Of a stretch of DNA of 64,000 nucleotides, positions 1 to 64,000 are shown piece by piece. Each line of letters opens with the position of its first letter. Positions within the stretch are counted from its first letter, which is position 1. Below the pieces are notes generated by a model. It had not been told where the DNA came from, ran no database searches, and worked only from the letters and a program-made list of their open reading frames with translations. Position numbers and translations under genes: made by a program. Where the stretch lies: the NCBI RefSeq assembly GCF_005924265.1, contig NZ_VCLB01000009.1:124001-188000 (forward strand), given 5' to 3'. Source of the stretch: Martelella lutilitoris. GTDB lineage: Bacteria > Pseudomonadota > Alphaproteobacteria > Rhizobiales > Rhizobiaceae.

Positions 1-123
1 CGCTGGCCGCAGCGCCGCCGGCAACGCCTGCAACTCCTCGAAATGACCGACGAACGGCTGCGGGATATCGGCATCGAGCCGCATCAGGCCCGGCAAGAAG
101 CCAGCCGTCCGTTCTGGAGCTAG
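1..123 (+). CDS. DUF1127 (YjiS-like) protein, C-terminal part
   Basis: The window opens inside a reading frame of 40 residues that ends with TAG. It reads RWPQRRRQRLQLLEMTDERL, then an RDIGIEPHQA core, and finishes EASRPFWS. The Arg-rich start, the L-x-D-I-G core and the ending 'A.RPFW' are the hallmarks of the DUF1127 domain, found in very small, often abundant proteins of rhizobia; in some of them this domain binds RNA. The N-terminus lies outside the window, so full length cannot be judged. Its stop codon shares bases with the stop codon of the convergent mntR gene. Confidence 0.75.
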   Translation, partial: RWPQRRRQRLQLLEMTDERLRDIGIEPHQARQEASRPFWS

Positions 124-536
124 CCCTTCTTCAAAAACGCCTCGAAGGCCGCGAGCGTCTCGTCGGAGACATGATGCTCGATGCCTTCGGCGTCGAGCTC
201 GGCAGCCTCTTTGGGAACGCCGACGGCCAGAAGCAGATCGAAAACCAGGGCGTGGCGGATGCGTGCCTTCTCGGCCATGGCCTCGCCGGCCTCCGTCAGA
301 AACACGCCGCGATAGGGCCGCGATGTCGCAAGCCCCTCGCGCTTCAGCCGGGAAACGGCCTTTGCCGCCGTCGGATGGGCAATGCCCATGGCTCTGGCGA
401 TATCGACCAGTCGCGCTTCGCCGTGCTCCTCGGTCAGGTCAGCGATCAGTTCGGTATAGTCCTCCAGAAGCGCGGAGGCGCGTTCCGAGCGGGCCTTGGA
501 GAATCGATCCGCCTGATTGTCGGTTCCGTCGCTCAT
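120..536 (-). CDS. mntR: Manganese-responsive regulator MntR (DtxR family)
   Basis: This 138-residue protein is a DtxR/MntR-family metalloregulator that senses Mn2+ and represses manganese uptake. A winged helix-turn-helix occupies about residues 40-80 (ARLVDIARAMGIAHPTAAKA). The metal ligands known from Bacillus subtilis MntR (D8, E11, H77, E99, E102, H103) are matched by D26, E29, H95, E117, E120 and H121 with exactly the same spacing, so both metal sites look intact. There is no C-terminal SH3-like domain, as in other short MntR proteins. It is divergent from mntH, whose promoter carries a typical MntR box. The MntR family and the MntH target are well established; regulation here is inferred from that operator. 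Confidence 0.93.
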   Translation of the reverse strand: MSDGTDNQADRFSKARSERASALLEDYTELIADLTEEHGEARLVDIARAMGIAHPTAAKAVSRLKREGLATSRPYRGVFLTEAGEAMAEKARIRHALVFDLLLAVGVPKEAAELDAEGIEHHVSDETLAAFEAFLKKG

Positions 537-660
537 ATCCTTCTCCCATGCCCTCCGGGACCAGACTGTCCCGATCGTCCGCCAGAAAAGCCAGTTCCTG
601 TGGCGAAATCAAGCCCGTATACACTTTCAAGCCGCGGCTACACTTTGTCATCAGCAAGCC

Positions 661-766
661 TAGCGCATCGGCCCGAAAATCGGAATCGATTTTCGGAAAG
701 CACGATGCGTGGATTCAATAGGCTAGAGCGTCCTTTGTGCATCCGAATGGATGCACGGCGCTCTAG
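661..766. repeat. RIME-like double-palindrome repeat, copy 1
   Basis: A 106-bp intergenic element with two hairpins. The first pairs CCGAAAATCG (673-682) with CGATTTTCGG (687-696) inside an outer GCATCG/CGATGC pair. The second runs 723-766 between CTAGAG and CTCTAG and is imperfect. A near-identical copy lies at 2189-2298. Size and the two-palindrome plan match the Rhizobium-specific intergenic mosaic element (RIME1, about 108 bp); that family name is from memory. It lies between mntR and mntH, upstream of the mntH promoter. Confidence 0.75.
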
Positions 767-810
767 CCGGAACCAAAGCCCGGCGAAAGGCTTTGCTCAT
801 ATAACGCCGA

Positions 811-839
811 TTGACAAAAATGTAGCCTAGGCTATATCT
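811..839 (+). promoter_or_regulatory. mntH promoter with embedded MntR box
   Basis: A -35 hexamer TTGACA (811-816) and a -10 hexamer TATATC (833-838) are 16 bp apart. The spacer holds the perfect 12-bp palindrome TAGCCTAGGCTA (823-834). The wider site at 818-839 follows the enterobacterial MntR box pattern (AAA..TAGC....GGCTA..T.T). A repressor bound here would cover the polymerase site, which fits Mn-dependent repression of mntH by the neighbouring MntR. The rest of 537-877 holds repeat copy 1 and no gene that can be supported. Confidence 0.82.
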
Positions 840-877
840 GGAATCATTGTAAAACTCTTTTCTGCGCAAATATTAGA

Positions 878-2191
878 ATGTCAGACCCTCAATCCAGACG
901 TCCCTCGCTGAGTGATCGCACCAATACGGCGATCGAACAGGCCATGGCTTCCGGCCGAATCAAGCCGCGCTCGGCGCTGCTCTTCGTCGGTCCGGCCGTC
1001 ATCGCCTCCATCGCCTATGTCGATCCCGGCAATTACGCGACGAACATCCAGGCGGGCGCCGGCTATGGCTATACGCTGCTGTGGGTCGTGCTGTTCGCCA
1101 ATCTGATCGCCATGCTGTTCCAGGGCCTGTCCGCCAAGCTCGGCATCGTCACCGGCCGCAATCTGGCGGAAGTCTGTCGCGACGAGTTTTCCAAGCCCGT
1201 TGTGATCGCGATGTGGATCGTCAGCGAGATCGCCGCCATGGCGACCGATCTTGCCGAGTTTCTCGGCGGCGCCATCGGCCTTGCGCTGCTGTTCGACATG
1301 CCGTTGATGGCGGGCATGGGCGTCACGGCGATTGTGACCTACGGCATCCTGCTGTTCGAACGGCGCGGTTTCCGCCCGATGGAGCTGATCATTGGCGCGC
1401 TGATCGGCGTGATCAGCCTCTGCTACATCGTCGAACTGTTCATCGCCCCGATCGCCTGGGGCGAGGCGGCCTTCCACATCGTCAGGCCGGACCTTCCCGA
1501 CGCCACGGCGCTGGCGATCGCCGTCGGCATCATCGGCGCGACCGTGATGCCGCACGCCGTGTTCCTGCATTCGGGCCTTACCCAGCACCGCATCAGGATC
1601 GGCAACGAGGCCGACCGCCGCCGTGTGCTGCGCTTTTCCAACACCGAGGTTGTGCTGGCGCTCGCCGTTGCCGGCGTGGTCAACATGGCGATGGTGATGA
1701 TGGCGGCAAGCGCCTTCCACAAGGGCCACAGCGAGGTGGCCGAGATCGAGACCGCCTATCACATGCTGACCCCGCTTCTCGGCGGGGCGGCAGCCGGCGC
1801 CTTCCTGATTTCGCTGATCGCTTCGGGCATATCGAGCTCGGTGGTCGGCACCATGGCGGGGCAGATGATCATGCAGGGTTTTGTCGGTTTCCGCATTCCC
1901 ATCTGGCTGCGCCGGCTGATCACCATGGCGCCGGCCTTCATCGTCGTGGCGCTCGGCGTCAATGCGACGGAAGCGCTGGTCGTCAGCCAGATCATCCTGT
2001 CGATCGCGCTGCCTGTGCCGATGATCTCATTGGTGATCTTTACCCGCAGCCGCGCGATCATGGGCGAGTATGCCAATGGCCGGCTGATCGGGACGCTGGC
2101 GATCCTCGGTTCGCTCGCCGTGCTCTCGCTCAACATCGTGCTGCTGCTGCAGACCTTCGGCGTGCCGATCCCGGGGCTTGCGACCGGCTAG
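878..2191 (+). CDS. mntH: Mn2+/proton symporter MntH (Nramp family)
   Basis: A 437-residue Nramp-family inner-membrane transporter with about eleven hydrophobic segments, importing Mn2+ (and less well Fe2+) with protons. The TM1 motif DPGN is present (D49, P50, G51, N52), and the TM6 motif MPH is at 224-226 with A221 three residues before it. D49, N52, A221 and M224 correspond to the metal-coordinating positions of Nramp structures. The ATG at 878 lies about 40 bp after the -10 box. The preceding Shine-Dalgarno is weak, and a start at an internal ATG (944) would remove only the cytoplasmic N-tail. The TAG stop is formed by the first three bases of repeat copy 2. Confidence 0.95.
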   Translation: MSDPQSRRPSLSDRTNTAIEQAMASGRIKPRSALLFVGPAVIASIAYVDPGNYATNIQAGAGYGYTLLWVVLFANLIAMLFQGLSAKLGIVTGRNLAEVCRDEFSKPVVIAMWIVSEIAAMATDLAEFLGGAIGLALLFDMPLMAGMGVTAIVTYGILLFERRGFRPMELIIGALIGVISLCYIVELFIAPIAWGEAAFHIVRPDLPDATALAIAVGIIGATVMPHAVFLHSGLTQHRIRIGNEADRRRVLRFSNTEVVLALAVAGVVNMAMVMMAASAFHKGHSEVAEIETAYHMLTPLLGGAAAGAFLISLIASGISSSVVGTMAGQMIMQGFVGFRIPIWLRRLITMAPAFIVVALGVNATEALVVSQIILSIALPVPMISLVIFTRSRAIMGEYANGRLIGTLAILGSLAVLSLNIVLLLQTFGVPIPGLATG

Positions 2192-2298
2192 CGCATCGGC
2201 CCGAAAATCGGAATCGATTTTCGGAAAGCACGATGCGTAGATTCAATAGGCTAGAGCGTCCTTTGTGCGTCCAAATGGACGCACAAAGGACGCTCTAG
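2189..2298. repeat. RIME-like double-palindrome repeat, copy 2, with a 22-bp perfect stem
   Basis: The second copy of the element at 661-766, differing at a few bases. Its right half (2251-2298) is a perfect inverted repeat: 22 bp on each side of a 4-nt loop (AAAT at 2273-2276). It starts with the TAG that ends mntH and ends with CTCTAG, whose reverse complement gives the TAG of murI. It therefore fills the whole convergent gap and could act as a two-way transcription end or protect both 3' ends. No clear T-run follows, so it is not a classic terminator. Confidence 0.8.
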
Positions 2299-3110
2299 CG
2301 CACTGCCGCGTCGGCAACCATCAGTCCGAAGCCCTGCATCAGTCGCTTGATCTCCGCTCGGACATCGCTGCTGGTGAAGATCGCGATGTCGCGGTTTGCC
2401 CCCTCGATCGCCGCAGACGGCCGCGCGCCCAGAACGCGCCTTGCCTGCAGCGCAATCGCCTCCGCCGGGTTGAGCCAATCGACCGGCCACGGCGCAAGCT
2501 TGCGGAAACGGTTGGCAAGGAAGGGATAATGCGTGCAGGCGAGCACGACGATATCGGTGCGCCGGCCGTTCTCTTCCACGAAGCAGGGCGCGATTTCCGC
2601 CCACAAGGCCTCGTCCGTCACGTCTCCCCCGCTGATATAGGCCTCGGCCAGCGCCGCCAGATATCTCGAGCCGACCAGCCGGGCATGGCAATGGGCGGCG
2701 AAGCTCTCGATCAGCGCGCGGGTGTAATCGCGTTTGACTGTCGCCGGCGTCGCCAGAACCGAGATCAGCCCCGAAGCGGTGCGCTCGGCCGCCGGCTTGA
2801 TCGCCGGAACCGTGCCGACGAAATCGGTTGCCGGAAACCGGGCACGCAGCGCGCTGCCGGCAAGCGTGAAGGCGGTGTTGCAGGCGATGATGACGCAGGC
2901 CGGACGGAATTCGGCGAGCAGGCGCTCGAACAGCGCCAGAAGATGGGTCAGCAGCGCCTCCTCAGGCCAATCGCCATAGGGAAAGGCGGCATTGTCGGCG
3001 ACATAGACGAAGCGCCGGTCCGGCATCAGCATGCGCGCCTCGCGCAGCACGGTCAGCCCGCCAATGCCGGAATCGAAGACGAGGACCGGAGCTTCGGCGG
3101 CCTCAGCCAT
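2295..3110 (-). CDS. murI: Glutamate racemase
   Basis: This 271-residue protein interconverts L- and D-glutamate, supplying D-Glu for the peptidoglycan stem peptide in the cytoplasm. Both catalytic cysteines are visible, C77 in ACNTA and C192 in ACTHYPF. The N-terminal substrate loop [10 protein letters not shown] (12-21) and the ADNAAFPYG segment (38-46) are conserved. Its ATG overlaps the last 8 bases of the upstream methyltransferase gene, so the two are probably translated from one mRNA. Its stop codon lies in repeat copy 2. Confidence 0.95.
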
Positions 3111-3912
3111 CGCTGCCCTCGCCGCCGCGCGGGTTCCTGCGGCTGTATCTGTCGAGCGAGGAGATCACCCCGCGCAGAAGGTGGATTTCCTGCATGCTCA
3201 TGGCGCGCCGGGTGAACACCGAGCGCAGATTGTCGATCATGCGCGGCTTCTTGTCGGCCGGACGGAAATAGCCGCGGGCATCGAGGGCCTCTTCCAGATG
3301 GCCGAAAAAGCCGAAGAGATCCTTTTTCGTCGCCGGCGTCTGCTCGACCGCCTGGAACGGCGTCTGGCTCTCGTCCGCCATGCCGGATTTCATCCACTCG
3401 TAGGACATCAGCAGCACCGCCTGGGCGATGTTGAGCGAGGCAAAGGCCGGATTGACCGGAAAGGTGACGATCTCGTCCGCCATGCCGACCTCCTCATTGT
3501 TGAGGCCCCAGCGTTCGCGGCCGAAGAGAATGCCGGTGCGCTCGCCGCCGCGATGGCGCGTTCGCAGCGTGCGGGCGGCAACGCTCGGTCCCCTCACCGG
3601 CTTGAAGCCGTCGCGACTGCGCGCCGTCGTGGCATAGACGAAGTTGAGATCGGAAATCGCATCGGCGAGGCTGTCATGCACGCTCGCGCCGTCGATCACA
3701 TGGTCGGCCTTGGAGGCGGCGGCGCGGGCCGTGTCGCTCGGCCAGCCGTCGCGCGGGTCGACAAGGCGCAGTTCGGCAAGGCCGAAATTCGCCATGGCGC
3801 GGGCCACCATGCCGATGTTCTCGCCCAGCTGCGGGTTTACCAGAATGATCACCGGACCTTCGGCGATGAGCGGGAGCTCGCTGTTCGTGCCTGCCATGGC
3901 ATCCTTCTTCAT
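3103..3912 (-). CDS. trmJ: TrmJ-type tRNA/rRNA 2'-O-methyltransferase (SPOUT family)
   Basis: A 269-residue SpoU/TrmH-family RNA methyltransferase of the TrmJ group, which in E. coli methylates the ribose of tRNA position 32 using S-adenosylmethionine. The start [19 protein letters not shown] is the family's motif 1. The trefoil-knot AdoMet site follows in the second half: [16 protein letters not shown], then [21 protein letters not shown]. The C-terminal ~90 residues form the helical extension typical of TrmJ. The exact tRNA target is inferred from the family. It is the first gene of a two-gene unit with murI. Confidence 0.85.
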
Positions 3913-3970
3913 TTCGAACGATTGCAGCGGCTTATCGCTCCGCAGGCCAATGAATGCAAGAAAAACGCCG

Positions 3971-4411
3971 TCAATCCGGCAAGGTCATGCGGCCGTCCGC
4001 ATCAAGCGGCGAGAACGGATTATACGCGACTTCCCACAAATGCCCTTCCGGATCGGCGAAATAGCCGCTGTAGCCGCCCCAGAACACCGCCTCCCCCGGC
4101 TTCACCACCGTCGCGCCGCACTGCGCGGCAAAGGCGATGGTTTCATCGACCGCAGCAGGCGAACCCACATTATAGGCAAGAGCTACGCCGGAAAATGCCG
4201 GCCTCTCTTCCGGGATGTCCGAAAGCCCCGCATCATCGGCCAGCGCCCTGCGCCCGAAAAGGCCGAGCACGATGCCATCGAGCCCGAAAAAGCTCACCCC
4301 CTCCTGCGAGGCCGAGGACCGTTTCCAGCCGAGCCGCTCATAAAAGGCGGTTGCCGCCGGCAGATCGTCGACGCCGAGTGTGATCATGCTGATCCTGCGC
4401 TGAAGGGGCAT
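3971..4411 (-). CDS. VOC (glyoxalase/bleomycin resistance) superfamily protein
   Basis: A 146-residue vicinal-oxygen-chelate fold protein. It shows the paired beta-alpha-beta-beta-beta pattern: ISMITLGVDDLPAATAFYERLGW at the start and FADPEGHLWEVAYNPF at the end. The second block carries the usual C-terminal Glu ligand (HLWEV). The ATG at 4411 is chosen because GGGAG lies six bases upstream and the fold begins there; an upstream in-frame start at 4495 adds 28 residues unlike the family. The substrate cannot be told from sequence; many close relatives are annotated only as VOC or glyoxalase proteins. Confidence 0.8.
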   Translation of the reverse strand: MPLQRRISMITLGVDDLPAATAFYERLGWKRSSASQEGVSFFGLDGIVLGLFGRRALADDAGLSDIPEERPAFSGVALAYNVGSPAAVDETIAFAAQCGATVVKPGEAVFWGGYSGYFADPEGHLWEVAYNPFSPLDADGRMTLPD

Positions 4412-4625
4412 CCCTAACTCCCGAAAACATCCATTTTGTTCTTTATATGTTCTCACGAATTCAGGCGGCAGGCTACAGGAAATGGAGCCGTCCAAGAGGA
4501 ATTTTTTCTCCGCTTGACGCAGGGTTGAGGCCCAAACTGGGCAAACACAATACGGTAAAATATTACCTCAATCGCAAGACATTGAAAAATATACAAAATT
4601 CATTTATTTAGTCACGCAATAGCGC

Positions 4626-4654
4626 TTGACGTTCAGCAAAGCGCTCTCTATACA
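4626..4654 (+). promoter_or_regulatory. rplM-rpsI promoter
   Basis: TTGACG (4626-4631) and TATACA (4649-4654) are separated by exactly 17 bp, a near-consensus housekeeping promoter. Transcription would begin around 4661, leaving a leader of about 100 nt before rplM. That leader might hold a ribosomal-protein feedback site, but no clear structure was found. The rest of 4412-4762 (351 bp) is AT-richer than its surroundings and shows no gene. Confidence 0.75.
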
Positions 4655-4762
4655 ACCGCCAACATATGCGCATCCCGCATCTGTTACCGCTTGGATACGC
4701 CAAGCAAAGCAACAAGAAACGTCCGTTCCTCGGGATCGGATTGAATTTGAGAGTATCAGAAA

Positions 4763-5227
4763 ATGGTTACCTTCTCCCAGAAGCCTGAAGAGGTGGTGAA
4801 GAAGTGGGTCGTGATCGATGCCGAAGGCCTCGTCCTCGGCCGTCTCGCTTCGCTCGTCGCCATGCGTCTTCGCGGCAAGCATAAAGCCACCTACACCCCG
4901 CATGTCGATGATGGCGACAATGTCATCGTCATCAATGCCGAAAAGGTCGCGATGACCGGCAAGAAGTACAATGACAAGATGTACTACTGGCACACCGGTT
5001 ATCCGGGCGGCATCAAGGAGCGCAATGCGCGCCAGATCATCGAGGGCCGCTTCCCCGAGCGCGTCATCGAGAAGGCTGTCGAGCGCATGATCCCGCGCGG
5101 TCCGCTTGGCCGTCGCCAGATGAAGAACCTGCGCGTTTACGCCGGCACCAACCACCCGCATGAAGCCCAGCAGCCCGAAGTCCTCGACGTTGCCAAGCTC
5201 AACAAGAAGAATGTAAGGAGCGCTTAA
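4763..5227 (+). CDS. rplM: 50S ribosomal protein L13 (uL13)
   Basis: This 154-residue protein is L13 of the large ribosomal subunit, one of the first proteins to bind 23S rRNA. Conserved blocks are [18 protein letters not shown], the [18 protein letters not shown] segment, HTGYPGG and [19 protein letters not shown] purine-rich GAGAG precedes the ATG. Its TAA stop shares one base with the ATG of rpsI (TAATG), the usual L13-S9 coupling. Confidence 0.98.
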
Positions 5228-5706
5228 TGGCTGACCTGTCCGATCTGAAGGCACTTGGCGACTCCGCCACGACCTCCGAAGCCCCCGCAGCCCCCGTCCA
5301 CGAACGCAAGGTTGACGATCTCGGCCGCGCCTATGCCACCGGCAAGCGCAAGGACGCCGTCGCCCGCGTATGGGTCAAGGCCGGTACCGGCAAGATCACC
5401 GTCAACGGCAAGGACTTCACCGAATATTTCGGTCGTCCGGTCCTGCAGATGATCCTGCAGCAGCCGATCGTCCTGACGTCGCGCGACGGCCAGTTCGATA
5501 TCGTCGCAACCGTTACCGGCGGCGGTCTTTCCGGCCAGGCGGGCGCCGTGCGCCACGGCATCTCCAAGGCTCTGACCTATTTCGAGCCGGAACTGCGCGG
5601 CATCCTGAAGAAGGGTGGTTTCCTCACCCGCGACAGCCGCGTCGTCGAGCGCAAGAAGTACGGTCGCGCGAAAGCCCGCCGTTCGTTCCAGTTCTCCAAG
5701 CGCTGA
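5227..5706 (+). CDS. rpsI: 30S ribosomal protein S9 (uS9)
   Basis: S9 of the small subunit, 159 residues. The first ~35 residues form an acidic, Ala/Pro-containing extension common in alphaproteobacteria, and the S9 core starts at [19 protein letters not shown]. The invariant C-terminal tail ending RRSFQFSKR, which reaches the P-site tRNA, is intact. It is translationally coupled to rplM through the TAATG overlap and followed by a strong terminator. Confidence 0.98.
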
Positions 5707-5731
5707 TTTCAAAAGCCGCTTGCAATTATCG

Positions 5732-5760
5732 AAAAGGGCCGCGATCGCGGCCCTTTTTTG
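5732..5760. terminator. Bidirectional intrinsic terminator between rpsI and lpxB
   Basis: A perfect palindrome, with AAAAGGGCCGC (5732-5742) paired to GCGGCCCTTTT (5747-5757) around GATC, followed by more T on the + strand. The minus strand also shows a stem followed by TTTTC. It can therefore end rplM-rpsI and the convergent lpx operon. Confidence 0.85.
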
Positions 5761-5780
5761 TTTTCCGGCTTTTCGGTCGG

Positions 5781-6944
5781 CTAGAGCCTGTTCTGATCCT
5801 TAAGCACCTGAAGCGTTACTTCCGCAGCCCGCCTGCCGGGTGGAACCGCCGTGCGCATCTTCGCAAAGACCTCGTCGAAACCGTCCAGCATCGTTCGCCG
5901 CTGCGGCGTGTCGCGGGTCAGAAGCTCCATCCACCGCGCCAGCGCGCCGGCCCGCATCGTGTCGTCGAAATATTCCGGCACCAGCGGCCGGTCGGCTATG
6001 AGATTCGGCAGCGAGGCGGACCAAATGGTAATCTTCTTCAGCATGAACCGGCCGATGAAATCCGCCTTGTAGGCCGAAATGACCGGGATGCCGGAAAGCG
6101 CCAGTTCCAGCACCACCGTGCCGGAGGCGGCAACGGCCGCATGCGCCGCAGCGAAGGCTTCCCATTTCGCCGCGTCACCGACCACAATCTCCGGCGTTAC
6201 CGGCCAATCGGCAATGGCGGCGCGCACCAGCGCCTCACGGCGGGTGACCGTCGGCAGCACGAAGCGCGGCATCGCATTGCGCCCGGCATAGATTTTGGCG
6301 ACATCTCGGAAGACCGGCGCGAGACTGTTGATCTCGCCCGCGCGCGAACCCGGTAAAAGCAGGATGGTCGGCGCCTCCCCCTCTCCCGGCAAGGCAGTGT
6401 TGCGACGGGCCGCGAGGACGCCCGGCTCTTCGCTCAGGCGGTGGCCGACAAAGGTGGTGGGCGGCCCGCCGAGCCGCTGCATGGCCTCCGGCTCGAACGG
6501 CAGAACCGCCAACACATGATCGACATAGGCCAGCATGTCGCGCGCGCGATATTCCTTCCAGGCCCAGACGCTGGGACAGACATAATTGACCACGGGCAGA
6601 TCCGGCAGCGCCTTCTTCACCCGTTTGGCCACCCGATGGGTGAAATCCGGACTGTCAATGATGATGAGCACGTCCGGCCGCGCGGCAATCAGCGCGTCCG
6701 CCGTCTGGCCAATGCGGCGGATCAGAAGCGGCAGCCTCGCAAGCACCTGGGTAAAGCCCATGATCGACAGGTCGGAATAGTCAAACAGCGACTCCAGTCC
6801 CTGGGCGGCGAGCGCATCACCGCCGACGCCGACGAGTTCCACCGGGCCGCCATGCATCGTCTTCAGCGCGGCAACCAGGTCGCCGCCAAGCAGATCGCCG
6901 GAAACCTCTCCCGCGATCACGCCGATTTTCAAGCTTCTGGACAA
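5781..6944 (-). CDS. lpxB: Lipid-A-disaccharide synthase
   Basis: A GT19-family glycosyltransferase of 387 residues that joins UDP-diacylglucosamine and lipid X into the tetraacyl disaccharide of lipid A at the inner membrane face. The N-terminus KIGVIAGEVSGDLLGGDLV and the nucleotide-binding block LLLPGSRAGEINSL are characteristic. The length is usual for the family. It is the last gene of the leftward lpx block, 30 bp after lpxI, and ends just before the bidirectional terminator. Confidence 0.96.
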   Translation of the reverse strand: MSRSLKIGVIAGEVSGDLLGGDLVAALKTMHGGPVELVGVGGDALAAQGLESLFDYSDLSIMGFTQVLARLPLLIRRIGQTADALIAARPDVLIIIDSPDFTHRVAKRVKKALPDLPVVNYVCPSVWAWKEYRARDMLAYVDHVLAVLPFEPEAMQRLGGPPTTFVGHRLSEEPGVLAARRNTALPGEGEAPTILLLPGSRAGEINSLAPVFRDVAKIYAGRNAMPRFVLPTVTRREALVRAAIADWPVTPEIVVGDAAKWEAFAAAHAAVAASGTVVLELALSGIPVISAYKADFIGRFMLKKITIWSASLPNLIADRPLVPEYFDDTMRAGALARWMELLTRDTPQRRTMLDGFDEVFAKMRTAVPPGRRAAEVTLQVLKDQNRL

Positions 6945-6974
6945 GAGGTTCCCTCCGCTGAATGTACCGCTCGT

Positions 6975-7856
6975 TCAGAGGACCGGCTTCATTGCCGTGT
7001 CCGGCTCCAGCCCCAACAGGAAGAGCCCTGCCCTGTCGGCCTCGGCAATCGCCTCGGCGCGGTCAAGCACCAGCGCCCGCCCGGCCTCCACAGCAATGCC
7101 GCCCAGCCCGGCGGCAGCCGCCGCACGCACCGTCTCCGGGCCGATCGACGGCAGGTCGGCGCGCAGATCCTGCTGCGGTTTGCAGAGTTTGACAAGGACG
7201 CCGCGACGCTTCTGTGAAATCCGGCCGGCTTCGCGCATGGCCCGCACGCGCTCGAGCATCTGGTCGGTGCCCTCCGCGCCCTCAAGCGCCACCACCCGCC
7301 CGCCAAGACTGACGGCCCCCTGCCCGATATCCATGGAGCCGATGACGCGCGCCGCCCGGGCCGCAGCGTCGATATCGGCGCGAGCCTCTCGATCCAGCGC
7401 GACAGCGCCGAGCGTGCCCGCCGTCGCCAGAAGATCGCCGGCGATATTCTGCGCGGCGATGATCTCGAAGCCGTGGCGCTCGAACAGGTCGATCACCATG
7501 CGCAACACCTTGTCATCGCCGCCGCTGCGCAGTTTTTTCAGGATTGCCGGCAGCGACCAGATCACCCGCGCCGTCGGGCGCAGGCTCGTCAGCTCGGGAC
7601 GGGAACGCACCCCGCCGGAGAGCACGACCCTGCGGATCCCGCGCTTCTGCAGCGCCGCGACAACCGGCCGAAACCCGCCGAGATCGGCGTCCATATGTTC
7701 GAAATCCGACCAGTCATTGCCGCCCTCGCCGCGCAACTGAACGATGAAAGCCGGCGTACCGGCCTCCCGTGCGGCTTCGGCGACATAAAGGGGCAGACGG
7801 CCGTTTCCGGCAATGATCGCGACCGGCTCCGCATCGCGGGCCGATATCCCGCTCAC
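6975..7856 (-). CDS. lpxI: UDP-2,3-diacylglucosamine pyrophosphatase LpxI (DUF1009)
   Basis: A 293-residue LpxI protein, which replaces LpxH in alphaproteobacteria and hydrolyses UDP-2,3-diacylglucosamine to lipid X and UMP. The N-terminal Rossmann-like part begins VAIIAGNGRLPLYVAEAA. The C-terminal DUF1009 catalytic part contains GSMDIGQGAVSLGGRVVALE and EGTDQMLERV. Its place between lpxA and lpxB supports the call. The start codon overlaps the lpxA stop by four bases (ATGA). Confidence 0.95.
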   Translation of the reverse strand: MSGISARDAEPVAIIAGNGRLPLYVAEAAREAGTPAFIVQLRGEGGNDWSDFEHMDADLGGFRPVVAALQKRGIRRVVLSGGVRSRPELTSLRPTARVIWSLPAILKKLRSGGDDKVLRMVIDLFERHGFEIIAAQNIAGDLLATAGTLGAVALDREARADIDAAARAARVIGSMDIGQGAVSLGGRVVALEGAEGTDQMLERVRAMREAGRISQKRRGVLVKLCKPQQDLRADLPSIGPETVRAAAAAGLGGIAVEAGRALVLDRAEAIAEADRAGLFLLGLEPDTAMKPVL

Positions 7857-8683
7857 GCCTGGCTGCCCCGGCGCCGCGAACCCGGTGTGGTCAGCGCCCG
7901 CTCGCTGTCGCGGTCGAGAATGAAATCGACGATCTCGCGGGCAGCCCCCTCAAGCGCATCCGGCCCGCTGCGCAGGGCCCTTGCGTTTTCCACGACGGTG
8001 CCTGCGGAAAAGATCGTCTGGTAGGCGCGCCGCACGGCATGGACCTCGCCCTTGCTCATGCCCGCGCGCTGCATGCCGACCACGTTCAGCCCGCCCATTA
8101 AGGCCGGATTGTCGACGACCATCGCATAGGGAATGACATCATTGACGACGCCCGCAAGTCCGCCGATGAAAGCCTGACGGCCGATCTGCACGAACTGGTG
8201 GATTGCCGCGCCGCCGCTCAGGATCGCCCTGTCGTGCACGGTCGCATGACCGCCGATCATCACATTGTTTGACAGGATCACATGATTGCCGATGCGGCAG
8301 TCATGGCCGACATGGGAATTGGCCAGAAACAGATTGTCGTGGCCGACAATGGTTTCGCCGCCGCCATGGGAGGAACCGGTATTGACGGTCACGCCCTCGC
8401 GAAAAATGCAATTGGCGCCGATCTCAAGGCGCGTATCGCTGCCATCGTGGCGAATGCTCTGCGGCGCGCCGCCGATGACGGCCATGGGAAAAACCTGGCA
8501 GCCATTGCCAAGTCGCGTGATGCCCTCGACCACCGCGTGATGGTGAAGCTTCACATTGTCGCCGAGCACGACATTCGCGCCGACATAGCAGAACGCGCCG
8601 ATCTCGGCATGCTCACCAATCACGGCTCCGTCCTCGACAACAGCAGTCCTGTCGATCTTCGCGGAGCTGGAAATCCTGGTCAT
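7853..8683 (-). CDS. lpxA: UDP-N-acetylglucosamine O-acyltransferase
   Basis: LpxA (276 residues from this start) transfers a 3-hydroxyacyl chain from acyl-ACP to UDP-GlcNAc, the first step of lipid A synthesis. Most of the protein is a left-handed beta-helix of hexapeptide repeats, beginning [20 protein letters not shown]. The C-terminal helical ACP-binding part follows [19 protein letters not shown]. The ATG at 8683 is preferred because it overlaps the fabZ TGA as ATGA and matches the usual N-terminus. A longer frame reaching 8770 only adds fabZ antisense-like residues. Confidence 0.95.
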
Positions 8684-9147
8684 TCTTCGTCCTTGCGCAC
8701 CATCATGGCGCCGATATCGGCTTCGGCGACGAGCTGGCCGTCGACTAGCGCTTCGCAATGGAACTTCCACACGCGCCGGCGCTGTTTCTGTTTGACGACC
8801 TTGAACCGAACCTGGTCGCCCGGAACCACGGGCTTGCGGAAGCGGGCATTGTCGATCGTCATGAAATATACGAGATTGTCGACCTCGTCGGCCTTGCGCG
8901 CGCAGATCGCGCCGGCCGTCTGGGCCATTCCCTCGACAAGCAGGACGCCGGGCATGATCGGCATTTCCGGGAAATGACCCTGAAAATGCGGCTCGTTGGC
9001 GGTCACGTTCTTGATGCCTATCGCACTGTCATCGCCGTCGATCTCGATAATCCGGTCCACGAGAAGAAAAGGGTAACGGTGCGGCAGGAACTTCATGATC
9101 TCCAGAAGATCCATCTTCCCCATCGATGTCTTCGTCTCTTCACTCAC
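8680..9147 (-). CDS. fabZ: 3-hydroxyacyl-ACP dehydratase FabZ (GTG start)
   Basis: A 155-residue hot-dog-fold dehydratase that removes water from 3-hydroxyacyl-ACP in fatty acid elongation and competes with LpxA for the same substrate. The catalytic His (H58 in [11 protein letters not shown]) and Glu (E72 in LLVEGMAQ) are present, as is the [13 protein letters not shown] signature. The GTG at 9147 is chosen because GGGAG lies just upstream and it overlaps the lpxD end by 8 bases. An ATG at 9123 is the alternative. Confidence 0.94.
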
Positions 9148-10195
9148 CTTGCTTGTCTCCCGATTTGGCGGCGCGTCGGGCGATCTCCGCAACGTCCCGC
9201 AGATAGTCCCGGATCGGCCGTGCCGGGTTCCCTCCGATGCGGCCTCCGGCCGGCACTGAGGTCAGCACCCCGCTCTTGGCGGCGATCTGCGCGCCGCTGC
9301 CGATCTCAATATGGCCGTTGAGCCCGGCCTGCCCGCCGATCATCACACCGTCGCCGATCCTGGTGCTACCGGCAATGCCGACCTGACTGACGATACCGCA
9401 ATGCCGGCCGATCTGCACGTTGTGGCCGATCTGCACCAGATTATCGATCTTGGTCCCCTCGCCAATCACGGTATCGTCCATCGCGCCGCGGTCGATCGTG
9501 GTATTGGCGCCGATCTCGACGTCGTCCTGGATGATGACCCGGCCCACCTGCGGCAGTTTCACCATGCCCGTCGGCCCCGGCGCATAGCCGAACCCATCCT
9601 GGCCAATGCGCGCGCCGGTATGAATGATCACATTATTGCCGATCAGCGCATTGGAGAGCGATGCGTGGGCGCCGAGCGTGACATTGCGGCCGATTTTCAC
9701 GTCCGCCCCGACGACCGCGCCGCACAAGATACGGCTTCCGGCGCCGATCACGGCGCGCGCGCCGACGACGGCGAAGGGCGCGATCTCCACGCTCTTCTCG
9801 ATCACGGCGCTATCATCGATGACGGCCTGGGAGGAAATGCCGCTCTGGCGCTGCAAGACCGCCTGCGGCCGCATGGCAGCCGGATAAAGCTGCGCCGCCG
9901 CGCGGGCAAAGGCCAGCTGCGGCATATCGGAGACAAGTGTGGCAAGAGAAGCGGGAATGTGCTTCTTCAATTCCGGCGAACAGATCACCGCCGCCGCCTT
10001 GCAGCTCTTCAGCTGGTCAATGCTGTTCTTCGAAAGGATATAGCAGATATCATAGGGACCGGCGCGATAGATGGGCGCGACGGATTCGACCATCCGCTCG
10101 CCGGCATCCGGGCTCGACAAAACAGATCCGATGCGCGAGGCCAATTCGTCGAGGCGAATCGACTGCCGCGCACCGAAAAACTGGTTCTGATCCAT
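9140..10195 (-). CDS. lpxD: UDP-3-O-(3-hydroxyacyl)glucosamine N-acyltransferase
   Basis: LpxD, 351 residues, adds the second acyl chain in lipid A synthesis. An N-terminal uridine-binding domain (about 1-105) precedes a left-handed beta-helix of hexapeptide repeats (about 106-320). The catalytic His lies in the block [21 protein letters not shown] short charged C-terminal helix ends [12 protein letters not shown]. It follows bamA by 45 bp and overlaps fabZ, the classic bamA-lpxD-fabZ-lpxA order. Confidence 0.96.
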
Positions 10196-10240
10196 TCAAA
10201 CTCTCCAGAACGGGAACGATATGAGCTCTGGACAGCAATA

Positions 10241-12580
10241 TCAGAACGTATTGGCAATTCCGAAGCGGAAACGCTGGGTTTCGTCGAAATCTTCCTTGGC
10301 GAAGGGAATGGCGTAGTCGAAGCGCAGATCACCGAAGGGCGAATTCCAGATGAGGGCCACGCCGCCGGATGCGCGCAGCGCGAAATCCGTGCCTTCAACA
10401 GCCGTATTCGCGAGCTCAACCGCGTTGCCCCAGGCCGAACCGGCATCGAGATAAGCCGCTCCGCGCAGGCTGACATCCTCGGGGATGCCCGGAAGCGGGA
10501 AGTTCGCCTCTGCCGAGATCGTGGTGTAATACTGCGAACCGAGGGCATCGCCCTGCACCACCGTGCGCGGACCAAGGCCGTTCTGCTTGAAGCCGCGGAT
10601 TTCCTGGCCACCGATCGTGAACTGGTCGAACACGTTCAGATTGCTGTCAAACGGCGTGACGAGACCGCCGCGCGCCGTCAGCGAGCCGATGATATCGGCC
10701 TGGTCGGAAATCATCTGGTACCAGCGGACCTTACCGGTCAGCGAATAGTAGTGCGAATCGCCGCCAAGACCGGCCACGGTGTTGGTCAGGTTGGCAAGAA
10801 CGCCTTCGCGCGGCTGCTGGTAATTGTCGACGCTGGAGAAGTTGAAGGCCTGCTCGACCGAGGAAACCGTCCAGGGGCTGCCATTGATCAGATTCTGGAA
10901 CACCGGCGACAGATTGTTCGGGTTCTGCCAGTCCCCCGTGCCGTCATACTCGAACTTCTGGTAGACATATTTGATGGTCGAGCTGAGCTCGTCGGTCAGC
11001 GGCGCCGTCAGGCGGATATCGCCGGCCGTCTCGGCATAGGTATAGTAGTCCTGCGAGGCGGAATAGGCGCGATAGAGATCGAAACCGGCCGCGACCCGAT
11101 AGCCCAGGAAGAAGGGTTCGGTGAAGGCGAAGTTGTAGATCTGCGAATCATTGTCGCCGAGACCGGCCGATGCGCGAATGAACTGGCCGCGACCGAGGAA
11201 GTTGCGCTCCTGCACCGACAGCTCGACAACCAGCGAATCGCCTTCCGCGTCATAGCCGGCGCCGATCGAGAAGGCGCCGGTCGGCTCGTCGGTCACGTCG
11301 ACGACGATGACGACGCGATCCGGCGCGCTGCCGGGCTGGGTCGAGATATTGACCTCGCTGAAATAGCCGAGCGCCTCAAGACGCCGCTTGGCGCGCGCGA
11401 TCATCTCGCGATTATAGGCATCGCCTTCAGCCAGCTCGAACTCGCGACGAATGACATAGTCGCGGGTGCGGGTGTTGCCAACAATCTCGATCCGCTCGAT
11501 ATAGGCGCGAACGCCCTGGTCGATCTCGTAATTGACCGAGAAGGTGTCGTTGCTGAAATTGCGATCGCCGCGCGGATTGACCTGCGCGAAGGGATAGCCC
11601 TGCGAGGACACCGAGGCCGCGATCGATTCCGAGGTCTTCTGGATATCGTCGGCATCATAGATCTTGCCGGACCTGGTCTTGATGTCGCCCTTCAGCGTTT
11701 CGATATCGACGCCTTCCACGGTCGAGGCCACGCCGATATCGCCGAAGCGATAGCGATCGCCTTCAGACATGGTGAAGGTGATCGAATAGGAATTGTCTTC
11801 CTCGTCATAGTCGACATCGGTCGAGATCAAACGGAAATCAGGGAAGCCGTGATTGTTGTAGAACTCGCGCAGCAGCGTCTCGTCGTGACGCACCTTGTCA
11901 GGATTATAGATATCCTTGCGGGTCAGGAAGGAGAGCGGCGTCGAGCGCTTGGTCGAGATCACCGAGGCAAGGCGCGCGTCGCCGAAGGTGTTGTTGCCTT
12001 CAAAGTTGATCTTCCGCGTCTTGGTGCGGCCACCCTCGTCGATAACGAAGGCCACATTGATTCGATTGTCCTGCACCGTCGCCGTCTCAATCGAGACTTC
12101 GACGTCGGCACGGCCGATCTGCGCATAGGCGTCCTTGATGCGTTGCATGTCGACCTGGGCCTGCGCCTCATTGTACGGACCGAGCGAATGCAGCTGCACA
12201 ACGCCTTCGAGCTTCTTGTCGTTGACCTTGCGGTTGCCGTTGAAGACCACCTGGTTGATCAACTGGTTCTCGGTGACGTTGACGACGAGCGTCGATCCGG
12301 AGACCGAAATCTTGACGTCGGAGAAATAGCCGGTGCTGTAAAGATTGCGGATGGACTGGTTGATATCGGCATCGGTGAAGCTGCGACCGGGCTGGATGGT
12401 CAGCTTCGACTTGATCGCATCGGAGCCGGCCTGGCCGGTTCCGTTGACAACGACGTTACTGACAACAGCGGCGTATGCGCTCGTGGGCACAGCAACGGCG
12501 GCGACGACCCCCCCGGACACGGCGACTGCCAATGAAAGCGCCGCACCTGAAACTGTGTTCAAAAATCTTGAACCGGCCAT
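10241..12580 (-). CDS. bamA: Outer membrane protein assembly factor BamA
   Basis: The central Omp85 protein of the BAM complex, 779 residues, which folds beta-barrel proteins into the outer membrane. A signal peptide covers about residues 1-37 and ends near TSAYA. Five POTRA domains extend to about residue 425. The C-terminal 16-strand barrel follows, with the conserved loop-6 IRGF motif in GGQEIRGFKQNG and a terminal Phe. In this genome it would also insert the large autotransporter at 38.4-45.1 kb. Confidence 0.97.
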   Translation of the reverse strand: MAGSRFLNTVSGAALSLAVAVSGGVVAAVAVPTSAYAAVVSNVVVNGTGQAGSDAIKSKLTIQPGRSFTDADINQSIRNLYSTGYFSDVKISVSGSTLVVNVTENQLINQVVFNGNRKVNDKKLEGVVQLHSLGPYNEAQAQVDMQRIKDAYAQIGRADVEVSIETATVQDNRINVAFVIDEGGRTKTRKINFEGNNTFGDARLASVISTKRSTPLSFLTRKDIYNPDKVRHDETLLREFYNNHGFPDFRLISTDVDYDEEDNSYSITFTMSEGDRYRFGDIGVASTVEGVDIETLKGDIKTRSGKIYDADDIQKTSESIAASVSSQGYPFAQVNPRGDRNFSNDTFSVNYEIDQGVRAYIERIEIVGNTRTRDYVIRREFELAEGDAYNREMIARAKRRLEALGYFSEVNISTQPGSAPDRVVIVVDVTDEPTGAFSIGAGYDAEGDSLVVELSVQERNFLGRGQFIRASAGLGDNDSQIYNFAFTEPFFLGYRVAAGFDLYRAYSASQDYYTYAETAGDIRLTAPLTDELSSTIKYVYQKFEYDGTGDWQNPNNLSPVFQNLINGSPWTVSSVEQAFNFSSVDNYQQPREGVLANLTNTVAGLGGDSHYYSLTGKVRWYQMISDQADIIGSLTARGGLVTPFDSNLNVFDQFTIGGQEIRGFKQNGLGPRTVVQGDALGSQYYTTISAEANFPLPGIPEDVSLRGAAYLDAGSAWGNAVELANTAVEGTDFALRASGGVALIWNSPFGDLRFDYAIPFAKEDFDETQRFRFGIANTF

Positions 12581-12618
12581 GCTACTATCTACCCTTTATG
12601 ATCGCTCAATATCAGCGT

Positions 12619-12647
12619 TTTATAGGCTTTGTGGTCTTTTGTTCTAA
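12619..12647 (-). promoter_or_regulatory. Possible bamA promoter
   Basis: Read leftward, TTAGAA (12642-12647) and TATAAA (12619-12624) are 17 bp apart, ending 38 bp before the bamA start. The -10 is good and the -35 weak. The 318-bp gap 12581-12898 between rseP and bamA contains no supported gene, so a promoter for the bamA-lpx part is expected here. A stress sigma factor could also act. Confidence 0.4.
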
Positions 12648-12898
12648 AGACTTCACACCCCCACGCAATAGAAAGCCGTGCGACTTATGCAACTTCCGCC
12701 CCAAGCGTGGCCAAATCGCCACGATCTTTTCGACTCATGGTAAACGGAAGGCTACAATAAGCGACAACCTGTCTCCTATGCGTTTCCTATCATCTCCCGC
12801 GCCAAAGGCAAGGCCACAATCTCACAACCGGCGCCCTTCGACAAGATCATGGGCCCCTCCTGTTAATCAAACAGTGTCAAAGGGTTAAAATGTAAACC

Positions 12899-14023
12899 TC
12901 AGCCCATCCGGCCCAGCGTGTCGTTCCATGTGGCAAAAACCATCAGCGCCAGAACCAGAAACAGGCCAACCCGGAAGGCGAATTCCTGGACGCGGGCCGA
13001 CAGGGGCCGGCCGCGAACCGCCTCGATTGCGTAGAACAGCAGGTGCCCGCCATCCAGCATGGGCACCGGCAAGAGGTTGAAGAGGCCGACCGAAACGGAG
13101 AGAATCGCGGCGAAATTGGCAAAGGCGACGATTCCGAGCGAGGCCATCTGGCCGGCCATGGTCGCCACCCGCACCGGACCGCCGATCTGGTCGGCCTTCA
13201 TCCGTCCCGTAAAGACGTTGGTGATGTAATCATAGGTGCTGACGACGATGTGCCAGCTCTGCAATGCGCCCTGCCCGATCGCCTGCAGCGGCTCGTAGCG
13301 CTCCACCCTGAAATTGCTCGAATCACGCGTGCCGACCACGCCGATCCGGCCAAGCTCCATCTGGTTGCCGAACTGGTCCTCTTCCTCGATTCGCTCCGGC
13401 ACCACCCTGAGTTCAACCGGCGCCCCGTCACGCTCGACAGTCAGCTCGATCGGCACGCCGGGCCGCACGCTGATATAGCGCACCACCGCGTCGAAGGTCC
13501 CGACCTTCTGGCCGTCGAGCGCCACCATGATGTCGCCGGGCTCTACGCCTGCCGCAGCCGCCGGACTGTCCGGCACGACCTCGCCGACCACCGGATCGGA
13601 GACCCCGCGCCCGTAGACAGAAAAGATGACGGCGAAAATGGCGATCGCCAGGAGGAAATTCGCGATCGGACCCGCAGCGACGGTCAGCGTCCGCTTCCAC
13701 AGCGCAGCGCCGTTGAAGGTCTTTGCCCGCTCCTCGGGCGGCAGGGCCGCAACGCCGTCGAAATCCGGACGGCTGGCGGCGTCTTCATCGCCGTAGAACC
13801 GCACATAGCCGCCAAGCGGTATCGCGCAGAGTTTCCAGCGCGTGCCGTGCTTGTCCGTCCGCCCGACGATCTCCGGACCGAAACCGAGCGAAAAGGCCAG
13901 AATGCGGATGCCGCACCAGCGCGCCACGAGGTAATGGCCAAGCTCGTGAAAGAAGACGAGAAAGGAGATCGCGATCAGGAAGGCGACGATCATCCCGGGC
14001 GCGTTTGTAAATCCGATATCCAA
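12899..14023 (-). CDS. rseP: Site-2 intramembrane metalloprotease RseP (TTG start)
   Basis: This 374-residue zinc metalloprotease cleaves membrane-bound anti-sigma factors and remnant signal peptides in the inner membrane. The HExxH zinc motif is in FFHELGHYL close to the N-terminus. A PDZ domain lies in the middle (VVPDSPAAAAGVEPGDIMVALDGQ), and the third ligand motif is NLLPVPMLDGGHL. TTG at 14023 is proposed as start: GGAG lies six bases upstream, at the end of cdsA, giving MDIGFTNAPGMIVAFL. An ATG at 13993 is the alternative and would lack that ribosome site. It follows cdsA by one base. Confidence 0.93.
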   Translation of the reverse strand: MDIGFTNAPGMIVAFLIAISFLVFFHELGHYLVARWCGIRILAFSLGFGPEIVGRTDKHGTRWKLCAIPLGGYVRFYGDEDAASRPDFDGVAALPPEERAKTFNGAALWKRTLTVAAGPIANFLLAIAIFAVIFSVYGRGVSDPVVGEVVPDSPAAAAGVEPGDIMVALDGQKVGTFDAVVRYISVRPGVPIELTVERDGAPVELRVVPERIEEEDQFGNQMELGRIGVVGTRDSSNFRVERYEPLQAIGQGALQSWHIVVSTYDYITNVFTGRMKADQIGGPVRVATMAGQMASLGIVAFANFAAILSVSVGLFNLLPVPMLDGGHLLFYAIEAVRGRPLSARVQEFAFRVGLFLVLALMVFATWNDTLGRMG

Positions 14024-14024
14024 A

Positions 14025-14903
14025 TCAGGCTCCGTGAACAGGCGACATCGCGATGAGGCCGCTCCACCGATAAAGCACTGCGCCGACGCTGTCACCGGCG
14101 CCGAAGACCATTGCGCAATAGGCCAGGATGAACATGGACGCTGCTGCGGCCACAAGTCCGTCGACGCGGTCCATCACGCCGCCATGGCCGGGAATGAGAT
14201 GACTGGAATCCTTGGCGCCGCACCGGCGTTTGAGCGCGGATTCAAACAGGTCGCCCGCCTGGCTGACCGCTGAGAGAACAAGCGCCAGCAAGGCCAGAAG
14301 CGGGGACGGCGTGCCGCCATAGGCGAGGCACAGGCCAAGCGCTGCCGCAACGCCGAAGCATGCCCCGCCGATCGCGCCCGACCATGTCTTGCCCGGCGAG
14401 ATCGACGGCGCGAGCTTGGGGCCGCCAAGCGCCCGGCCGACGAAATAGGCCATGATGTCGGTTGCCCAGACGACGGCAAAGACGAAGAGAATGGTGTAAA
14501 GTCCCGCCGCGCCGCCATTTCTGATCGCCGCAAGCGAAACCATGGCAAGGCCGCAATAGATGAGCGCGCCGGCAAACCAGGAGGGCACCGGCCTGTCGCG
14601 ACCATAGGCATAGGCGGCGGCGGCGGCAATGGCGGCAAGCAGCAGCGCCGGCAGGAAGAGCTCGAGAAAGGTCAGGATTGCGGTCGCGATCATCGCCGCC
14701 CAGCCGGCGAGCAGCACCGTCATCGTTCCCTCGCCGCCGCCTGCGGGCCGCGCCCGGCTCATCGCCAGCCATTCATGAAAGGCGATGAGCCCGATGCCGA
14801 CGGAAAGAAGCAGAAAGGCCGCGCCGCCGAACCAGGTCGCCAGCAGCACGACGGCGGCCAGCACCACGCCCGAAATCACGCGCAGCTTGAGTTCACGCCC
14901 CAT
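14025..14903 (-). CDS. cdsA: Phosphatidate cytidylyltransferase
   Basis: CdsA (292 residues) makes CDP-diacylglycerol from phosphatidic acid and CTP, the branch point to all bacterial phospholipids. It is a polytopic inner-membrane protein with about eight hydrophobic segments. The C-terminal family signature is present as SALKRRCGAKDSSHLIPGHG followed by GVMDRVDG. Its ATG overlaps the uppS stop by one base (TGATG). Confidence 0.96.
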   Translation of the reverse strand: MGRELKLRVISGVVLAAVVLLATWFGGAAFLLLSVGIGLIAFHEWLAMSRARPAGGGEGTMTVLLAGWAAMIATAILTFLELFLPALLLAAIAAAAAYAYGRDRPVPSWFAGALIYCGLAMVSLAAIRNGGAAGLYTILFVFAVVWATDIMAYFVGRALGGPKLAPSISPGKTWSGAIGGACFGVAAALGLCLAYGGTPSPLLALLALVLSAVSQAGDLFESALKRRCGAKDSSHLIPGHGGVMDRVDGLVAAAASMFILAYCAMVFGAGDSVGAVLYRWSGLIAMSPVHGA

Positions 14904-15661
14904 CAGGACCCCGTCAGCGCGGCGGCCGGCTGAACCACGCCGCCGAAGCGGCGCGAGCGCCTGGCATATTCGGCAAGCGCCTCGTCAAACGTCTCCCGCG
15001 AGAATTCCGGCCACAGGCACGGCAAAAAGACGAGTTCGGAATAGGCCGACTGCCACATCAGGAAATTCGACAGCCGCTGCTCGCCGCTGGTGCGGATGAT
15101 CAGGTCGGGATCGGGGATGCCGGCCGTGTCGAGCCGGCCGGAAATCATCGCCTCGTCGATCTCCTCCGGTGAAATCCGTCCCGCGACGGCCTCACGCGCA
15201 AGAGCGGCAGCCGCACGGGCAATCTCGGCGCGCGAGCCGTAATTGACGGCGACGACCACATGAAGCCCGGTATTGCTTCGCGTCAGTTCTTCGGCCGTCT
15301 CCAGCGCGCCGAGCACCTTGGGTCCAAGCCCAGCGCGTTCGCCGATCATCTGGAAGCGCATGTTCTGGCGATGGTAGGTCTGCAGCTCACGATGGATGAA
15401 GATCGCGATCAGCTCCATGATGTCGCTGACTTCGTCCGCAGGCCTCTTCCAGTTTTCGGATGAAAAGGCGAACAGCGTCAGATGCTTGATCTTGGTGTCC
15501 CGCGCCGCCTCGACGGCGCGGCGGACCGCCTCGACGCCCTTTCGATGTCCGAAAATACGCTTCAACCCGCGCCCGCTGGCCCATCGGCCGTTGCCATCCA
15601 TGATAATCGCAACATGATCAGGTTTTGCAGGATCTGCGTAAGGGGTCATATCGTTGCTCAA
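14903..15661 (-). CDS. uppS: Undecaprenyl diphosphate synthase
   Basis: A cis-prenyltransferase of 252 residues that adds eight isoprene units to farnesyl diphosphate to make the C55 carrier used for peptidoglycan and O-antigen. The catalytic Asp is D22 in HVAIIMDGNGRWA. The later conserved blocks LTLFAFSSENWKRP and LIIRTSGEQRLSNFLMWQ.AYSEL are intact. It is a soluble, membrane-associated enzyme, 26 bp after frr. Confidence 0.97.
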   Translation of the reverse strand: MSNDMTPYADPAKPDHVAIIMDGNGRWASGRGLKRIFGHRKGVEAVRRAVEAARDTKIKHLTLFAFSSENWKRPADEVSDIMELIAIFIHRELQTYHRQNMRFQMIGERAGLGPKVLGALETAEELTRSNTGLHVVVAVNYGSRAEIARAAAALAREAVAGRISPEEIDEAMISGRLDTAGIPDPDLIIRTSGEQRLSNFLMWQSAYSELVFLPCLWPEFSRETFDEALAEYARRSRRFGGVVQPAAALTGS

Positions 15662-15687
15662 ATTCTTGAAAAAATGCAGGTAAAAAA

Positions 15688-16248
15688 TCAGACCTGCATG
15701 ATTTCTTTTTCTTTCTCCGCAAGCAAGTGGTCAATGCGAGAAATTGCGCCGTCAGTCAGCTTCTGCACGTCATCTGAGAGAGAACGGCTGTCGTCCTGAC
15801 TGATATCCCCGTCTTTCTCGGCCTTTTTCAGCGCGTCCATTCCGTCGCGGCGAACATGACGGATCGCAACTTTGGCCTTTTCGGCATACTCATGGGCAAC
15901 TTTGACCAAAGAACGGCGTCGTTCCTCATTCAGCTCCGGCAACGGAATGCGCAGGTTCTGGCCGTCCATGATCGGGTTGAGGCCGAGATGGCTTTCGCGG
16001 ATCGCCCGATCGACGGCGCTGACCATGCCCTTGTCCCAGACATTGACCGACAGCATGCGTGCTTCGGGCACGGTGATATTGGCAACCTGGTTGATCGGCA
16101 TCTTCGAACCATAGGCCTCGACCAGAACCGGATCGAGGATATTGGCCGACGCCCGTCCGGTGCGCAGCGAGGTAATGTCGCCGACAAAGGCGTTGACTGC
16201 GCCTTCCATGCGGCGCTCGAGGTCTTTCAGATCGGTTGCATCGCTCAT
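15688..16248 (-). CDS. frr: Ribosome recycling factor
   Basis: RRF, 186 residues, splits the post-termination ribosome with EF-G. The sequence matches the family throughout: [21 protein letters not shown], then [21 protein letters not shown]. The second of two nearby ATGs (16248) is preferred, since GGGAG lies seven bases upstream of it but only one base from the first ATG (16254); the resulting 186 residues is the usual rhizobial length. Confidence 0.97.
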
Positions 16249-16301
16249 CGTCATTCTCCCGTCTTGCGCCCGGCCTTCCCTTTAAGGCCTTAAGCGCCTC
16301 A

Positions 16302-17027
16302 TCACTCGTCGGTTACAATCGTCTTGCGGCCGCCGCCGGCCATGATCTGGCCGAACCCGCCGCGCTCGTGGATTGAAAACACGATAATCGGAATATTGTT
16401 CTCCCGCGCCACTGCCACGGCGGCGACATCCATCACCTGAAGGCCGCGCTCCAGCACCTGGCGGTGCGTCAGCGCCTCGAACCGGGTCGCGTCCGGATCC
16501 TTCTTCGGGTCGGCGGAATAGATGCCGTCGACCTGCGTGCCCTTGAAGATCGCCTCCGCGCCGATCTCGGCTGCGCGCAGCGCGGCGGCTGAATCCGTGG
16601 TGAAGAAGGGGTTGCCCGTGCCGCCGGCAAAGATCACCACCTTGCCCGCATCCATATGGGAGCGGGTCGCGCGCTGCGAGAACGACTGGCAGATCTCCGG
16701 CATGGCGATCGCAGACAATACCACCGTGTCCACATTCATCTTGCGCAGCGAGGTCGCGAGCGCAAGCGCGTTGATCACCGTGCCGAGCATGCCCATGTGG
16801 TCGCCGGTCACCCGCTCTCCGCCCTTGGAGGCCACGGCGACGCCACGGAAAATATTGCCGCCGCCGACCACGATGCCGACCTCGACGCCCATGGCGCGAA
16901 CCTCGGCAATATCGGAGGCTATGCGGTCGGCAACGGCGACATCAATGCCGAAACCCTGATTGCCCATCAGGGCCTCGCCTGAAACCTTCAGTAGAACGCG
17001 CTTGAAAATCGGATTCGTCAAAGTCAC
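16302..17027 (-). CDS. pyrH: UMP kinase
   Basis: Bacterial hexameric UMP kinase of 241 residues (amino acid kinase fold), converting UMP to UDP with ATP. The N-terminal phosphate-binding block FKRVLLKVSGEALMG and the glycine loop VVGGGNIFRGV are present, as is the FAGGTGNPFFTTDSAAALRA segment. It sits between tsf and frr, as in most proteobacteria. Confidence 0.97.
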   Translation of the reverse strand: MTLTNPIFKRVLLKVSGEALMGNQGFGIDVAVADRIASDIAEVRAMGVEVGIVVGGGNIFRGVAVASKGGERVTGDHMGMLGTVINALALATSLRKMNVDTVVLSAIAMPEICQSFSQRATRSHMDAGKVVIFAGGTGNPFFTTDSAAALRAAEIGAEAIFKGTQVDGIYSADPKKDPDATRFEALTHRQVLERGLQVMDVAAVAVARENNIPIIVFSIHERGGFGQIMAGGGRKTIVTDE

Positions 17028-17063
17028 AAACTCCTAAAAAGCAATGCCATCCGGATACACGAA

Positions 17064-17089
17064 GGGCGCCGCGTTGTCACGCGGCGCCC
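17064..17089 (-). terminator. Hairpin between tsf and pyrH
   Basis: A perfect 10-bp GC stem (GGGCGCCGCG at 17064-17073, CGCGGCGCCC at 17080-17089) with a 6-nt loop. Read leftward it lies 26 bp after the tsf stop, and only a short TTC follows. It is probably a partial terminator or 3' mRNA stabiliser lowering expression of pyrH and later genes relative to rpsB-tsf. Confidence 0.55.
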
Positions 17090-17115
17090 TTTCAAATTCC
17101 AAGCCTTTCGGGCAA

Positions 17116-18042
17116 TCAGCCCTTGGCCGTCGCGGCGACTTCGGCAGCGAAGTCGCTCTCTTCCTTCTCGACGCCCTCGCCGAGCGCCAGACGGGCAATG
17201 GCAGCGACCTTGATCGGCGCGCCCGCTTCCTTCTCGGCTTCCTTGACGGCCTGTTCAACCGTCAGGTCGGGATTGATGACGAAGGACTGCGAGAGAAGCG
17301 CGACTTCCTCGAAGAACTTGCGCATGCGGCCTTCGACCATCTTTTCGGCAATGTTGGCCGGCTTGCCGGATTCCTTTGCCTGCTCCAGGAAGACGGCGCG
17401 TTCGCGGTCGGCAATGTCCTTGTCGACCTCGTCGGCGCGCACGGCGAGCGGATTGGTCGCGGCAACATGCATGGCGACCTGACGGCCGATCGTGGCCAGA
17501 ACAGCCTTGTCGCCTTCCGATTCCAGCGCGACCAGAACGCCGAGCTTGCCAAGACCGTCAGCCACGGAATTGTGGACATAGGAAGCGACAACGCCCGAGC
17601 CGACCGAAAGCTTGGCGGCGCGGCGCAGAGTCATGTTCTCGCCGATCGTGCCGATGGCGTCCTTGATGCTGTCTGCAACGCTCTTGCCGGTGGCCGGATA
17701 GGTCGCCGCGCTGATCGCATCGACGGAACCGTCGGTCGACAGCGCGACTTCGGCAATGCCCGAAACCATCGACTGGAACGCCTCGTTGCGGGCAACGAAA
17801 TCGGTCTCGGAGTTGACTTCGACGACGACGGCTTCCGTGCCCTTCTCGGCGATGCCGATCAGGCCTTCGGCGGCCGTGCGGCCGGACTTCTTGTCAGCCT
17901 TGGAAATGCCCTTGGCGCGCAGCCAGTCGATCGCTGCTTCCATGTCGCCGTCGTTTTCGGCGAGTGCCTTCTTGCAGTCCATCATGCCTGCGCCGCTCTT
18001 TTCGCGCAGTTCCTTCACCATTGCAGCCGTAATCGTGCTCAT
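17116..18042 (-). CDS. tsf: Elongation factor Ts
   Basis: EF-Ts (308 residues) is the nucleotide exchange factor for EF-Tu. The N-terminal UBA-like domain ends in [12 protein letters not shown], and the EF-Tu contact signature [10 protein letters not shown] is present. The ATG at 18042 matches the family N-terminus ([19 protein letters not shown]) and has GAGG upstream. The frame continues open to 18243 without family resemblance. It is the second gene of the rpsB-tsf unit. Confidence 0.97.
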
Positions 18043-18283
18043 AACTTGCCTCTTGTCCATTCGCTCGGCGGCGCTTGTCGCATCAAAGCGCGGCCTGTTG
18101 GGCAACGAAGTGTACCCATACTGTGACAGGGTGATGAAACCCTTGTTGCCGACGGCTGACGTCCGACGGCTCAAAAGTCCAAAGGCAAACGCATCGGCAA
18201 TCCCGATGCGCCTGCCTGCCTCCGGTTGACCTCGACTGCGCACTGCGCGGCCGGCGCAAAAAAACCGGATCGGAATTTCAAAC

Positions 18284-18306
18284 GGGCCGCGAGCGTGCCG
18301 CGGCCC
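18284..18306 (-). terminator. Attenuator-like hairpin between rpsB and tsf
   Basis: GGGCCGCG (18284-18291) pairs with CGCGGCCC (18299-18306) around a 7-nt loop, 13 bp after the rpsB stop when read leftward; GTTTG follows. A hairpin in the rpsB-tsf gap is known in other bacteria as a partial terminator. The rest of this unusually long 277-bp spacer (18043-18319) shows no gene. Confidence 0.5.
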
Positions 18307-18319
18307 AAGGCCAGTTGCC

Positions 18320-19117
18320 TTATTCTGCCGGCTTTTCGGCGGAAGCGTCCTCGGCGGGCGCTTCGTCTTCCAGCGCGGTCTCTGCCGGTGCCTCGGAAGC
18401 GGCGCCGAGATCGATGCCCTGGGCGCCCTGCTGGCGGGCGATGCCGTCGATGGCAGCGCGCGAGATCAGGTCGCAGTAAAGGGCGATGGCGCGCGAGGCG
18501 TCGTCATTGCCGGGGATCGGGTAATCGACTTCATCCGGATCGCAGTTCGAATCGACGATGGCGACGACCGGAATGCCAAGGCGCTTCGCCTCTTCGATGG
18601 CGATCTTTTCCTTGTTGGTGTCGATGATGAAGATCAGGTCCGGAACGCCGCCCATGTCGCGGATGCCGCCGAGGGCGCGGTCGAGCTTTTCACGCTCGCG
18701 GTCGAGGTTCAGGCGCTCCTTCTTGGTGAAGCCCTGTGCCTCGTTGGCGAGGATTTCGTCAAGCTTGCGCAGACGCTGGATCGAGTTCGAGATCGTGCGC
18801 CAGTTGGTCAGCATGCCGCCGAGCCAGCGGGAGTTGACGTAATACTGGGCCGAACGCTGGGCGCTGTCCGCAATGATTTCGGAGGCCTGGCGCTTGGTGC
18901 CGACCATCAGCACGCGACCGTTGCGGGCAACGGTGTCGGAAACGACCTGCAGGGCGCGCGACAGCATCGGAACCGTCTGGGCGAGATCGATAATGTGGAT
19001 GTTGTTGCGGTCGCCAAAGATGTAGGGCTTCATCTTCGGGTTCCAGCGGTGGGTCTGGTGACCAAAATGTACGCCTGCCTCAAGCAGCTGGCGCATGGTA
19101 AAGTCGGGCAATGCCAT
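18320..19117 (-). CDS. rpsB: 30S ribosomal protein S2 (uS2)
   Basis: S2 of the small ribosomal subunit, 265 residues. Conserved blocks are [43 protein letters not shown] and [14 protein letters not shown]-terminal Ala/Glu/Pro-rich tail of about 40 residues (from [12 protein letters not shown]) goes beyond the E. coli length and is frequent in rhizobia. A strong GGAG site precedes the ATG. Confidence 0.98.
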
Positions 19118-19241
19118 GCCTTTTCTCCTTTTCCGGTTGAACCTCCGCAGGCCTGAGACCAGACGTCAATGACGCCTGACACCGGCGGAACGCACCGGAT
19201 TTCTCCCGGAACATCCCATGGCCTGTGTGTGGAATGAGGGC

Positions 19242-19270
19242 GCGATACCCCGTTTTGCGGCAAATTGCAA
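19242..19270 (-). promoter_or_regulatory. Candidate rpsB promoter
   Basis: Read leftward, TTGCAA (19265-19270) and TATCGC (19242-19247) are 17 bp apart. It would start transcription about 115 bp before rpsB, leaving room for an S2 feedback leader. The -10 is only a partial match. Confidence 0.4.
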
Positions 19271-19325
19271 GAGGCGCGGGGCAGCGAAAGGGCGACCGCA
19301 TGCGCGCCTGCCCCGATGAAGGGCC

Positions 19326-20135
19326 TCAGGGCTTGGAAGAAAGCGTTTCCGGCGGCGCCTCGCAGCCTGCCGGCTTGAGCGGCTCCAGGCGGGTCAGTTC
19401 GCCCGCCATCTTGAAGTCGCCGAAATCCATGACGATGTCGCGGCTGACGCCTTCGGCGGAAAGCAGCATGGAGACCGTATAGTCCGGCGTCTCATCTCCC
19501 GAGACCGCGCCCATCGGGAAATAGGCCGTGGTGATCGGCCAGCCGGCATCGCCCTCGATCCGATCCTCGCGATCACCGATCAGGGTGATCGCGCGCATCG
19601 TCTCCTCCCCGGAGCCATCGAAGGAGATTGCCTCATAGGCGCGTCGTCCGTTCTGGGCGGCAAGAATCACATTGGCCATATATTCGGTCGGGAACTCGGC
19701 GTCCTGAAGCTCGATCGCCCTCGCCTCGTCGCCGCCGAAGGTAACGGAGATCGCGCGCTTTTCGGTGCGCTGGGCCTCGCCGACGGTCTCCGATTGCAGG
19801 GCGTTGTCGGAAAAAAGCGTGCTGGAAAAGGCAAAGGCGCCCTTTTCTTCAAAGGATGACGACACCTGGTCGGTGACGACAGCGCCGTATTCGCGGGCAA
19901 TATCGGTGACCATGCGCATCTCGGTCACATAGCCGGCACAATCGCTGCCGGTGAAGGAATAGACGAAGCGGCCGTCAAGCCCCTCGACCCCGGACTGCGC
20001 CGAAGCCCATTCAAGCGAAAGATCATAGACCGCGCGGTGCGGCAGCAGCGACACCGCATCGAATGCCGGTCCCGCCGCCTGGGCGCCGGCCGCGAGTATG
20101 GTCCAGAAAATCCCCGTCCCCATGACTGTCCGCAT
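19326..20135 (-). CDS. eipB: EipB-family periplasmic envelope-integrity protein (DUF1849)
   Basis: A 269-residue secreted protein with an N-terminal signal peptide (about 1-21, cleavage near AQAAG). The mature start LLPHRAVYDLSLEWA and the pattern of beta-rich segments match DUF1849, named EipB in Brucella, where it is a beta-spiral protein needed for cell-envelope integrity and virulence. Only two cysteines occur after the signal peptide, C66 and C258, in the places where Brucella EipB forms its disulfide. It is transcribed alone, divergent from the RidA gene. Confidence 0.85.
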   Translation of the reverse strand: MRTVMGTGIFWTILAAGAQAAGPAFDAVSLLPHRAVYDLSLEWASAQSGVEGLDGRFVYSFTGSDCAGYVTEMRMVTDIAREYGAVVTDQVSSSFEEKGAFAFSSTLFSDNALQSETVGEAQRTEKRAISVTFGGDEARAIELQDAEFPTEYMANVILAAQNGRRAYEAISFDGSGEETMRAITLIGDREDRIEGDAGWPITTAYFPMGAVSGDETPDYTVSMLLSAEGVSRDIVMDFGDFKMAGELTRLEPLKPAGCEAPPETLSSKP

Positions 20136-20230
20136 CCAAATTCCCCTTGGTTTTGGAGATTAATCGTATAGAAAAGTCGCGGTTCTGCCAATGTTGTTGA
20201 ATCCCTTTCCCGAGAAGCCCGGAGCCAGAT

Positions 20231-20698
20231 ATGCCCAACGTCGTTTCAGACCGCCTGAACGCCCTTTCCATCACCCTTCCGCAAGCCTCCGCCCCCGCCG
20301 CCAACTATCTCCCCTTCACCCGGTCGGAGAAGCTGCTGTTCATCTCCGGGCAACTGCCGACCGAAAACGGCAAGATGGTTGCGACCGGACGCCTTGGCGC
20401 GGATGTCTCGCTTGAAGAGGGACGGAAGGCCGCGCGCGCCTGCGCCATCAACATCATCGCGCAGATCGATGCCGCGCTCAACGGCGATCTCGACCGGGTC
20501 AAACGCATCCTCAAGCTTTCGGGCTTCGTCGCCTCGGCGCCGGATTTCACCGACCAGCATCTCGTCATCAACGGCGCCTCGGACCTCTTCGCGGACGTCT
20601 TCGGCGAGGCAGGCAAGCATGCCCGCGCCGCCGTCGGCATGGCCGCCCTTCCGCTGAACGCCGCCGTCGAGATCGACGCGATCGTGGAGATCGACTGA
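20231..20698 (+). CDS. RidA/YjgF-family protein (reactive imine deaminase-like)
   Basis: A 155-residue protein of the RidA/YER057c/UK114 superfamily, trimeric enzymes that hydrolyse reactive enamine/imine products of amino acid metabolism. Typical blocks are LLFISGQLPTENGKMVATG and the C-terminal HARAAVGMAALPLNAAVEIDAI. This longer subgroup (about 150 residues with an extended N-terminus) is distinct from canonical RidA, and its imine deaminase activity is not assured. Its stop overlaps the next ATG by one base. Confidence 0.85.
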   Translation: MPNVVSDRLNALSITLPQASAPAANYLPFTRSEKLLFISGQLPTENGKMVATGRLGADVSLEEGRKAARACAINIIAQIDAALNGDLDRVKRILKLSGFVASAPDFTDQHLVINGASDLFADVFGEAGKHARAAVGMAALPLNAAVEIDAIVEID

Positions 20699-21408
20699 TG
20701 CCGCAGCATGACTGGCTAACCGCCCGGCCGATCGCCCATCGCGGCTATCATGACATGAACAAGGCGATCTTCGAAAACACCATGCCCGCCTTTGAACGCG
20801 CCATCGAGAACAACCTGGCGATCGAATGCGATGTCCGCCTTTCCGCCGACGGCAAGGTGATCGTGTTTCATGACGATGACCTGAGCCGGCTCTGCAGCCG
20901 TCCCGACACGATCGAGGCGCTTGAGGCGAGCGAGATCGACGGGATCCGCGTCGGCACGGGCGAGGCGCGCATTCCGCGGCTTGAGGCTCTGCTTGAGGCA
21001 ACCGACGGGCGCGTGCCGCTGGTGATCGAACTGAAAGCCGGCCCGAGCGACCCTGACGTCTTTGCCCGCGCCGTCATCGCCGGGATCGCGCATTATCAGG
21101 GTCCGCTGGCGCTGATGAGTTTCGCGCCTTCTCTTCTTGCCGCGCTCAAACGCGCCGGCGCGGCCTGTCCGCTTGGCCTGACGGCTGGCGGACACGACGG
21201 AAAATCCTTCGAGGCCCATCGCGAGACGATGCGGATCGGCCTTGATTTTGTCTCCTATTATTATGATGATCTGCCCAACGACTTCGTCGCGGGCCTGCGC
21301 GACAGCGGCGTACCGGTCATCACCTGGACCGTCCGCAACGAGCGCGCCCGCCAGATCACATTCCAATATGCCGACCAGATGACGTTCGAGGGTTTCGACC
21401 CCGCGTAA
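20698..21408 (+). CDS. Glycerophosphodiester phosphodiesterase family protein
   Basis: A 236-residue GDPD-family TIM barrel, expected to release glycerol-3-phosphate from phospholipid head groups. The catalytic block is complete: IAHRGYHDMNKAIFENTMPAF carries the first His, IECDVRLSADGKVIVFHDDDLSRL the Glu-x-Asp metal ligands and second His. No signal peptide is seen, so it should act in the cytoplasm. It is coupled to the RidA gene (TGATG). Confidence 0.88.
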   Translation: MPQHDWLTARPIAHRGYHDMNKAIFENTMPAFERAIENNLAIECDVRLSADGKVIVFHDDDLSRLCSRPDTIEALEASEIDGIRVGTGEARIPRLEALLEATDGRVPLVIELKAGPSDPDVFARAVIAGIAHYQGPLALMSFAPSLLAALKRAGAACPLGLTAGGHDGKSFEAHRETMRIGLDFVSYYYDDLPNDFVAGLRDSGVPVITWTVRNERARQITFQYADQMTFEGFDPA

Positions 21409-21418
21409 GGTCCGGGCC

Positions 21419-22606
21419 TTGAGAGTTCTGTTGAGCGAAAACCTGCAAATCCGCATCGAGAAAAGCTTTTCCGCCATTCCGCGATCTGAATGGGAGACGC
21501 TTTCGGGAACGCATCCGGGCTTTGACGGCGCGGGCTATAACCCGTTCCTGTCCCATGCCTTTTTCTCGGCGCTGGAGGAATCGGGCTCGGCATGCGCCGA
21601 GACCGGCTGGCTCGGCCATCACCTTCTGCTTGAAACGGAAGACGGAAAATTGATCGGCGCGCTGCCGTGCTATCTGAAGAACCACAGCCAGGGCGAATAT
21701 GTGTTCGACCATGGTTGGGCGGACGCCTTCGAACGCGCCGGCGGGCGCTATTATCCGAAACTGCAGGCCTCGCTGCCGTTTACGCCCGCGACCGCTCCGC
21801 ACCTTCTGGTGCGCGAGGGCTATGACAGGGCGACGGTGCAGAAGGTTCTGGCGGACGCGTTGGTGACGGTCAGCGACCGGCTCAATGTCTCATCCGCCCA
21901 TGTCACCTTCGTTCCGGAAGAGGAGACCCGGATTTTCGAAGCAGCCGGCTATCTCCACCGCACCGACCAGCAGTTTCATTTCCTCAACAAGGGCTATGCC
22001 CGCTATGACGACTTTCTCGACACGCTCGCCTCGCGCAAGCGAAAGGCGCTGAAGAAGGAGCGCCGCGTGGCGCTGGAGGCCGGCATCACCGTCGACTGGC
22101 TCACCGGCGACGACCTGACCGAGGATATCTGGGACCAGTTCTTCGAATTCTACATGGATACCGGCAGCCGCAAATGGGGCCGGCCCTATCTGACACGCGC
22201 ATTCTATTCGCTGATCGGCGAACGCATGGCGCGCGATATCCTGCTTGTCATGGCGAAGCGCGACGGACGCTACATCGCCGGCGCGATCAATTTCATCGGC
22301 TCCGATGCCCTCTACGGTCGACATTGGGGCTGTATCGAGGATCATCGCTACCTGCATTTCGAGGTCTGCTATCACCAGGCCATCGATTTCGCCATTGCGA
22401 ACAATCTTGCCCGCGTCGAGGCCGGCGCCCAGGGCGAGCACAAGCTGGCGCGCGGCTATGTGCCCGTCACCACCCACTCCGCCCATTACATCACCCATGA
22501 GGGGTTACGGAACGCGGTCGCCGCGTTTCTCGTTCAAGAACGGGAGGACGTCGCGCATTTCAATGATATCCTGAGCGCGCACGCGCCCTACAAGAAGGGC
22601 GAATGA
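21419..22606 (+). CDS. COG3146-type GNAT-fold acyltransferase
   Basis: A 395-residue protein resembling the COG3146 (peptidoglycan-related, FemAB-like) group with a double GNAT fold. It has the N-terminal family block FSAIPRSEWETLSG, the central GRYYPKLQASLPFTPATAPHL and the C-terminal GRHWGCIEDHRYLHFEVCYHQAIDFAI and GAQGEHKLARGYVPV. The proposed start is a TTG, 11 bases after the preceding stop. A second TTG lies a few codons later, so the exact N-terminus is uncertain. Substrates are unknown for close relatives. Confidence 0.8.
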   Translation: MRVLLSENLQIRIEKSFSAIPRSEWETLSGTHPGFDGAGYNPFLSHAFFSALEESGSACAETGWLGHHLLLETEDGKLIGALPCYLKNHSQGEYVFDHGWADAFERAGGRYYPKLQASLPFTPATAPHLLVREGYDRATVQKVLADALVTVSDRLNVSSAHVTFVPEEETRIFEAAGYLHRTDQQFHFLNKGYARYDDFLDTLASRKRKALKKERRVALEAGITVDWLTGDDLTEDIWDQFFEFYMDTGSRKWGRPYLTRAFYSLIGERMARDILLVMAKRDGRYIAGAINFIGSDALYGRHWGCIEDHRYLHFEVCYHQAIDFAIANNLARVEAGAQGEHKLARGYVPVTTHSAHYITHEGLRNAVAAFLVQEREDVAHFNDILSAHAPYKKGE

Positions 22607-22634
22607 AGCGCCGGCAACAAGGGAGCTGAACACC

Positions 22635-23072
22635 ATGGCAGACGAAACGCATATCGCCGAATATGAAGACGACAATATCTTCGCAAAGATCCTGCGCGGA
22701 GAGATCCCGGCCACGAAACTCCACGAGGATGACGACGTCATCGCCATCATGGACGTGATGCCGCAGGCGCCGGGCCATGTCCTGGTCATTCCGCGCAAGC
22801 CCTCGCGCAACCTGCTCGATGCCGATCCCGTGGTTGTCGGAAAGGCCATGGCCGTGGTGCAGAAGATGGCACAGGCAGTGAGAGCCGCGTTCAAGGCTGA
22901 CGGCGTCTTCATCGCCCAATTCAACGAACCGGCCGCCGGCCAGACTGTCTTCCACCTGCACTTTCACGTCATTCCGCGCCATGAGGGCGTGGACCTGAAA
23001 AGACATTCTGATGGAATGGAAGACCCTGCGGTCCTTCAGGAAAATGCGGACAAGATCCGCAATCACCTCTGA
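22635..23072 (+). CDS. HIT-family (HINT-like) nucleotide hydrolase
   Basis: A 145-residue histidine-triad protein acting on nucleoside phosphoramidates or dinucleoside polyphosphates. The His triad is visible as HLHFHVIPR near the C-terminus. The N-terminal FAKILRGEIPATKLHEDDDVIAIMD block is typical. GGGAG lies upstream of the ATG. It is the last gene of the rightward run and ends 9 bp from the convergent yhaN-like gene, without an obvious terminator. Confidence 0.92.
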   Translation: MADETHIAEYEDDNIFAKILRGEIPATKLHEDDDVIAIMDVMPQAPGHVLVIPRKPSRNLLDADPVVVGKAMAVVQKMAQAVRAAFKADGVFIAQFNEPAAGQTVFHLHFHVIPRHEGVDLKRHSDGMEDPAVLQENADKIRNHL

Positions 23073-23081
23073 GATGCGCTG

Positions 23082-26000
23082 CTAGGCAGAGCGCTCCAGC
23101 ATCACGATATCGGCCCTGTCGCCAAGCTCGCTCCGGGCAATGTCGACAAGGCTTTTTTCATGGGTGAACAGGATCGTCTGGATATCGCCGCCAAGGCCCG
23201 TGAGCGCCTTCAGGCCGGCTGCGCTTCGCGCATCATCGAAGGTCTGGAAGATATCGTCGACGATCAGCGGCGCCGGTTCGTTTCGACTGGCGTAGTCTTC
23301 GATGAAGGCAAGACGCAGCGCCAGCCAGAGCTGATCGCGCGTGCCGTCGCTCAAACCATCCACCGGCACTTCGCCGCCATCAGTCCGGCGGGCGGAGAGC
23401 AGCAATTCATCATGGGCGCCGTAATTCTGCAGCAGCCTGTCGAAGCCGCCCATGGTGAGCGCGGAAAAGTGCCGCCCGGCGTTTTCAAGGATGGGATCGG
23501 CGCGCCCCTGGCGATAGCGTTCCATCGCCTGATCGAGCAGATTGCCGGCAAGCTTCAGCACCACCCATTCGCGGGCAAGCTCAAGCGCTTCCTCCTCGGC
23601 AGACACCCGGTCGAACGCCGCCTGTTCGGCGCTTTCGCCGCGCCCGAGCTCCTGCTTCTTGTGGCGGCATTCGGCGCGGCGCTGCAATAGTTCCTCGCGC
23701 ATACCCTCGTCCTCCGCCTCTTCGGCGGCAAGCGCTTCACGCTCCTGCCGGCAGGCGATCACATCCAGCCCCTCGGCCAGCCTGCGTGTTTCCTCCGCAT
23801 CCGCGCCCTCGCTGCCGTCATCGAAGCGCCGCTTCGCCTCGGCCAGCGCGTTTTTCAGGGCGGCCCGCTCCTCAAGGCGCGCGGAAAGACCTTCCATGAC
23901 GACGCGCGGCGGCAAGGCCTCGGCGATTTCCGCGATTTTCGCCCTGCAGGACGCAAGATCATCCTCGAGCGCCTCAATCTCCGCGGTCAAAGAAGCGGCA
24001 GCCTCTTCGAGCGCCTTGCGGCGGGCGGCACCCGACGTGTCGCGGTCGATGCGTTCGCCAAGGATGCGGACACTCTCTTCGGCGTCGCGCCCGGCAAGGT
24101 CCGGCGCCAGCGCCTCGGCGAGCGCATCGACGGCCGAACGGAACCGCTCGACGCGCGCCCGGCCTGCTGTGATCTCGCGCTCGAGCCTGTTCTTTCTTTC
24201 CAGAAGCTGCGGCACCCTGCGCCAAAGCCCAAGCGCCGTTTCGGCTGCCGCCAGCCCGGTTTCCGGCTTCAGCCCGAGCTCTGCAAGACAGGCTTCATAG
24301 CGCCCGGCAAAGTCGCGCCGCACGACCTGCAACGCCTCAAGCTCCTGCTCCCGGCGCGCGATGGCCTGACGGGCGGCGGCAATCTCGGCCTGCTGCCGGC
24401 GTGCATCTTCCCAGCGCTCGGCAAGACGCTCGATCCGGGCCTCGGCAAGGCGCGCAAGCGCGGGAACCGGCATCTCGGCATCCGCCTCGTCGGCAAGCGG
24501 CAGAAGGCTTGCGCGCAGTTCGTCCTTCAGCTTGTCCAGTCCGGCCTGCCGATCGATGAGGCTCAACAACTGCTCGCGCTGATCAAGCAGAACGGCAATC
24601 TGACGCAGCCATTCGAGCATGTCATCCGGCGCGCCGGCCTCGACGCCTGCAGCGCGGAAAAGCGACCGGTGGGCTTCACGCTCCGCTGCAAGCTCTGCGG
24701 TCAGCCGCTCAATCTCACCCTCCGTGGCTTCACGATCACGCGCCAGCGCCGCGAGGCGTTTGCGGTATTCGCCGTGGCGGGCCACCGTGTCGGCATTGTC
24801 GAGGGCGCTGTCGGCAAGCCCATCGGCCGCCTTCACCGCAGTGACATAGCGCTCACGATCGCTGCTTCCCGCGACAAGTTCCTGGAAGAGCCTGTCGCGC
24901 TCAAGCCGGCCGGCCGCGATGTCCTCGCGCGTCGGCACAGGTGCGTCGCCGGCCTCCCCGGCGATCAGCCCCTCGATCTGCAGCCGCTCCTGATCGCCTT
25001 CGGTCTTTCTGCGCTCCAGCGTTTCCAGAGTGCTGCGGATCGCCGAAATCCTCTCGCCCGCCGCCCGCACCGCCGTCTGATCCGGCAGCGTCGCGCGGGA
25101 AAAGCCGAAGATATCGGATACGGCCGGGCGCAGCAGCGCCGCGTTTTCCGCCAGCGCGCGGCGACGGCCGGCAATATCGGCTTCCTGCGCCTCGGCATCG
25201 TCGAATTTTGCAATGTCGGGCCGCAGTGCATCGAAGCGGCGGCGCAGCGGCGCCGGATCGGTCAATTGTCCGCCGCCGCCTTCGCTCTCGAGGGCTTCGA
25301 GTGAGGCGCGGCTGTCGGCAAGCCCCTTTTCGAGCGCGGATGCCTCGCGCTCCAGCCGCCGTGCCTCTTCGATCACCGCATCCAGGTCGGCGAGCACGAT
25401 ATTGTCCGGCCGGTTCTTTTCGAGACGTTCCATGTCCGCAATGCCAAGTTCCGCGGCCAGGATGGAAAGCGCGGAAAGCGTCTCTTCCAGCCCGGCTTCG
25501 CGCTCCGGCAGGCCGTTGACCGCCTCGGCATAAAGCCCGCTTTCGCCATGCAGGCGGCGGATTTCCTCGCGACGGGCGAGCAATTGGTCGTCGATCTTCA
25601 GCGTTTCGAGATCACGCCGCAGCGTTGCAAGCCGCTCGGCCTTGCCTTCGATCTCGGTCTTGCGCTGGCCTTGGCGCGCATGGAGCCTCTCAAGTTCCGC
25701 GCCGGTCTCGTCCGCGACCGGTTCCAGATCGGCAAAGGCCTGCAAGGCGCGTTCATGGCCGTCGATTTCGGCAATCAGGCCGCGCAGCCGCTGCAGGCGG
25801 TCGAGCGTTTCCATGCGGGTGCGGCGCGCGTGCTGCCTGTCGGCAAGAGCTGCAAGCTCGTCCTCGATCTCGCTTTCCGAACGCAACAGCGCCTTCCACT
25901 CGCTGGCATTCAGTTCCAGCGCCCGCTCGGCCTTGCGCGCAGCTTTATGGCGTTCCAATACCTGATAGAAGGACCGGCTCTTCGACGGATGAGGCGCGTA

Positions 26001-26525
26001 GATGCCGCTGGCCTCGACGGCAAGCCTCTGCGCAATTGCCCTGAGCCCCGTCAGTCCGGAAGCGGCGGAAAACAGGATCTGCCCGATCTCGCCGCCATCG
26101 GCCAGCATTTCATCAGCCCCTGCCCGCAGCCGCTCGCTGTCAAGCCCGAAGGCTCGCTCGAACACGGTTCGGTCAAGACTGCCGAGATAGGCGGAGAGCG
26201 CATCGTCATTGAGCGCGGTCTCGCTGTCGCCGCCGGCGGCCAGCAGCGTATCCTTGCGGCCCTTGCGGCGGCGGAAGGCAAGCGTCTCGCCGGAGCGCGC
26301 GCGGATTTCCGCGCCGATCCTCAGATCACGCGCCGGATGCAGGAAATCATAGCCGACATCGCGATCTGGAAAGCCGAAGAGAAGATCGGAAAAGGCCGCG
26401 AGTGCGGAGGATTTCCCCGCCTCATTCGGCCCGTAGACGATATGCAGCGCGGCATCGGGCCTGAAGGTCATGGAACGGCCGGAAAAATGTCCGTAGCGCA
26501 GGAGATCGAGGGAGAGAAACCGCAT
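23082..26525 (-). CDS. YhaN-like SMC/Rad50-type AAA ATPase
   Basis: A large (1147-residue) ABC-type ATPase of the YhaN group. The Walker A motif is in IVYGPNEAGKSSALAAFSDL near residue 35, and Walker B is PLIVDDIFQTFDD close to the C-terminus. Between them lie long heptad-rich coiled-coil stretches rich in Ala, Glu and Arg, the Rad50/SbcC architecture, but without an evident zinc-hook CxxC. It starts 3 bp after the stop of the nuclease partner, so the two probably form an Mre11-Rad50-like complex in DNA repair. That role is inferred from the family. Confidence 0.88.
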   Translation of the reverse strand: MRFLSLDLLRYGHFSGRSMTFRPDAALHIVYGPNEAGKSSALAAFSDLLFGFPDRDVGYDFLHPARDLRIGAEIRARSGETLAFRRRKGRKDTLLAAGGDSETALNDDALSAYLGSLDRTVFERAFGLDSERLRAGADEMLADGGEIGQILFSAASGLTGLRAIAQRLAVEASGIYAPHPSKSRSFYQVLERHKAARKAERALELNASEWKALLRSESEIEDELAALADRQHARRTRMETLDRLQRLRGLIAEIDGHERALQAFADLEPVADETGAELERLHARQGQRKTEIEGKAERLATLRRDLETLKIDDQLLARREEIRRLHGESGLYAEAVNGLPEREAGLEETLSALSILAAELGIADMERLEKNRPDNIVLADLDAVIEEARRLEREASALEKGLADSRASLEALESEGGGGQLTDPAPLRRRFDALRPDIAKFDDAEAQEADIAGRRRALAENAALLRPAVSDIFGFSRATLPDQTAVRAAGERISAIRSTLETLERRKTEGDQERLQIEGLIAGEAGDAPVPTREDIAAGRLERDRLFQELVAGSSDRERYVTAVKAADGLADSALDNADTVARHGEYRKRLAALARDREATEGEIERLTAELAAEREAHRSLFRAAGVEAGAPDDMLEWLRQIAVLLDQREQLLSLIDRQAGLDKLKDELRASLLPLADEADAEMPVPALARLAEARIERLAERWEDARRQQAEIAAARQAIARREQELEALQVVRRDFAGRYEACLAELGLKPETGLAAAETALGLWRRVPQLLERKNRLEREITAGRARVERFRSAVDALAEALAPDLAGRDAEESVRILGERIDRDTSGAARRKALEEAAASLTAEIEALEDDLASCRAKIAEIAEALPPRVVMEGLSARLEERAALKNALAEAKRRFDDGSEGADAEETRRLAEGLDVIACRQEREALAAEEAEDEGMREELLQRRAECRHKKQELGRGESAEQAAFDRVSAEEEALELAREWVVLKLAGNLLDQAMERYRQGRADPILENAGRHFSALTMGGFDRLLQNYGAHDELLLSARRTDGGEVPVDGLSDGTRDQLWLALRLAFIEDYASRNEPAPLIVDDIFQTFDDARSAAGLKALTGLGGDIQTILFTHEKSLVDIARSELGDRADIVMLERSA

Positions 26526-26528
26526 CGC

Positions 26529-27764
26529 TCAGCCCTCGCCCGCAAGCCGCGCCCGCAGGATGTCGCGCGCTTCCGCCAGAAGCTCGGCCGCGCTTGCGCC
26601 AAGCGGCTCTTCGCCCGCCGCCACACCGCCCGGCAGCTTTCGCGAGATCTCACCGACGAGTTCGTCGGTGCCGGCATCTTCGCCGGCTGCGATCGAAGCG
26701 ACCAGCGCATCGATATCGACCGCGAGCTCACCTACCGCAGCGGGCCTTTCCGTGCCCGTTGCCTCAAGCGCGATTACAAGCTTTTCAAGCCAGAGATCGG
26801 CATGAATGCGGTGGCATGCGGCCTGCACGTCATCGCGCCACTGGGACCGCGCGGCCTTGATCCGCTCGGCTGACGCATGACGGCCGGAAAGCGTGACCCT
26901 GAGCGCGTGGGGCCGCTCATCCGCCGCCTCGGCAAACGGCAAGAGCGCCGCCTCGATTTCGCCGGGAATAGCGCTTTCGGGCAGGTCCTCGGCAAGGTTC
27001 ACCTCCACCGTCTCGAACCGGGCGCAATCCAGCATCACCCGCTCATAGCGCGGCCGGCCATCCTCGACGCTTACCAGCACCGCACCCTTCGGCCCGGTTT
27101 CGCGGATGTTGCGGCCTTGCAGATTGCCCGAATAGAGCGTCAGCGGATCGGCCGAGACCGCCTCGAAGGCATGGACATGGCCGAGCGCCCAGTAATCATA
27201 GCCGCGCGAGGCGAGATCGGCGACCGAACACGGCGCATAGACGGCATGCGGCGGACGGCCGGACAGCGAGGTGTGCAGCACGCCGATGTTGAAATGTCCG
27301 GGCACGGCGGGCGGATAGGCAAGCGCCAGATTGTCGGCCGCCACGCGCTCGGCAAAGCCCTGGCCGTGCAGCGCCACCTTCAGATCATCCAGAACAAAGG
27401 TCTCCGGCTTGCGGGTGGAAAACTCATGAACGCCCTCCGGCATGGCGATGGTGCGGGCAACGATGCTTTCGGCATCGTGATTGCCGCGCAGGTAATAGAC
27501 GGGAATGCCGGCGCGTGACAGCCGCGCGATCTCGCGGTTGAAGAACAGGCCGATATGATTGTCCTTCCACGCGCCGTCATAGACGTCGCCGGCAATCACG
27601 AGAAAATCCACCCTTTCGGCCAGCGCATATTCAACCAGCGCGGAAAAGGCATCGCGCCCGGCGGCGGCGAAGCGTTCCGCCATCTGGCGGTCCTTCAGCA
27701 TCAGCCCGGAAAGCGGGCTGCCCAGATGCAGGTCTGCGGCATGGATGAAGCGAAAGGACGTCAC
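26529..27764 (-). CDS. YhaO-like metallophosphoesterase (SbcD/Mre11 type)
   Basis: A 411-residue calcineurin-fold nuclease. The metal ligands are in RFIHAADLHLG (D, H), FLVIAGDVYDG, YYLRGNHDAES and YWALGHVHAFE. This is the nuclease half of the YhaO/YhaN pair, related to SbcD and Mre11. The start is a GTG with GGGAA upstream. It is divergent from the aldo/keto reductase gene and is the first gene of the pair. Confidence 0.9.
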   Translation of the reverse strand: MTSFRFIHAADLHLGSPLSGLMLKDRQMAERFAAAGRDAFSALVEYALAERVDFLVIAGDVYDGAWKDNHIGLFFNREIARLSRAGIPVYYLRGNHDAESIVARTIAMPEGVHEFSTRKPETFVLDDLKVALHGQGFAERVAADNLALAYPPAVPGHFNIGVLHTSLSGRPPHAVYAPCSVADLASRGYDYWALGHVHAFEAVSADPLTLYSGNLQGRNIRETGPKGAVLVSVEDGRPRYERVMLDCARFETVEVNLAEDLPESAIPGEIEAALLPFAEAADERPHALRVTLSGRHASAERIKAARSQWRDDVQAACHRIHADLWLEKLVIALEATGTERPAAVGELAVDIDALVASIAAGEDAGTDELVGEISRKLPGGVAAGEEPLGASAAELLAEARDILRARLAGEG

Positions 27765-27908
27765 AAATTTCGTTTCCCTGTTTTTTCTTCGGCCTTCGCG
27801 GCGTAAAAGACCTTAGGTTCACACCGCAAGCCCAAACAAGCGCCGGACCGGCGCCTTATCCCGTCCGCCTCTTTGAGGGCGGGAATCAGACACTCACCGG
27901 AGGAACGC

Positions 27909-28892
27909 ATGCATTATCATAATTTCGGACGCACCGGACGCCCCGTCTCCAATATCGGCTTCGGCGCCTGGCAGATCGGCGGCTCGTGGGGCTCCGTCAG
28001 CGACGAGGACGGCCGCGCGGCCCTGAACGCAGCGCTCGATGCCGGCATCAATTTCATCGACACGGCCGATGTCTACGGCGACGGCCGCTCGGAAAAGATC
28101 ATCGCCGACGTTCTGGCGAGCCGCGGCGAAAAGCCCTTCGTCGCCACCAAGGCGGGCCGCCGGCTCAACCCGCATACCGCCGAGGGCTACAACCGCGAAA
28201 ACCTCGAGGGCTTCATCGATCGCAGCCTGAAGAACCTGAAGATGGAACAGCTCGACCTGGTGCAGCTTCACTGCCCGCCGACCGAGGCCTTCTACCGTCC
28301 GGAGGTGTTCGAGGCGCTGGACGCGATCAAGGCCAAGGGCAAGATCGCCAATTACGGCGTCAGCGTCGAAAAGGTCGAGGAAGCGCTGAAGGCGATCGAA
28401 TATCCGGGCGTTGCCAGCGTGCAGATCATCTACAACATCTTCCGCCAGCGCCCGGCCTCGCTGTTCCTGCCGGAAGCGAAAAGGAAGAATATCGCCGTGA
28501 TCGTGCGGGTGCCGCTCGCCTCCGGGCTTCTCTCGGGCAAGATCACGCGGGACACTGAGTTCGACAAGGAAGACCACCGCAACTTCAACCGTTCCGGCGA
28601 GGCCTTCGATGTCGGCGAAACCTTTGCCGGCGTGCCCTTCGAGATCGCGCTCGATGCGGTGGAGGACGTGCGCAAGCATGTGCCGGGCGGGGAAAGCATG
28701 GCCGCCTTCGCGCTGCGCTGGATCCTGATGAACGAGGCGGTCACCGTCGCCATTCCGGGCGCGCGCAATGCCGAACAGGCCAGGGGCAATGCGCGGGCCT
28801 CAGACCTGCCGGTAATCGGCGCCGACGTGATGGCGGCAATGGAAGAGATCTACCGCAACCGCATCGCGCCCCACGTTCACCAGCGCTGGTAG
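27909..28892 (+). CDS. Aldo/keto reductase
   Basis: A 327-residue NADPH-dependent oxidoreductase with an (alpha/beta)8 barrel. Catalytic residues are recognisable: Asp and Tyr in IDTADVYGDGRSEK, Lys in FVATKAG and His in DLVQLHCPP. The ATG at 27909 has GGAGG six bases upstream and begins the usual MHYHNFGRTG; an in-frame start at 27873 is less likely. The physiological substrate is unknown. A strong hairpin terminator separates it from the convergent valS. Confidence 0.9.
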   Translation: MHYHNFGRTGRPVSNIGFGAWQIGGSWGSVSDEDGRAALNAALDAGINFIDTADVYGDGRSEKIIADVLASRGEKPFVATKAGRRLNPHTAEGYNRENLEGFIDRSLKNLKMEQLDLVQLHCPPTEAFYRPEVFEALDAIKAKGKIANYGVSVEKVEEALKAIEYPGVASVQIIYNIFRQRPASLFLPEAKRKNIAVIVRVPLASGLLSGKITRDTEFDKEDHRNFNRSGEAFDVGETFAGVPFEIALDAVEDVRKHVPGGESMAAFALRWILMNEAVTVAIPGARNAEQARGNARASDLPVIGADVMAAMEEIYRNRIAPHVHQRW

Positions 28893-28907
28893 AAAGACGT
28901 AGAAAGA

Positions 28908-28942
28908 AGGAGGGGCGGAGCGCGCAACGCTCCGCCCCTTCT
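28908..28942. terminator. Terminator-like hairpin between aldo/keto reductase gene and valS
   Basis: An 11-bp GC-rich stem pairs GGGGCGGAGCG (28912-28922) with CGCTCCGCCCC (28928-28938) around a 5-nt loop, with further A-T pairs outside. It lies between two convergent genes, so it can serve both. T-tracts are short. Confidence 0.65.
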
Positions 28943-28967
28943 CGTCATTTCATCGACCGAAGCCTGA

Positions 28968-31880
28968 TCACCCGGCTTCACTTACCCGCGTCAGGGCCAC
29001 GGCGAGCTGTTCGCGTTGCGTCTTCAGTTCGGCAAAACGTTCGCGTTCGGTCTCGACCACTTCCGGATCAGCATTGGCGACGAATTTCTCGTTGTCGAGT
29101 TTCTTCGCCGAGCGTTCGATATCCTTGTCGACCTTGCCGATCGCCTTTTCCAGACGCGCGGTTTCGGCAGCGACATCAATCAGGTTGCCGAGCGGAACGC
29201 AAGCCGTTGCTTCGCCGATAATCACCTGGGCCGCGCCCTTCGGCGTCGTCTTTTCGAAGTCGAGCGAATCGACGCGCGCCAGACGCTCGATCGCGGGGAA
29301 ATGCCGGGCGCTGCGCTCGCGCGTGGTTGAGTTGGCCCCGACGAAGATCAGCGGCGCCTTGGCCGAAGGCGGTACGTTCATTTCGGCGCGCGCAGAGCGG
29401 ATGCCGGAAACGAGATCGACCAGCCAGTTGATCTCGTCAGCGGCCTGATCATCGCGATGGAGCGGCACATGCCAGTCGGCGTGGCAGAGCAGGCCTTCGC
29501 CGCCGATCTGGGCCCAGAGCTCTTCGGTCATGAACGGCATGAACGGATGCAGGAGCTTGTAGGTTTCGGCCAGCACATAAGCGACGCAGGCCTGCGCCTC
29601 CGCCTTGGCGGCCTCGTCCTCGCCCATGAAAACAGGCTTCAGCAGTTCCAGATACCAGTCGCAGAGCTCATGCCAGACGAAGTGGTAGAGCGCGCCCGCC
29701 GCCTCGTTGAAGCGATAGGTTTCAATCGCCCGCGTCACCTCCTCGGCCGTCTTCGAAAGCTCGGTCAGGATCCAGCGGTTGATCGTCTGCGTCGCCTTTT
29801 CCGGACGGAAGGCGGCGTCCAGCTTCATCCCGTTCATTTCGGCAAAGCGGGTGGCGTTCCACAGCTTGGTGCCGAAATTGCGGTAGCCGGCGATGCGGCT
29901 CGTATCGAGCTTCACGTCGCGCCCCTGGGCGGCCATGATCGCCAGCGTGAAGCGCAGCGCATCCGCGCCATATTCGTCGATCAGGTCGAGCGGGTTGATG
30001 ACATTGCCCTTCGACTTCGACATCTTCTGCCCGTTCTTGTCGCGCACCAGGGCGTGGACATAGACGGTGTGGAACGGCTCGACCGGGTTGCCGTGCTCAT
30101 CCTTCATGAAATGCAGCGCATCCATCATCATGCGCGCAACCCAGAAGAAGATGATGTCGAAACCGGTGACGAGAACGCTGGTCGGATAGTAGCGCGCCAG
30201 TTCATCCGTCTTTTCCGGCCAGCCGAGCGTGGAGAAGGGCCAGAGACCGGAGGAGAACCAGGTGTCGAGAACGTCCTCGTCGCGGGTCAGGATATTGCCG
30301 GGCTCGTAATTCTCGAGCTGTTCCTCGACCCAGGCCTTCCACGGGCCCTCATGCGAGATGTAGTGCTGGATCGCGGCCTCGAGCGCTTCTTCCTCGGTCT
30401 TCTCGACGAAGACAGAACCATCCGGGCCGTACCAGGCGGGGATCTGGTGGCCCCACCAGAGCTGGCGCGAAATGCACCACGGCTCGATGTTTTCCATCCA
30501 CTCGAAATAGGTCTTTTCCCAGTTCTTCGGCACGAATTTGGTGCGGCCCTCGCGCACGGACGCGATCGCCGGCTCGGCCAATGTCTTGGCATCGGCGAAC
30601 CACTGGTCGGTCAGCATCGGCTCGATGACGACGCCGGAGCGGTCGCCGAAGGGCTGCATGATCTTCTTGTGCTCGACGAAGGGGACGTCATTGCCCTCCT
30701 CGTCCTTGATGGTGACGGCGAGACCCTCGGCATTGATGGCCTCGACGATGCGCTTGCGCGCCGCATAGCGGTCAAGCCCGCGATACTCGTCGGGCACGAG
30801 ATTGATATCGTCGACATCGGCCTCGCTCGGCAGGTCACCGGACTTCGCGATCTGCATGGCCTGGCCGGCGCAGGTCGCGTAGGGCTCGCCGTCCTCGCGC
30901 ATCGCCGCCTTCCCGTCCATCAGGCGGTAGAGCGGAATGTGGTTGCGGCGGGCAACCTGGTAGTCGTTGAAGTCATGCGCGCCGGTGATCTTGACCGCGC
31001 CGGAGCCGAAATCCGGATCCGGATATTCATCGGTGATGATCGGGATCAGGCGACGATGTTCCTTCGGTCCGACCGGAATTTCACAGAATTTTCCGACGAT
31101 GGGCGCATAGCGCTCGTCGGACGGATGAACGGCAACCGCGCCGTCGCCAAGCATCGTCTCGGGGCGCGTGGTGGCGATCGAGATGTAGTCGCGTTCCTCT
31201 TCGAGGACGACATTGCCGTCCTCGTCCTTCTCGACATAGGTGTAGGTCTCGCCATCGGCCAGCGGATATTTGAAATGCCACATATGGCCGTCGGTCTCGC
31301 GGTTCTCGACCTCGAGGTCCGAAATCGCGGTCTCGAATTCCGGGTCCCAGTTGACGAGACGCTTGCCGCGATAGATCAGGCCTTGCTTGTAGAGCGTGAC
31401 GAAGACTTCGAGAACGGCTTGCGAAAGCCCCTCATCCATGGTGAAGCGTTCGCGCGACCAGTCGCAGGAGGCGCCGAGGCGCTTCAGCTGGTTGAGGATC
31501 TGGCCGCCGGATTCATCCTTCCATTCCCAGACCTTGTCGATGAAGGCCTCGCGGCCCATTTCGCGGCGTCCGGGAAGCTGCTTTTCCATGAGCTGGCGCT
31601 CGACAACCATCTGCGTGGCGATGCCGGCATGGTCCATGCCCGGCTGCCACAGCGTATCCTTGCCGCGCATGCGCTCAAAGCGCACCAGAATATCCTGCAG
31701 CGTGTTGTTGAGGGCGTGGCCCATATGCAGCGAGCCGGTCACGTTCGGCGGCGGTATCACAATGCTGAAAGACTCCGCACCCGGCCTTGCATTGGCGCCT
31801 GCCTTGAACGCGTCGGCTTCCTGCCAGCGTTCGGCGATCTTGGGTTCGACGCTTTTCGCGTCATAGGTCTTGTCAAGCAT
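28968..31880 (-). CDS. valS: Valyl-tRNA synthetase
   Basis: Class I aminoacyl-tRNA synthetase of 970 residues, charging tRNA-Val and editing mischarged Thr. The HIGH motif appears as HMGH (52-55) after PPPNVTGSL, and the KMSKS motif is intact in GQKMSKSKGNVINPLDL. The C-terminal coiled coil that clamps tRNA is present (TARLEKAIGKVDKDIERSAKKL). Length and domain order are typical. Confidence 0.98.
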   Translation of the reverse strand: MLDKTYDAKSVEPKIAERWQEADAFKAGANARPGAESFSIVIPPPNVTGSLHMGHALNNTLQDILVRFERMRGKDTLWQPGMDHAGIATQMVVERQLMEKQLPGRREMGREAFIDKVWEWKDESGGQILNQLKRLGASCDWSRERFTMDEGLSQAVLEVFVTLYKQGLIYRGKRLVNWDPEFETAISDLEVENRETDGHMWHFKYPLADGETYTYVEKDEDGNVVLEEERDYISIATTRPETMLGDGAVAVHPSDERYAPIVGKFCEIPVGPKEHRRLIPIITDEYPDPDFGSGAVKITGAHDFNDYQVARRNHIPLYRLMDGKAAMREDGEPYATCAGQAMQIAKSGDLPSEADVDDINLVPDEYRGLDRYAARKRIVEAINAEGLAVTIKDEEGNDVPFVEHKKIMQPFGDRSGVVIEPMLTDQWFADAKTLAEPAIASVREGRTKFVPKNWEKTYFEWMENIEPWCISRQLWWGHQIPAWYGPDGSVFVEKTEEEALEAAIQHYISHEGPWKAWVEEQLENYEPGNILTRDEDVLDTWFSSGLWPFSTLGWPEKTDELARYYPTSVLVTGFDIIFFWVARMMMDALHFMKDEHGNPVEPFHTVYVHALVRDKNGQKMSKSKGNVINPLDLIDEYGADALRFTLAIMAAQGRDVKLDTSRIAGYRNFGTKLWNATRFAEMNGMKLDAAFRPEKATQTINRWILTELSKTAEEVTRAIETYRFNEAAGALYHFVWHELCDWYLELLKPVFMGEDEAAKAEAQACVAYVLAETYKLLHPFMPFMTEELWAQIGGEGLLCHADWHVPLHRDDQAADEINWLVDLVSGIRSARAEMNVPPSAKAPLIFVGANSTTRERSARHFPAIERLARVDSLDFEKTTPKGAAQVIIGEATACVPLGNLIDVAAETARLEKAIGKVDKDIERSAKKLDNEKFVANADPEVVETERERFAELKTQREQLAVALTRVSEAG

Positions 31881-32032
31881 TTCCGTGCCAATTCCTGGTT
31901 TGAAAGGATGATCGGCGCGCGCGGCCGACCGTCATTTCCGGTTTTTTGACCGCCCCCGGTTTCACCGGCCAAAGAGCCGGTCGAGAGCCAGATGGTTGTT
32001 AAGCGTTAGGCGCGAAGCCTGTCAACAACAAA

Positions 32033-32052
32033 GCCGCCCCGAAAGGGACGGC
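32033..32052 (-). terminator. Intrinsic terminator after popZ
   Basis: Read leftward, GCCGTCCC pairs with GGGGCGGC around TTTC, followed by TTTGTTGTT. It lies about 50 bp after the popZ stop and upstream of valS, so it should separate the two transcripts. Confidence 0.6.
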
Positions 32053-32099
32053 CAGGCGGCCCGAGGGGCCGGAGAAAAGGGGTGAGCGACCAAGCGCAA

Positions 32100-32843
32100 T
32101 CAGCGCCGACGCATGCGCTCGAGTTCGCGCGCCACCACGTTTTCGACGATTGCGGGCATGTGGGTCTCGAGCCAGTCGCTCAGGAGCGGCCGAAGCTCTT
32201 CGGCGACGATCTCCTCGATGCTGCGCGCGCCCTCGCGCTCAAGCGCGGAGGACAGTTCACGCAACGCCTCGGAAATGCGCATCTCCGATTCCGCGGACAA
32301 AAGCGGCGCGTCATCTTCGCTTTCGGCAGCCCCCATGGCCTCGCGGCTATCCTGCTGCTCGTTGGCGTCGAACTGGCCGCTTGCCGCGCGCACCTGTCGC
32401 GCGACCTCGCCCATCGTGCCGGGATAGACGGCCTGGAAGGGCTGCCCGGCCTCGGAAGGCGCCTCAGCGGACGCCTCTTCCCGATAGGCAGGCTCAGCCG
32501 GCGCCGCCTGGGCCTCTTCGCTGCGATAGACCTGCTGCTCGGCCATCGGCGGTTCCTGGCGCACCGGTTCGGACTGTTCGGGGACAGCCGGCTCGTCAGC
32601 GGCATGGTGGCGCGACATGATCACCGGCTCGCTCGGGCGCTCCTCGTCACGCTGATACCAGTTTTCCTCGCCGTGTCCGGTCGACCGGCGCGCCTCGTCG
32701 CTGCGGTTCTCCGCGCTCTCGCGCGGCTGCGACGAGCGGTAGCCCGGCGAACGCCCGGCGTCCTCACCGCTGTCGATGATCCGCCGGATGGAGGCCAGGA
32801 TCTCTTCCATCGTCGGCTCTTGCTGCAACTTCGGCTGCGCCAT
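32100..32843 (-). CDS. popZ: Polar organizing protein PopZ (DUF2497)
   Basis: PopZ family protein of 247 residues, which forms a cell-pole microdomain anchoring chromosome centromeres and cell-cycle factors. Three expected parts are visible: the N-terminal helix EPTMEEILASIRRIIDS (residues 9-25), a long acidic Pro/Glu/Ala-rich disordered linker (about 30-165) and the C-terminal oligomerisation helices ELRPLLSDWLETHMPAIVEN and VVARELERMRRR. In Agrobacterium PopZ sits at the growth pole; polar growth here is an inference from Rhizobiales biology. It is next to valS, as in related genomes. Confidence 0.92.
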   Translation of the reverse strand: MAQPKLQQEPTMEEILASIRRIIDSGEDAGRSPGYRSSQPRESAENRSDEARRSTGHGEENWYQRDEERPSEPVIMSRHHAADEPAVPEQSEPVRQEPPMAEQQVYRSEEAQAAPAEPAYREEASAEAPSEAGQPFQAVYPGTMGEVARQVRAASGQFDANEQQDSREAMGAAESEDDAPLLSAESEMRISEALRELSSALEREGARSIEEIVAEELRPLLSDWLETHMPAIVENVVARELERMRRR

Positions 32844-32924
32844 GACAAACCTTTCTGCGCGCTTAGGCGAATTTCTCGTCGACCCGAATCATAGTGAAGG
32901 ATAATCCGGTTCCAACAGGCATCA

Positions 32925-32949
32925 CCCTGAAAACATCATGTTTTCAGGG
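32925..32949. repeat. 11-bp inverted repeat between popZ and the methyltransferase gene
   Basis: CCCTGAAAACA (32925-32935) and TGTTTTCAGGG (32939-32949) form a perfect stem with a 3-nt loop, 82 bp upstream of popZ and 45 bp after the preceding stop. No T-run follows on the minus strand, so it may be a dispersed palindrome, an operator or an mRNA stem rather than a terminator. Confidence 0.55.
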
Positions 32950-32993
32950 ATGTACACAGGTTTTTGAGGAAGGAACCTGCCGTGCCGCCGAGG

Positions 32994-33665
32994 TCAGAAT
33001 TCGAAGGCCTTCTCGCGGGCGAAGCCCGGCAGCGGCTTCACGGCGGCGTTGAAGGACAGGAACTCGGGAAAGACGTCGCCGTCGCGGCGATAGATTTTGG
33101 CGCGCGCCGCGTTGCCGACACCCTCGACGCAGACCAGGCGACCGCCGTCGCGCAACTGCTCGAGCAGCGCGTCCGGGATATATTCGACCGCGCCGTTGAC
33201 GAAGATCACGTCATAGGGCGCTTCCGAAGGATAGCCCGCCGTCAGTTCGCCGACGACCACGGCGGCATTGTCGTAGCCGAGCTCGAGAAAATTGTCGCTC
33301 GCCGACTGCACCAGTTCCTCGTCATTGTCGATGCCGACGACCGATTGCGCCAACAGCGAAAGCACGGCGGCGGCATAGCCCTCGCCCGTGCCGACCACGA
33401 GGACGACATCCTTCTTGGAGACTTCCACCAGCTGGATCAGCTTTGCGAGCGGCGACGGCTCCATCATGTAGCGCGCGGGGCTATCGGCGCTGGCCGGCTT
33501 CACAAGGATATCCTCGTCGATATAGGCAAGCGGCTTCAGCTTGGCCGGAAGGAATGCTTCACGCGGGACCGACAGGAACGCAGAGATTACCGGATGCGCC
33601 GTGACATCGGTGGTGCGGATCTGGCACTCCACCATCTTTTCACGCGCCGTTTCGAAATTCATCAT
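32994..33665 (-). CDS. PCMT-like protein-L-isoaspartate O-methyltransferase family protein
   Basis: A 223-residue class I methyltransferase of the PCMT group. The N-terminus NFETAREKMVECQIRTTDVTAH and the AdoMet loop VVLVVGTGEGYAAAVLSLLA are visible, followed by the acidic strand end VVGIDNDEEL. Rhizobial members of this subgroup differ from canonical PCMT and may not repair isoaspartate. Three close ATGs compete; 33665 is preferred from the GAGG nine bases upstream, with 33662 and 33671 as alternatives. Confidence 0.83.
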   Translation of the reverse strand: MMNFETAREKMVECQIRTTDVTAHPVISAFLSVPREAFLPAKLKPLAYIDEDILVKPASADSPARYMMEPSPLAKLIQLVEVSKKDVVLVVGTGEGYAAAVLSLLAQSVVGIDNDEELVQSASDNFLELGYDNAAVVVGELTAGYPSEAPYDVIFVNGAVEYIPDALLEQLRDGGRLVCVEGVGNAARAKIYRRDGDVFPEFLSFNAAVKPLPGFAREKAFEF

Positions 33666-33817
33666 CGCCATCAACCTCACAGTGCATTTTCGCGAGCCAT
33701 AAAAAGCCACGTGAGACTGTCACGCCGCCCGAGCATTTTTCTTAAATCGGCCATCGCCCCGTGGCAAGGCGTGAGTGCAATGCTTGCCCAATTTGCGGCA
33801 ATCCGCAACAGATGCGA

Positions 33818-33846
33818 AAAAGGGCGCTTGGTCCGCGCCCTTTTCC
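33818..33846 (-). terminator. Terminator of the secreted repeat-protein gene
   Basis: AAAAGGGCGC and GCGCCCTTTT form a stem with a 7-nt loop; read leftward it ends in TTTTTC, 25 bp after the stop codon of the gene starting at 34614. A standard intrinsic terminator. Confidence 0.75.
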
Positions 33847-33870
33847 TGCTGGTTTGATTTGGGATCAGTA

Positions 33871-34614
33871 TCAGCGACGATATTCGTGCATCAGGCGGCA
33901 GAGGCGCTGCAGCCCCGGCTCGAAATTGTCCGGCGTCCGCATCACGCTCTCGCACTGGCGACGCACCACCTGCTGTTCTTCACCCGAGAGCTGGTCGAAA
34001 GCCGTCACCAGGCGCTGGTCGTCCGCGTCGGACGGCATGTCGCCGCCGCCGGAGCCGCCCCCGGCCGTGCCGCTGCCGCCGGAACCGCCCATGCCGCCGG
34101 AACCGTCGCTGCCGCCGCCACTACTTCCGCCGCCAACCGGGCCGCCCGGCGCGCCGCCGTCACCCGAACCGCCGATCCCGACATCGACATCCGCGCCGAC
34201 ACCGGAGCCGCCGCCGACATTGGCGTCAGCCGAGGCGTTGACGCCGGAGGAGCCGCCAACGCTGGCGTCCACGTCCGCGCCAATGCCCTGCCCGCCACCG
34301 ACATCGGCATCCGCGCTGGCGTTCACGCCGCTATCGCCGCCGACACTCGCGTCAACATCCGCATCAACGGCCTGACCACCACCAACATCGGCACCAACAT
34401 CGGCGTTGACCCCGTTGTCACCGCCGACACTTGCGCCGACATCCGCGCCGACGCCGCCCTCCGGGTTGAGATCGGCATCGACGCTCGCATTAATGCCGTT
34501 TTCGCCGCCAATGTTCACGTCAAGCGCGCTTGCCGTTCTTGCGCCGGAAAGGGCCACGGCACCCGCGAAAACCACACCGGCCAGAAGTTTCGATCTGTTA
34601 CTGAATGCAAACAT
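33871..34614 (-). CDS. Secreted protein with eight 14-residue Gly/Asp/Val repeats
   Basis: A 247-residue protein I cannot assign to a named family. A signal peptide covers about 1-30 (KLLAGVVFAGAVALSGARTASA). Residues 41-152 hold eight consecutive 14-residue units of the form G-V-x-A-D-V-D-A-S-V-G-G-x-x, for example GVGADVGASVGGDN and AVDADVDASVGGDS. A glycine/serine linker follows (about 153-195). The C-terminal ~50 residues form a separate helical domain with two cysteines (RRQCESVM, LQRLCRLM). The regular hydrophobic-polar alternation suggests a stacked beta structure, and the acidic repeats could bind calcium; both are inferences. GAGGAGG lies upstream of the ATG, and a terminator follows. 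Confidence 0.8.
   Translation of the reverse strand: MFAFSNRSKLLAGVVFAGAVALSGARTASALDVNIGGENGINASVDADLNPEGGVGADVGASVGGDNGVNADVGADVGGGQAVDADVDASVGGDSGVNASADADVGGGQGIGADVDASVGGSSGVNASADANVGGGSGVGADVDVGIGGSGDGGAPGGPVGGGSSGGGSDGSGGMGGSGGSGTAGGGSGGGDMPSDADDQRLVTAFDQLSGEEQQVVRRQCESVMRTPDNFEPGLQRLCRLMHEYRR
33989..34490. repeat. 42-bp-period tandem repeat region inside the secreted protein gene
   Basis: The DNA encoding the eight 14-residue units repeats with a 42-bp period (approximate borders, including part of the Gly/Ser linker). Units alternate between ADVDASVGG and ASADADVGG types, giving an 84-bp higher-order repeat in the middle. Such a tract can change length by slipped pairing or recombination without shifting frame. 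Confidence 0.7.
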
Positions 34615-34948
34615 GTTTTCCTCCTCGAGGACCGTGCGATATTCAGGCGCACCCCGAACAGACGGCTCCCATTCACAAGTCTCAGAGAGTTGTTGTTGCG
34701 GCTCCTCTCGGCCGCGTGACAGATCAACGGAGGTTCAACGAAAAAAGTTCCGGTAAAGGCTTGTATCGACAATATATCCCTGATTTTGAAATCCTATTTC
34801 TCAAGCAGGAAACCCGGCGAATGCGCCGGATATTTTTCGACAGAACAATGACAGCGCAAACAATTCTTGCACGAAACAAGACTGCGACGCCGGGCGTGTC
34901 GGCCAGGCGTCGTTCTGCGCTCGGGCACCACCTCGCGATCCGCCGTCT
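34615..34948. other. 334-bp intergenic region without a supported gene
   Basis: This gap separates the start of the secreted repeat protein from the stop of the MscS-type gene. It is AT-richer than its surroundings, especially 34740-34810, and must hold the leftward promoter of the repeat protein. No confident -35/-10 pair or terminator was recognised. Short open frames across it look like chance. Confidence 0.5.
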
Positions 34949-37474
34949 TCACCGTCTGCCAAAGCGGAAGAGCCAGAAGCGGCCGCGCTGTCGCTTCTCT
35001 TCGGGACTGGCGGGCTTGTACTGCTCATCCTCGGGCGGAGCGCCTTCGGGCGGGTAGTCGAGCGTGTCCTGCAGGCCGGAAACCTCGTCCGCCGTGAGGT
35101 TGGGAAAGGGAAGCCTTCCCTCGCCGCGCCAGCCCGCCACAGCCTGTTCGGCGGCCTCGCCCTTTTCAGCGTCAATGCCGCGATCGCGCGCGAGATAGAG
35201 CGTGCTGGCCGGATAGGCGAAATCCGTTCCGGATTTCTCGATGAGATCCATCATCCGCAGGATCACATCTTCCTGTATGGCGAGGAACTCGGAATAGTCG
35301 ACGGTGCGGATATAGGCGAAGATTTCGTATTCGACCCGGTTTTCGGTAATTCCGAGAAGACGCACGCGGGCCGGATCCGGAAGCACTTTCGGATGGGCGA
35401 TCAACATGCGCCGGATTTCCGTCAGAAGGTAGCGCAGCTGGTCCAGGCTCGTCTCCGGCCTCAGGGCAAAGCTGCGACGCATCAACACGCTGTCGCGACG
35501 GGTGAAATTCTCGATGCTGTCGGCGATGAAATCGGAATTCGGGATGGTCAGCAACGTGCGATCCAGCGTGCGGATGACAGTCGCCCTGAGGCCGATATGC
35601 TCGATCGTCCCGATTCTACCGTCGAAGCGGCCCAGATCATTGACGTCGACGGGCCGGTCAACGAACAGGATAAAGGCCGAGATCACGTTTTCCAGCGTCG
35701 AACGCGCCGCAAAGGCGATCGCGATGCCGGAGATGCCGAGGCCGGCAATCGCCGCGCCATAGGGAATGGAGAGCGCGTCGGCAAACAGCAGGATATTGGC
35801 GCAGACCACCAGAACCTTGGCAACGCCGACCAGAAGCGACGCCAGGATCGCCCCGCGTTGGTTGATCAGACCGGCGCGATCGATGGCGTGGTGAAGCCGG
35901 TCGACCAGCCAGAATTCGATCGGGATCGCGCCCGCGATCATCATCAGCACCGCCAGCGACTTGATCGCGCCGCCGAATTCGGACGGCAGGCCGAGAATGG
36001 CGAAGCCGAGATAATTGATGACGCCGAAGGCGAGCAGACGGAAACCCCAGATCGCGAAGGCGCGGCTGCTTGCCGCCCTTCCGCTCGCCGGGCCAAGCCG
36101 TCCGGCAAGCGAGAGGACGATGCCGACGAGAAGCGCAGCGGCGACCGCGATGACGAAAATGGCGACAAGGCCCGCCCATTGCCAGGCCTCCAGCGGGCCG
36201 ACCGGCTGCAATGCCGCCGGCACCGCCCCGGCAACGATCGCGCGGATCTTGAAATAGGGCGCTTTCGAATGGGTGTCATAGGGAAGAACCCTGATGGCCT
36301 GCGGCAGGTTCTCCGTGGCAGCATAAAGCGCGCGGACCGTGCGCACCGTCTCAGGCGTGAACTGCCACTGCACGCCGTCTTCGGTCTCGGTCGGGGCGAG
36401 CACGATATCGCCGGCGGGATGGGTGAAATAAACGAAGGGCTCCAGAGACCCGGGATCATTGGGGATTTCCTGGAAGACGACCTCGCCGATCCTGGCGATC
36501 ACCTCGTTCAGATATTCGGCGACAAGCACGGATTGGCGGTCGCGCACCACCGTCGGCATTTCGGAAAGGTCGAGCGCGGCAATCGCGGTGTCCTGCATGG
36601 CAGGCCCGGCGCGCATGGCGTCGATGAAGCTCTCCATGGCCGCGCGCGGCGTGGAGCCATCAAACCGGCCACCTGCCTTGTAGCCGCCGCCCGGCAGGCC
36701 CGCCGCGATCTCGGAAAACAGGTTTTTGACGAAAGCGGCCGGCGGCGCGACCATGAACCAGTCCTCGCCGACGCGGCGGAACTGCAATGGCAGCGTCCGT
36801 CCGTCATAGCGCGTCAGCACCAGTTCGGCTTCATCGCCTTCCGGGGCCTTGGTCTCGAAAACGTCGGGATCGACGGTGAACTGGTCGAGCAGAAGCACGA
36901 GCGGCGCCAGTTCGCGAGCGTGGTTCTCGCGGCCGCCCTCCGGAAAGATCAGCATGGACAAAAGGTCGTCCTGATATTCCAGCCGTCCGCTTTCCACTGC
37001 CTCGGCGGCAATCAGGAAGGTGCGCAGCGTTTCGGACGGCGACGACTGAAAGGCGCGCAAAGCCTGGTCGTGCCCACTGCTGATCCGTGCGCCCGTCCAC
37101 CATTGCTTGTTGCCGAGCCGCCCGACAAAGCTCCGGCCATCCTCCGACAGGATGAATTCGAACGAGCCGCTGCCCTTCGGCGTCGTCCACGTCCCGACAA
37201 GCCGCCGGCCCTCGGCCTCGCCTTCCAGCCTGCCGTTATAGGCCGGGTAGCGCCCGGTCACATGCGTGCCGTCCTGCTGCATGTAGACCCGCGCGCCGCC
37301 GTCGAACCAGCGCGAATCCCAGGCGCCGGTCCATGAGGCGGGGGCGGCCATCGCCAGCGCGGTAAGCCCGATGAAAAGAAGGAACAGGATCGAGAGGACG
37401 ACGGCAAGACAGGCGCGCACAGGGACCGGCCGGTCCCCGCTCTTCTTCGCCAGTTCGTTCTCCATCAGCACCAA
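34949..37474 (-). CDS. Large MscS-family mechanosensitive channel with N-terminal extracytoplasmic domain
   Basis: An 841-residue inner-membrane channel of the MscS superfamily. One N-terminal hydrophobic segment (about 20-45) leads into a beta-rich domain that reads like a small lipocalin-type barrel (WTGAWDSRWFDGGARVYMQQ, later GTWTTPKGSGSFEFIL). A long periplasmic part then precedes several membrane segments (about 430-600). The pore helix and beta domain are recognisable in IAGLGISGIAIAFAARSTLE and LGRFDGRIGTIEHIGLRATV. The TTG at 37474 has GGGG eight bases upstream; an ATG at 37465 is the alternative. It follows the HXXEE gene by 4 bp. Confidence 0.85.
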   Translation of the reverse strand: MVLMENELAKKSGDRPVPVRACLAVVLSILFLLFIGLTALAMAAPASWTGAWDSRWFDGGARVYMQQDGTHVTGRYPAYNGRLEGEAEGRRLVGTWTTPKGSGSFEFILSEDGRSFVGRLGNKQWWTGARISSGHDQALRAFQSSPSETLRTFLIAAEAVESGRLEYQDDLLSMLIFPEGGRENHARELAPLVLLLDQFTVDPDVFETKAPEGDEAELVLTRYDGRTLPLQFRRVGEDWFMVAPPAAFVKNLFSEIAAGLPGGGYKAGGRFDGSTPRAAMESFIDAMRAGPAMQDTAIAALDLSEMPTVVRDRQSVLVAEYLNEVIARIGEVVFQEIPNDPGSLEPFVYFTHPAGDIVLAPTETEDGVQWQFTPETVRTVRALYAATENLPQAIRVLPYDTHSKAPYFKIRAIVAGAVPAALQPVGPLEAWQWAGLVAIFVIAVAAALLVGIVLSLAGRLGPASGRAASSRAFAIWGFRLLAFGVINYLGFAILGLPSEFGGAIKSLAVLMMIAGAIPIEFWLVDRLHHAIDRAGLINQRGAILASLLVGVAKVLVVCANILLFADALSIPYGAAIAGLGISGIAIAFAARSTLENVISAFILFVDRPVDVNDLGRFDGRIGTIEHIGLRATVIRTLDRTLLTIPNSDFIADSIENFTRRDSVLMRRSFALRPETSLDQLRYLLTEIRRMLIAHPKVLPDPARVRLLGITENRVEYEIFAYIRTVDYSEFLAIQEDVILRMMDLIEKSGTDFAYPASTLYLARDRGIDAEKGEAAEQAVAGWRGEGRLPFPNLTADEVSGLQDTLDYPPEGAPPEDEQYKPASPEEKRQRGRFWLFRFGRR

Positions 37475-37478
37475 GATT

Positions 37479-38267
37479 TCAGCCCCCCAACGGTTTCATG
37501 AGCGCTCCGGGCGGACCGTTGCGCAGAACAAGGCAGGGCACGGCCGACCAGATCACAAGAAGGGCAAAATAGCCCATTTCCGGTATGACATGGAAATAGC
37601 CTGCCGCAAGCAGGCCGGCAAACATGATGATATGGGCAATCACGCCCCAGCCGATGCTGGCAACAACTTCCCCTCGGCTGGCAATGCCCGCCTTCAAGAA
37701 ACGGTGATAGATGGCGAGGGAAAGCGGAAAGAACAGGACGATTGCCGTCAACAGGCCCGGATTGTAGCCGCCCCGGATGATCGCCATGCCGACATGGCTG
37801 ACGGCGTTCACCAGAACGATCGACACCATGCACAGCGCCGGAAACAGGTGATGGCGCGCTCTGAGGATCGCCAGCGCCGCCACAAGCCAGACCAAAGAGG
37901 TGTTGATGACGAACACCCCGGCATCGGTGAGCGGCGGCGACGTGCCGGCAGGCGCCCGCATCAGGTCGAGCAGCACCATGTTGACATAGGGCTTGAAGGC
38001 GTAGACCTGGCCGTACAGATCGACCCAGTGTTCCTCGAACTGGTGGATGATATAGGCGATCCACAGGATCAGCGCATAGAGACCGACGTCGTTGTCTGCG
38101 AGCCGCAGAGGCCTGTCGGAAAAGGCGAAGGCCAAGAAGAGCAGGAACGGCGCCATGAAAGTGCCGAGCTTCATCCAGCCAGTGAGCAGAAATTCATGCT
38201 GGCCGAGCGGCAGCCACAGCATGGCAAAGGCCAGAACCAGAAAGATGAACGCCCGATTTTCCGACAT
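37479..38267 (-). CDS. HXXEE-domain integral membrane protein
   Basis: A 262-residue protein with about seven hydrophobic segments. The motif HQFEEHWVDLYG (near residue 75) fits the H-x-x-E-E pattern that defines this domain of unknown function; a second His-containing segment is NAVSHVGMAIIRGGYNPG. The conserved His and Glu inside or next to membrane helices suggest metal binding or a membrane enzyme, but no reaction is known. It lies directly before the MscS-type gene and is probably co-transcribed with it. Confidence 0.78.
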   Translation of the reverse strand: MSENRAFIFLVLAFAMLWLPLGQHEFLLTGWMKLGTFMAPFLLFLAFAFSDRPLRLADNDVGLYALILWIAYIIHQFEEHWVDLYGQVYAFKPYVNMVLLDLMRAPAGTSPPLTDAGVFVINTSLVWLVAALAILRARHHLFPALCMVSIVLVNAVSHVGMAIIRGGYNPGLLTAIVLFFPLSLAIYHRFLKAGIASRGEVVASIGWGVIAHIIMFAGLLAAGYFHVIPEMGYFALLVIWSAVPCLVLRNGPPGALMKPLGG

Positions 38268-38351
38268 GCAATGCCTCCGCCGCGATTCCCCGCGCCTCCC
38301 GAGGTTAGCGATGCCTGAAATTAAGGCAAGTTGCGCCGCGGCGGAGACCGA

Positions 38352-41300
38352 TCAGAACCGGTATCCGAACCTGATCGAGCCGGTATGCGACTGGTAGTCG
38401 TCGGCAAAGGCCCCGTCATACTGGAATTTCAGCTCCATGCCCTGCCGCTTGGCAAGGTCCAGCCCGAGCGTGACATGCCCGACCGTATCCGCAATCGGCG
38501 TGAAGGTGGAGAAACTGTCCATCGACGACAACCCGGCAAAGCGCGACGTCGTTTCCCAGCTATCGGCCGTCAGGAACGAGACCCCGAGATCGCCGTAAAG
38601 CCGCGCCGGCCAGTCCTCCATGAACGGGATCCGCGCACCGAACTCGATCCCCGGGGTAACGCCGAAGGCCGTATCCGAATTGCCGTCGACCATCAGGTTC
38701 ATCGCCCCCGCGCCGCTCTCCGTATAGCTGAACTGGTGCATGTTGATGACGTCGAAATCGACCTTGGGACGCATGTAATATTCATCGCCGAAGGCAAATT
38801 CGTAAGAAGCGCGGGCGCGGGCGAAGAGCATTGCCGAATCCGGCTCGCCGCGGGCGGTGGCCGAAAGCGTGTCGAGATTGATGTAGCGCTTGGAATCGCC
38901 CCAGTTATAGCCGGCGCCGCCGACAAAGCCGAAGAGCCAGGGGCCGGCCTCCTTCTTCAGCGCCACCGCGCCGGTGAAGGATTGCTGTTCCATCTTTTCA
39001 GAACCGCTCTTGTTGCGGAACCAGCTGTTCTCGTAGGTCAGGCCAGAGCCGAGGAACCAGCCATCGGCCAGCGCCGCCTGCCCGCCGAACTGCAAGCCGC
39101 CGACCGATTGGGTATAGCCTGAGGAATCGCCGTGCTGGCCTTGCGTGGTCTCGCCGCCGAGCGCGCGGCTCCACACGCACGAGCCCTCGTCCATCATCAC
39201 GCCCGTCGTCGCAAAGGCCGGGCAAGAGAGCACGCTGTTGGCAGCCGCGATCGCGGCGGAGGGTGAATCGGCCAACGGCGCCGCCGCCGTCTGCGAGGCC
39301 AGTTCCAGCAGCATGTCGTCGAATGTGTCGGGATCGGCCTGGTGGAACGCGCCGAAGGCCGCGCCGAGCGAGATTTCGTCCTCGGCGAATTTCACCTCCG
39401 TGGCGCTGCCATCGGCGATCCTGTCCCAGGCCTGCTGCATCGCCCGCGAGACGCCGCCTGCATTTCTGCCGAGCGAAACGCCGTTATCGGCGAAATGCGC
39501 ATCGGCAACGGAAAACCCCTGCCAGCCCTCGGCCGATTTCGTCACATCGGTAAAATCGAAGACCAGGGAGGAGAGCGCCGAAAGCTCGGCCATATCCATA
39601 CCCTCGGCCTTCAGGAACTCGGCGCGCGTGTTTGGCAGGAGCGCGTTGGCATTGACGTCAACGCCCCAGGTGCCGGCGAAGTCGCCTTCGATCAGAAGCG
39701 TGTCGGCCGTGCCGTTTTCCATGTCGACGTCAAGCCCGGTCAGAAGACCGCCCTTGCTCGAATTCTCGGTGCGCCAGTCGACCCGTTTGCTGCGGTCGAA
39801 ATAGCTGAAGGGCGAGAATGTTGTCGAAAGACCGAGATCGGCAACGTCATAGGCGCTGCCCGCATCCTTGGTGCCGACGCCGAGAAGGTCTCCGGTCACG
39901 CGCGTCCGGACCGTGCTCCAAGTCCCGCCCGGATTGATGCTGCCGGCGTTGAGAATGCTGCCGGCATCGGCGATATGGCCGGTCACGAGCGTACCCGTGC
40001 CCTGATTGATGAAGAGGCTGGTACCGGCACGCGCCGCCGTCCGCACCGCGCCATCGGCGGCCGAGGAAGCGGTTGCGAACGTGTGGTGGACAATATTCCC
40101 GGTCACCGTGCCGTGATTGTCATGCGTGATAGCGGTTCGGCTCGCGGCGGAGGAATAGATTGCGCCGCCGCTGTATTCACCATTGTCGGCCGCCGCAGTC
40201 GAGCCGGAGAGGACACCGCCGCTGCCGATCGTCAACGACATCGCCGGACCGGTCGCCTGCGCCCATCCCCCCCAGGCTGTCGGATCGGAAACCTTGACGC
40301 TGCCGTTGATCGTGACCTCGAGATTGCCGTTCTGCGTATTGCCGGAAATGTTCGAGCCCTGCTGATTGTTGAAATTGGCGAGCGTGCCGGCATAGGTCTT
40401 GCCGTTCTGCAGGAAGATGCCGCCGGAGCCGCCGATCGCCTGCGCGACAACGCCATGGGCATATTCCCCGCTGGTGCTGACGCTGCCATCGACAGTCACC
40501 GAGACATAGCCCGTTTGATCGGCGATCCCTGAGCTGTTGTCGTAGTAATACTGGCTGTTGGTAAAAGTGCCGCCGTAGGCGCGGTAGAAAGCATTCAGCT
40601 TTTGTGCGAGATCGGCCGAAACGCCGCCGCCGCCGGAAACGGTTTGCGCAAGAATGCCGAAGGCGCCATCGCCCGAGGTGACGATCGAGGCGTTTTCCTC
40701 GACGTCGATATCCACGTTGTGGGCGCTGGACGACGCCTGCTTCTGGACGAAGCCGGACTGGTCGAAATTGCTGGCCGCGGCCGTCAGGAAACCGCCGCCG
40801 CCGCTGATCGACTGCCCAGCAATGCCGATGGAGCGTTTGCCCGAAGTCGTGATCGAGCCATAGTGATTGATAGTGACGTCTTCTCCATGCGTATCGCCAC
40901 TGTCGCTGCCGCCGCCGAAGGTGGAACTGATGACGCCGGAAATGCTCTCGTCATTGACGGCGTTGTAGGTGCCGAGCGCGACGCCGGCAAAACCGCCGCC
41001 GCCGCCGATCGACTGGCCGAGGATGCCGTTGGCATTGTCGCCGGAGGTGGTGATCTTTGTGCCCGCGATCGTATCAACCAAAACATTGCCGGCGTTTCTC
41101 GTCCCGTCGGACTGGCCCTGCGCCCCGAACTTGATCGAGACCTTGTCCATGGCATAGCCGGTCTGGATCGCATGCCCGCCGCCGCCGCCGAGCGACTGGG
41201 CAATCACGCCGTTGGCGGCAAAGCCCTGGGTGTAGATATTCGCGGCATAGACCGTAACCTGACCACCGTCGCCTGCCGCGCCGTTCGTCGCTCCGAAGGA

Positions 41301-44300
41301 GATCGTCGAAAGATCAAGGTCGGCTTCCGGTCCGGAAACCGTGACGCTGTTGGCGCTGGACGACGTCGAAACCGCGCCGCCGCCGCCGCCGATCGACTGC
41401 GCCAGAATGCCATGGGAGAACGAGCCATAGGTCGTCGTTGTGCCCTTCGTCTGCGACGTACCCTTCTTGTCGACACCGACATAGACATTGCCGCCGTAGC
41501 CGCCATCGCCGCCGGAGGCGCCGGTATTCGCCGAAAGCGTCACGCCGACATCGAAGGAGGGATGCGCCTTGACCCATTCCGAGAACTTGACCTTGGTCTC
41601 CTTCTCGAACTCGAAGGCGTGGCCGATGGAGCTTGTGCCGGAACCGCCCTGCCCGCCGCCGCCGCCGATCGACTGGGCAACCAGGCCGGGAGAAGAATCG
41701 CCCTTGGTCAGGACCGTGCCGTTGTTCCAGGCATAAACGGTCCCGCCATCGCCGCCCTCGCCGCCGGTCGCGCCGATGCCGACTTCAAGCTTGTTGTCGG
41801 CGTCGACATCCCCGGTTCCGCCGCCGCCCTTGCCGCCGCCGCCGCCAATCGACTGGACGAACAAGCCGGCCGAATTTGCGCCATAGGTCCTGACCGCCCC
41901 GCCCGCTGCCACGCCACCATAGGCCGATCCGCCGTCGCTGCCGCTGCCGGCATTGCCACCGATGGAGAGCGAAAGATTGAAGGTGGAACTGCCGAAATAA
42001 TCGATGCCGTCGGTCTCGCCGGTTCCGCCCTGGCCGCCGCCGCCGCCGATCGATTGCACCAGCATGCCGTCGGCAAAATCGCCGCTGGTGGTGATGGTCC
42101 CGTAATTATGGGCGAAGGCCTTGCCGCCGGATCCCGCTGCGCCGCCATTGCCGCCGAGCGAAAAGGTCAGCGATGCGGTAACGGATTCGCCCTCGAGTTT
42201 CTTCTGAAGTTCGGCCTCTCCGTCCGTCAGCTTGGCGAAAGCGCTCTGCAGCGTCGCGGTTCCCGCCGCTGCCGTCGAATCGCCGCCCTGTCCGCCGCCG
42301 CCGCCGATCGACTGAACATGCAGGCCGAGCGAACCGTCGCCGGCAGTCGTGACGGCGCTCTTGTCCTTCAGGACCGCCGTCGCGGAACCGCCATCGCCCG
42401 CGACGCCGCCGTCGCCGCCATGCGAGACGGACACGGAAAGCGCGAAACTGTCGCCCTTCTCGTCAAAGGGCAGGCCGAAGGCGAGCGCATTGGCGCTGGA
42501 CGCGCCGCCCGAGCCGCCGCCGCCGCCGATCGACTGGACCACAATACCGGTCGCATCATAGCCGGCTGTCGAGACCGCGCCGTAATGATTGATTTCGGCG
42601 GTTCCCCCGTCGCCGCCGCCGGAACCGTAGCCGCCGGTGGCGATCGCGATGTCGAAGGTCTTCCCAAGCGAGACGGATTTCGCCGCGCCGCCCGAGCCGC
42701 CGCCGCCGCCGATCGACTGGGCAAGTATGCCGAGGCCGTTGACGCCGCTGGTCTTGACCGTCGAGCCGGCTTGCGTCGAGAGGTTGACCGTACCGCCATA
42801 GCCGCCATAGCCGCCATTGCCGCCGATCGCATCGGAGAAGCCGACCCCCCAGGCCGTCGCCTTGCCGCCGGCGCCCCCGCCCCCGCCGATCGACTGCGCG
42901 ACAATGCCGGCGGCATAATCGCCGGAGACCGTGATGTCGGCGCCGGAGGTGATCGTAACCTCGTTGCCATCGCCGCCATTGCCGCCATCGCCGCCAACGG
43001 CAACAAAAAGCCCGCTCTTGTTGCGGCCCGTACCGCCGCCGCCGCCGATCGACTGGGCGACGATGCCGTGCGCATCCGCGCCATAGGTTGTCAGCGCGCC
43101 GTAATTCTGGACCGAAACCGTTCCGCCGTCAGAACCATCGCCGCCGGATTTGCCGCTCCCGCCGATGCCGCCGATCGCGCCCGAGCCGGTATTGTCGCCG
43201 CCGCCGCCGCCAACCGATTGCGCCAGAATGGCGATGCCGCCGCCGAGCGGAACATCGCCCGAACTCTGCGTGCCGGTCTTGCCCGCCGCATATCCGCCAT
43301 GGGTGGTGACCGCCGCCTTGTTGGTCACCGTGACGCCTGCCGCATAGGCGCCGCTCGACGCGCCGCCGACCCGTTGCGAAGCGGAATTGGTGACCGCCGA
43401 ATAATAGCTGTAGGACTGCGTGGCGATCTTGCCGCTCGAGGTCAGAAGCCCGCCGCCGCCGCCGATCGACATTGCGACGATGCCGTGGGAATCGACGCCG
43501 TAGACCTCGATCTCGCCATCATTCTTGACAGTGACTTCTCCGCTCGTATTGGAGGCGATATTGGCATCGCCCCACTGGAAACCGCCATTGCCATCCCAGA
43601 CATAGACGCCGCCGCCCGCCCCGGACGAGATCGCCGCAATCCCGTGGGAGTGATCGCCCTGGGTCGTGATTTCAAAGTCGCTCTTGACGTAAACGCTTCC
43701 GCCAGTGCCGCCCTTGCCGTTCTGCGTCGAAGATGCCGTCGAGGCGACCTGGCCCAAACCGCCGAGCGAGGTGGCCTGAATGCCGCTCGCATGCGAACCC
43801 GCCGTGGCAATCGAACCGCCGCCGGTGAGCTCGACATAGACAGCGCCCGCCGCACCGCCTTTCTTCGAGGCGTCGTAATAGTTCAGGCTGGAGCCGCCAT
43901 AGCTGGCCGCAACGATGCCGCCCGAATCATCGCCGGACGTCTTGATCGTGGTGCCGGATGCGCCGTAGACCGTCACGGAGGCCTTGCCGCCATTGCCGCC
44001 GTCATAGCCGGAGCCCGAGCCGTTGGTGTTGACGGGCCCCTGCCCGCCATAGCTGATGGCCGAGACCGCAGCCCCGCTGTTGCGGTCGGTAAAGGTCCAG
44101 TGCTTGCCGATACTTCCGGCGGCAACCGTCGAGACCGTTCCGGAAAAGGCGCTGTCGCTGGAGCCGAGCGTCACGGTTGCGTTTCCGGCGTCGCCGCCTG
44201 TCCCGCCTTCCATTTGGTTCCATGAGATATTGTTCGGGCTGTTGCCGCCGTAGGAGGCCGCAAGAATGCCGCCGCCCGCATTGGTCGAGGCGATCGTGTT

Positions 44301-45131
44301 GACGTCGCCGGATACGGTGATGGCAGCGGTATTTCCCGCGCCGCCCGTCAGCGCCCAGGTCGCGCCGCCGCGACTGATGGCGACAATCCCGAACCCTTGC
44401 GCCGAGATATCGGCGGTGGTCCCCACCGTGACCGTGCCGGCATTGCCGCCATAGGTCGCATAGGCCGTGCCGCCGCCGCTGACGGCATAAATGCCGTGGC
44501 GGGCCGCGTTTTGAATGGTCGCATTGTTGTAGACGGCGACATTGCCGCCCGCCCCGCCGGAATATTTGTCGGCGTCCTTGACCTCGCCGCGGAAGGCGTT
44601 GCTGCCCGCGGAAACGACGCCAATCCCATCCGAGTGCCTCTTGGTATAGAAATGCGTTCCACCCGGCGCATTGAAGGAGATCATCGAGGAGACGAGGGCC
44701 TCCGCAGAAACATCGATCGTCGCGCTGTTGGTGATCGTGATGTTCAGGCCCTGCTGCGGATTGACCGGCGGCATGTCGTAATAGCCGTAATAGACATTGC
44801 TCGACTGGTACCAGGTCATGGCGCCGCCATAGGCATATTGCGGCGCAGTCACGGTCGAGGAGGAAGAGATCGTGCAGGAGAAGGTCGTGGCGCTGATCGA
44901 ATCGGAATCGTTGATATAGTTACCGGTCGAACTCGGATTGCAGACCGCCTGCGCATAAACGCGCGTGTAGCCGCGCGAGTAGAATGGCACGGGAACGCCG
45001 GCCAGCGTGCCGGCAAGCGCGGTCGAGTGAAACAGCAGCGACGAGGCGATCCAGCGTTTTCGCGCGCTCTTGCGTTCTGTTTTGTCGAACTGATGAGCAC
45101 CGGCGCGTCCGCGTTGGTCTGGTTTCATCAT
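38352..45131 (-). CDS. Giant autotransporter (type Va) with glycine-run repeats
   Basis: About 2259 residues. The N-terminus carries an extended signal peptide: a basic stretch (KTERKSARKRW), then a hydrophobic core (IASSLLFHSTALAGTLAG), with likely cleavage after VYAQA. The passenger has a Cys pair near its start and then over twenty beta-helix-like repeats. About sixteen contain the phrase (A/V/G)QSIGGGGG, usually preceded by a GD-x-(S/A)-x-GI turn. The last ~280 residues form the autotransporter beta-barrel, starting around CVWSRALGG and ending GSIRFGYRF with the terminal Phe used by BamA. The ATG at 45131 has GGGGAG seven bases upstream. Related giants act in adhesion or biofilm; the role here is inferred. 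Confidence 0.88.
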   Translation of the reverse strand: MMKPDQRGRAGAHQFDKTERKSARKRWIASSLLFHSTALAGTLAGVPVPFYSRGYTRVYAQAVCNPSSTGNYINDSDSISATTFSCTISSSSTVTAPQYAYGGAMTWYQSSNVYYGYYDMPPVNPQQGLNITITNSATIDVSAEALVSSMISFNAPGGTHFYTKRHSDGIGVVSAGSNAFRGEVKDADKYSGGAGGNVAVYNNATIQNAARHGIYAVSGGGTAYATYGGNAGTVTVGTTADISAQGFGIVAISRGGATWALTGGAGNTAAITVSGDVNTIASTNAGGGILAASYGGNSPNNISWNQMEGGTGGDAGNATVTLGSSDSAFSGTVSTVAAGSIGKHWTFTDRNSGAAVSAISYGGQGPVNTNGSGSGYDGGNGGKASVTVYGASGTTIKTSGDDSGGIVAASYGGSSLNYYDASKKGGAAGAVYVELTGGGSIATAGSHASGIQATSLGGLGQVASTASSTQNGKGGTGGSVYVKSDFEITTQGDHSHGIAAISSGAGGGVYVWDGNGGFQWGDANIASNTSGEVTVKNDGEIEVYGVDSHGIVAMSIGGGGGLLTSSGKIATQSYSYYSAVTNSASQRVGGASSGAYAAGVTVTNKAAVTTHGGYAAGKTGTQSSGDVPLGGGIAILAQSVGGGGGDNTGSGAIGGIGGSGKSGGDGSDGGTVSVQNYGALTTYGADAHGIVAQSIGGGGGTGRNKSGLFVAVGGDGGNGGDGNEVTITSGADITVSGDYAAGIVAQSIGGGGGAGGKATAWGVGFSDAIGGNGGYGGYGGTVNLSTQAGSTVKTSGVNGLGILAQSIGGGGGSGGAAKSVSLGKTFDIAIATGGYGSGGGDGGTAEINHYGAVSTAGYDATGIVVQSIGGGGGSGGASSANALAFGLPFDEKGDSFALSVSVSHGGDGGVAGDGGSATAVLKDKSAVTTAGDGSLGLHVQSIGGGGGQGGDSTAAAGTATLQSAFAKLTDGEAELQKKLEGESVTASLTFSLGGNGGAAGSGGKAFAHNYGTITTSGDFADGMLVQSIGGGGGQGGTGETDGIDYFGSSTFNLSLSIGGNAGSGSDGGSAYGGVAAGGAVRTYGANSAGLFVQSIGGGGGKGGGGTGDVDADNKLEVGIGATGGEGGDGGTVYAWNNGTVLTKGDSSPGLVAQSIGGGGGQGGSGTSSIGHAFEFEKETKVKFSEWVKAHPSFDVGVTLSANTGASGGDGGYGGNVYVGVDKKGTSQTKGTTTTYGSFSHGILAQSIGGGGGAVSTSSSANSVTVSGPEADLDLSTISFGATNGAAGDGGQVTVYAANIYTQGFAANGVIAQSLGGGGGHAIQTGYAMDKVSIKFGAQGQSDGTRNAGNVLVDTIAGTKITTSGDNANGILGQSIGGGGGFAGVALGTYNAVNDESISGVISSTFGGGSDSGDTHGEDVTINHYGSITTSGKRSIGIAGQSISGGGGFLTAAASNFDQSGFVQKQASSSAHNVDIDVEENASIVTSGDGAFGILAQTVSGGGGVSADLAQKLNAFYRAYGGTFTNSQYYYDNSSGIADQTGYVSVTVDGSVSTSGEYAHGVVAQAIGGSGGIFLQNGKTYAGTLANFNNQQGSNISGNTQNGNLEVTINGSVKVSDPTAWGGWAQATGPAMSLTIGSGGVLSGSTAAADNGEYSGGAIYSSAASRTAITHDNHGTVTGNIVHHTFATASSAADGAVRTAARAGTSLFINQGTGTLVTGHIADAGSILNAGSINPGGTWSTVRTRVTGDLLGVGTKDAGSAYDVADLGLSTTFSPFSYFDRSKRVDWRTENSSKGGLLTGLDVDMENGTADTLLIEGDFAGTWGVDVNANALLPNTRAEFLKAEGMDMAELSALSSLVFDFTDVTKSAEGWQGFSVADAHFADNGVSLGRNAGGVSRAMQQAWDRIADGSATEVKFAEDEISLGAAFGAFHQADPDTFDDMLLELASQTAAAPLADSPSAAIAAANSVLSCPAFATTGVMMDEGSCVWSRALGGETTQGQHGDSSGYTQSVGGLQFGGQAALADGWFLGSGLTYENSWFRNKSGSEKMEQQSFTGAVALKKEAGPWLFGFVGGAGYNWGDSKRYINLDTLSATARGEPDSAMLFARARASYEFAFGDEYYMRPKVDFDVINMHQFSYTESGAGAMNLMVDGNSDTAFGVTPGIEFGARIPFMEDWPARLYGDLGVSFLTADSWETTSRFAGLSSMDSFSTFTPIADTVGHVTLGLDLAKRQGMELKFQYDGAFADDYQSHTGSIRFGYRF
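40425..43475. repeat. Repeated SIGGGGG-coding tract in the autotransporter gene
   Basis: A short DNA phrase (on the + strand CCGCCGCCGCCGATCGACTG and variants) recurs about sixteen times at intervals of roughly 120-300 bp. It encodes QSIGGGGG on the minus strand. The intervals are not constant and the intervening sequence is diverged, so this is a coding repeat and not a CRISPR. Long identical GC runs make it a likely site of recombination and of assembly error. Confidence 0.8.
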
Positions 45132-45478
45132 CAATCGTCTCCCCGGCGCATTTTCTTGCATGCGGTTTCCCCCGCATTGGACGATCACTGTTGATGATTT
45201 CTAAACAATTAGACAGCCGCAAAATGCCAGAATGCGGACCTTTTCTGGCCTTTTGCCTCCCTATGGCTGCCGAAATTTCGCTTATTCTTCCAGTGGTTGT
45301 GCGACCGAACTCCGACCGCGGCCGACAGGCCTTACCGCGCCATCGCCGCAAAGCCGAACCGGAATCAGTCCGCACAGCGTGTGACAAGACCCCGCCGAGA
45401 ACGATCGGGATCGTGCGGCCAAGCCGAAAACCAGGAGACGAAGATTTCAGGAAGATCACGAGACGCCAGAAGCGGAAA
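45132..45478. other. 347-bp region upstream of the autotransporter gene, no gene seen
   Basis: It lies between tRNA-Cys and the autotransporter start and should hold the leftward autotransporter promoter. The stretch around 45190-45240 is AT-richer, but no convincing -35/-10 pair was found. Short frames here are rejected as chance. Confidence 0.45.
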
Positions 45479-45552
45479 TGGAGGCCTCGGCCGGAATCGA
45501 ACCGGCGTGCAAGGATTTGCAGTCCTCTGCGTAACCACTCCGCCACGAGGCC
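45479..45552 (-). tRNA. tRNA-Cys (anticodon GCA)
   Basis: A 74-nt cloverleaf with acceptor stem GGCCTCG/CGAGGCC, a D-arm, anticodon loop CTGCAAA (GCA) and T-arm GCCGGTTCGATTCCGGC. The 3' CCA is encoded. Read leftward it follows the small frame at 45586-45741 by 33 bp. Confidence 0.96.
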
Positions 45553-45582
45553 CCAGGCTCGCGAAAAGCAAGCGTTGGCGGG

Positions 45583-45611
45583 CGTTTAGCGTTTCTGTAC
45601 TGACTTTGCAA
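45583..45611 (-). promoter_or_regulatory. Candidate tRNA-Cys promoter
   Basis: Read leftward, TTGCAA (45606-45611) and TAAACG (45583-45588) are 17 bp apart, placing the start of transcription about 24 bp before the tRNA. It overlaps the end of the small candidate gene. Confidence 0.4.
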
Positions 45612-45741
45612 GAGCCGCGTTCTGAACGCAGTCCTTTTTTTGATCTGAACGCCTGATTTCCCATTGTTCTTGTTGCAGGTCCGGGTTGGCCGCGTATTCG
45701 ATGTCCGAAAACATCCGCATGAATTCGGACCGGCCTTCCAT
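45586..45741 (-). CDS. Small hypothetical protein (51 aa)
   Basis: A short frame beginning MEGRSEFMRMFSDIEYAANP and ending in a charged tail with a single Cys. GGGAG lies six bases upstream of the ATG, and the composition (acidic and aromatic, then Gln/Lys/Arg) looks protein-like rather than like a GC-driven shadow. I do not recognise a family. No other gene competes for this stretch. It sits directly upstream of tRNA-Cys on the same strand. Confidence 0.4.
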   Translation of the reverse strand: MEGRSEFMRMFSDIEYAANPDLQQEQWEIRRSDQKKDCVQNAALAKSVQKR

Positions 45742-45881
45742 GGTCGGCTCCCGTCTTGCGGCCTTCCGCCGCCAGCCGTAGGAAGGGCGTGACGACGCGC
45801 CTTGAAGGGAGCCAGAGCGAACATGCACATCGCCGACGAAGGAAGCACAGCGCGCTGCCGGACCGGAGACGGAAAACCGTC

Positions 45882-46319
45882 GTGAGCGCGCTTATTGCCT
45901 ATGGTGGCCTGTTCGCAAGCGCGCTTGTCGCGGCAACGATCCTTCCGATGCAATCGGAGGCGGTTCTTTCCGGTCTTATTCTGACGAGCGACTATCCGGT
46001 CTGGGCCCTGGTTCTCGTCGCGTCACTCGGCAACGTACTTGGTTCGGTCGTCAACTGGCTGTTGGGGCGCGGCACTGCACGGTTTCGCGGTCGCCGCTGG
46101 TTTCCGGTCGGCCCGGCAGCGCTGGAAAGGGCGGAAGCCTGGTACCGGCGCTATGGGAAATGGTCGCTTCTCCTGAGTTGGGCCCCGATCGTCGGCGACC
46201 CGCTGACTGTCGTCGCCGGGATCTTGCGCGAACCCTTTGCGGTGTTTCTCGTCCTTGTCACGATCGCCAAGGTGGGGCGTTATCTGATGCTGGCGGCGGC
46301 GGTCCTCAGCCTGTTTTGA
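45882..46319 (+). CDS. YqaA/DedA-like membrane protein (GTG start)
   Basis: A 145-residue integral membrane protein of the YqaA group within the DedA/SNARE-associated superfamily. Typical segments are LFASALVAATILPMQSEAVL, ASLGNVLGSVVNWLLGRG and WAPIVGDPLTVVAGILREPF, with a re-entrant-helix pattern seen in DedA-type lipid scramblases. The GTG at 45882 gives the usual family length (~142-145). The frame stays open 42 codons upstream, with an Arg/Lys-rich sequence that does not match. Function is inferred only. Confidence 0.82.
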   Translation: MSALIAYGGLFASALVAATILPMQSEAVLSGLILTSDYPVWALVLVASLGNVLGSVVNWLLGRGTARFRGRRWFPVGPAALERAEAWYRRYGKWSLLLSWAPIVGDPLTVVAGILREPFAVFLVLVTIAKVGRYLMLAAAVLSLF

Positions 46320-46524
46320 GTGTAGGGCGCCTTTCCCGCCGTGGCAGCATTTGTGCGGCTTGCGCTGAATCGAGCGCCAGCCTGCGTTGGTTTTGCCGAA
46401 AAAAAAGCAAATTCACATGGGTTCGGCACGAATCACATAAAAAATCGGGTAGGCTTTGTCGCGGATCGGTGTTTTTTTGACGTCCGGCCGAAGGCAAATG
46501 GGTCAAGGAGGCTGCGGAAAAGAG

Positions 46525-48525
46525 ATGTATTCTGACAATTCAAGCCGGGCATGGAGCAACGGCTCCAAAACACCGTTCAGTCGATGCGCTATGCTCGCTC
46601 TCGCGCTGCTTTTTGCCTCTCTTTCCGCCTTGCAGCCCGGTAGTTTAACGCCGGCCCATGCGCAAGAGACATTGACGCAGACCAACGAAGAGGAGGAAGC
46701 CACCGCCGCGGAGCTGGTTCAGGAAATCATCAGCGACGCCGGAGACAATGAAGGCCTGAAGTCGCGCTACCAACGCCTGGTGACCAACCCGATCTCGCCG
46801 CCCGACACGCGCAGCCCGCGCGCGACGCTCGAGAGCTTTCTGGTGATCATGCAGGCGGCCAACAAGCTTTGGCTCGGCGTGCGCGACGAATTTTTCGCCA
46901 ATGACGATTTCTTCATGACGGAAGAGCAGAAGGACCAGCTGGTTCTCGTCCAGTCGCTGCTCGGCAAGGCGGCACGGACCTTCGACCTTTCGGGCATTCC
47001 CGCCGCCTCGCGCGAGCGGTTCAGCATCGAAACGGTGCTCCAGCTTCAGGAGATCTTCGATCGCATTTATCTGCCGCCGCTCGATGATATCCCGGGCCTT
47101 CCGGCCGGCTCGAATGCCGGGCTGGATGAAAGCGGCAGCGCTCTACCTGACCGGTGGATCATTCCCGGCACGAGCCTGACCATCGAGCGCATGCAGGACG
47201 GTCCCTATTCCGGCCAGTATCTGTTTACCGCGGCGACCGTGGACGAAATCCCCGATGACTACGAGGCGTTGCAGTCCCTGCCGATCATCGCCGACCGGGG
47301 TGAGGACCTCTACCAGTATTACATCTATACGCCCGGAAACCTCGTCGCGCCGCAATGGTACGAGTTCATTCTGAAGGGCCCCGGCTGGCTTCAGAACACG
47401 TTTGGCGGCCAGGCTTACTGGCAGTGGATCGCGCTTGCGCTCACCGTGATCGTCATGATGCTGGCGCTCGCCGCCTACAGCCGGTGGAACAACCGCCGCT
47501 CGGTTCCCCTCGACCCCGCCGCCCGCCAGTCGCGCCGGCTGATGCCGCCGATACTGATCATCCTCGCCGCCAACCTGTTTCACTATCTGTGCGAGGAACA
47601 GATCAACATCACCGGCGACCTGCTCCAGATCCTGACAACGGTTGTGAGCGCCATCATCTGGACGACATCGGCCTGGCTCACCTACCAGGTGCTGCAGACG
47701 CTTTATCTCTGGACGATCCGCAACCCGGCGGTCAACAGTGCGAGCCTTGACGCAAGCCTGGTGCGCACCGGCTTCAGGGTCGCCTCCTTCATGGTGGCGA
47801 TCGTCGTGCTCGGCTATGGCGCCACGCGGATCGGCATCCCGATCTACGGCGTCGTCGCCGGTCTCGGCGTCGGTGGTCTGGCCATCGCCCTTGCCGCCCA
47901 GCCGACTCTCGAAAACTTCATCAGCGGCCTCATTCTCTATGCCGACAGGATCGTGCGCGTCGGCGATTTCTTCCAGTTCTCCGACACCGCCGGAACCGTG
48001 GAGGAGATCGGCATCCGCTCGACCCGCATCCGCGCGCTCGACCGCACGCTGATCATCGTCGCCAATGCCGAACTGGTGAAGCACAAGATCACCAATTACA
48101 GCCAGCGCGACGTCTTCCTGTTCCGCCACAAGGTGGGTGTCAGATACGAGACGGACAGCGAAGCCCTGCACAAGGTGCGCGACAGCATCCACGCGGCCCT
48201 GGAAGCGCATGAGAGCGTTCTGGAAAGCCCGCTGCGCGTGCGCCTGGTGGAATATGGCGACTTCGCCATTCTCTTCGACATCTACGCCAATATCGCGGCG
48301 ACCGACATGAACGCCTTCCTCGAGGTTCAGGAACAGCTCCTGATCGCGATCCGCGAGGCCGTCGAGGACAACGGCGCGAGCTTTGCCTTCCCCTCCTCCA
48401 CTGTCTATCTGTCCCGCGATCAATTGCCGGAACAGAAGACCGTCGACATCGTTGAGGACAAAAGGGACGAGGAGCGGCCGAACGGCGCCCCCGAGGAAAA
48501 GGCCTATCCCGTCGATGAAACCTAA
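46525..48525 (+). CDS. MscS-family mechanosensitive channel with periplasmic extension
   Basis: A 666-residue channel. A signal peptide (about 1-50, ending near AHAQE) precedes an acidic periplasmic region of about 240 residues. Five or so membrane segments follow (about 305-460), then the MscS pore and beta domain: GVVAGLGVGGLAIALAAQPT followed by LENFISGLILYADRIVRVGDFF. The cytoplasmic vestibule ends near SSTVYLSRD. The ATG at 46525 is chosen from the purine-rich GGAAAAGAG just before it. It is a different subfamily from the channel at 34.9-37.5 kb. Confidence 0.88.
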   Translation: MYSDNSSRAWSNGSKTPFSRCAMLALALLFASLSALQPGSLTPAHAQETLTQTNEEEEATAAELVQEIISDAGDNEGLKSRYQRLVTNPISPPDTRSPRATLESFLVIMQAANKLWLGVRDEFFANDDFFMTEEQKDQLVLVQSLLGKAARTFDLSGIPAASRERFSIETVLQLQEIFDRIYLPPLDDIPGLPAGSNAGLDESGSALPDRWIIPGTSLTIERMQDGPYSGQYLFTAATVDEIPDDYEALQSLPIIADRGEDLYQYYIYTPGNLVAPQWYEFILKGPGWLQNTFGGQAYWQWIALALTVIVMMLALAAYSRWNNRRSVPLDPAARQSRRLMPPILIILAANLFHYLCEEQINITGDLLQILTTVVSAIIWTTSAWLTYQVLQTLYLWTIRNPAVNSASLDASLVRTGFRVASFMVAIVVLGYGATRIGIPIYGVVAGLGVGGLAIALAAQPTLENFISGLILYADRIVRVGDFFQFSDTAGTVEEIGIRSTRIRALDRTLIIVANAELVKHKITNYSQRDVFLFRHKVGVRYETDSEALHKVRDSIHAALEAHESVLESPLRVRLVEYGDFAILFDIYANIAATDMNAFLEVQEQLLIAIREAVEDNGASFAFPSSTVYLSRDQLPEQKTVDIVEDKRDEERPNGAPEEKAYPVDET

Positions 48526-48571
48526 GCATTGACCTGCCGCAGGGGGCCGGCGGGTCCTTTTCGGAGAGGTC

Positions 48572-49243
48572 ATGGTCTGGGGTTGGATCAATGCGAATTC
48601 GGGTGCGCTAAGCGCGATTGCCAGCATCTGCACGATCGTCATCTGGGCGATCTATCTGCAGCTGATTTTCAGCGGTTTTCGCGAAGGCCGGCGCGCGAAA
48701 ATTCTCATCAATCGCGGCGCGGGGCCGACCCTCGACGGTCACTGCCTCGTCGCCAATATGAGCGCGAAGCCAATCTATGTCGACGCGGTGCTGCTGGATT
48801 TCTCGCTGAAGGACGACGAAGGAAACAGGGATTTCCGCTATTCGCTCTCCAACCTCAACTTCGATGAGAACGATAGCCGCGACCAGCGCGAACGCTGGTT
48901 TCAGGGCCCGCTCGATTCCGGCGAGCACATCGATCTCGGCTCGTTCAAGACGCTGATCGGCAAGATGTCGCCGAAAGGTTTCGATGATTTCGAGAACATC
49001 GCGGACGTCAAGCTGACCGTGGTCGCGACCTACACGTCGGAGGATCAGCCGGTCGCCGCGGAACGCAGCTTCGACATCATCCGCACCGATGGCGATCTGC
49101 TGCTGTCGCCGCGCTCCTATTCGGCCAACCAGATCCGCTCGCGCAGCGCCAGAAAGCGCATCGAGAACGAAATGCGCGACCTGCATAATTCAGAGCGCGG
49201 CGATGACCGCGAAACCGGCGACGGCGTGCAGCGGCTGGACTGA
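48572..49243 (+). CDS. Hypothetical membrane-anchored protein
   Basis: A 223-residue protein with one N-terminal membrane helix (ALSAIASICTIVIWAIYLQLIFS) followed by a soluble domain, inside-positive by charge (FREGRRAKI), so the domain is probably cytoplasmic. The body looks like a beta-sandwich (LDGHCLVANMSAKPIYVDAVLLDF) and the C-terminus is strongly charged. I recognise no named family. It lies 46 bp after the MscS-type gene and may share its transcript. Confidence 0.7.
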   Translation: MVWGWINANSGALSAIASICTIVIWAIYLQLIFSGFREGRRAKILINRGAGPTLDGHCLVANMSAKPIYVDAVLLDFSLKDDEGNRDFRYSLSNLNFDENDSRDQRERWFQGPLDSGEHIDLGSFKTLIGKMSPKGFDDFENIADVKLTVVATYTSEDQPVAAERSFDIIRTDGDLLLSPRSYSANQIRSRSARKRIENEMRDLHNSERGDDRETGDGVQRLD

Positions 49244-49362
49244 GGGCGTTCCTGCCTCGATGGGCCGGTCGGAGGACGAAGACCGCAAGCCGGCGTAAAA
49301 CGGCCTTCGTTCAGGCTTGCGCGCGAAAGCGGAAGACAATGATATTTTTTTGCAAAAAGGGC

Positions 49363-49391
49363 TTGGCAAATCGCCCGTGCATTTGTATTAA
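49363..49391 (+). promoter_or_regulatory. tRNA-Asn promoter
   Basis: TTGGCA (49363-49368) and TATTAA (49386-49391) with a 17-bp spacer end 36 bp before the tRNA. This is the only strong hexamer pair in 49244-49427, which holds no other gene. Confidence 0.65.
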
Positions 49392-49427
49392 CCCGCTCAC
49401 ACCGCAGCGCCCGAGCGGCGCGCATAT

Positions 49428-49502
49428 TCCCTGGTAGCTCAGCGGTAGAGCACTCGACTGTTAATCGATAGGTCGTCGGTTCGAATCCGACCCGGGGAGC
49501 CA
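49428..49502 (+). tRNA. tRNA-Asn (anticodon GTT)
   Basis: A 75-nt cloverleaf: acceptor stem TCCCTGG/CCGGGGA (one G-T pair), D-arm AGCTCAGCGGTAGAGC, anticodon loop CTGTTAA (GTT), T-arm GTCGGTTCGAATCCGAC, encoded CCA. Nothing resembling an integrase or attachment-site duplication is seen next to it. Confidence 0.97.
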
Positions 49503-49614
49503 CTTTCTTACTCTTCCTGAAATGTTTAAGCGGTTTGTCTTTCCGGCTGTCTATGCAGCTGAAAAATTGGCGTATTCTTCCTTTCGAAGAATATGCGAAT
49601 CATGAAGGCGCGCC

Positions 49615-50040
49615 ATGGATATCACCGTAACAGCCGACCCCGACCAGGACGACATCGCCCGGGTCGACCAGAACCTCTCGGAATTCAACGATGACGATGT
49701 CGGGCCGGCGGAGCGAACGCCGCTTTCCGTCTTCGTGCGGGACGCGGACGGTCTTGTGATTGCGGGCATCAACGCGCTTACCGCCTGGGGCTGGCTCTAT
49801 GTACAGCGGCTCTGGGTGGGCGAGGATGCGCGCGGGCAAGGCGTGGCGGGCAGGATGCTTGCGGCGGCAGAGGAAGAGGCTCTGGCGCGTGGCTGCCACA
49901 GCGCCTTTATCGACACGTTCAACCCGGTGGCGCTGAAGGCCTATCAGCGCGCCGGTTATGTCGAATTCGGCAGGATGCAGAACTTCGTTGCCGGTCGTGA
50001 CCGCATATTTCTGCAGAAGAAGCTCCAAGGACCGGAATGA
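49615..50040 (+). CDS. GNAT-family N-acetyltransferase
   Basis: A 141-residue acetyltransferase. The acetyl-CoA motif A is visible as LYVQRLWVGEDARGQGVAGR followed by MLAAAEEEALARGC, and motif B as TFNPVALKAYQRAGYVEFG. The substrate is unknown. It stands alone after tRNA-Asn. Confidence 0.9.
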   Translation: MDITVTADPDQDDIARVDQNLSEFNDDDVGPAERTPLSVFVRDADGLVIAGINALTAWGWLYVQRLWVGEDARGQGVAGRMLAAAEEEALARGCHSAFIDTFNPVALKAYQRAGYVEFGRMQNFVAGRDRIFLQKKLQGPE

Positions 50041-50222
50041 GCCACTTTGCCCGGCGATGGCACTGGCCGCGCTGATGATGGTGGGGGCAGCGTTTGCGGC
50101 GCGCTTTTGAAAGCGCCGTTGCAAATGCGGCGACGTCCCCTGAACCGCGTGCCGGAAAGAGCTTCTTGCCCGTTGCGTTCCCGGGCGAGACGGTTGGATC
50201 GCAGGCGCCTGCCGACGTCTTC

Positions 50223-50405
50223 TCAACCAGACTTCGAAGCGTCAGCGGCGTGTTGGCTGTGTGCCAACTGTGCATTGGCCTCGCGCTCTTGTTGTTGCAT
50301 CTTCTCGCCATCGCGGTGCGACTTGATAGCAAAGAACATGGCCGTGCCGAGAACGCCGATCTTGAACGCGCCGAGAACAACAGGAACCCAAATCATCGTC
50401 TTCAC
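50223..50405 (-). CDS. Small membrane protein (60 aa)
   Basis: A short frame MKTMIWVPVVLGAFKIGVLG TAMFFAIKSHRD... with one clear hydrophobic helix (residues 4-27) followed by a charged Gln/Glu/Lys/His tail, a layout common to real single-pass micro-proteins. The first codon is GTG with GAGAAAA upstream, or ATG at 50396. It is not covered by another gene, and an FNR/FixK-type palindrome lies 152 bp upstream. I do not recognise a family. Confidence 0.5.
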   Translation of the reverse strand: MKTMIWVPVVLGAFKIGVLGTAMFFAIKSHRDGEKMQQQEREANAQLAHSQHAADASKSG

Positions 50406-50556
50406 TTTTCTCTTGCTGCTTTTTTTCGATTTCGCGCCCGCAGCGCACTACCTTACGCGCGACGGTGAACGATTGCCATTGGTCGCGTGAAATCGCATTC
50501 GCGGCTATCGATTATGCTTTCAGCGCGGTTCAATCAAGCCAACGCGCCGCTTCAAG

Positions 50557-50570
50557 TTGACGCATGTCAA
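50557..50570. promoter_or_regulatory. FNR/FixK-type palindrome
   Basis: TTGACGCATGTCAA is a perfect palindrome and fits the FNR/FixK box pattern (TTGA-N6-TCAA) used by oxygen-responsive CRP-family activators in rhizobia. Read leftward, a weak promoter TTGATT (50532-50537) and CATAAT (50511-50516) lies downstream, about 59 bp centre-to-start, leading to the small membrane protein at 50405. The remainder of 50406-50718 (313 bp) shows no gene. Confidence 0.45.
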
Positions 50571-50718
50571 GATGCGACGGCGGGTGACAGCATGCTATTG
50601 CGCAGGCCGACGGAGCCTCTTAGCCAAGGTCATCGGCACAGATAAGGCTTTTGCCGTTCATCCGGAAGAACCAAAGAAGGCTCTCCATCGGAACCGCTTA
50701 TGGCGCCTGCAAACCGTT

Positions 50719-51846
50719 TCAACCAATGATTCTTCCGCCGGTCATCGGCTCCGGAACGCCGGTCGTGGTCGGATAGCTGAAGGGAAGGCCGCGCAGGGCC
50801 CTCACCGCTAGAAAGGCGAAGCATTCGGCTTCGATCGCGTCACCGCGCCAGCCGACGGCTTCTGCCGGCACCGCCTCGACGCCGGCGCGGGTCTCGAGCA
50901 TTGCCATGATCGCCGGGTTGCGCCGGCCGCCGCCGCAGACGACGAGACGGCTCGGGCGGACGGGCAGACGGTCCAGCGCCTTGCCGACGGCAGCGGCGGT
51001 AAAGGCCGTCAGCGTCGCGGCGCCCGTTGCAGGATCCAGCCCTTCGGCCATGGCAGATGAGAAGTCGAAACGGTCGAGCGATTTCGGATAGGGCGCGGCG
51101 AGATAGGGATGTTCGAGCAGCTTTGAAAGCCGCGCCTCGTCCGCCGTGCCGGAAAGCGCCAGCGCCCCGTCGCGATCCATCTCGCCAAGGCCGTTTTCCT
51201 TCATGAAGTCGTTGAGCGGCGCATTTGCCGGGCCGGTATCGAAGGCGATCAATCGCTCGGCCCCATCCCACCAGGTGACATTGGCAACGCCGCCGAGATT
51301 GAGCACCGCCGTTTTGCCGGAGGTATCGAGGCTTTTCAGCAAGGCCTCATGATAGCCGGCCGAAAGCGGCGCCCCCTGACCGCCGGCCCGCACATCCGCC
51401 GTGCGGAAATCATAGGCCACCTTGCAATCGAGGATCCGGCTCATCAGCGCGCCGTCACCCAGTTGGCGGGTATCGCCGAAGCGGGTCTTGGTGGGCGCGC
51501 GGTGCAGCACGGACTGGCCGTGGAAGCCGACAATGCCGATATCGGCCATGCTCATGCCCTCGGCTTCGACCAGCGATCGCACGGCTTCCGACTGGGCCTC
51601 CGTCAGCACCTTTTCGGCCTCGGCGAAGATTTTCGGTTCCGGTCCCTCGAAATTCCATTTGCGGGCGGCGGCAAGCGTTTCTTCCAGAAGGTCGCGCGTT
51701 GGCCGCGGATAGGGCGCCAGCGTATAGGCGCCGAAGGCATCGACGGTCTCGCCATCGGTCTTCAAGAGCGCAACGTCGATATTGCCGTCAAGCACGGTTC
51801 CGGTCATCAGGCCGACGGCCCAGACGGGTTTGAAATCCTGCACCAT
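50719..51846 (-). CDS. anmK: Anhydro-N-acetylmuramic acid kinase
   Basis: AnmK (375 residues) hydrolyses the 1,6-anhydro ring of anhydro-MurNAc and phosphorylates it to MurNAc-6-phosphate in the cytoplasm. The ATP-binding N-terminus [20 protein letters not shown], the central [11 protein letters not shown] and [14 protein letters not shown], and the C-terminal [16 protein letters not shown] are typical of the ASKHA-fold family. The ATG at 51846 overlaps the upstream TGA by one base and has GGAG seven bases before it. It is the last gene of the leftward recycling operon, and its product feeds MurQ. Confidence 0.95.
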
Positions 51847-52859
51847 CATTCCGCTCCGTTGATGAGATCGCTGACCCGACGCCTGAGCGCCATGATGCCG
51901 CTTTCGGTGTGGCGGCTCGGATGCACGCGGTTGGTCAGCAGCGTCCAGGCATGGCCGCGCTCGAAATCGACGCAGAGCGACGTGCCGGCAAAGCCTGTAT
52001 GGCCGATTGTGCCGTCCGAACAAAGCGCACCGCCATGCCAGTTCTCGTAAGGGCGCTCCCAGCCATGGGTCCGTTTTTTGGACAGCGGCTCGCGCATCAG
52101 TTTCACCGCTGGATCACCGGCGGCATCGCGCTGCAGGAGGCCGGCTGCGTGATCAAGCACGGCATCCACCGTGCCGAACAGGCCGGCATGGCCGGAGCCT
52201 TCAAGCGCATAGCAATTCTCGTCGTGCACTTCACCGCAGATCACCCGTCCCCGCCAGTTGCAGCGCTCGGTGGCGGCTGTCTTCTCCGGATCGGCGGAAA
52301 AGGCAAAGCCTGGCCCCGGATCGAGATCGCGGATCGTCTTGCCCGAAATGCGCTCGAGCGCGATGCCGAGGAGAATGAAATTGATGTCGGAATAGACCGG
52401 GGTCTCGAGCCGCTTCCATTCGCGCTGCAGCACGAAGGCGCGCAGCCGGTCGGGATCGCCGCCATAGGTATAGATCGGCTCGACCGCCGGAAAGGGCGTC
52501 TGGTGGCCGAGGCACTGGCGGAAAGTGACCTGCCGCTCCCAGCAATCGGGAGCATATTGCCGGAAGTCGGGGATGCACGCGGTCAGCGGATCATCGAGGT
52601 CGATTGCCCCCTCCCCGGCCAGCGCCAGAATGCGCTCCGTGGTAAAGATCACCTTGGTCAGCGAGGCCAGATCGAACCATGTTTCGGTCGTCATCGGCCG
52701 TTTTTCCGGCTCCAGCGCCGCCGCGCCGCAGGCCTGCGTCAGTCGCCTGCCCTCACCGTCCACACATCCGAGAACGCCGCCGGGAATGCGGCCTTCGTCG
52801 ACCGACGCCTTCAGCGCGGAAAAGGCCCTGTCGAAGCGCTCTGAAAAATCCGTCGCCAT
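51846..52859 (-). CDS. Cytoplasmic SxxK serine hydrolase (AmiE/YbbE-like)
   Basis: A 337-residue beta-lactamase-fold protein. The catalytic tetrad S-L-T-K is in FDLASLTKV, the second motif is YSD ([14 protein letters not shown]) and the third is HTG ([13 protein letters not shown]). No signal peptide is present, so it should be cytoplasmic and is unlikely to confer drug resistance. In Bacillus subtilis, AmiE (YbbE) of the same fold cleaves L-Ala peptides from MurNAc and is encoded next to murQ and murR. This context suggests that the protein here removes peptides from imported muropeptides. That activity is inferred. Its ATG overlaps the ATPase stop (TGATG). Confidence 0.82.
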
Positions 52860-54607
52860 CACGCCTCTTCCCTCCGCGCCATGTGGTCGGCGCCAAAACG
52901 CTGCCACTCGGCCTTCGGCGGCTCAAAGCCTGCCGGGCGCACCAGCGAGGGCACTTCGGTGGTATCGAGCCGATACTCCTGCCGCCGCCGGTCGATGCTG
53001 GGCACGGCGGCAATCAGCCGCTTGGTATAGGCATGTTTCGGCGCGGAGAGCACAGAGGCGGCATCACCGATCTCGACGATCTGTCCGGCATAGACCACGG
53101 CGATCCGATGGGCGATGCGCTCGACCACGGCCATGTCGTGGGTGACGAACAGATAGGAAAGGTTCATCTCCCGCTGCAGCGCGGTCAGAAGGTCCAGCAC
53201 CATGGCCTGGACCGAGACATCGAGCGCGGAGACCGCCTCGTCCAGCACCACGACGGAGGGCTTCAGCATCAGCGCGCGGGCAATGCAGAGGCGTTGGCGC
53301 TGGCCGCCGGAGAACTCGTGCGGATAGCGGGTGAGCGCGTTTTCGGGCAGGCCGACGCGGTCCAGGAGTTCGGCCATGCGGGCCCGCGTTTCGGCGTTCA
53401 AACGCCCGCCGGTGGCAATCACAGGTTCGGCGAGGATGCTGTCGACACGCAGGCGCGGATTGAGCGAGGCATAGGGGTTCTGGAACACCATCTGGATCGG
53501 ATCGCCATGGGCGGCAACGCCAGCCCCCTCGCCCAGATGAAACGCGCCGCGCGTCGGCTGCGTCAGCCCCATGATGGCGCGCGCCGTGGTCGACTTGCCC
53601 GAACCGCTCTCGCCGACGATGCCGAGCGTTTCGCCGGGCATCAGATCAAAGTCGATGCCGTCAACCGCATGCACGGCACCGCTCCGGCGACGGAGGAAGC
53701 CGGAGGTGACGGGGAAGCGCACTGTCAGGTCTTCAACGGTGAGCGCCGGCCTGGCGGTTTCCACTTTTGTCCGCGAAAAATCGGTGCGCACCGCGCGGCC
53801 GTCATCGAAATGGGGAACGGCCTTCAGCAGATGCTGCGTATAGGGATGCTGCGGATTGTCGAGCACGTCATCGGTCGGCCCCTGCTCCACCGCCTCTCCC
53901 TGCTGCATCACCATCACCTTGTCGGCGATGCCGGCAACGAGGCCGATATCATGGGTGATGAAGATCAGCCCCATCTCGCTTTCGCGCTTCAGTTCGGAAA
54001 GCAGCGCCAGGATCTGCGCCTGCACGGTCACATCAAGCGCGGTCGTCGGCTCGTCGGCGATCAACAGGCGCGGATTGCAGGAAAGCGCGGTGGCGATCAT
54101 CACCCGTTGCAGCATGCCGCCGGAAAGCTGGTGCGGATGGTATTTGAGCCGCCGTTCCGCGTCGGGAATGCGCACGCGTTTCAGGGCGTCGACAGCCGCA
54201 TTCATCGCCTGCTTGCCGGTCAGGCCGTGATGCAGACGGAAGCTTTCGGCAATCTGCTCGCCGATGGTGTGCACCGGATTGAGCGAGGTCATCGGCTCCT
54301 GGAAGATCATGCCGATCTCTTTGCCCCGGATTTTCGCGAGTTCCTTTTCGGGTGAGGCGGCAAGATTGGTCACATTACCGGACCCGAGGGTGAAATCGAT
54401 CCGGCCGCCGGTGATCTTTCCGCCGCCGAAATCGACGAGCCGGTTGAGGCAAAGCGCGGTGACGGACTTGCCCGAGCCGCTCTCGCCGACGATGGCCAGC
54501 GTTTCGCCGGCATCCAGCGTGAAATCGATGCCGTGGACGACCTCGTTTTTCACCGGATCCTTGCCAAAACCCACATGCAGATCGGTGACGGAAAGAAGAC
54601 GGTTCAT
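52859..54607 (-). CDS. Double-ATPase subunit of a peptide/muropeptide ABC importer
   Basis: A 582-residue fusion of two Dpp/Opp-type nucleotide-binding domains. The first (about 1-270) has Walker [10 protein letters not shown] (41-49), signature LSGGM (161-165) and Walker B LLIADEPT. The second (about 288-560) has Walker [10 protein letters not shown] (332-340), signature FSGGQ (432-436) and VVVLDEAV. Both ends carry the oligopeptide-type tail ([10 protein letters not shown] and [10 protein letters not shown]). Such DppD-DppF fusions are common in rhizobia, including YejF. Its start overlaps the permease stop by four bases (ATGA). Confidence 0.93.
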
Positions 54608-55443
54608 GCCTCGGCCCTCCTTGAACGCGGGTCAAGAATATCGCGCAGCGCATCGCCCAGAAGATTGAAGCCCAAAATGCCGATCATGATGGCAAAGGCC
54701 GGAAAAACCAGCAGCCAGGGCGCCATTTCCATCAGGTTGCGCGCCTCGCTCAGCATCAGCCCGAGTGAGGCTTTCGGCGGTTGGGTGCCGAGACCGAGGA
54801 AGGAAAGCCCGGCCTCCGTCAAAAGCGCCCAGGCGAGCGCCAGCGTCACCTGCACGGTGAGCGGCGCGACCAGATTGAGCAGCATGTGGCGCGAGAGAAT
54901 ATAGCGGCGCGACGAACCGAAGGTGCGCGCGGCATCGACGAATTCGCGGGTCTTCAGCGACAGCGCGGGCCCACGCACCACGCGGGTGAAGATCGGCGTA
55001 TAGACGAAGGCGATCGCCATCACGCTCGTCCATGTGCCGGGGCCGACAATGGTGATGATCAGGAGCGCCAGCAGGATGGCCGGAAAGGCCAGAAGCACAT
55101 CCATCATCCGCATGATCGTGCCGTCCCAATAGCTGCCGAACCAGGCAGCGGCCAGACCCAGCACGATGCCGGCGACGGTCGCCAGCGCCACGGAGGCGAA
55201 GGAGACAATGAAGGATTGGGCGATGCCGATCATCAGCCGGCTTGCGACGTCTCGACCGAGAAGATCGGTGCCCATCCAGTAGGTCGCGCTCGGCGCATGC
55301 AGCCGGTCGATGCGGAACTGCATCAGCGGATCGTGCGGCGTGAGCCCGACAAGGCCGAGCAGCGCAATGATGATGTAGACCGCAACGATGGTGCCGCCGA
55401 TGCGGCCGCTCGGATGGGCGAAGATTAAGCGCAGGAGCTGCAT
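54604..55443 (-). CDS. ABC importer permease, DppC/OppC type
   Basis: A 279-residue inner-membrane permease. The N-terminal helix precedes the family block [21 protein letters not shown], and a cytoplasmic EAA-like loop appears around [20 protein letters not shown]. About six membrane helices are seen, ending in [13 protein letters not shown]. It pairs with the DppB-type permease immediately upstream (1-base overlap). Confidence 0.92.
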
Positions 55444-56402
55444 TACTTGCCTCCCAGCCGGATACGCGGGTCGAGCGCGGCATAGGCGAGATCGACCAGC
55501 AGATTGACGATCATGAAATTGAAGGCGATGAACAGCACGCTGCCCTGCACCAGCGCGTAATCACGCTGCAGGATCGCTTCCAGCACGGTGCGCCCAAGGC
55601 CCGGCAGCGCAAACACCTGTTCGACGATGACGGCGCCGCCCAGAAGATAACCGAACTCGACGCCCGAAACGGTCACCACCGGGATCAGTGCGTTCGGCAG
55701 CGCGTGGTGCCAGATCACCGAACGGGAAGGCACGCCCTTGGCGCGGGCCGTGCGGATGTAGTCGTCGGAGAGAATATCAAGCATCGCCGAGCGGGAAATA
55801 CGGGTGACGGCGGCGGCAAAGGCAAAGCCGAGCGTGAGCGCCGGCAGGATCATCTGCGCGAGGTTTTTCAGCGGGTCTTCCCACAGCGGCGTGAACGTGC
55901 CCATGGCGGGCAGAACGCCGAACCAGACGGAAAGCGCATAGATCGCCAGCAGCGCGACAACGAAACTCGGGGTCGACTGGCCGACCATGGCGACGATACG
56001 GACGATCAGATCGGACGGGCGCTCGGCATGGGTGGCGGCGTAAATGCCGGCGGGAAGGCCGACGGCGAGCGCGACGACCATGGAGAGAAGCGCCAATTCC
56101 AGCGTCAGCGGAAAGACGCGCAGGATGACCTCCATCACCGGACGGCCATAGGTAACCGAAATGCCGAGATCGCCATGCAGCACCCCGCCAAGCCAGTGCC
56201 AGTATTGCCCGAACCAGCTCTGGTCCATGCCGAAATAGGCTTCAAGCGCTGCACGCTGCGCCGGCGTCAAAAGGCCGGCCTCGGTTCCCAGCATCGCCGT
56301 GATGGCATCGCCGGGAACCAGCCTGATCGAGACGAAGACGAGGACGGATACCCCGAGCATGACCACAGGGAAGGTCACCAGTCGCCGGGTCAGATAGTTC
56401 AT
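55443..56402 (-). CDS. ABC importer permease, DppB/OppB type
   Basis: A 319-residue permease beginning MNYLTRRLVTFPVVMLGVSV, the usual DppB start. The periplasmic segment RLVPGDAITAMLGTEAGLLT and the EAA loop YIRTARAKGVPSRSVIWHHALPNA are conserved. The final block VDLAYAALDPRIRLGGK is diagnostic of this group. It lies 33 bp after the binding-protein gene. Confidence 0.93.
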   Translation of the reverse strand: MNYLTRRLVTFPVVMLGVSVLVFVSIRLVPGDAITAMLGTEAGLLTPAQRAALEAYFGMDQSWFGQYWHWLGGVLHGDLGISVTYGRPVMEVILRVFPLTLELALLSMVVALAVGLPAGIYAATHAERPSDLIVRIVAMVGQSTPSFVVALLAIYALSVWFGVLPAMGTFTPLWEDPLKNLAQMILPALTLGFAFAAAVTRISRSAMLDILSDDYIRTARAKGVPSRSVIWHHALPNALIPVVTVSGVEFGYLLGGAVIVEQVFALPGLGRTVLEAILQRDYALVQGSVLFIAFNFMIVNLLVDLAYAALDPRIRLGGK

Positions 56403-56435
56403 GGGGTATGCGCCTCTTGCTTCTTTTCTGCCCGG

Positions 56436-57959
56436 TTATTCGCTGACAGTGACGGCGGAAAGACCGAAGAGCGAGCCGGTCGGATTGGCCTCAAAGCCGC
56501 TAACCTTGTCGTTTGCCGCCGTGTAGCTGTAACCGGTGTAAAGCCAGATCCAGGGAGAGACCTCGGTGATGTGCTTGGAGAATTCCGCAAAGATCTCCTT
56601 GCGCTTTGCCGGGTCGGTTTCGACGCGGCCCTGCTGCATCAGGCTGTCGAGCGTGTCGTCGCCGTAATGGGCGACATGAGCGAGGTTGCCGTCCTTTGTC
56701 CAGTAGCGGTTATACATGGTGTAGGGGTCGGTGCGCCCGCCGTTCAGCGCCACGGCCATGTCGAAATCGCCCTTCAGCCAGCGATCGATATAGACGTTGA
56801 GTTCCATCATCTCGATTTCGAGGTCGATGCCGATTTCGCCGAGCTGCGACTGGATCACCTGCGCTTCGGCGGCTGCCGTCGGCGGCTCGCCGGTTGCCGC
56901 CATCACCCTGGCGGAGAAGCCGTCTTCATAGCCGGCCTCGGCCATCAGCGCCTTGGCCTTTTCGAGATCGGGCGTATAGCAGAAGAGCTCGGACGGATCG
57001 GTCGCATAGGCCGGCATGGTCAGCGGCCCGGTCACCTTGCCCTCGCCGAGAAGCGCCGCGTCGAGCACGTCCTGACGGTCGATGGCGCAAGAGATTGCCT
57101 GACGCACCTTTTCTTCAGCCATTGCACCGCGATCGGCATTCAGCTGCAGCACGTGATAGTTCAGCACCGGCTCGCGGTTGAGCGTCAGGCCCGGATTGTT
57201 CGGCACCAGGGTTGCGACCAGCGGGTCGTTGATCAGCGCGAAATCGACCTGATTGGTACGCAGCGCCGCCAGGATCGCGGTTTCATCGGGAAGGACCGAA
57301 ATGTTGATGCCGTCGACGCCGACAGCACCGCCGGCCCAGCTTTCATTGGCGCTCAGCACTTCGCGGGAATTGGGCTCCCAGCTGTCGAGAACGAAGGGGC
57401 CGGAGCCGAGCGCTTCCGTGCCGATCGTGCCGGCCTCGATCGCGCTTGCCGGGACGATCGCGGCGTTGATCGACGACATCGCCGTCAAAAGCGGCACATC
57501 CGGCTGCGACAGGTTGAAGACGACGGTTTCATCGTCCGGCGTGTCGATGCTCTCGATGGAAAGGAAGTTCGCGCGGGCCGATGCGCCGGTTTCCTCGTTC
57601 AGGATACGCTCGAAGGATGCTTTCACATCCGCCGGCATCACCTTGTCGCCATTGGAGAATTTCGCATCCGGGTCAAGTTTGAAAGTCAACGTCTGGCCGT
57701 CTTCGGAAAACGCCCAGGACGAGGCGATGGCCGGCGCGATATTGAGCTCGGTATCGGTGCGCACCAACGGCTCGTAGACGAGTTCCAGAAGGCGCAAAGA
57801 CGAAAACGCCGTCTGCTTGTGCGGGTCGAGACCGGTCGCATCCTGCGACCAGGCCATGTTCAGCGTTGCAGCGGCTGCCGAACCGGCCGCGCCTGCAGCG
57901 CCGAGCGCCGCGGCGACGGCAACAGCGGAAACCAGATTTTTGAAACGGGGTCTGCCCAT
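56436..57959 (-). CDS. Periplasmic substrate-binding protein, family 5 (SBP_bac_5)
   Basis: A 507-residue extracytoplasmic solute-binding protein of the Opp/Dpp class. The signal peptide (about 1-31) ends in SAAAATLN. Mature-start features are ATGLDPHKQTAFSSLRLLELVYEPLV, then ADVKASFERILN and QLNADRGAMAEEKVRQAISCAIDR. The ATG at 57959 has GAGGG at normal distance; two earlier codons (57965) lie too close to it. Family members bind peptides, nickel chelates or muropeptides. Position between murQ and the permeases argues for a muropeptide or anhydro-MurNAc ligand, which is inference. Confidence 0.92.
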   Translation of the reverse strand: MGRPRFKNLVSAVAVAAALGAAGAAGSAAAATLNMAWSQDATGLDPHKQTAFSSLRLLELVYEPLVRTDTELNIAPAIASSWAFSEDGQTLTFKLDPDAKFSNGDKVMPADVKASFERILNEETGASARANFLSIESIDTPDDETVVFNLSQPDVPLLTAMSSINAAIVPASAIEAGTIGTEALGSGPFVLDSWEPNSREVLSANESWAGGAVGVDGINISVLPDETAILAALRTNQVDFALINDPLVATLVPNNPGLTLNREPVLNYHVLQLNADRGAMAEEKVRQAISCAIDRQDVLDAALLGEGKVTGPLTMPAYATDPSELFCYTPDLEKAKALMAEAGYEDGFSARVMAATGEPPTAAAEAQVIQSQLGEIGIDLEIEMMELNVYIDRWLKGDFDMAVALNGGRTDPYTMYNRYWTKDGNLAHVAHYGDDTLDSLMQQGRVETDPAKRKEIFAEFSKHITEVSPWIWLYTGYSYTAANDKVSGFEANPTGSLFGLSAVTVSE

Positions 57960-58022
57960 GATCATTTCCCTCGAGATTATTGAGTGTTGCCGATGCGGCC
58001 TCCTGCCGACACCGGAGAGACT

Positions 58023-58955
58023 TCAGCTATCGCGGCTTTTCGCCGTCTTCTGATTGATCGCCTTGCGCAGGAAACCGCCCGTCTCGTCCAGGAGATCGCG
58101 GCCTTCCTGCAGTTCCATATCCGTCAGCGCCAGGAGAATGGCGAGCTTGACGTCGTTGTTCGTCTTTCCAAGCAAGTCTTCGGCGGTTTCGGCCGGAACG
58201 TCCGACGCCTCCATGACGATCCGCACGGCGCGCGCGTAAAGCTTGGCGTTGGAGACCGTCACATCGACCATCAGGTTCTGATAGACCTTGCCGATGCGGA
58301 CCATGCTGGCGGTGCTCAGCATGTTGAGGACGAGCTTCTGCGCCGTGCCGGATTTCAGCCTTGTGGAGCCGGCCAGCACTTCCGGGCCGACAACGGGCGC
58401 AATCGAGATATCGGCGATTTCGGCGATGGCGGAAGACGGATTGCAGGAAAGCGCCACCGTCGTCGCACCCGTCTCCCGCGCATAGGTCAGAGCGCCGATG
58501 ACATAGGGGGTACGGCCGCTGACGGCGATGCCGACGACGACATCCTTCTCCGTGAGATCGATGGCTTTCAGGTCGGCGGCGCCCAGCGCGGGATCGTCCT
58601 CCGCCCCTTCGACAGCGGTGGTCAGCGCCTTCTCGCCGCCGGCAATCAGGCCGACGACCATGCCGGGGGGAACGGAGAAGGTGGGCGGGCATTCGGATGC
58701 ATCGAGCACGCCAAGCCGCCCGCTGGTGCCGGCGCCGATATAGACAAGGCGACCGCCGGCATTGAACGCCTCGACGATGCGATCAACGGCGCTCGCAATG
58801 GCATCGGCCTCGCGGCCGACCGCGATCGCGGCCTCGCCATCCTCGGCATTGATCTTTTCGATGATTTCGCGCGTCGACAGCAGGTCGAGATCGAGCGTGC
58901 GCGGATTGCGCCCCTCGGAAACCAGCTTTTCCAGCTCGCCGGCCAGCAAATTCAT
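58023..58955 (-). CDS. murQ: N-acetylmuramic acid 6-phosphate etherase
   Basis: MurQ (310 residues) removes D-lactate from MurNAc-6-phosphate to give GlcNAc-6-phosphate. The SIS-domain phosphate-binding and catalytic block [20 protein letters not shown] holds the first active-site Glu, and EGAEDD the second (E83 and E114 in E. coli). The ATG at 58955 is preferred: AGGGGA precedes it and the protein then aligns with short MurQ proteins. An upstream ATG at 59006 has no ribosome site and would leave almost no leader. It is the first gene of the operon, divergent from the regulator. Confidence 0.94.
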
Positions 58956-59023
58956 GAATGCATTCCCCTTGTCTGCCGCGCGATGCGTGTTTTTGTTCTC
59001 TGTCATCGCAGCGTTCGGGAAAG

Positions 59024-59050
59024 GCTATAATCACAAATTCCATTTGTCAA
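59024..59050 (-). promoter_or_regulatory. Candidate murQ operon promoter
   Basis: Read leftward, TTGACA (59045-59050) and TATAGC (59024-59029) are 15 bp apart, shorter than ideal. Transcription would start near 59017. An extra ATTCC half-site lies in the spacer, and a full operator candidate lies just upstream of the -35. Confidence 0.5.
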
Positions 59051-59059
59051 ATCAGATAA

Positions 59060-59074
59060 AGAATATTTTATTCC
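59060..59074. promoter_or_regulatory. Putative MurR-type operator, murQ side
   Basis: AGAAT-ATTTT-ATTCC, an inverted repeat of the GAAT-N5-ATTC form, 10 bp upstream of the murQ -35. It matches the second site at 59150-59164. RpiR-family regulators commonly bind AT-rich inverted repeats in the divergent intergenic region. Confidence 0.5.
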
Positions 59075-59132
59075 ATCCTGATTTCCTGCCAACTCGGCCT
59101 GCCGCAGCGTTACGCTTTCGCAATCATTCCGT

Positions 59133-59164
59133 TGTATTCCTATCAATCGGAATTTATTATTCCG
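59133..59164 (+). promoter_or_regulatory. Regulator promoter with operator over the -10
   Basis: TTGTAT (59133-59138) and TATTAT (59156-59161) are 17 bp apart. The perfect inverted repeat GGAAT-TTATT-ATTCC (59150-59164) covers the -10, so a bound regulator should repress its own gene. Together with the site at 59060-59074 it forms a pair with centres 90 bp apart. Confidence 0.55.
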
Positions 59165-59197
59165 TTCCGGATTGCCGACCCAGCGAAAGGAAAGCCC

Positions 59198-60055
59198 GTG
59201 TCCGTTCTCAAGGTGATCGAAGCGCAGATGGACGGCCTTTCGCCGGCGGACCGGCAGATCGGCCGGTATATTCTGGACAATCCCGACGAGGTGCTGCGCC
59301 TGTCATCGGCGCGCCTTGCCGAAGAGACTGGCCGCAGCCAGTCGAGCGTGGTGAAATTCGCCCAGAAATTCGGCTTTTCCGGCTACCAGGACATGAAATT
59401 CGCCGTCAGCAAGGCGCAGGCGCGCGAGTGGCGCGCGCCCGGCGCGCTGCACAGCACGATTGAACTCGGCGACAGTCCGGCGACGGTGGCGCAGAAAATG
59501 CTTTCGAGCAAGATGCACGCCATGCAGCAGACCATCGCCGCCAATGACGAGCGCGACATCGCCCGCGTCATGGACCTGATCGACACGGCGGGCCGCATCC
59601 ACGTGGCCGGCGTCGGCGCCTCCTCGCTGGTGGCGCGCGATTTCTGTCTCAAGCTGCAGAAACTCGGCCGCTACGCGCTTCACGATGCCGACAGCCATGT
59701 GCAGATGGCCAATGTCTCCGCCTCGAAGGCGGGCGACGTGCTGTTCGCGCTTTCCCATTCCGGCACCAGCATCGAAACGGTGCGGATTGCCGAGCTTGCC
59801 GAAAAACGCGGCGCGACCGTGGTCTCGATCACCGGGCCGCAGCATAACCCCATCGCGCGCGGCGCTGGCGTCACGCTCTACACGATTGCCGACGAGGAAC
59901 GGGTGCGTTCATCCGCCATCACCGCCCGCGACGCGCAGTTGATGCTGACGGATTTTCTCTTCATCCTGCTGCTGCAAAGACAAAAGGATGCCGGCGACTA
60001 TATCGCCGACAGCGGCGAGGCGGTGACCGCGCTCAAGCTTGGCGCCGAAAAATGA
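59198..60055 (+). CDS. RpiR/MurR-type transcriptional regulator (GTG start)
   Basis: A 285-residue regulator. The N-terminal RpiR helix-turn-helix is seen in LSPADRQIGRYILDNPDEVL and ETGRSQSSVVKFAQKFGFSG. A C-terminal sugar isomerase (SIS) domain (about 110-260) begins DTAGRIHVAGVGASSLVARD and should bind a phosphosugar, plausibly MurNAc-6-phosphate as in E. coli MurR. The GTG at 59198 has AAGGAAA upstream; the frame remains open to 59132, but those codons lie in the operator. It is divergent from murQ and likely controls the whole island. Confidence 0.88.
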   Translation: MSVLKVIEAQMDGLSPADRQIGRYILDNPDEVLRLSSARLAEETGRSQSSVVKFAQKFGFSGYQDMKFAVSKAQAREWRAPGALHSTIELGDSPATVAQKMLSSKMHAMQQTIAANDERDIARVMDLIDTAGRIHVAGVGASSLVARDFCLKLQKLGRYALHDADSHVQMANVSASKAGDVLFALSHSGTSIETVRIAELAEKRGATVVSITGPQHNPIARGAGVTLYTIADEERVRSSAITARDAQLMLTDFLFILLLQRQKDAGDYIADSGEAVTALKLGAEK

Positions 60056-60064
60056 ACGGCGACC

Positions 60065-60919
60065 TCAGACCTTCAGCGGCACGCAGATCTCGGTGATCAG
60101 TTCGGCAGGCGGGGTATCGCGCGGGTCATTGCGATAGATTTCGCAGGGCGGCCCGTCCGCCGGCTCGTGGCCGGCCGCCGGCAGCCAGCTTCCGTAGAAC
60201 CAGTTATAGGCCTTGTGCAGTTCCGCATAGGGCCCCTTGTGGGTGAGCACCGCATAGCGACCGCCCGCAAGATCCCGGCTTTCCAGGCCCTGCGGCACAT
60301 CGGCGCCGTCGGCGAGCGTGAGGCCCGCGAAGGCATTGAGGTCCTTCTCCGCCGTGATGCCGGGATCGTCATAATAGACGCCGATCATTTCCGTCTGCGG
60401 CCCGAAGGCTCCGGCAGCGGCCATCATGCCCGCCGCCGGACCGAAGGCCTTGTCGATTTCCATATAGGAGCCGCGGTGCGGCAGGCCCGCAAGCCGCCGC
60501 TCGTCCATCTCGCGCACGTCAACATCATACATGTCCTGCATCCTTTCCCGAACCGGTTGATCAAACATCGTATGCCGGCCGGCCTTTCTGTAGGCAGCCG
60601 GGGTGATGCCATAGGTGGTCTTGAAAAGACGGGTGAACGCCGGCACACCGGATGATCCGGCCCGTTTCGCGATCGCCTCGACCGGCGCGTCCGAATTGAC
60701 CAGTTCGCCCGCTGCCCGGTGCAGACGCAACCGCCTCACGGTCGCGGCGATCGTCTCGCCGTGGATGCCGCGATAGATGCGGTGCCAGTGCCAGGGCGAC
60801 AGGCAGGCGATCTCGGCGAGCCTGGCGAAATCGAGCTCCTCGTCGAGGTGATCGTGAATATAGGCGGTGACCCGCATGAGCCTTTGCTGATAGGTTTGAA
60901 AATCCGGCGCGTTGTTCAT
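60065..60919 (-). CDS. AraC-family regulator with GyrI-like ligand domain
   Basis: A 284-residue two-domain protein. The AraC double helix-turn-helix is at the N-terminus (about 10-115: DFARLAEIACLSPWHWHRIY, FTRLFKTTYGITPAAYRKAG). A GyrI/SbmC-like small-molecule domain follows (about 128-284), ending LITEICVPLKV. This order (DNA-binding first) is that of the Rob/MarA-type group of drug- or xenobiotic-responsive activators. It converges with the MurR-type gene (9 bp apart) and is divergent from the SulP gene. Confidence 0.9.
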   Translation of the reverse strand: MNNAPDFQTYQQRLMRVTAYIHDHLDEELDFARLAEIACLSPWHWHRIYRGIHGETIAATVRRLRLHRAAGELVNSDAPVEAIAKRAGSSGVPAFTRLFKTTYGITPAAYRKAGRHTMFDQPVRERMQDMYDVDVREMDERRLAGLPHRGSYMEIDKAFGPAAGMMAAAGAFGPQTEMIGVYYDDPGITAEKDLNAFAGLTLADGADVPQGLESRDLAGGRYAVLTHKGPYAELHKAYNWFYGSWLPAAGHEPADGPPCEIYRNDPRDTPPAELITEICVPLKV

Positions 60920-61085
60920 CTCTTCTTTCCGTTTCCACTTGGCGATATGATTGAAGCACAGGCCGAGTTGACAAATCTTGCGGTATTGTCCGGCGTACCG
61001 GAAAACGTTACGCTGACCTTGTCAGCGGCAGCATTTTTGCTAAGCATGAACCGATCATCCCCTCCCCGCGCAAGGTTGCCAAGCC

Positions 61086-62741
61086 ATGCCCACCCGCCTC
61101 GTTCCCAAAACCGTCAGCGTTCTCAAGGAAGGCTACAACCTTTCTCGACTGAGGGCCGACGCCATCGCCGGCCTCACCGTCGCCATCGTCGCCCTTCCTC
61201 TTTCCATGGCAATAGCGATCGCCTCGGGCGTTTCGCCCGACCGCGGGCTATACGCAGCCATCATCGGCGGCTTCTTCGTCTCGCTCTTCGGCGGCAGCCG
61301 GCACCAGATCGGCGGACCGGCAGGCGCCTTCATCGTGCTGGTGGCGGCCTCGGTGGAGCGCCACGGCGTCGACGGGCTGATGCTGGCGGTCATCATATCC
61401 GGCCTGATCATGATCGCAGCCGGCTATCTGAGGCTCGGCGCCTATATCCGCTTCATCCCCTACCCCGTGACCGTCGGCTTTACCGCAGGCATCGCCATCA
61501 TCATCTTCGCCAGCCAGCTTTCGGCCATCCTCGGCCTCAACCTGCCGGAAAAGGAGCCGGGGCCCTTTGCCGACAAGATTGCCTATCTGGCACGGTTCGT
61601 CGGCACGACCAATTATGCGGCGCTGGCCATCGCAGTCGGCACCATCGCCCTGATCATCGCGCTCCGAAAGATCAGGCCTGGCTGGCCGGGCATGCTGATC
61701 GCCGTTGCCGTCGCGACGCTCGCGGCGACGCTTATGAACCTTCCGGTGGAGACCATCGGCAGCCAGTTCGGCGGCCTGCCGCGCGGCCTGCAAACGCCCG
61801 CTGTCCCGACGCTTTCGCTCGAAAAGATTATTTCGGTCCTGCCCGATGCCTTTGCCTTCGCGCTGCTGGGCTCGATCGAATCGCTGCTGTCCGCCGTCGT
61901 TGCCGACGGCATGACCGGGCGTCGGCATCGCTCGAACATGGAACTGATCGGCCAGGGCATTGCCAATATCGCCTCGGGGCTCTTTGGCGGCATCTGCGTC
62001 ACCGGCACGATCGCCCGCACCGCCACAAACGTGCGCGCCGGCGCAACCAGTCCCTTTTCGGGCATGCTCCATGCCGTTTTCCTTCTTGTGTTCATGCTGG
62101 TCGCAGCGCCCCTCGCCCGTTTCATTCCGCTCGCCGCCCTTTCCGGCGTGCTGGCGGTGGTTGCCTGGAGCATGGTCGAAAAACCGGCGATCCGCGCGCT
62201 TTTCAGGAGTTCGCGCGGCGACGCTGTGATCCTCACCGTCACCCTGCTGCTCGTCGTCTTCCGCGACTTGACCGAGGGGATTGTCGCCGGCTTTGCGCTG
62301 GGCGCCGTGCTCTTCATCGACCGCATGGGCCGCAATGTCGCCGTCAGCCCCTATGACGACTACAACGCGAAGAGCGAGCACCCCATCGTCAACACCGATC
62401 CGGACACCATCGTCTACCGCATTTCCGGCGCTTTTTTCTTCGGCGCGGCTTCCACGGTCGGTTCGGTACTGGACCGGATTGCCGACCGCTCGAAGAACTT
62501 CGTGCTCGACCTGTCGGACGTTTCCTATATCGACTCTTCCGCCGCCAACGTGCTTGAAAGCACGGTCAGGCGGGCACGCGCGCGGCACGTCCGCGTCATC
62601 CTCACGGGTGTGGCGCCACCGGTAAAGGCGATCCTCACCGCTCACCACATCGACGAAGACCACGTCACCTACGGTCGCGATCTCGATGCCGCCGCAGCGT
62701 TGATTGCGGCAGACGCAGACAGGCCGGGCGAAAACCATTGA
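61086..62741 (+). CDS. SulP-family anion transporter with STAS domain
   Basis: A 551-residue inner-membrane transporter of the SLC26/SulP family, carrying sulfate, bicarbonate or carboxylates. The N-terminus DAIAGLTVAIVALPLSMAIA and the motif GLYAAIIGGFFVSLFGGS are typical, with about 12-14 hydrophobic segments to residue 420. The cytoplasmic STAS domain (about 440-545) has FVLDLSDVSYIDSSAANVLE. No carbonic anhydrase or sulfur gene is adjacent, so the substrate is open. Confidence 0.92.
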   Translation: MPTRLVPKTVSVLKEGYNLSRLRADAIAGLTVAIVALPLSMAIAIASGVSPDRGLYAAIIGGFFVSLFGGSRHQIGGPAGAFIVLVAASVERHGVDGLMLAVIISGLIMIAAGYLRLGAYIRFIPYPVTVGFTAGIAIIIFASQLSAILGLNLPEKEPGPFADKIAYLARFVGTTNYAALAIAVGTIALIIALRKIRPGWPGMLIAVAVATLAATLMNLPVETIGSQFGGLPRGLQTPAVPTLSLEKIISVLPDAFAFALLGSIESLLSAVVADGMTGRRHRSNMELIGQGIANIASGLFGGICVTGTIARTATNVRAGATSPFSGMLHAVFLLVFMLVAAPLARFIPLAALSGVLAVVAWSMVEKPAIRALFRSSRGDAVILTVTLLLVVFRDLTEGIVAGFALGAVLFIDRMGRNVAVSPYDDYNAKSEHPIVNTDPDTIVYRISGAFFFGAASTVGSVLDRIADRSKNFVLDLSDVSYIDSSAANVLESTVRRARARHVRVILTGVAPPVKAILTAHHIDEDHVTYGRDLDAAAALIAADADRPGENH

Positions 62742-62773
62742 TCCACATCTCTCTTGCGCCCGAAACATAAAAA

Positions 62774-62844
62774 GAACACGAAACGAAAAACCATTATATT
62801 TCAATGGTACTAGGGGGATTGAAAAAAGGGAACAAATGGAGTAC
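62774..62844 (+). promoter_or_regulatory. recA promoter region with LexA-like motifs
   Basis: A -10 TATATT (62795-62800) is preceded at 17 bp by a weak -35 (AAGAAC). GAAC-N7-GAAA (62774-62788) overlaps that -35 and GAAC-N7-GTAC (62830-62844) lies downstream. Each differs by one base from the rhizobial LexA box GAAC-N7-GAAC. Either may be the SOS operator, but neither is perfect. Confidence 0.4.
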
Positions 62845-62899
62845 GAATAGGTAAATCAGGGCCTCACCTAGGCGGCGGGCGCAACAAGGGATAAAGTCG

Positions 62900-63982
<1,083 letters not shown>

Positions 63983-64000
63983 TTGGCGCTTTCCTCCGAC

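Follow-up and report, generated by a model that had tools for sequence, protein, structure and literature searches.

The autotransporter gene and its surroundings

The window, by which we mean the whole stretch of 64,000 nt that was analysed, holds a very large autotransporter gene lying in one block with two smaller genes beside a tRNA gene (Table 1). The original prediction had described a very large autotransporter that takes up more than a tenth of the window, has two passenger zones and ends in a complete barrel, and on all of these points it was borne out. The gene covers 10.6% of the 64,000 nt and encodes 2259 aa, with the passenger N-terminal and a barrel of the classical PF03797 type C-terminal in one chain; upstream, the frame stays open to 45188, where a GTG is found. 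All 255 of the 255 positions of the PF03797 profile were covered (E 1.6e-38), TIGR01414 was matched with an E value of 5.2e-14 when the barrel piece was scanned separately, and the chain ends in GYRF. Within the passenger, residues 60-540 are without glycine runs (18.9% G) and residues 540-1620 carry them (25.3% G). Residues 1-61 are probably a long signal peptide, the core of which contains the motif ASSxLFx[ST]TALxG in 16 of the 16 homologs. Judged by the full barrel profile, the N-terminal passenger in the same chain and the beta-helix predicted for it, the protein is a type Va autotransporter.

Table 1. Features in and around the autotransporter gene (coordinates in the window)
Feature	Position	Strand	Remarks
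Autotransporter gene, whole	38352-45131	minus	single open frame, 2259 aa
Probable long signal peptide	44949-45131	minus	residues 1-61; basic stretch, hydrophobic core, YAQA; by eye from the sequence
Distal passenger tip	43512-44948	minus	residues 62-540; rungs without glycine runs; within the block exchanged between homologs
Glycine zone, 16 QSIGGGGG-type sites	40419-43484	minus	residues 550-1571
Well-modelled repeats	41853-43220	minus	residues 638-1093; 7jjv fit covers residues 638-882
Junction between glycine zone and barrel	39180-40418	minus	residues 1572-1984; model 2 of low confidence
C-terminal beta-barrel	38415-39176	minus	PF03797, profile positions 1-255 of 255
tRNA-Cys	45479-45552	minus	just upstream; autotransporter on its 3' side
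MscS-type channel gene	34949-37474	minus	in block with autotransporter
HXXEE-family gene	37479-38267	minus	in block with autotransporter

When the whole 2259-aa protein was scanned against Pfam and NCBIfam, nothing was found up to E 1, and PF03797 was detected only once the barrel segment had been cut out. Automatic annotation may overlook such proteins, given that the whole-protein HMM scan was empty despite a strong barrel, and annotators should be warned. The Pfam and NCBIfam scans also gave no match for 39243-40292 in the junction region.

The block of autotransporter, MscS-type and HXXEE genes at tRNA-Cys is common to four genomes (G000, G010, G011, G002) and missing at the same site in five (G012, G006, G007, G003, G004). 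In G009 the tRNA-Cys and the second MscS gene are present, and the 12 kb covered there do not contain the block. Homologs lie elsewhere in other genomes, some of them near tRNA-Gln, tRNA-His or tRNA-Asn (L044, L048, L049 and L054 are near tRNA genes). We found no repeat of the tRNA-Cys 3' end in 28000-45478 (exact matches of 12-24 nt, or 18-26 nt with at most 3 mismatches) and no integrase domain in the ten flanking proteins scanned. Integrase-mediated insertion at tRNA-Cys was therefore rejected for the window's site, and no mobile element is claimed. A phage origin was likewise rejected, with 0 tblastn matches in 50,697 phage records and no PHROGs match for the glycine zone. Further along the minus strand, at 33871-34614, there is a gene for a small, glycine-rich protein that looks secreted; the protein has GVNADVGADVGG-type repeats and no Pfam match, and an 84-nt tandem array lies inside its gene at 34252-34455.

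Glycine sites and constancy of the repeat number

The original prediction had spoken of about sixteen QSIGGGGG repeats, and 16 sites of this type were indeed located, at residues 554, 638, 693, 746, 805, 866, 940, 1026, 1093, 1153, 1245, 1312, 1373, 1440, 1496 and 1564. Ten are exact, 15 fit the pattern [QM][ST][IVLM][GS]GGGG, and the last site reads QAIGGSGG. In 1000 shuffles of the protein the exact motif occurred 0 times and the loose pattern at most once. A glycine period of three over the whole zone was weak, being reached by 64 of 2000 shuffles, and was nearly missing in the homolog G006a. The repeats had also been said to share long identical DNA. This we could not confirm, since the longest exact DNA repeat in the gene is 37 nt, occurring as a single pair, and the larger repeat families show 60-74% identity to their reference copy; Tandem Repeats Finder detected only short 9- and 18-nt arrays within the gene.

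A match to the protein was present in 12 of the 13 genomes of the genus, its own included, and in 22 of the 61 genomes searched overall, many of the latter matching only in the barrel or only in the glycine zone. Codons spelling exactly QSIGGGGG (with TCN serine) occurred in 5 genomes, its own included, out of 289 sampled across the class; four of the five have at least 10 copies and one has a single copy, and the reversed control pattern was found in 0 genomes. We aligned 16 full-length proteins, of which 15 belong to the genus and one to a different family of the same order. The set excludes copies truncated at contig ends (G005, G008), a 572-aa remnant in G012, two frameshifted W31 copies and other QSIGGGGG autotransporter families, and the M. 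radicis and M. mediterranea records L051 and L052, which judged by length duplicate the G010 and G003 contigs, were counted once. The W31 copies (L053, L054) come from a record titled 'Marinicella' sp. W31 and are close to the Martelella gene, their best segments showing 74 and 90% identity; there may be an error in the title or in the assembly.

Copy-number change by recombination, which had been expected from the repeats, was contradicted between species. The glycine sites were kept in all 256 cells of the comparison (16 sites in 16 full-length homologs), with a glycine-zone identity of 50-90%. Spacing between sites was near-constant, at 60-62, 74, 60 and 55-56 residues for 4 of the 15 intervals, with variation of up to about 36 residues among homologs at the others. 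For 254 of the 256 repeat units, scored on the 34 residues preceding the motif, the nearest unit was the same site in another protein. Together these results indicate that the repeats are old and fixed.

A strain comparison was possible with a related gene for which many strains have been sequenced, a 2288-aa autotransporter on pSymB of Sinorhizobium meliloti, whose record matched the final 29% of the query at 32% identity. Matches were found in 49 Sinorhizobium records, 48 of which cover 99-100% of the 2288-aa-gene query; the 49th is 65% aligned, in three pieces. The span was 6845-6885 bp in 47 of the 48 near-complete records and 6783 bp in the remaining one (SM11). As the repeat unit of this relative is 52-107 aa, the 6845-6885 bp spread is below one unit, and the variable repeat number anticipated among strains was not seen in this related Sinorhizobium gene. 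The S. meliloti gene, at L055 2940-9806 and NC_003078.1 1081058-1087924 in the pSymB records, adjoins a histidine kinase and a LytTR-type regulator and was matched in 46 S. meliloti records.

A sister autotransporter family was observed in three genomes of the genus (L040/G005, L089/G008, L088/G007), with frames of 4706, 4683 and 2959 aa and with 48, 48 and 27 glycine sites. Spacing is identical in the two 48-site proteins, and the family has long runs of exactly 65-residue units whose neighbours are just 45-66% identical. These site numbers suggest that repeat expansion is possible, but slow.

Structure model of the stalk

Residues 61-1110 were modelled with AlphaFold2 from a 6-row alignment (the protein itself and five others), and the best of five models was used, which had a mean pLDDT of 75, the other four reaching 59-65. 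By block, pLDDT was 70-97 over residues 661-960 of the protein and 78-97 over model residues 601-820, with 60 and 41 in the two preceding blocks; the distal tip (residues 62-540) was of mixed confidence. Structure prediction had been named as a check on the passenger, and it gave, as a prediction, a beta-helix, the modelled part being solenoid throughout. The model matched Vag8 (Z 27.0, 393 aligned residues, 4.3 A), Fap2 (Z 18.6, 449 aligned, 7.5 A) and pertactin (Z 17.6, 398 aligned, 4.7 A), and a Foldseek search against BFVD gave no match at E <= 0.001. The second half (residues 1100-2259) was modelled with a mean pLDDT of 40; at this low confidence, its second-look list was dominated by beta-helix and solenoid proteins, and polyproline-II bundles were absent from it.

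In the first model, a repeat turn runs through T1, T2, T3 (GIVAQSIG), arm A, a hairpin insert and arm B before it returns to T1, both arms being stretches without secondary structure. Arm A has 9 residues (GGGGGxGGx) in 6 of the 8 repeats shown in the model and arm B has about 11 (GGxGGxGGxGG), exactly 11 in 5 of 7 repeats, and the insert between them varies from about 7 to 41 residues. The repeats at 638 and 1093 fit less well because of off-length arms, and the glycine content of arm B declines in later repeats. Five repeats superposed on 7jjv_B, a nine-helix polyproline-II antifreeze protein, with a Z score of 12.4 and 1.8 A over 125 of 126 residues; this alignment (42% identity, model residues 578-822, corresponding to residues 638-882 of the protein) came from the second-look aligner on one model. 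Foldseek ranked 7jjv second and third with weak scores (E 0.06 and 0.16, probability 0.05 and 0.16) and 2pne 44th, also weakly (E 6.5). By sequence, the glycine zone gave no match to solved chains at E 0.01.

The arms could be followed over the 16 homologs in six repeats. Of the 12 arms, 11 had the same length in all 16 homologs, and the remaining one in 15 of them. Glycine occupied 551 of 576 'GG' positions and 99 of 288 'X' positions in arm A, 96 of these 99 being at position 3, within the five-glycine run. For arm B the counts were 604 of 768 and 80 of 288, where placing the arms on the protein's own sequence by their last GG favours glycine at the arm B end. Arm A was the most conserved class of the stalk, with a majority letter of 0.90 against 0.62 for strands T1-T2 and 0.62 for the inserts (entropy 1.35 and 1.23, respectively; 7 repeats). 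Alanine was found in 10 of 96 and 14 of 96 cases at X positions 6 and 9 of arm A and in 6, 15 and 3 of 96 at X positions -8, -5 and -2 of arm B, the X positions being mainly polar or glycine and without alanine enrichment.

Exchange of the distal tip

With G006a set aside, ten Martelella homologs fall outside the window's clade, and their identity to the window's protein rose from 33-48% in the tip to 50-63% in the glycine zone and 74-89% in the barrel. G006a departs from this, its tip being 67% and its glycine zone 51% identical. When G006a was compared with G004a, the tip was 35% identical and the next four zones 81, 93, 88 and 92%. In AU tests the tip data rejected G006a and G004a as one clade (p 5e-82) and the stalk data (residues 1100-1620) rejected G006a within the window's clade (p 9e-7); the clades were picked after the identities had been seen, so that these p values are descriptive, and G004a is long-branched in the tip tree. 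At the DNA level, G006a and G004a can be aligned at the signal-peptide region and again beyond approximately residue 675 (a hand estimate, in window numbering) as far as the end; the stretch of about 1.85 kb in between gives no alignment above 120 bits. The identities, the conflicting trees and the DNA gap together indicate that the tip and the first two glycine sites were exchanged as a block. As far as these sequences tell, the visible recombination is a swapping of the distal tip between homologs, not a change in repeat number.

Proposed explanation and alternatives

From sequence and model we consider it probable that the protein is a type Va autotransporter with a stalk of fixed length, in which a beta-helix is braced by a polyglycine-II bundle, and with an exchangeable binding tip. 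It would display this very long stalk on the cell surface. In each repeat a predicted strand would be followed by arm A, the hairpin insert, arm B and two further beta-helix strands, and the arms of successive rungs would pack together as polyglycine-II helices, forming a bundle that flanks the beta-helix on one side. The bundle may stiffen and brace the stalk, in which case arm length and repeat number would not be free to change. The stalk would keep the N-terminal tip away from the cell, and the tip may bind a lineage-specific partner, such as a surface, another cell or a host; if the partner differs between lineages, the tip would be exchanged in one piece and the stalk and barrel retained. 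An adhesin-like surface protein appears the likeliest role, where we infer adhesion only from the autotransporter class and the tip exchange.

Possible, though in our view doubtful, is an ordinary beta-helix autotransporter in which the glycine runs would form flexible loops and the bundle would reflect a habit of the predictor acquired from the few solved glycine bundles. Such an explanation would fit the single good model, the weak Foldseek scores, the poorly modelled second half and the glycine zone's want of a sequence match among solved chains. It sits badly with the constant arm length and GGX phase over 16 homologs and with the 1.8 A superposition over 125 residues, and disordered loops would not need the conservation that makes arm A the most conserved part of the stalk. 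Very improbable is a size-variable adhesin whose repeat number shifts by recombination between glycine-run DNA: all 16 homologs have the same number of sites at nearly the same spacing, almost every unit clusters by site, and the related Sinorhizobium gene has one length in all but one of its near-complete records. In its favour are the exact short repeats of up to 37 nt, and the sister family with its 48, 48 and 27 sites, which points to expansion over long times.

Many autotransporters release their passenger, and here too it could be cleaved off to act as a secreted enzyme or effector. We regard this as improbable, as the modelled part is solenoid throughout and no enzyme domain was found at curated cut-off in any part of the protein with Pfam and NCBIfam. 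The enzyme-named rows are below cut-off and fall on the barrel piece; the EprS serine peptidase was matched over its barrel with 40 bits against a cut-off of 1700, and an HMG-CoA synthase model gave 13 bits. We give hardly any credence to a polyglycine face that binds ice or another crystal surface in the manner of springtail antifreeze proteins, even with a predicted bundle fold that is the same as in 7jjv. Martelella is not known to be cold-specialised. Moreover, most X positions in the arms hold polar residues or glycine, whereas the ice-binding face of the springtail proteins is described, in the accessible part of PMC10235112, as flat and alanine-rich.

Returning to the braced stalk, we lean towards regarding it as a new stalk type, a composite beam to which rung after rung contributes two polyglycine-II arms of constant length, building a continuous antifreeze-like bundle with an outer hairpin edge, in which the pattern extends to relatives of up to 4706 aa, and in which the tip is traded as a cassette. 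If this is true, the antifreeze-type glycine bundle, in print unique to springtails according to the same part of PMC10235112, would also brace bacterial surface structures. Large glycine-rich autotransporters would then become readable, with the arms as scaffold and the tip as the specificity part.

Comparison with known systems

In the open-access PMC literature we found no mention of QSIGGGGG and no combination of Martelella with an autotransporter, and titles and abstract beginnings in that literature gave no polyglycine bundle in an autotransporter; the accessible parts of PMC2275737 and PMC5895577 hold nothing on this protein type. The type Va autotransporters Vag8, pertactin and Fap2 share with the window protein a passenger that is here predicted as a beta-helix (Z 27.0, 17.6 and 18.6), whereas its glycine zone matches no solved chain by sequence at E 0.01. 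We know of no polyglycine bundle in these three proteins. We also know of no beta-helix and no autotransporter barrel in the mycobacterial PE_PGRS proteins, in which they differ from the window protein. The PE_PGRS proteins are glycine-rich surface proteins that have been modelled as polyglycine-II sandwiches (PMC7830552, in part).

The predicted bundle of GGX helices is similar to the polyproline-II bundles of the springtail antifreeze proteins (7jjv, 2pne), a fold called unique to Collembola in the available text of PMC10235112. The two antiparallel layers of helices that characterise this fold may be present here as well, going by the fit of one model to 7jjv_B. In contrast to the springtail proteins, the helices here would be arms sent out by the beta-helix of a bacterial autotransporter, and the X positions are not alanine-rich. 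The design of the predicted stalk also resembles the tail-fibre adhesin gp38 of phage S16, described in the accessible sections of PMC6851490 as a 'polyglycine sandwich' in which beta-helix turns extend into polyglycine-II helices. As described there, gp38 has ten such helices at the tip with hypervariable segments, whereas in the window protein each of many repeats would have about two arms. A gp38-like display of hypervariable loops was not supported, the inserts being no more variable than the strands. Because its X positions are not alanine-rich and its inserts not hypervariable, we class the stalk as neither the antifreeze nor the gp38 type. The chlamydial Pmp autotransporters, as portrayed in part of PMC10715098, likewise repeat a short motif in successive rungs of a predicted beta-helix, from one face of which extend loops that differ in length.
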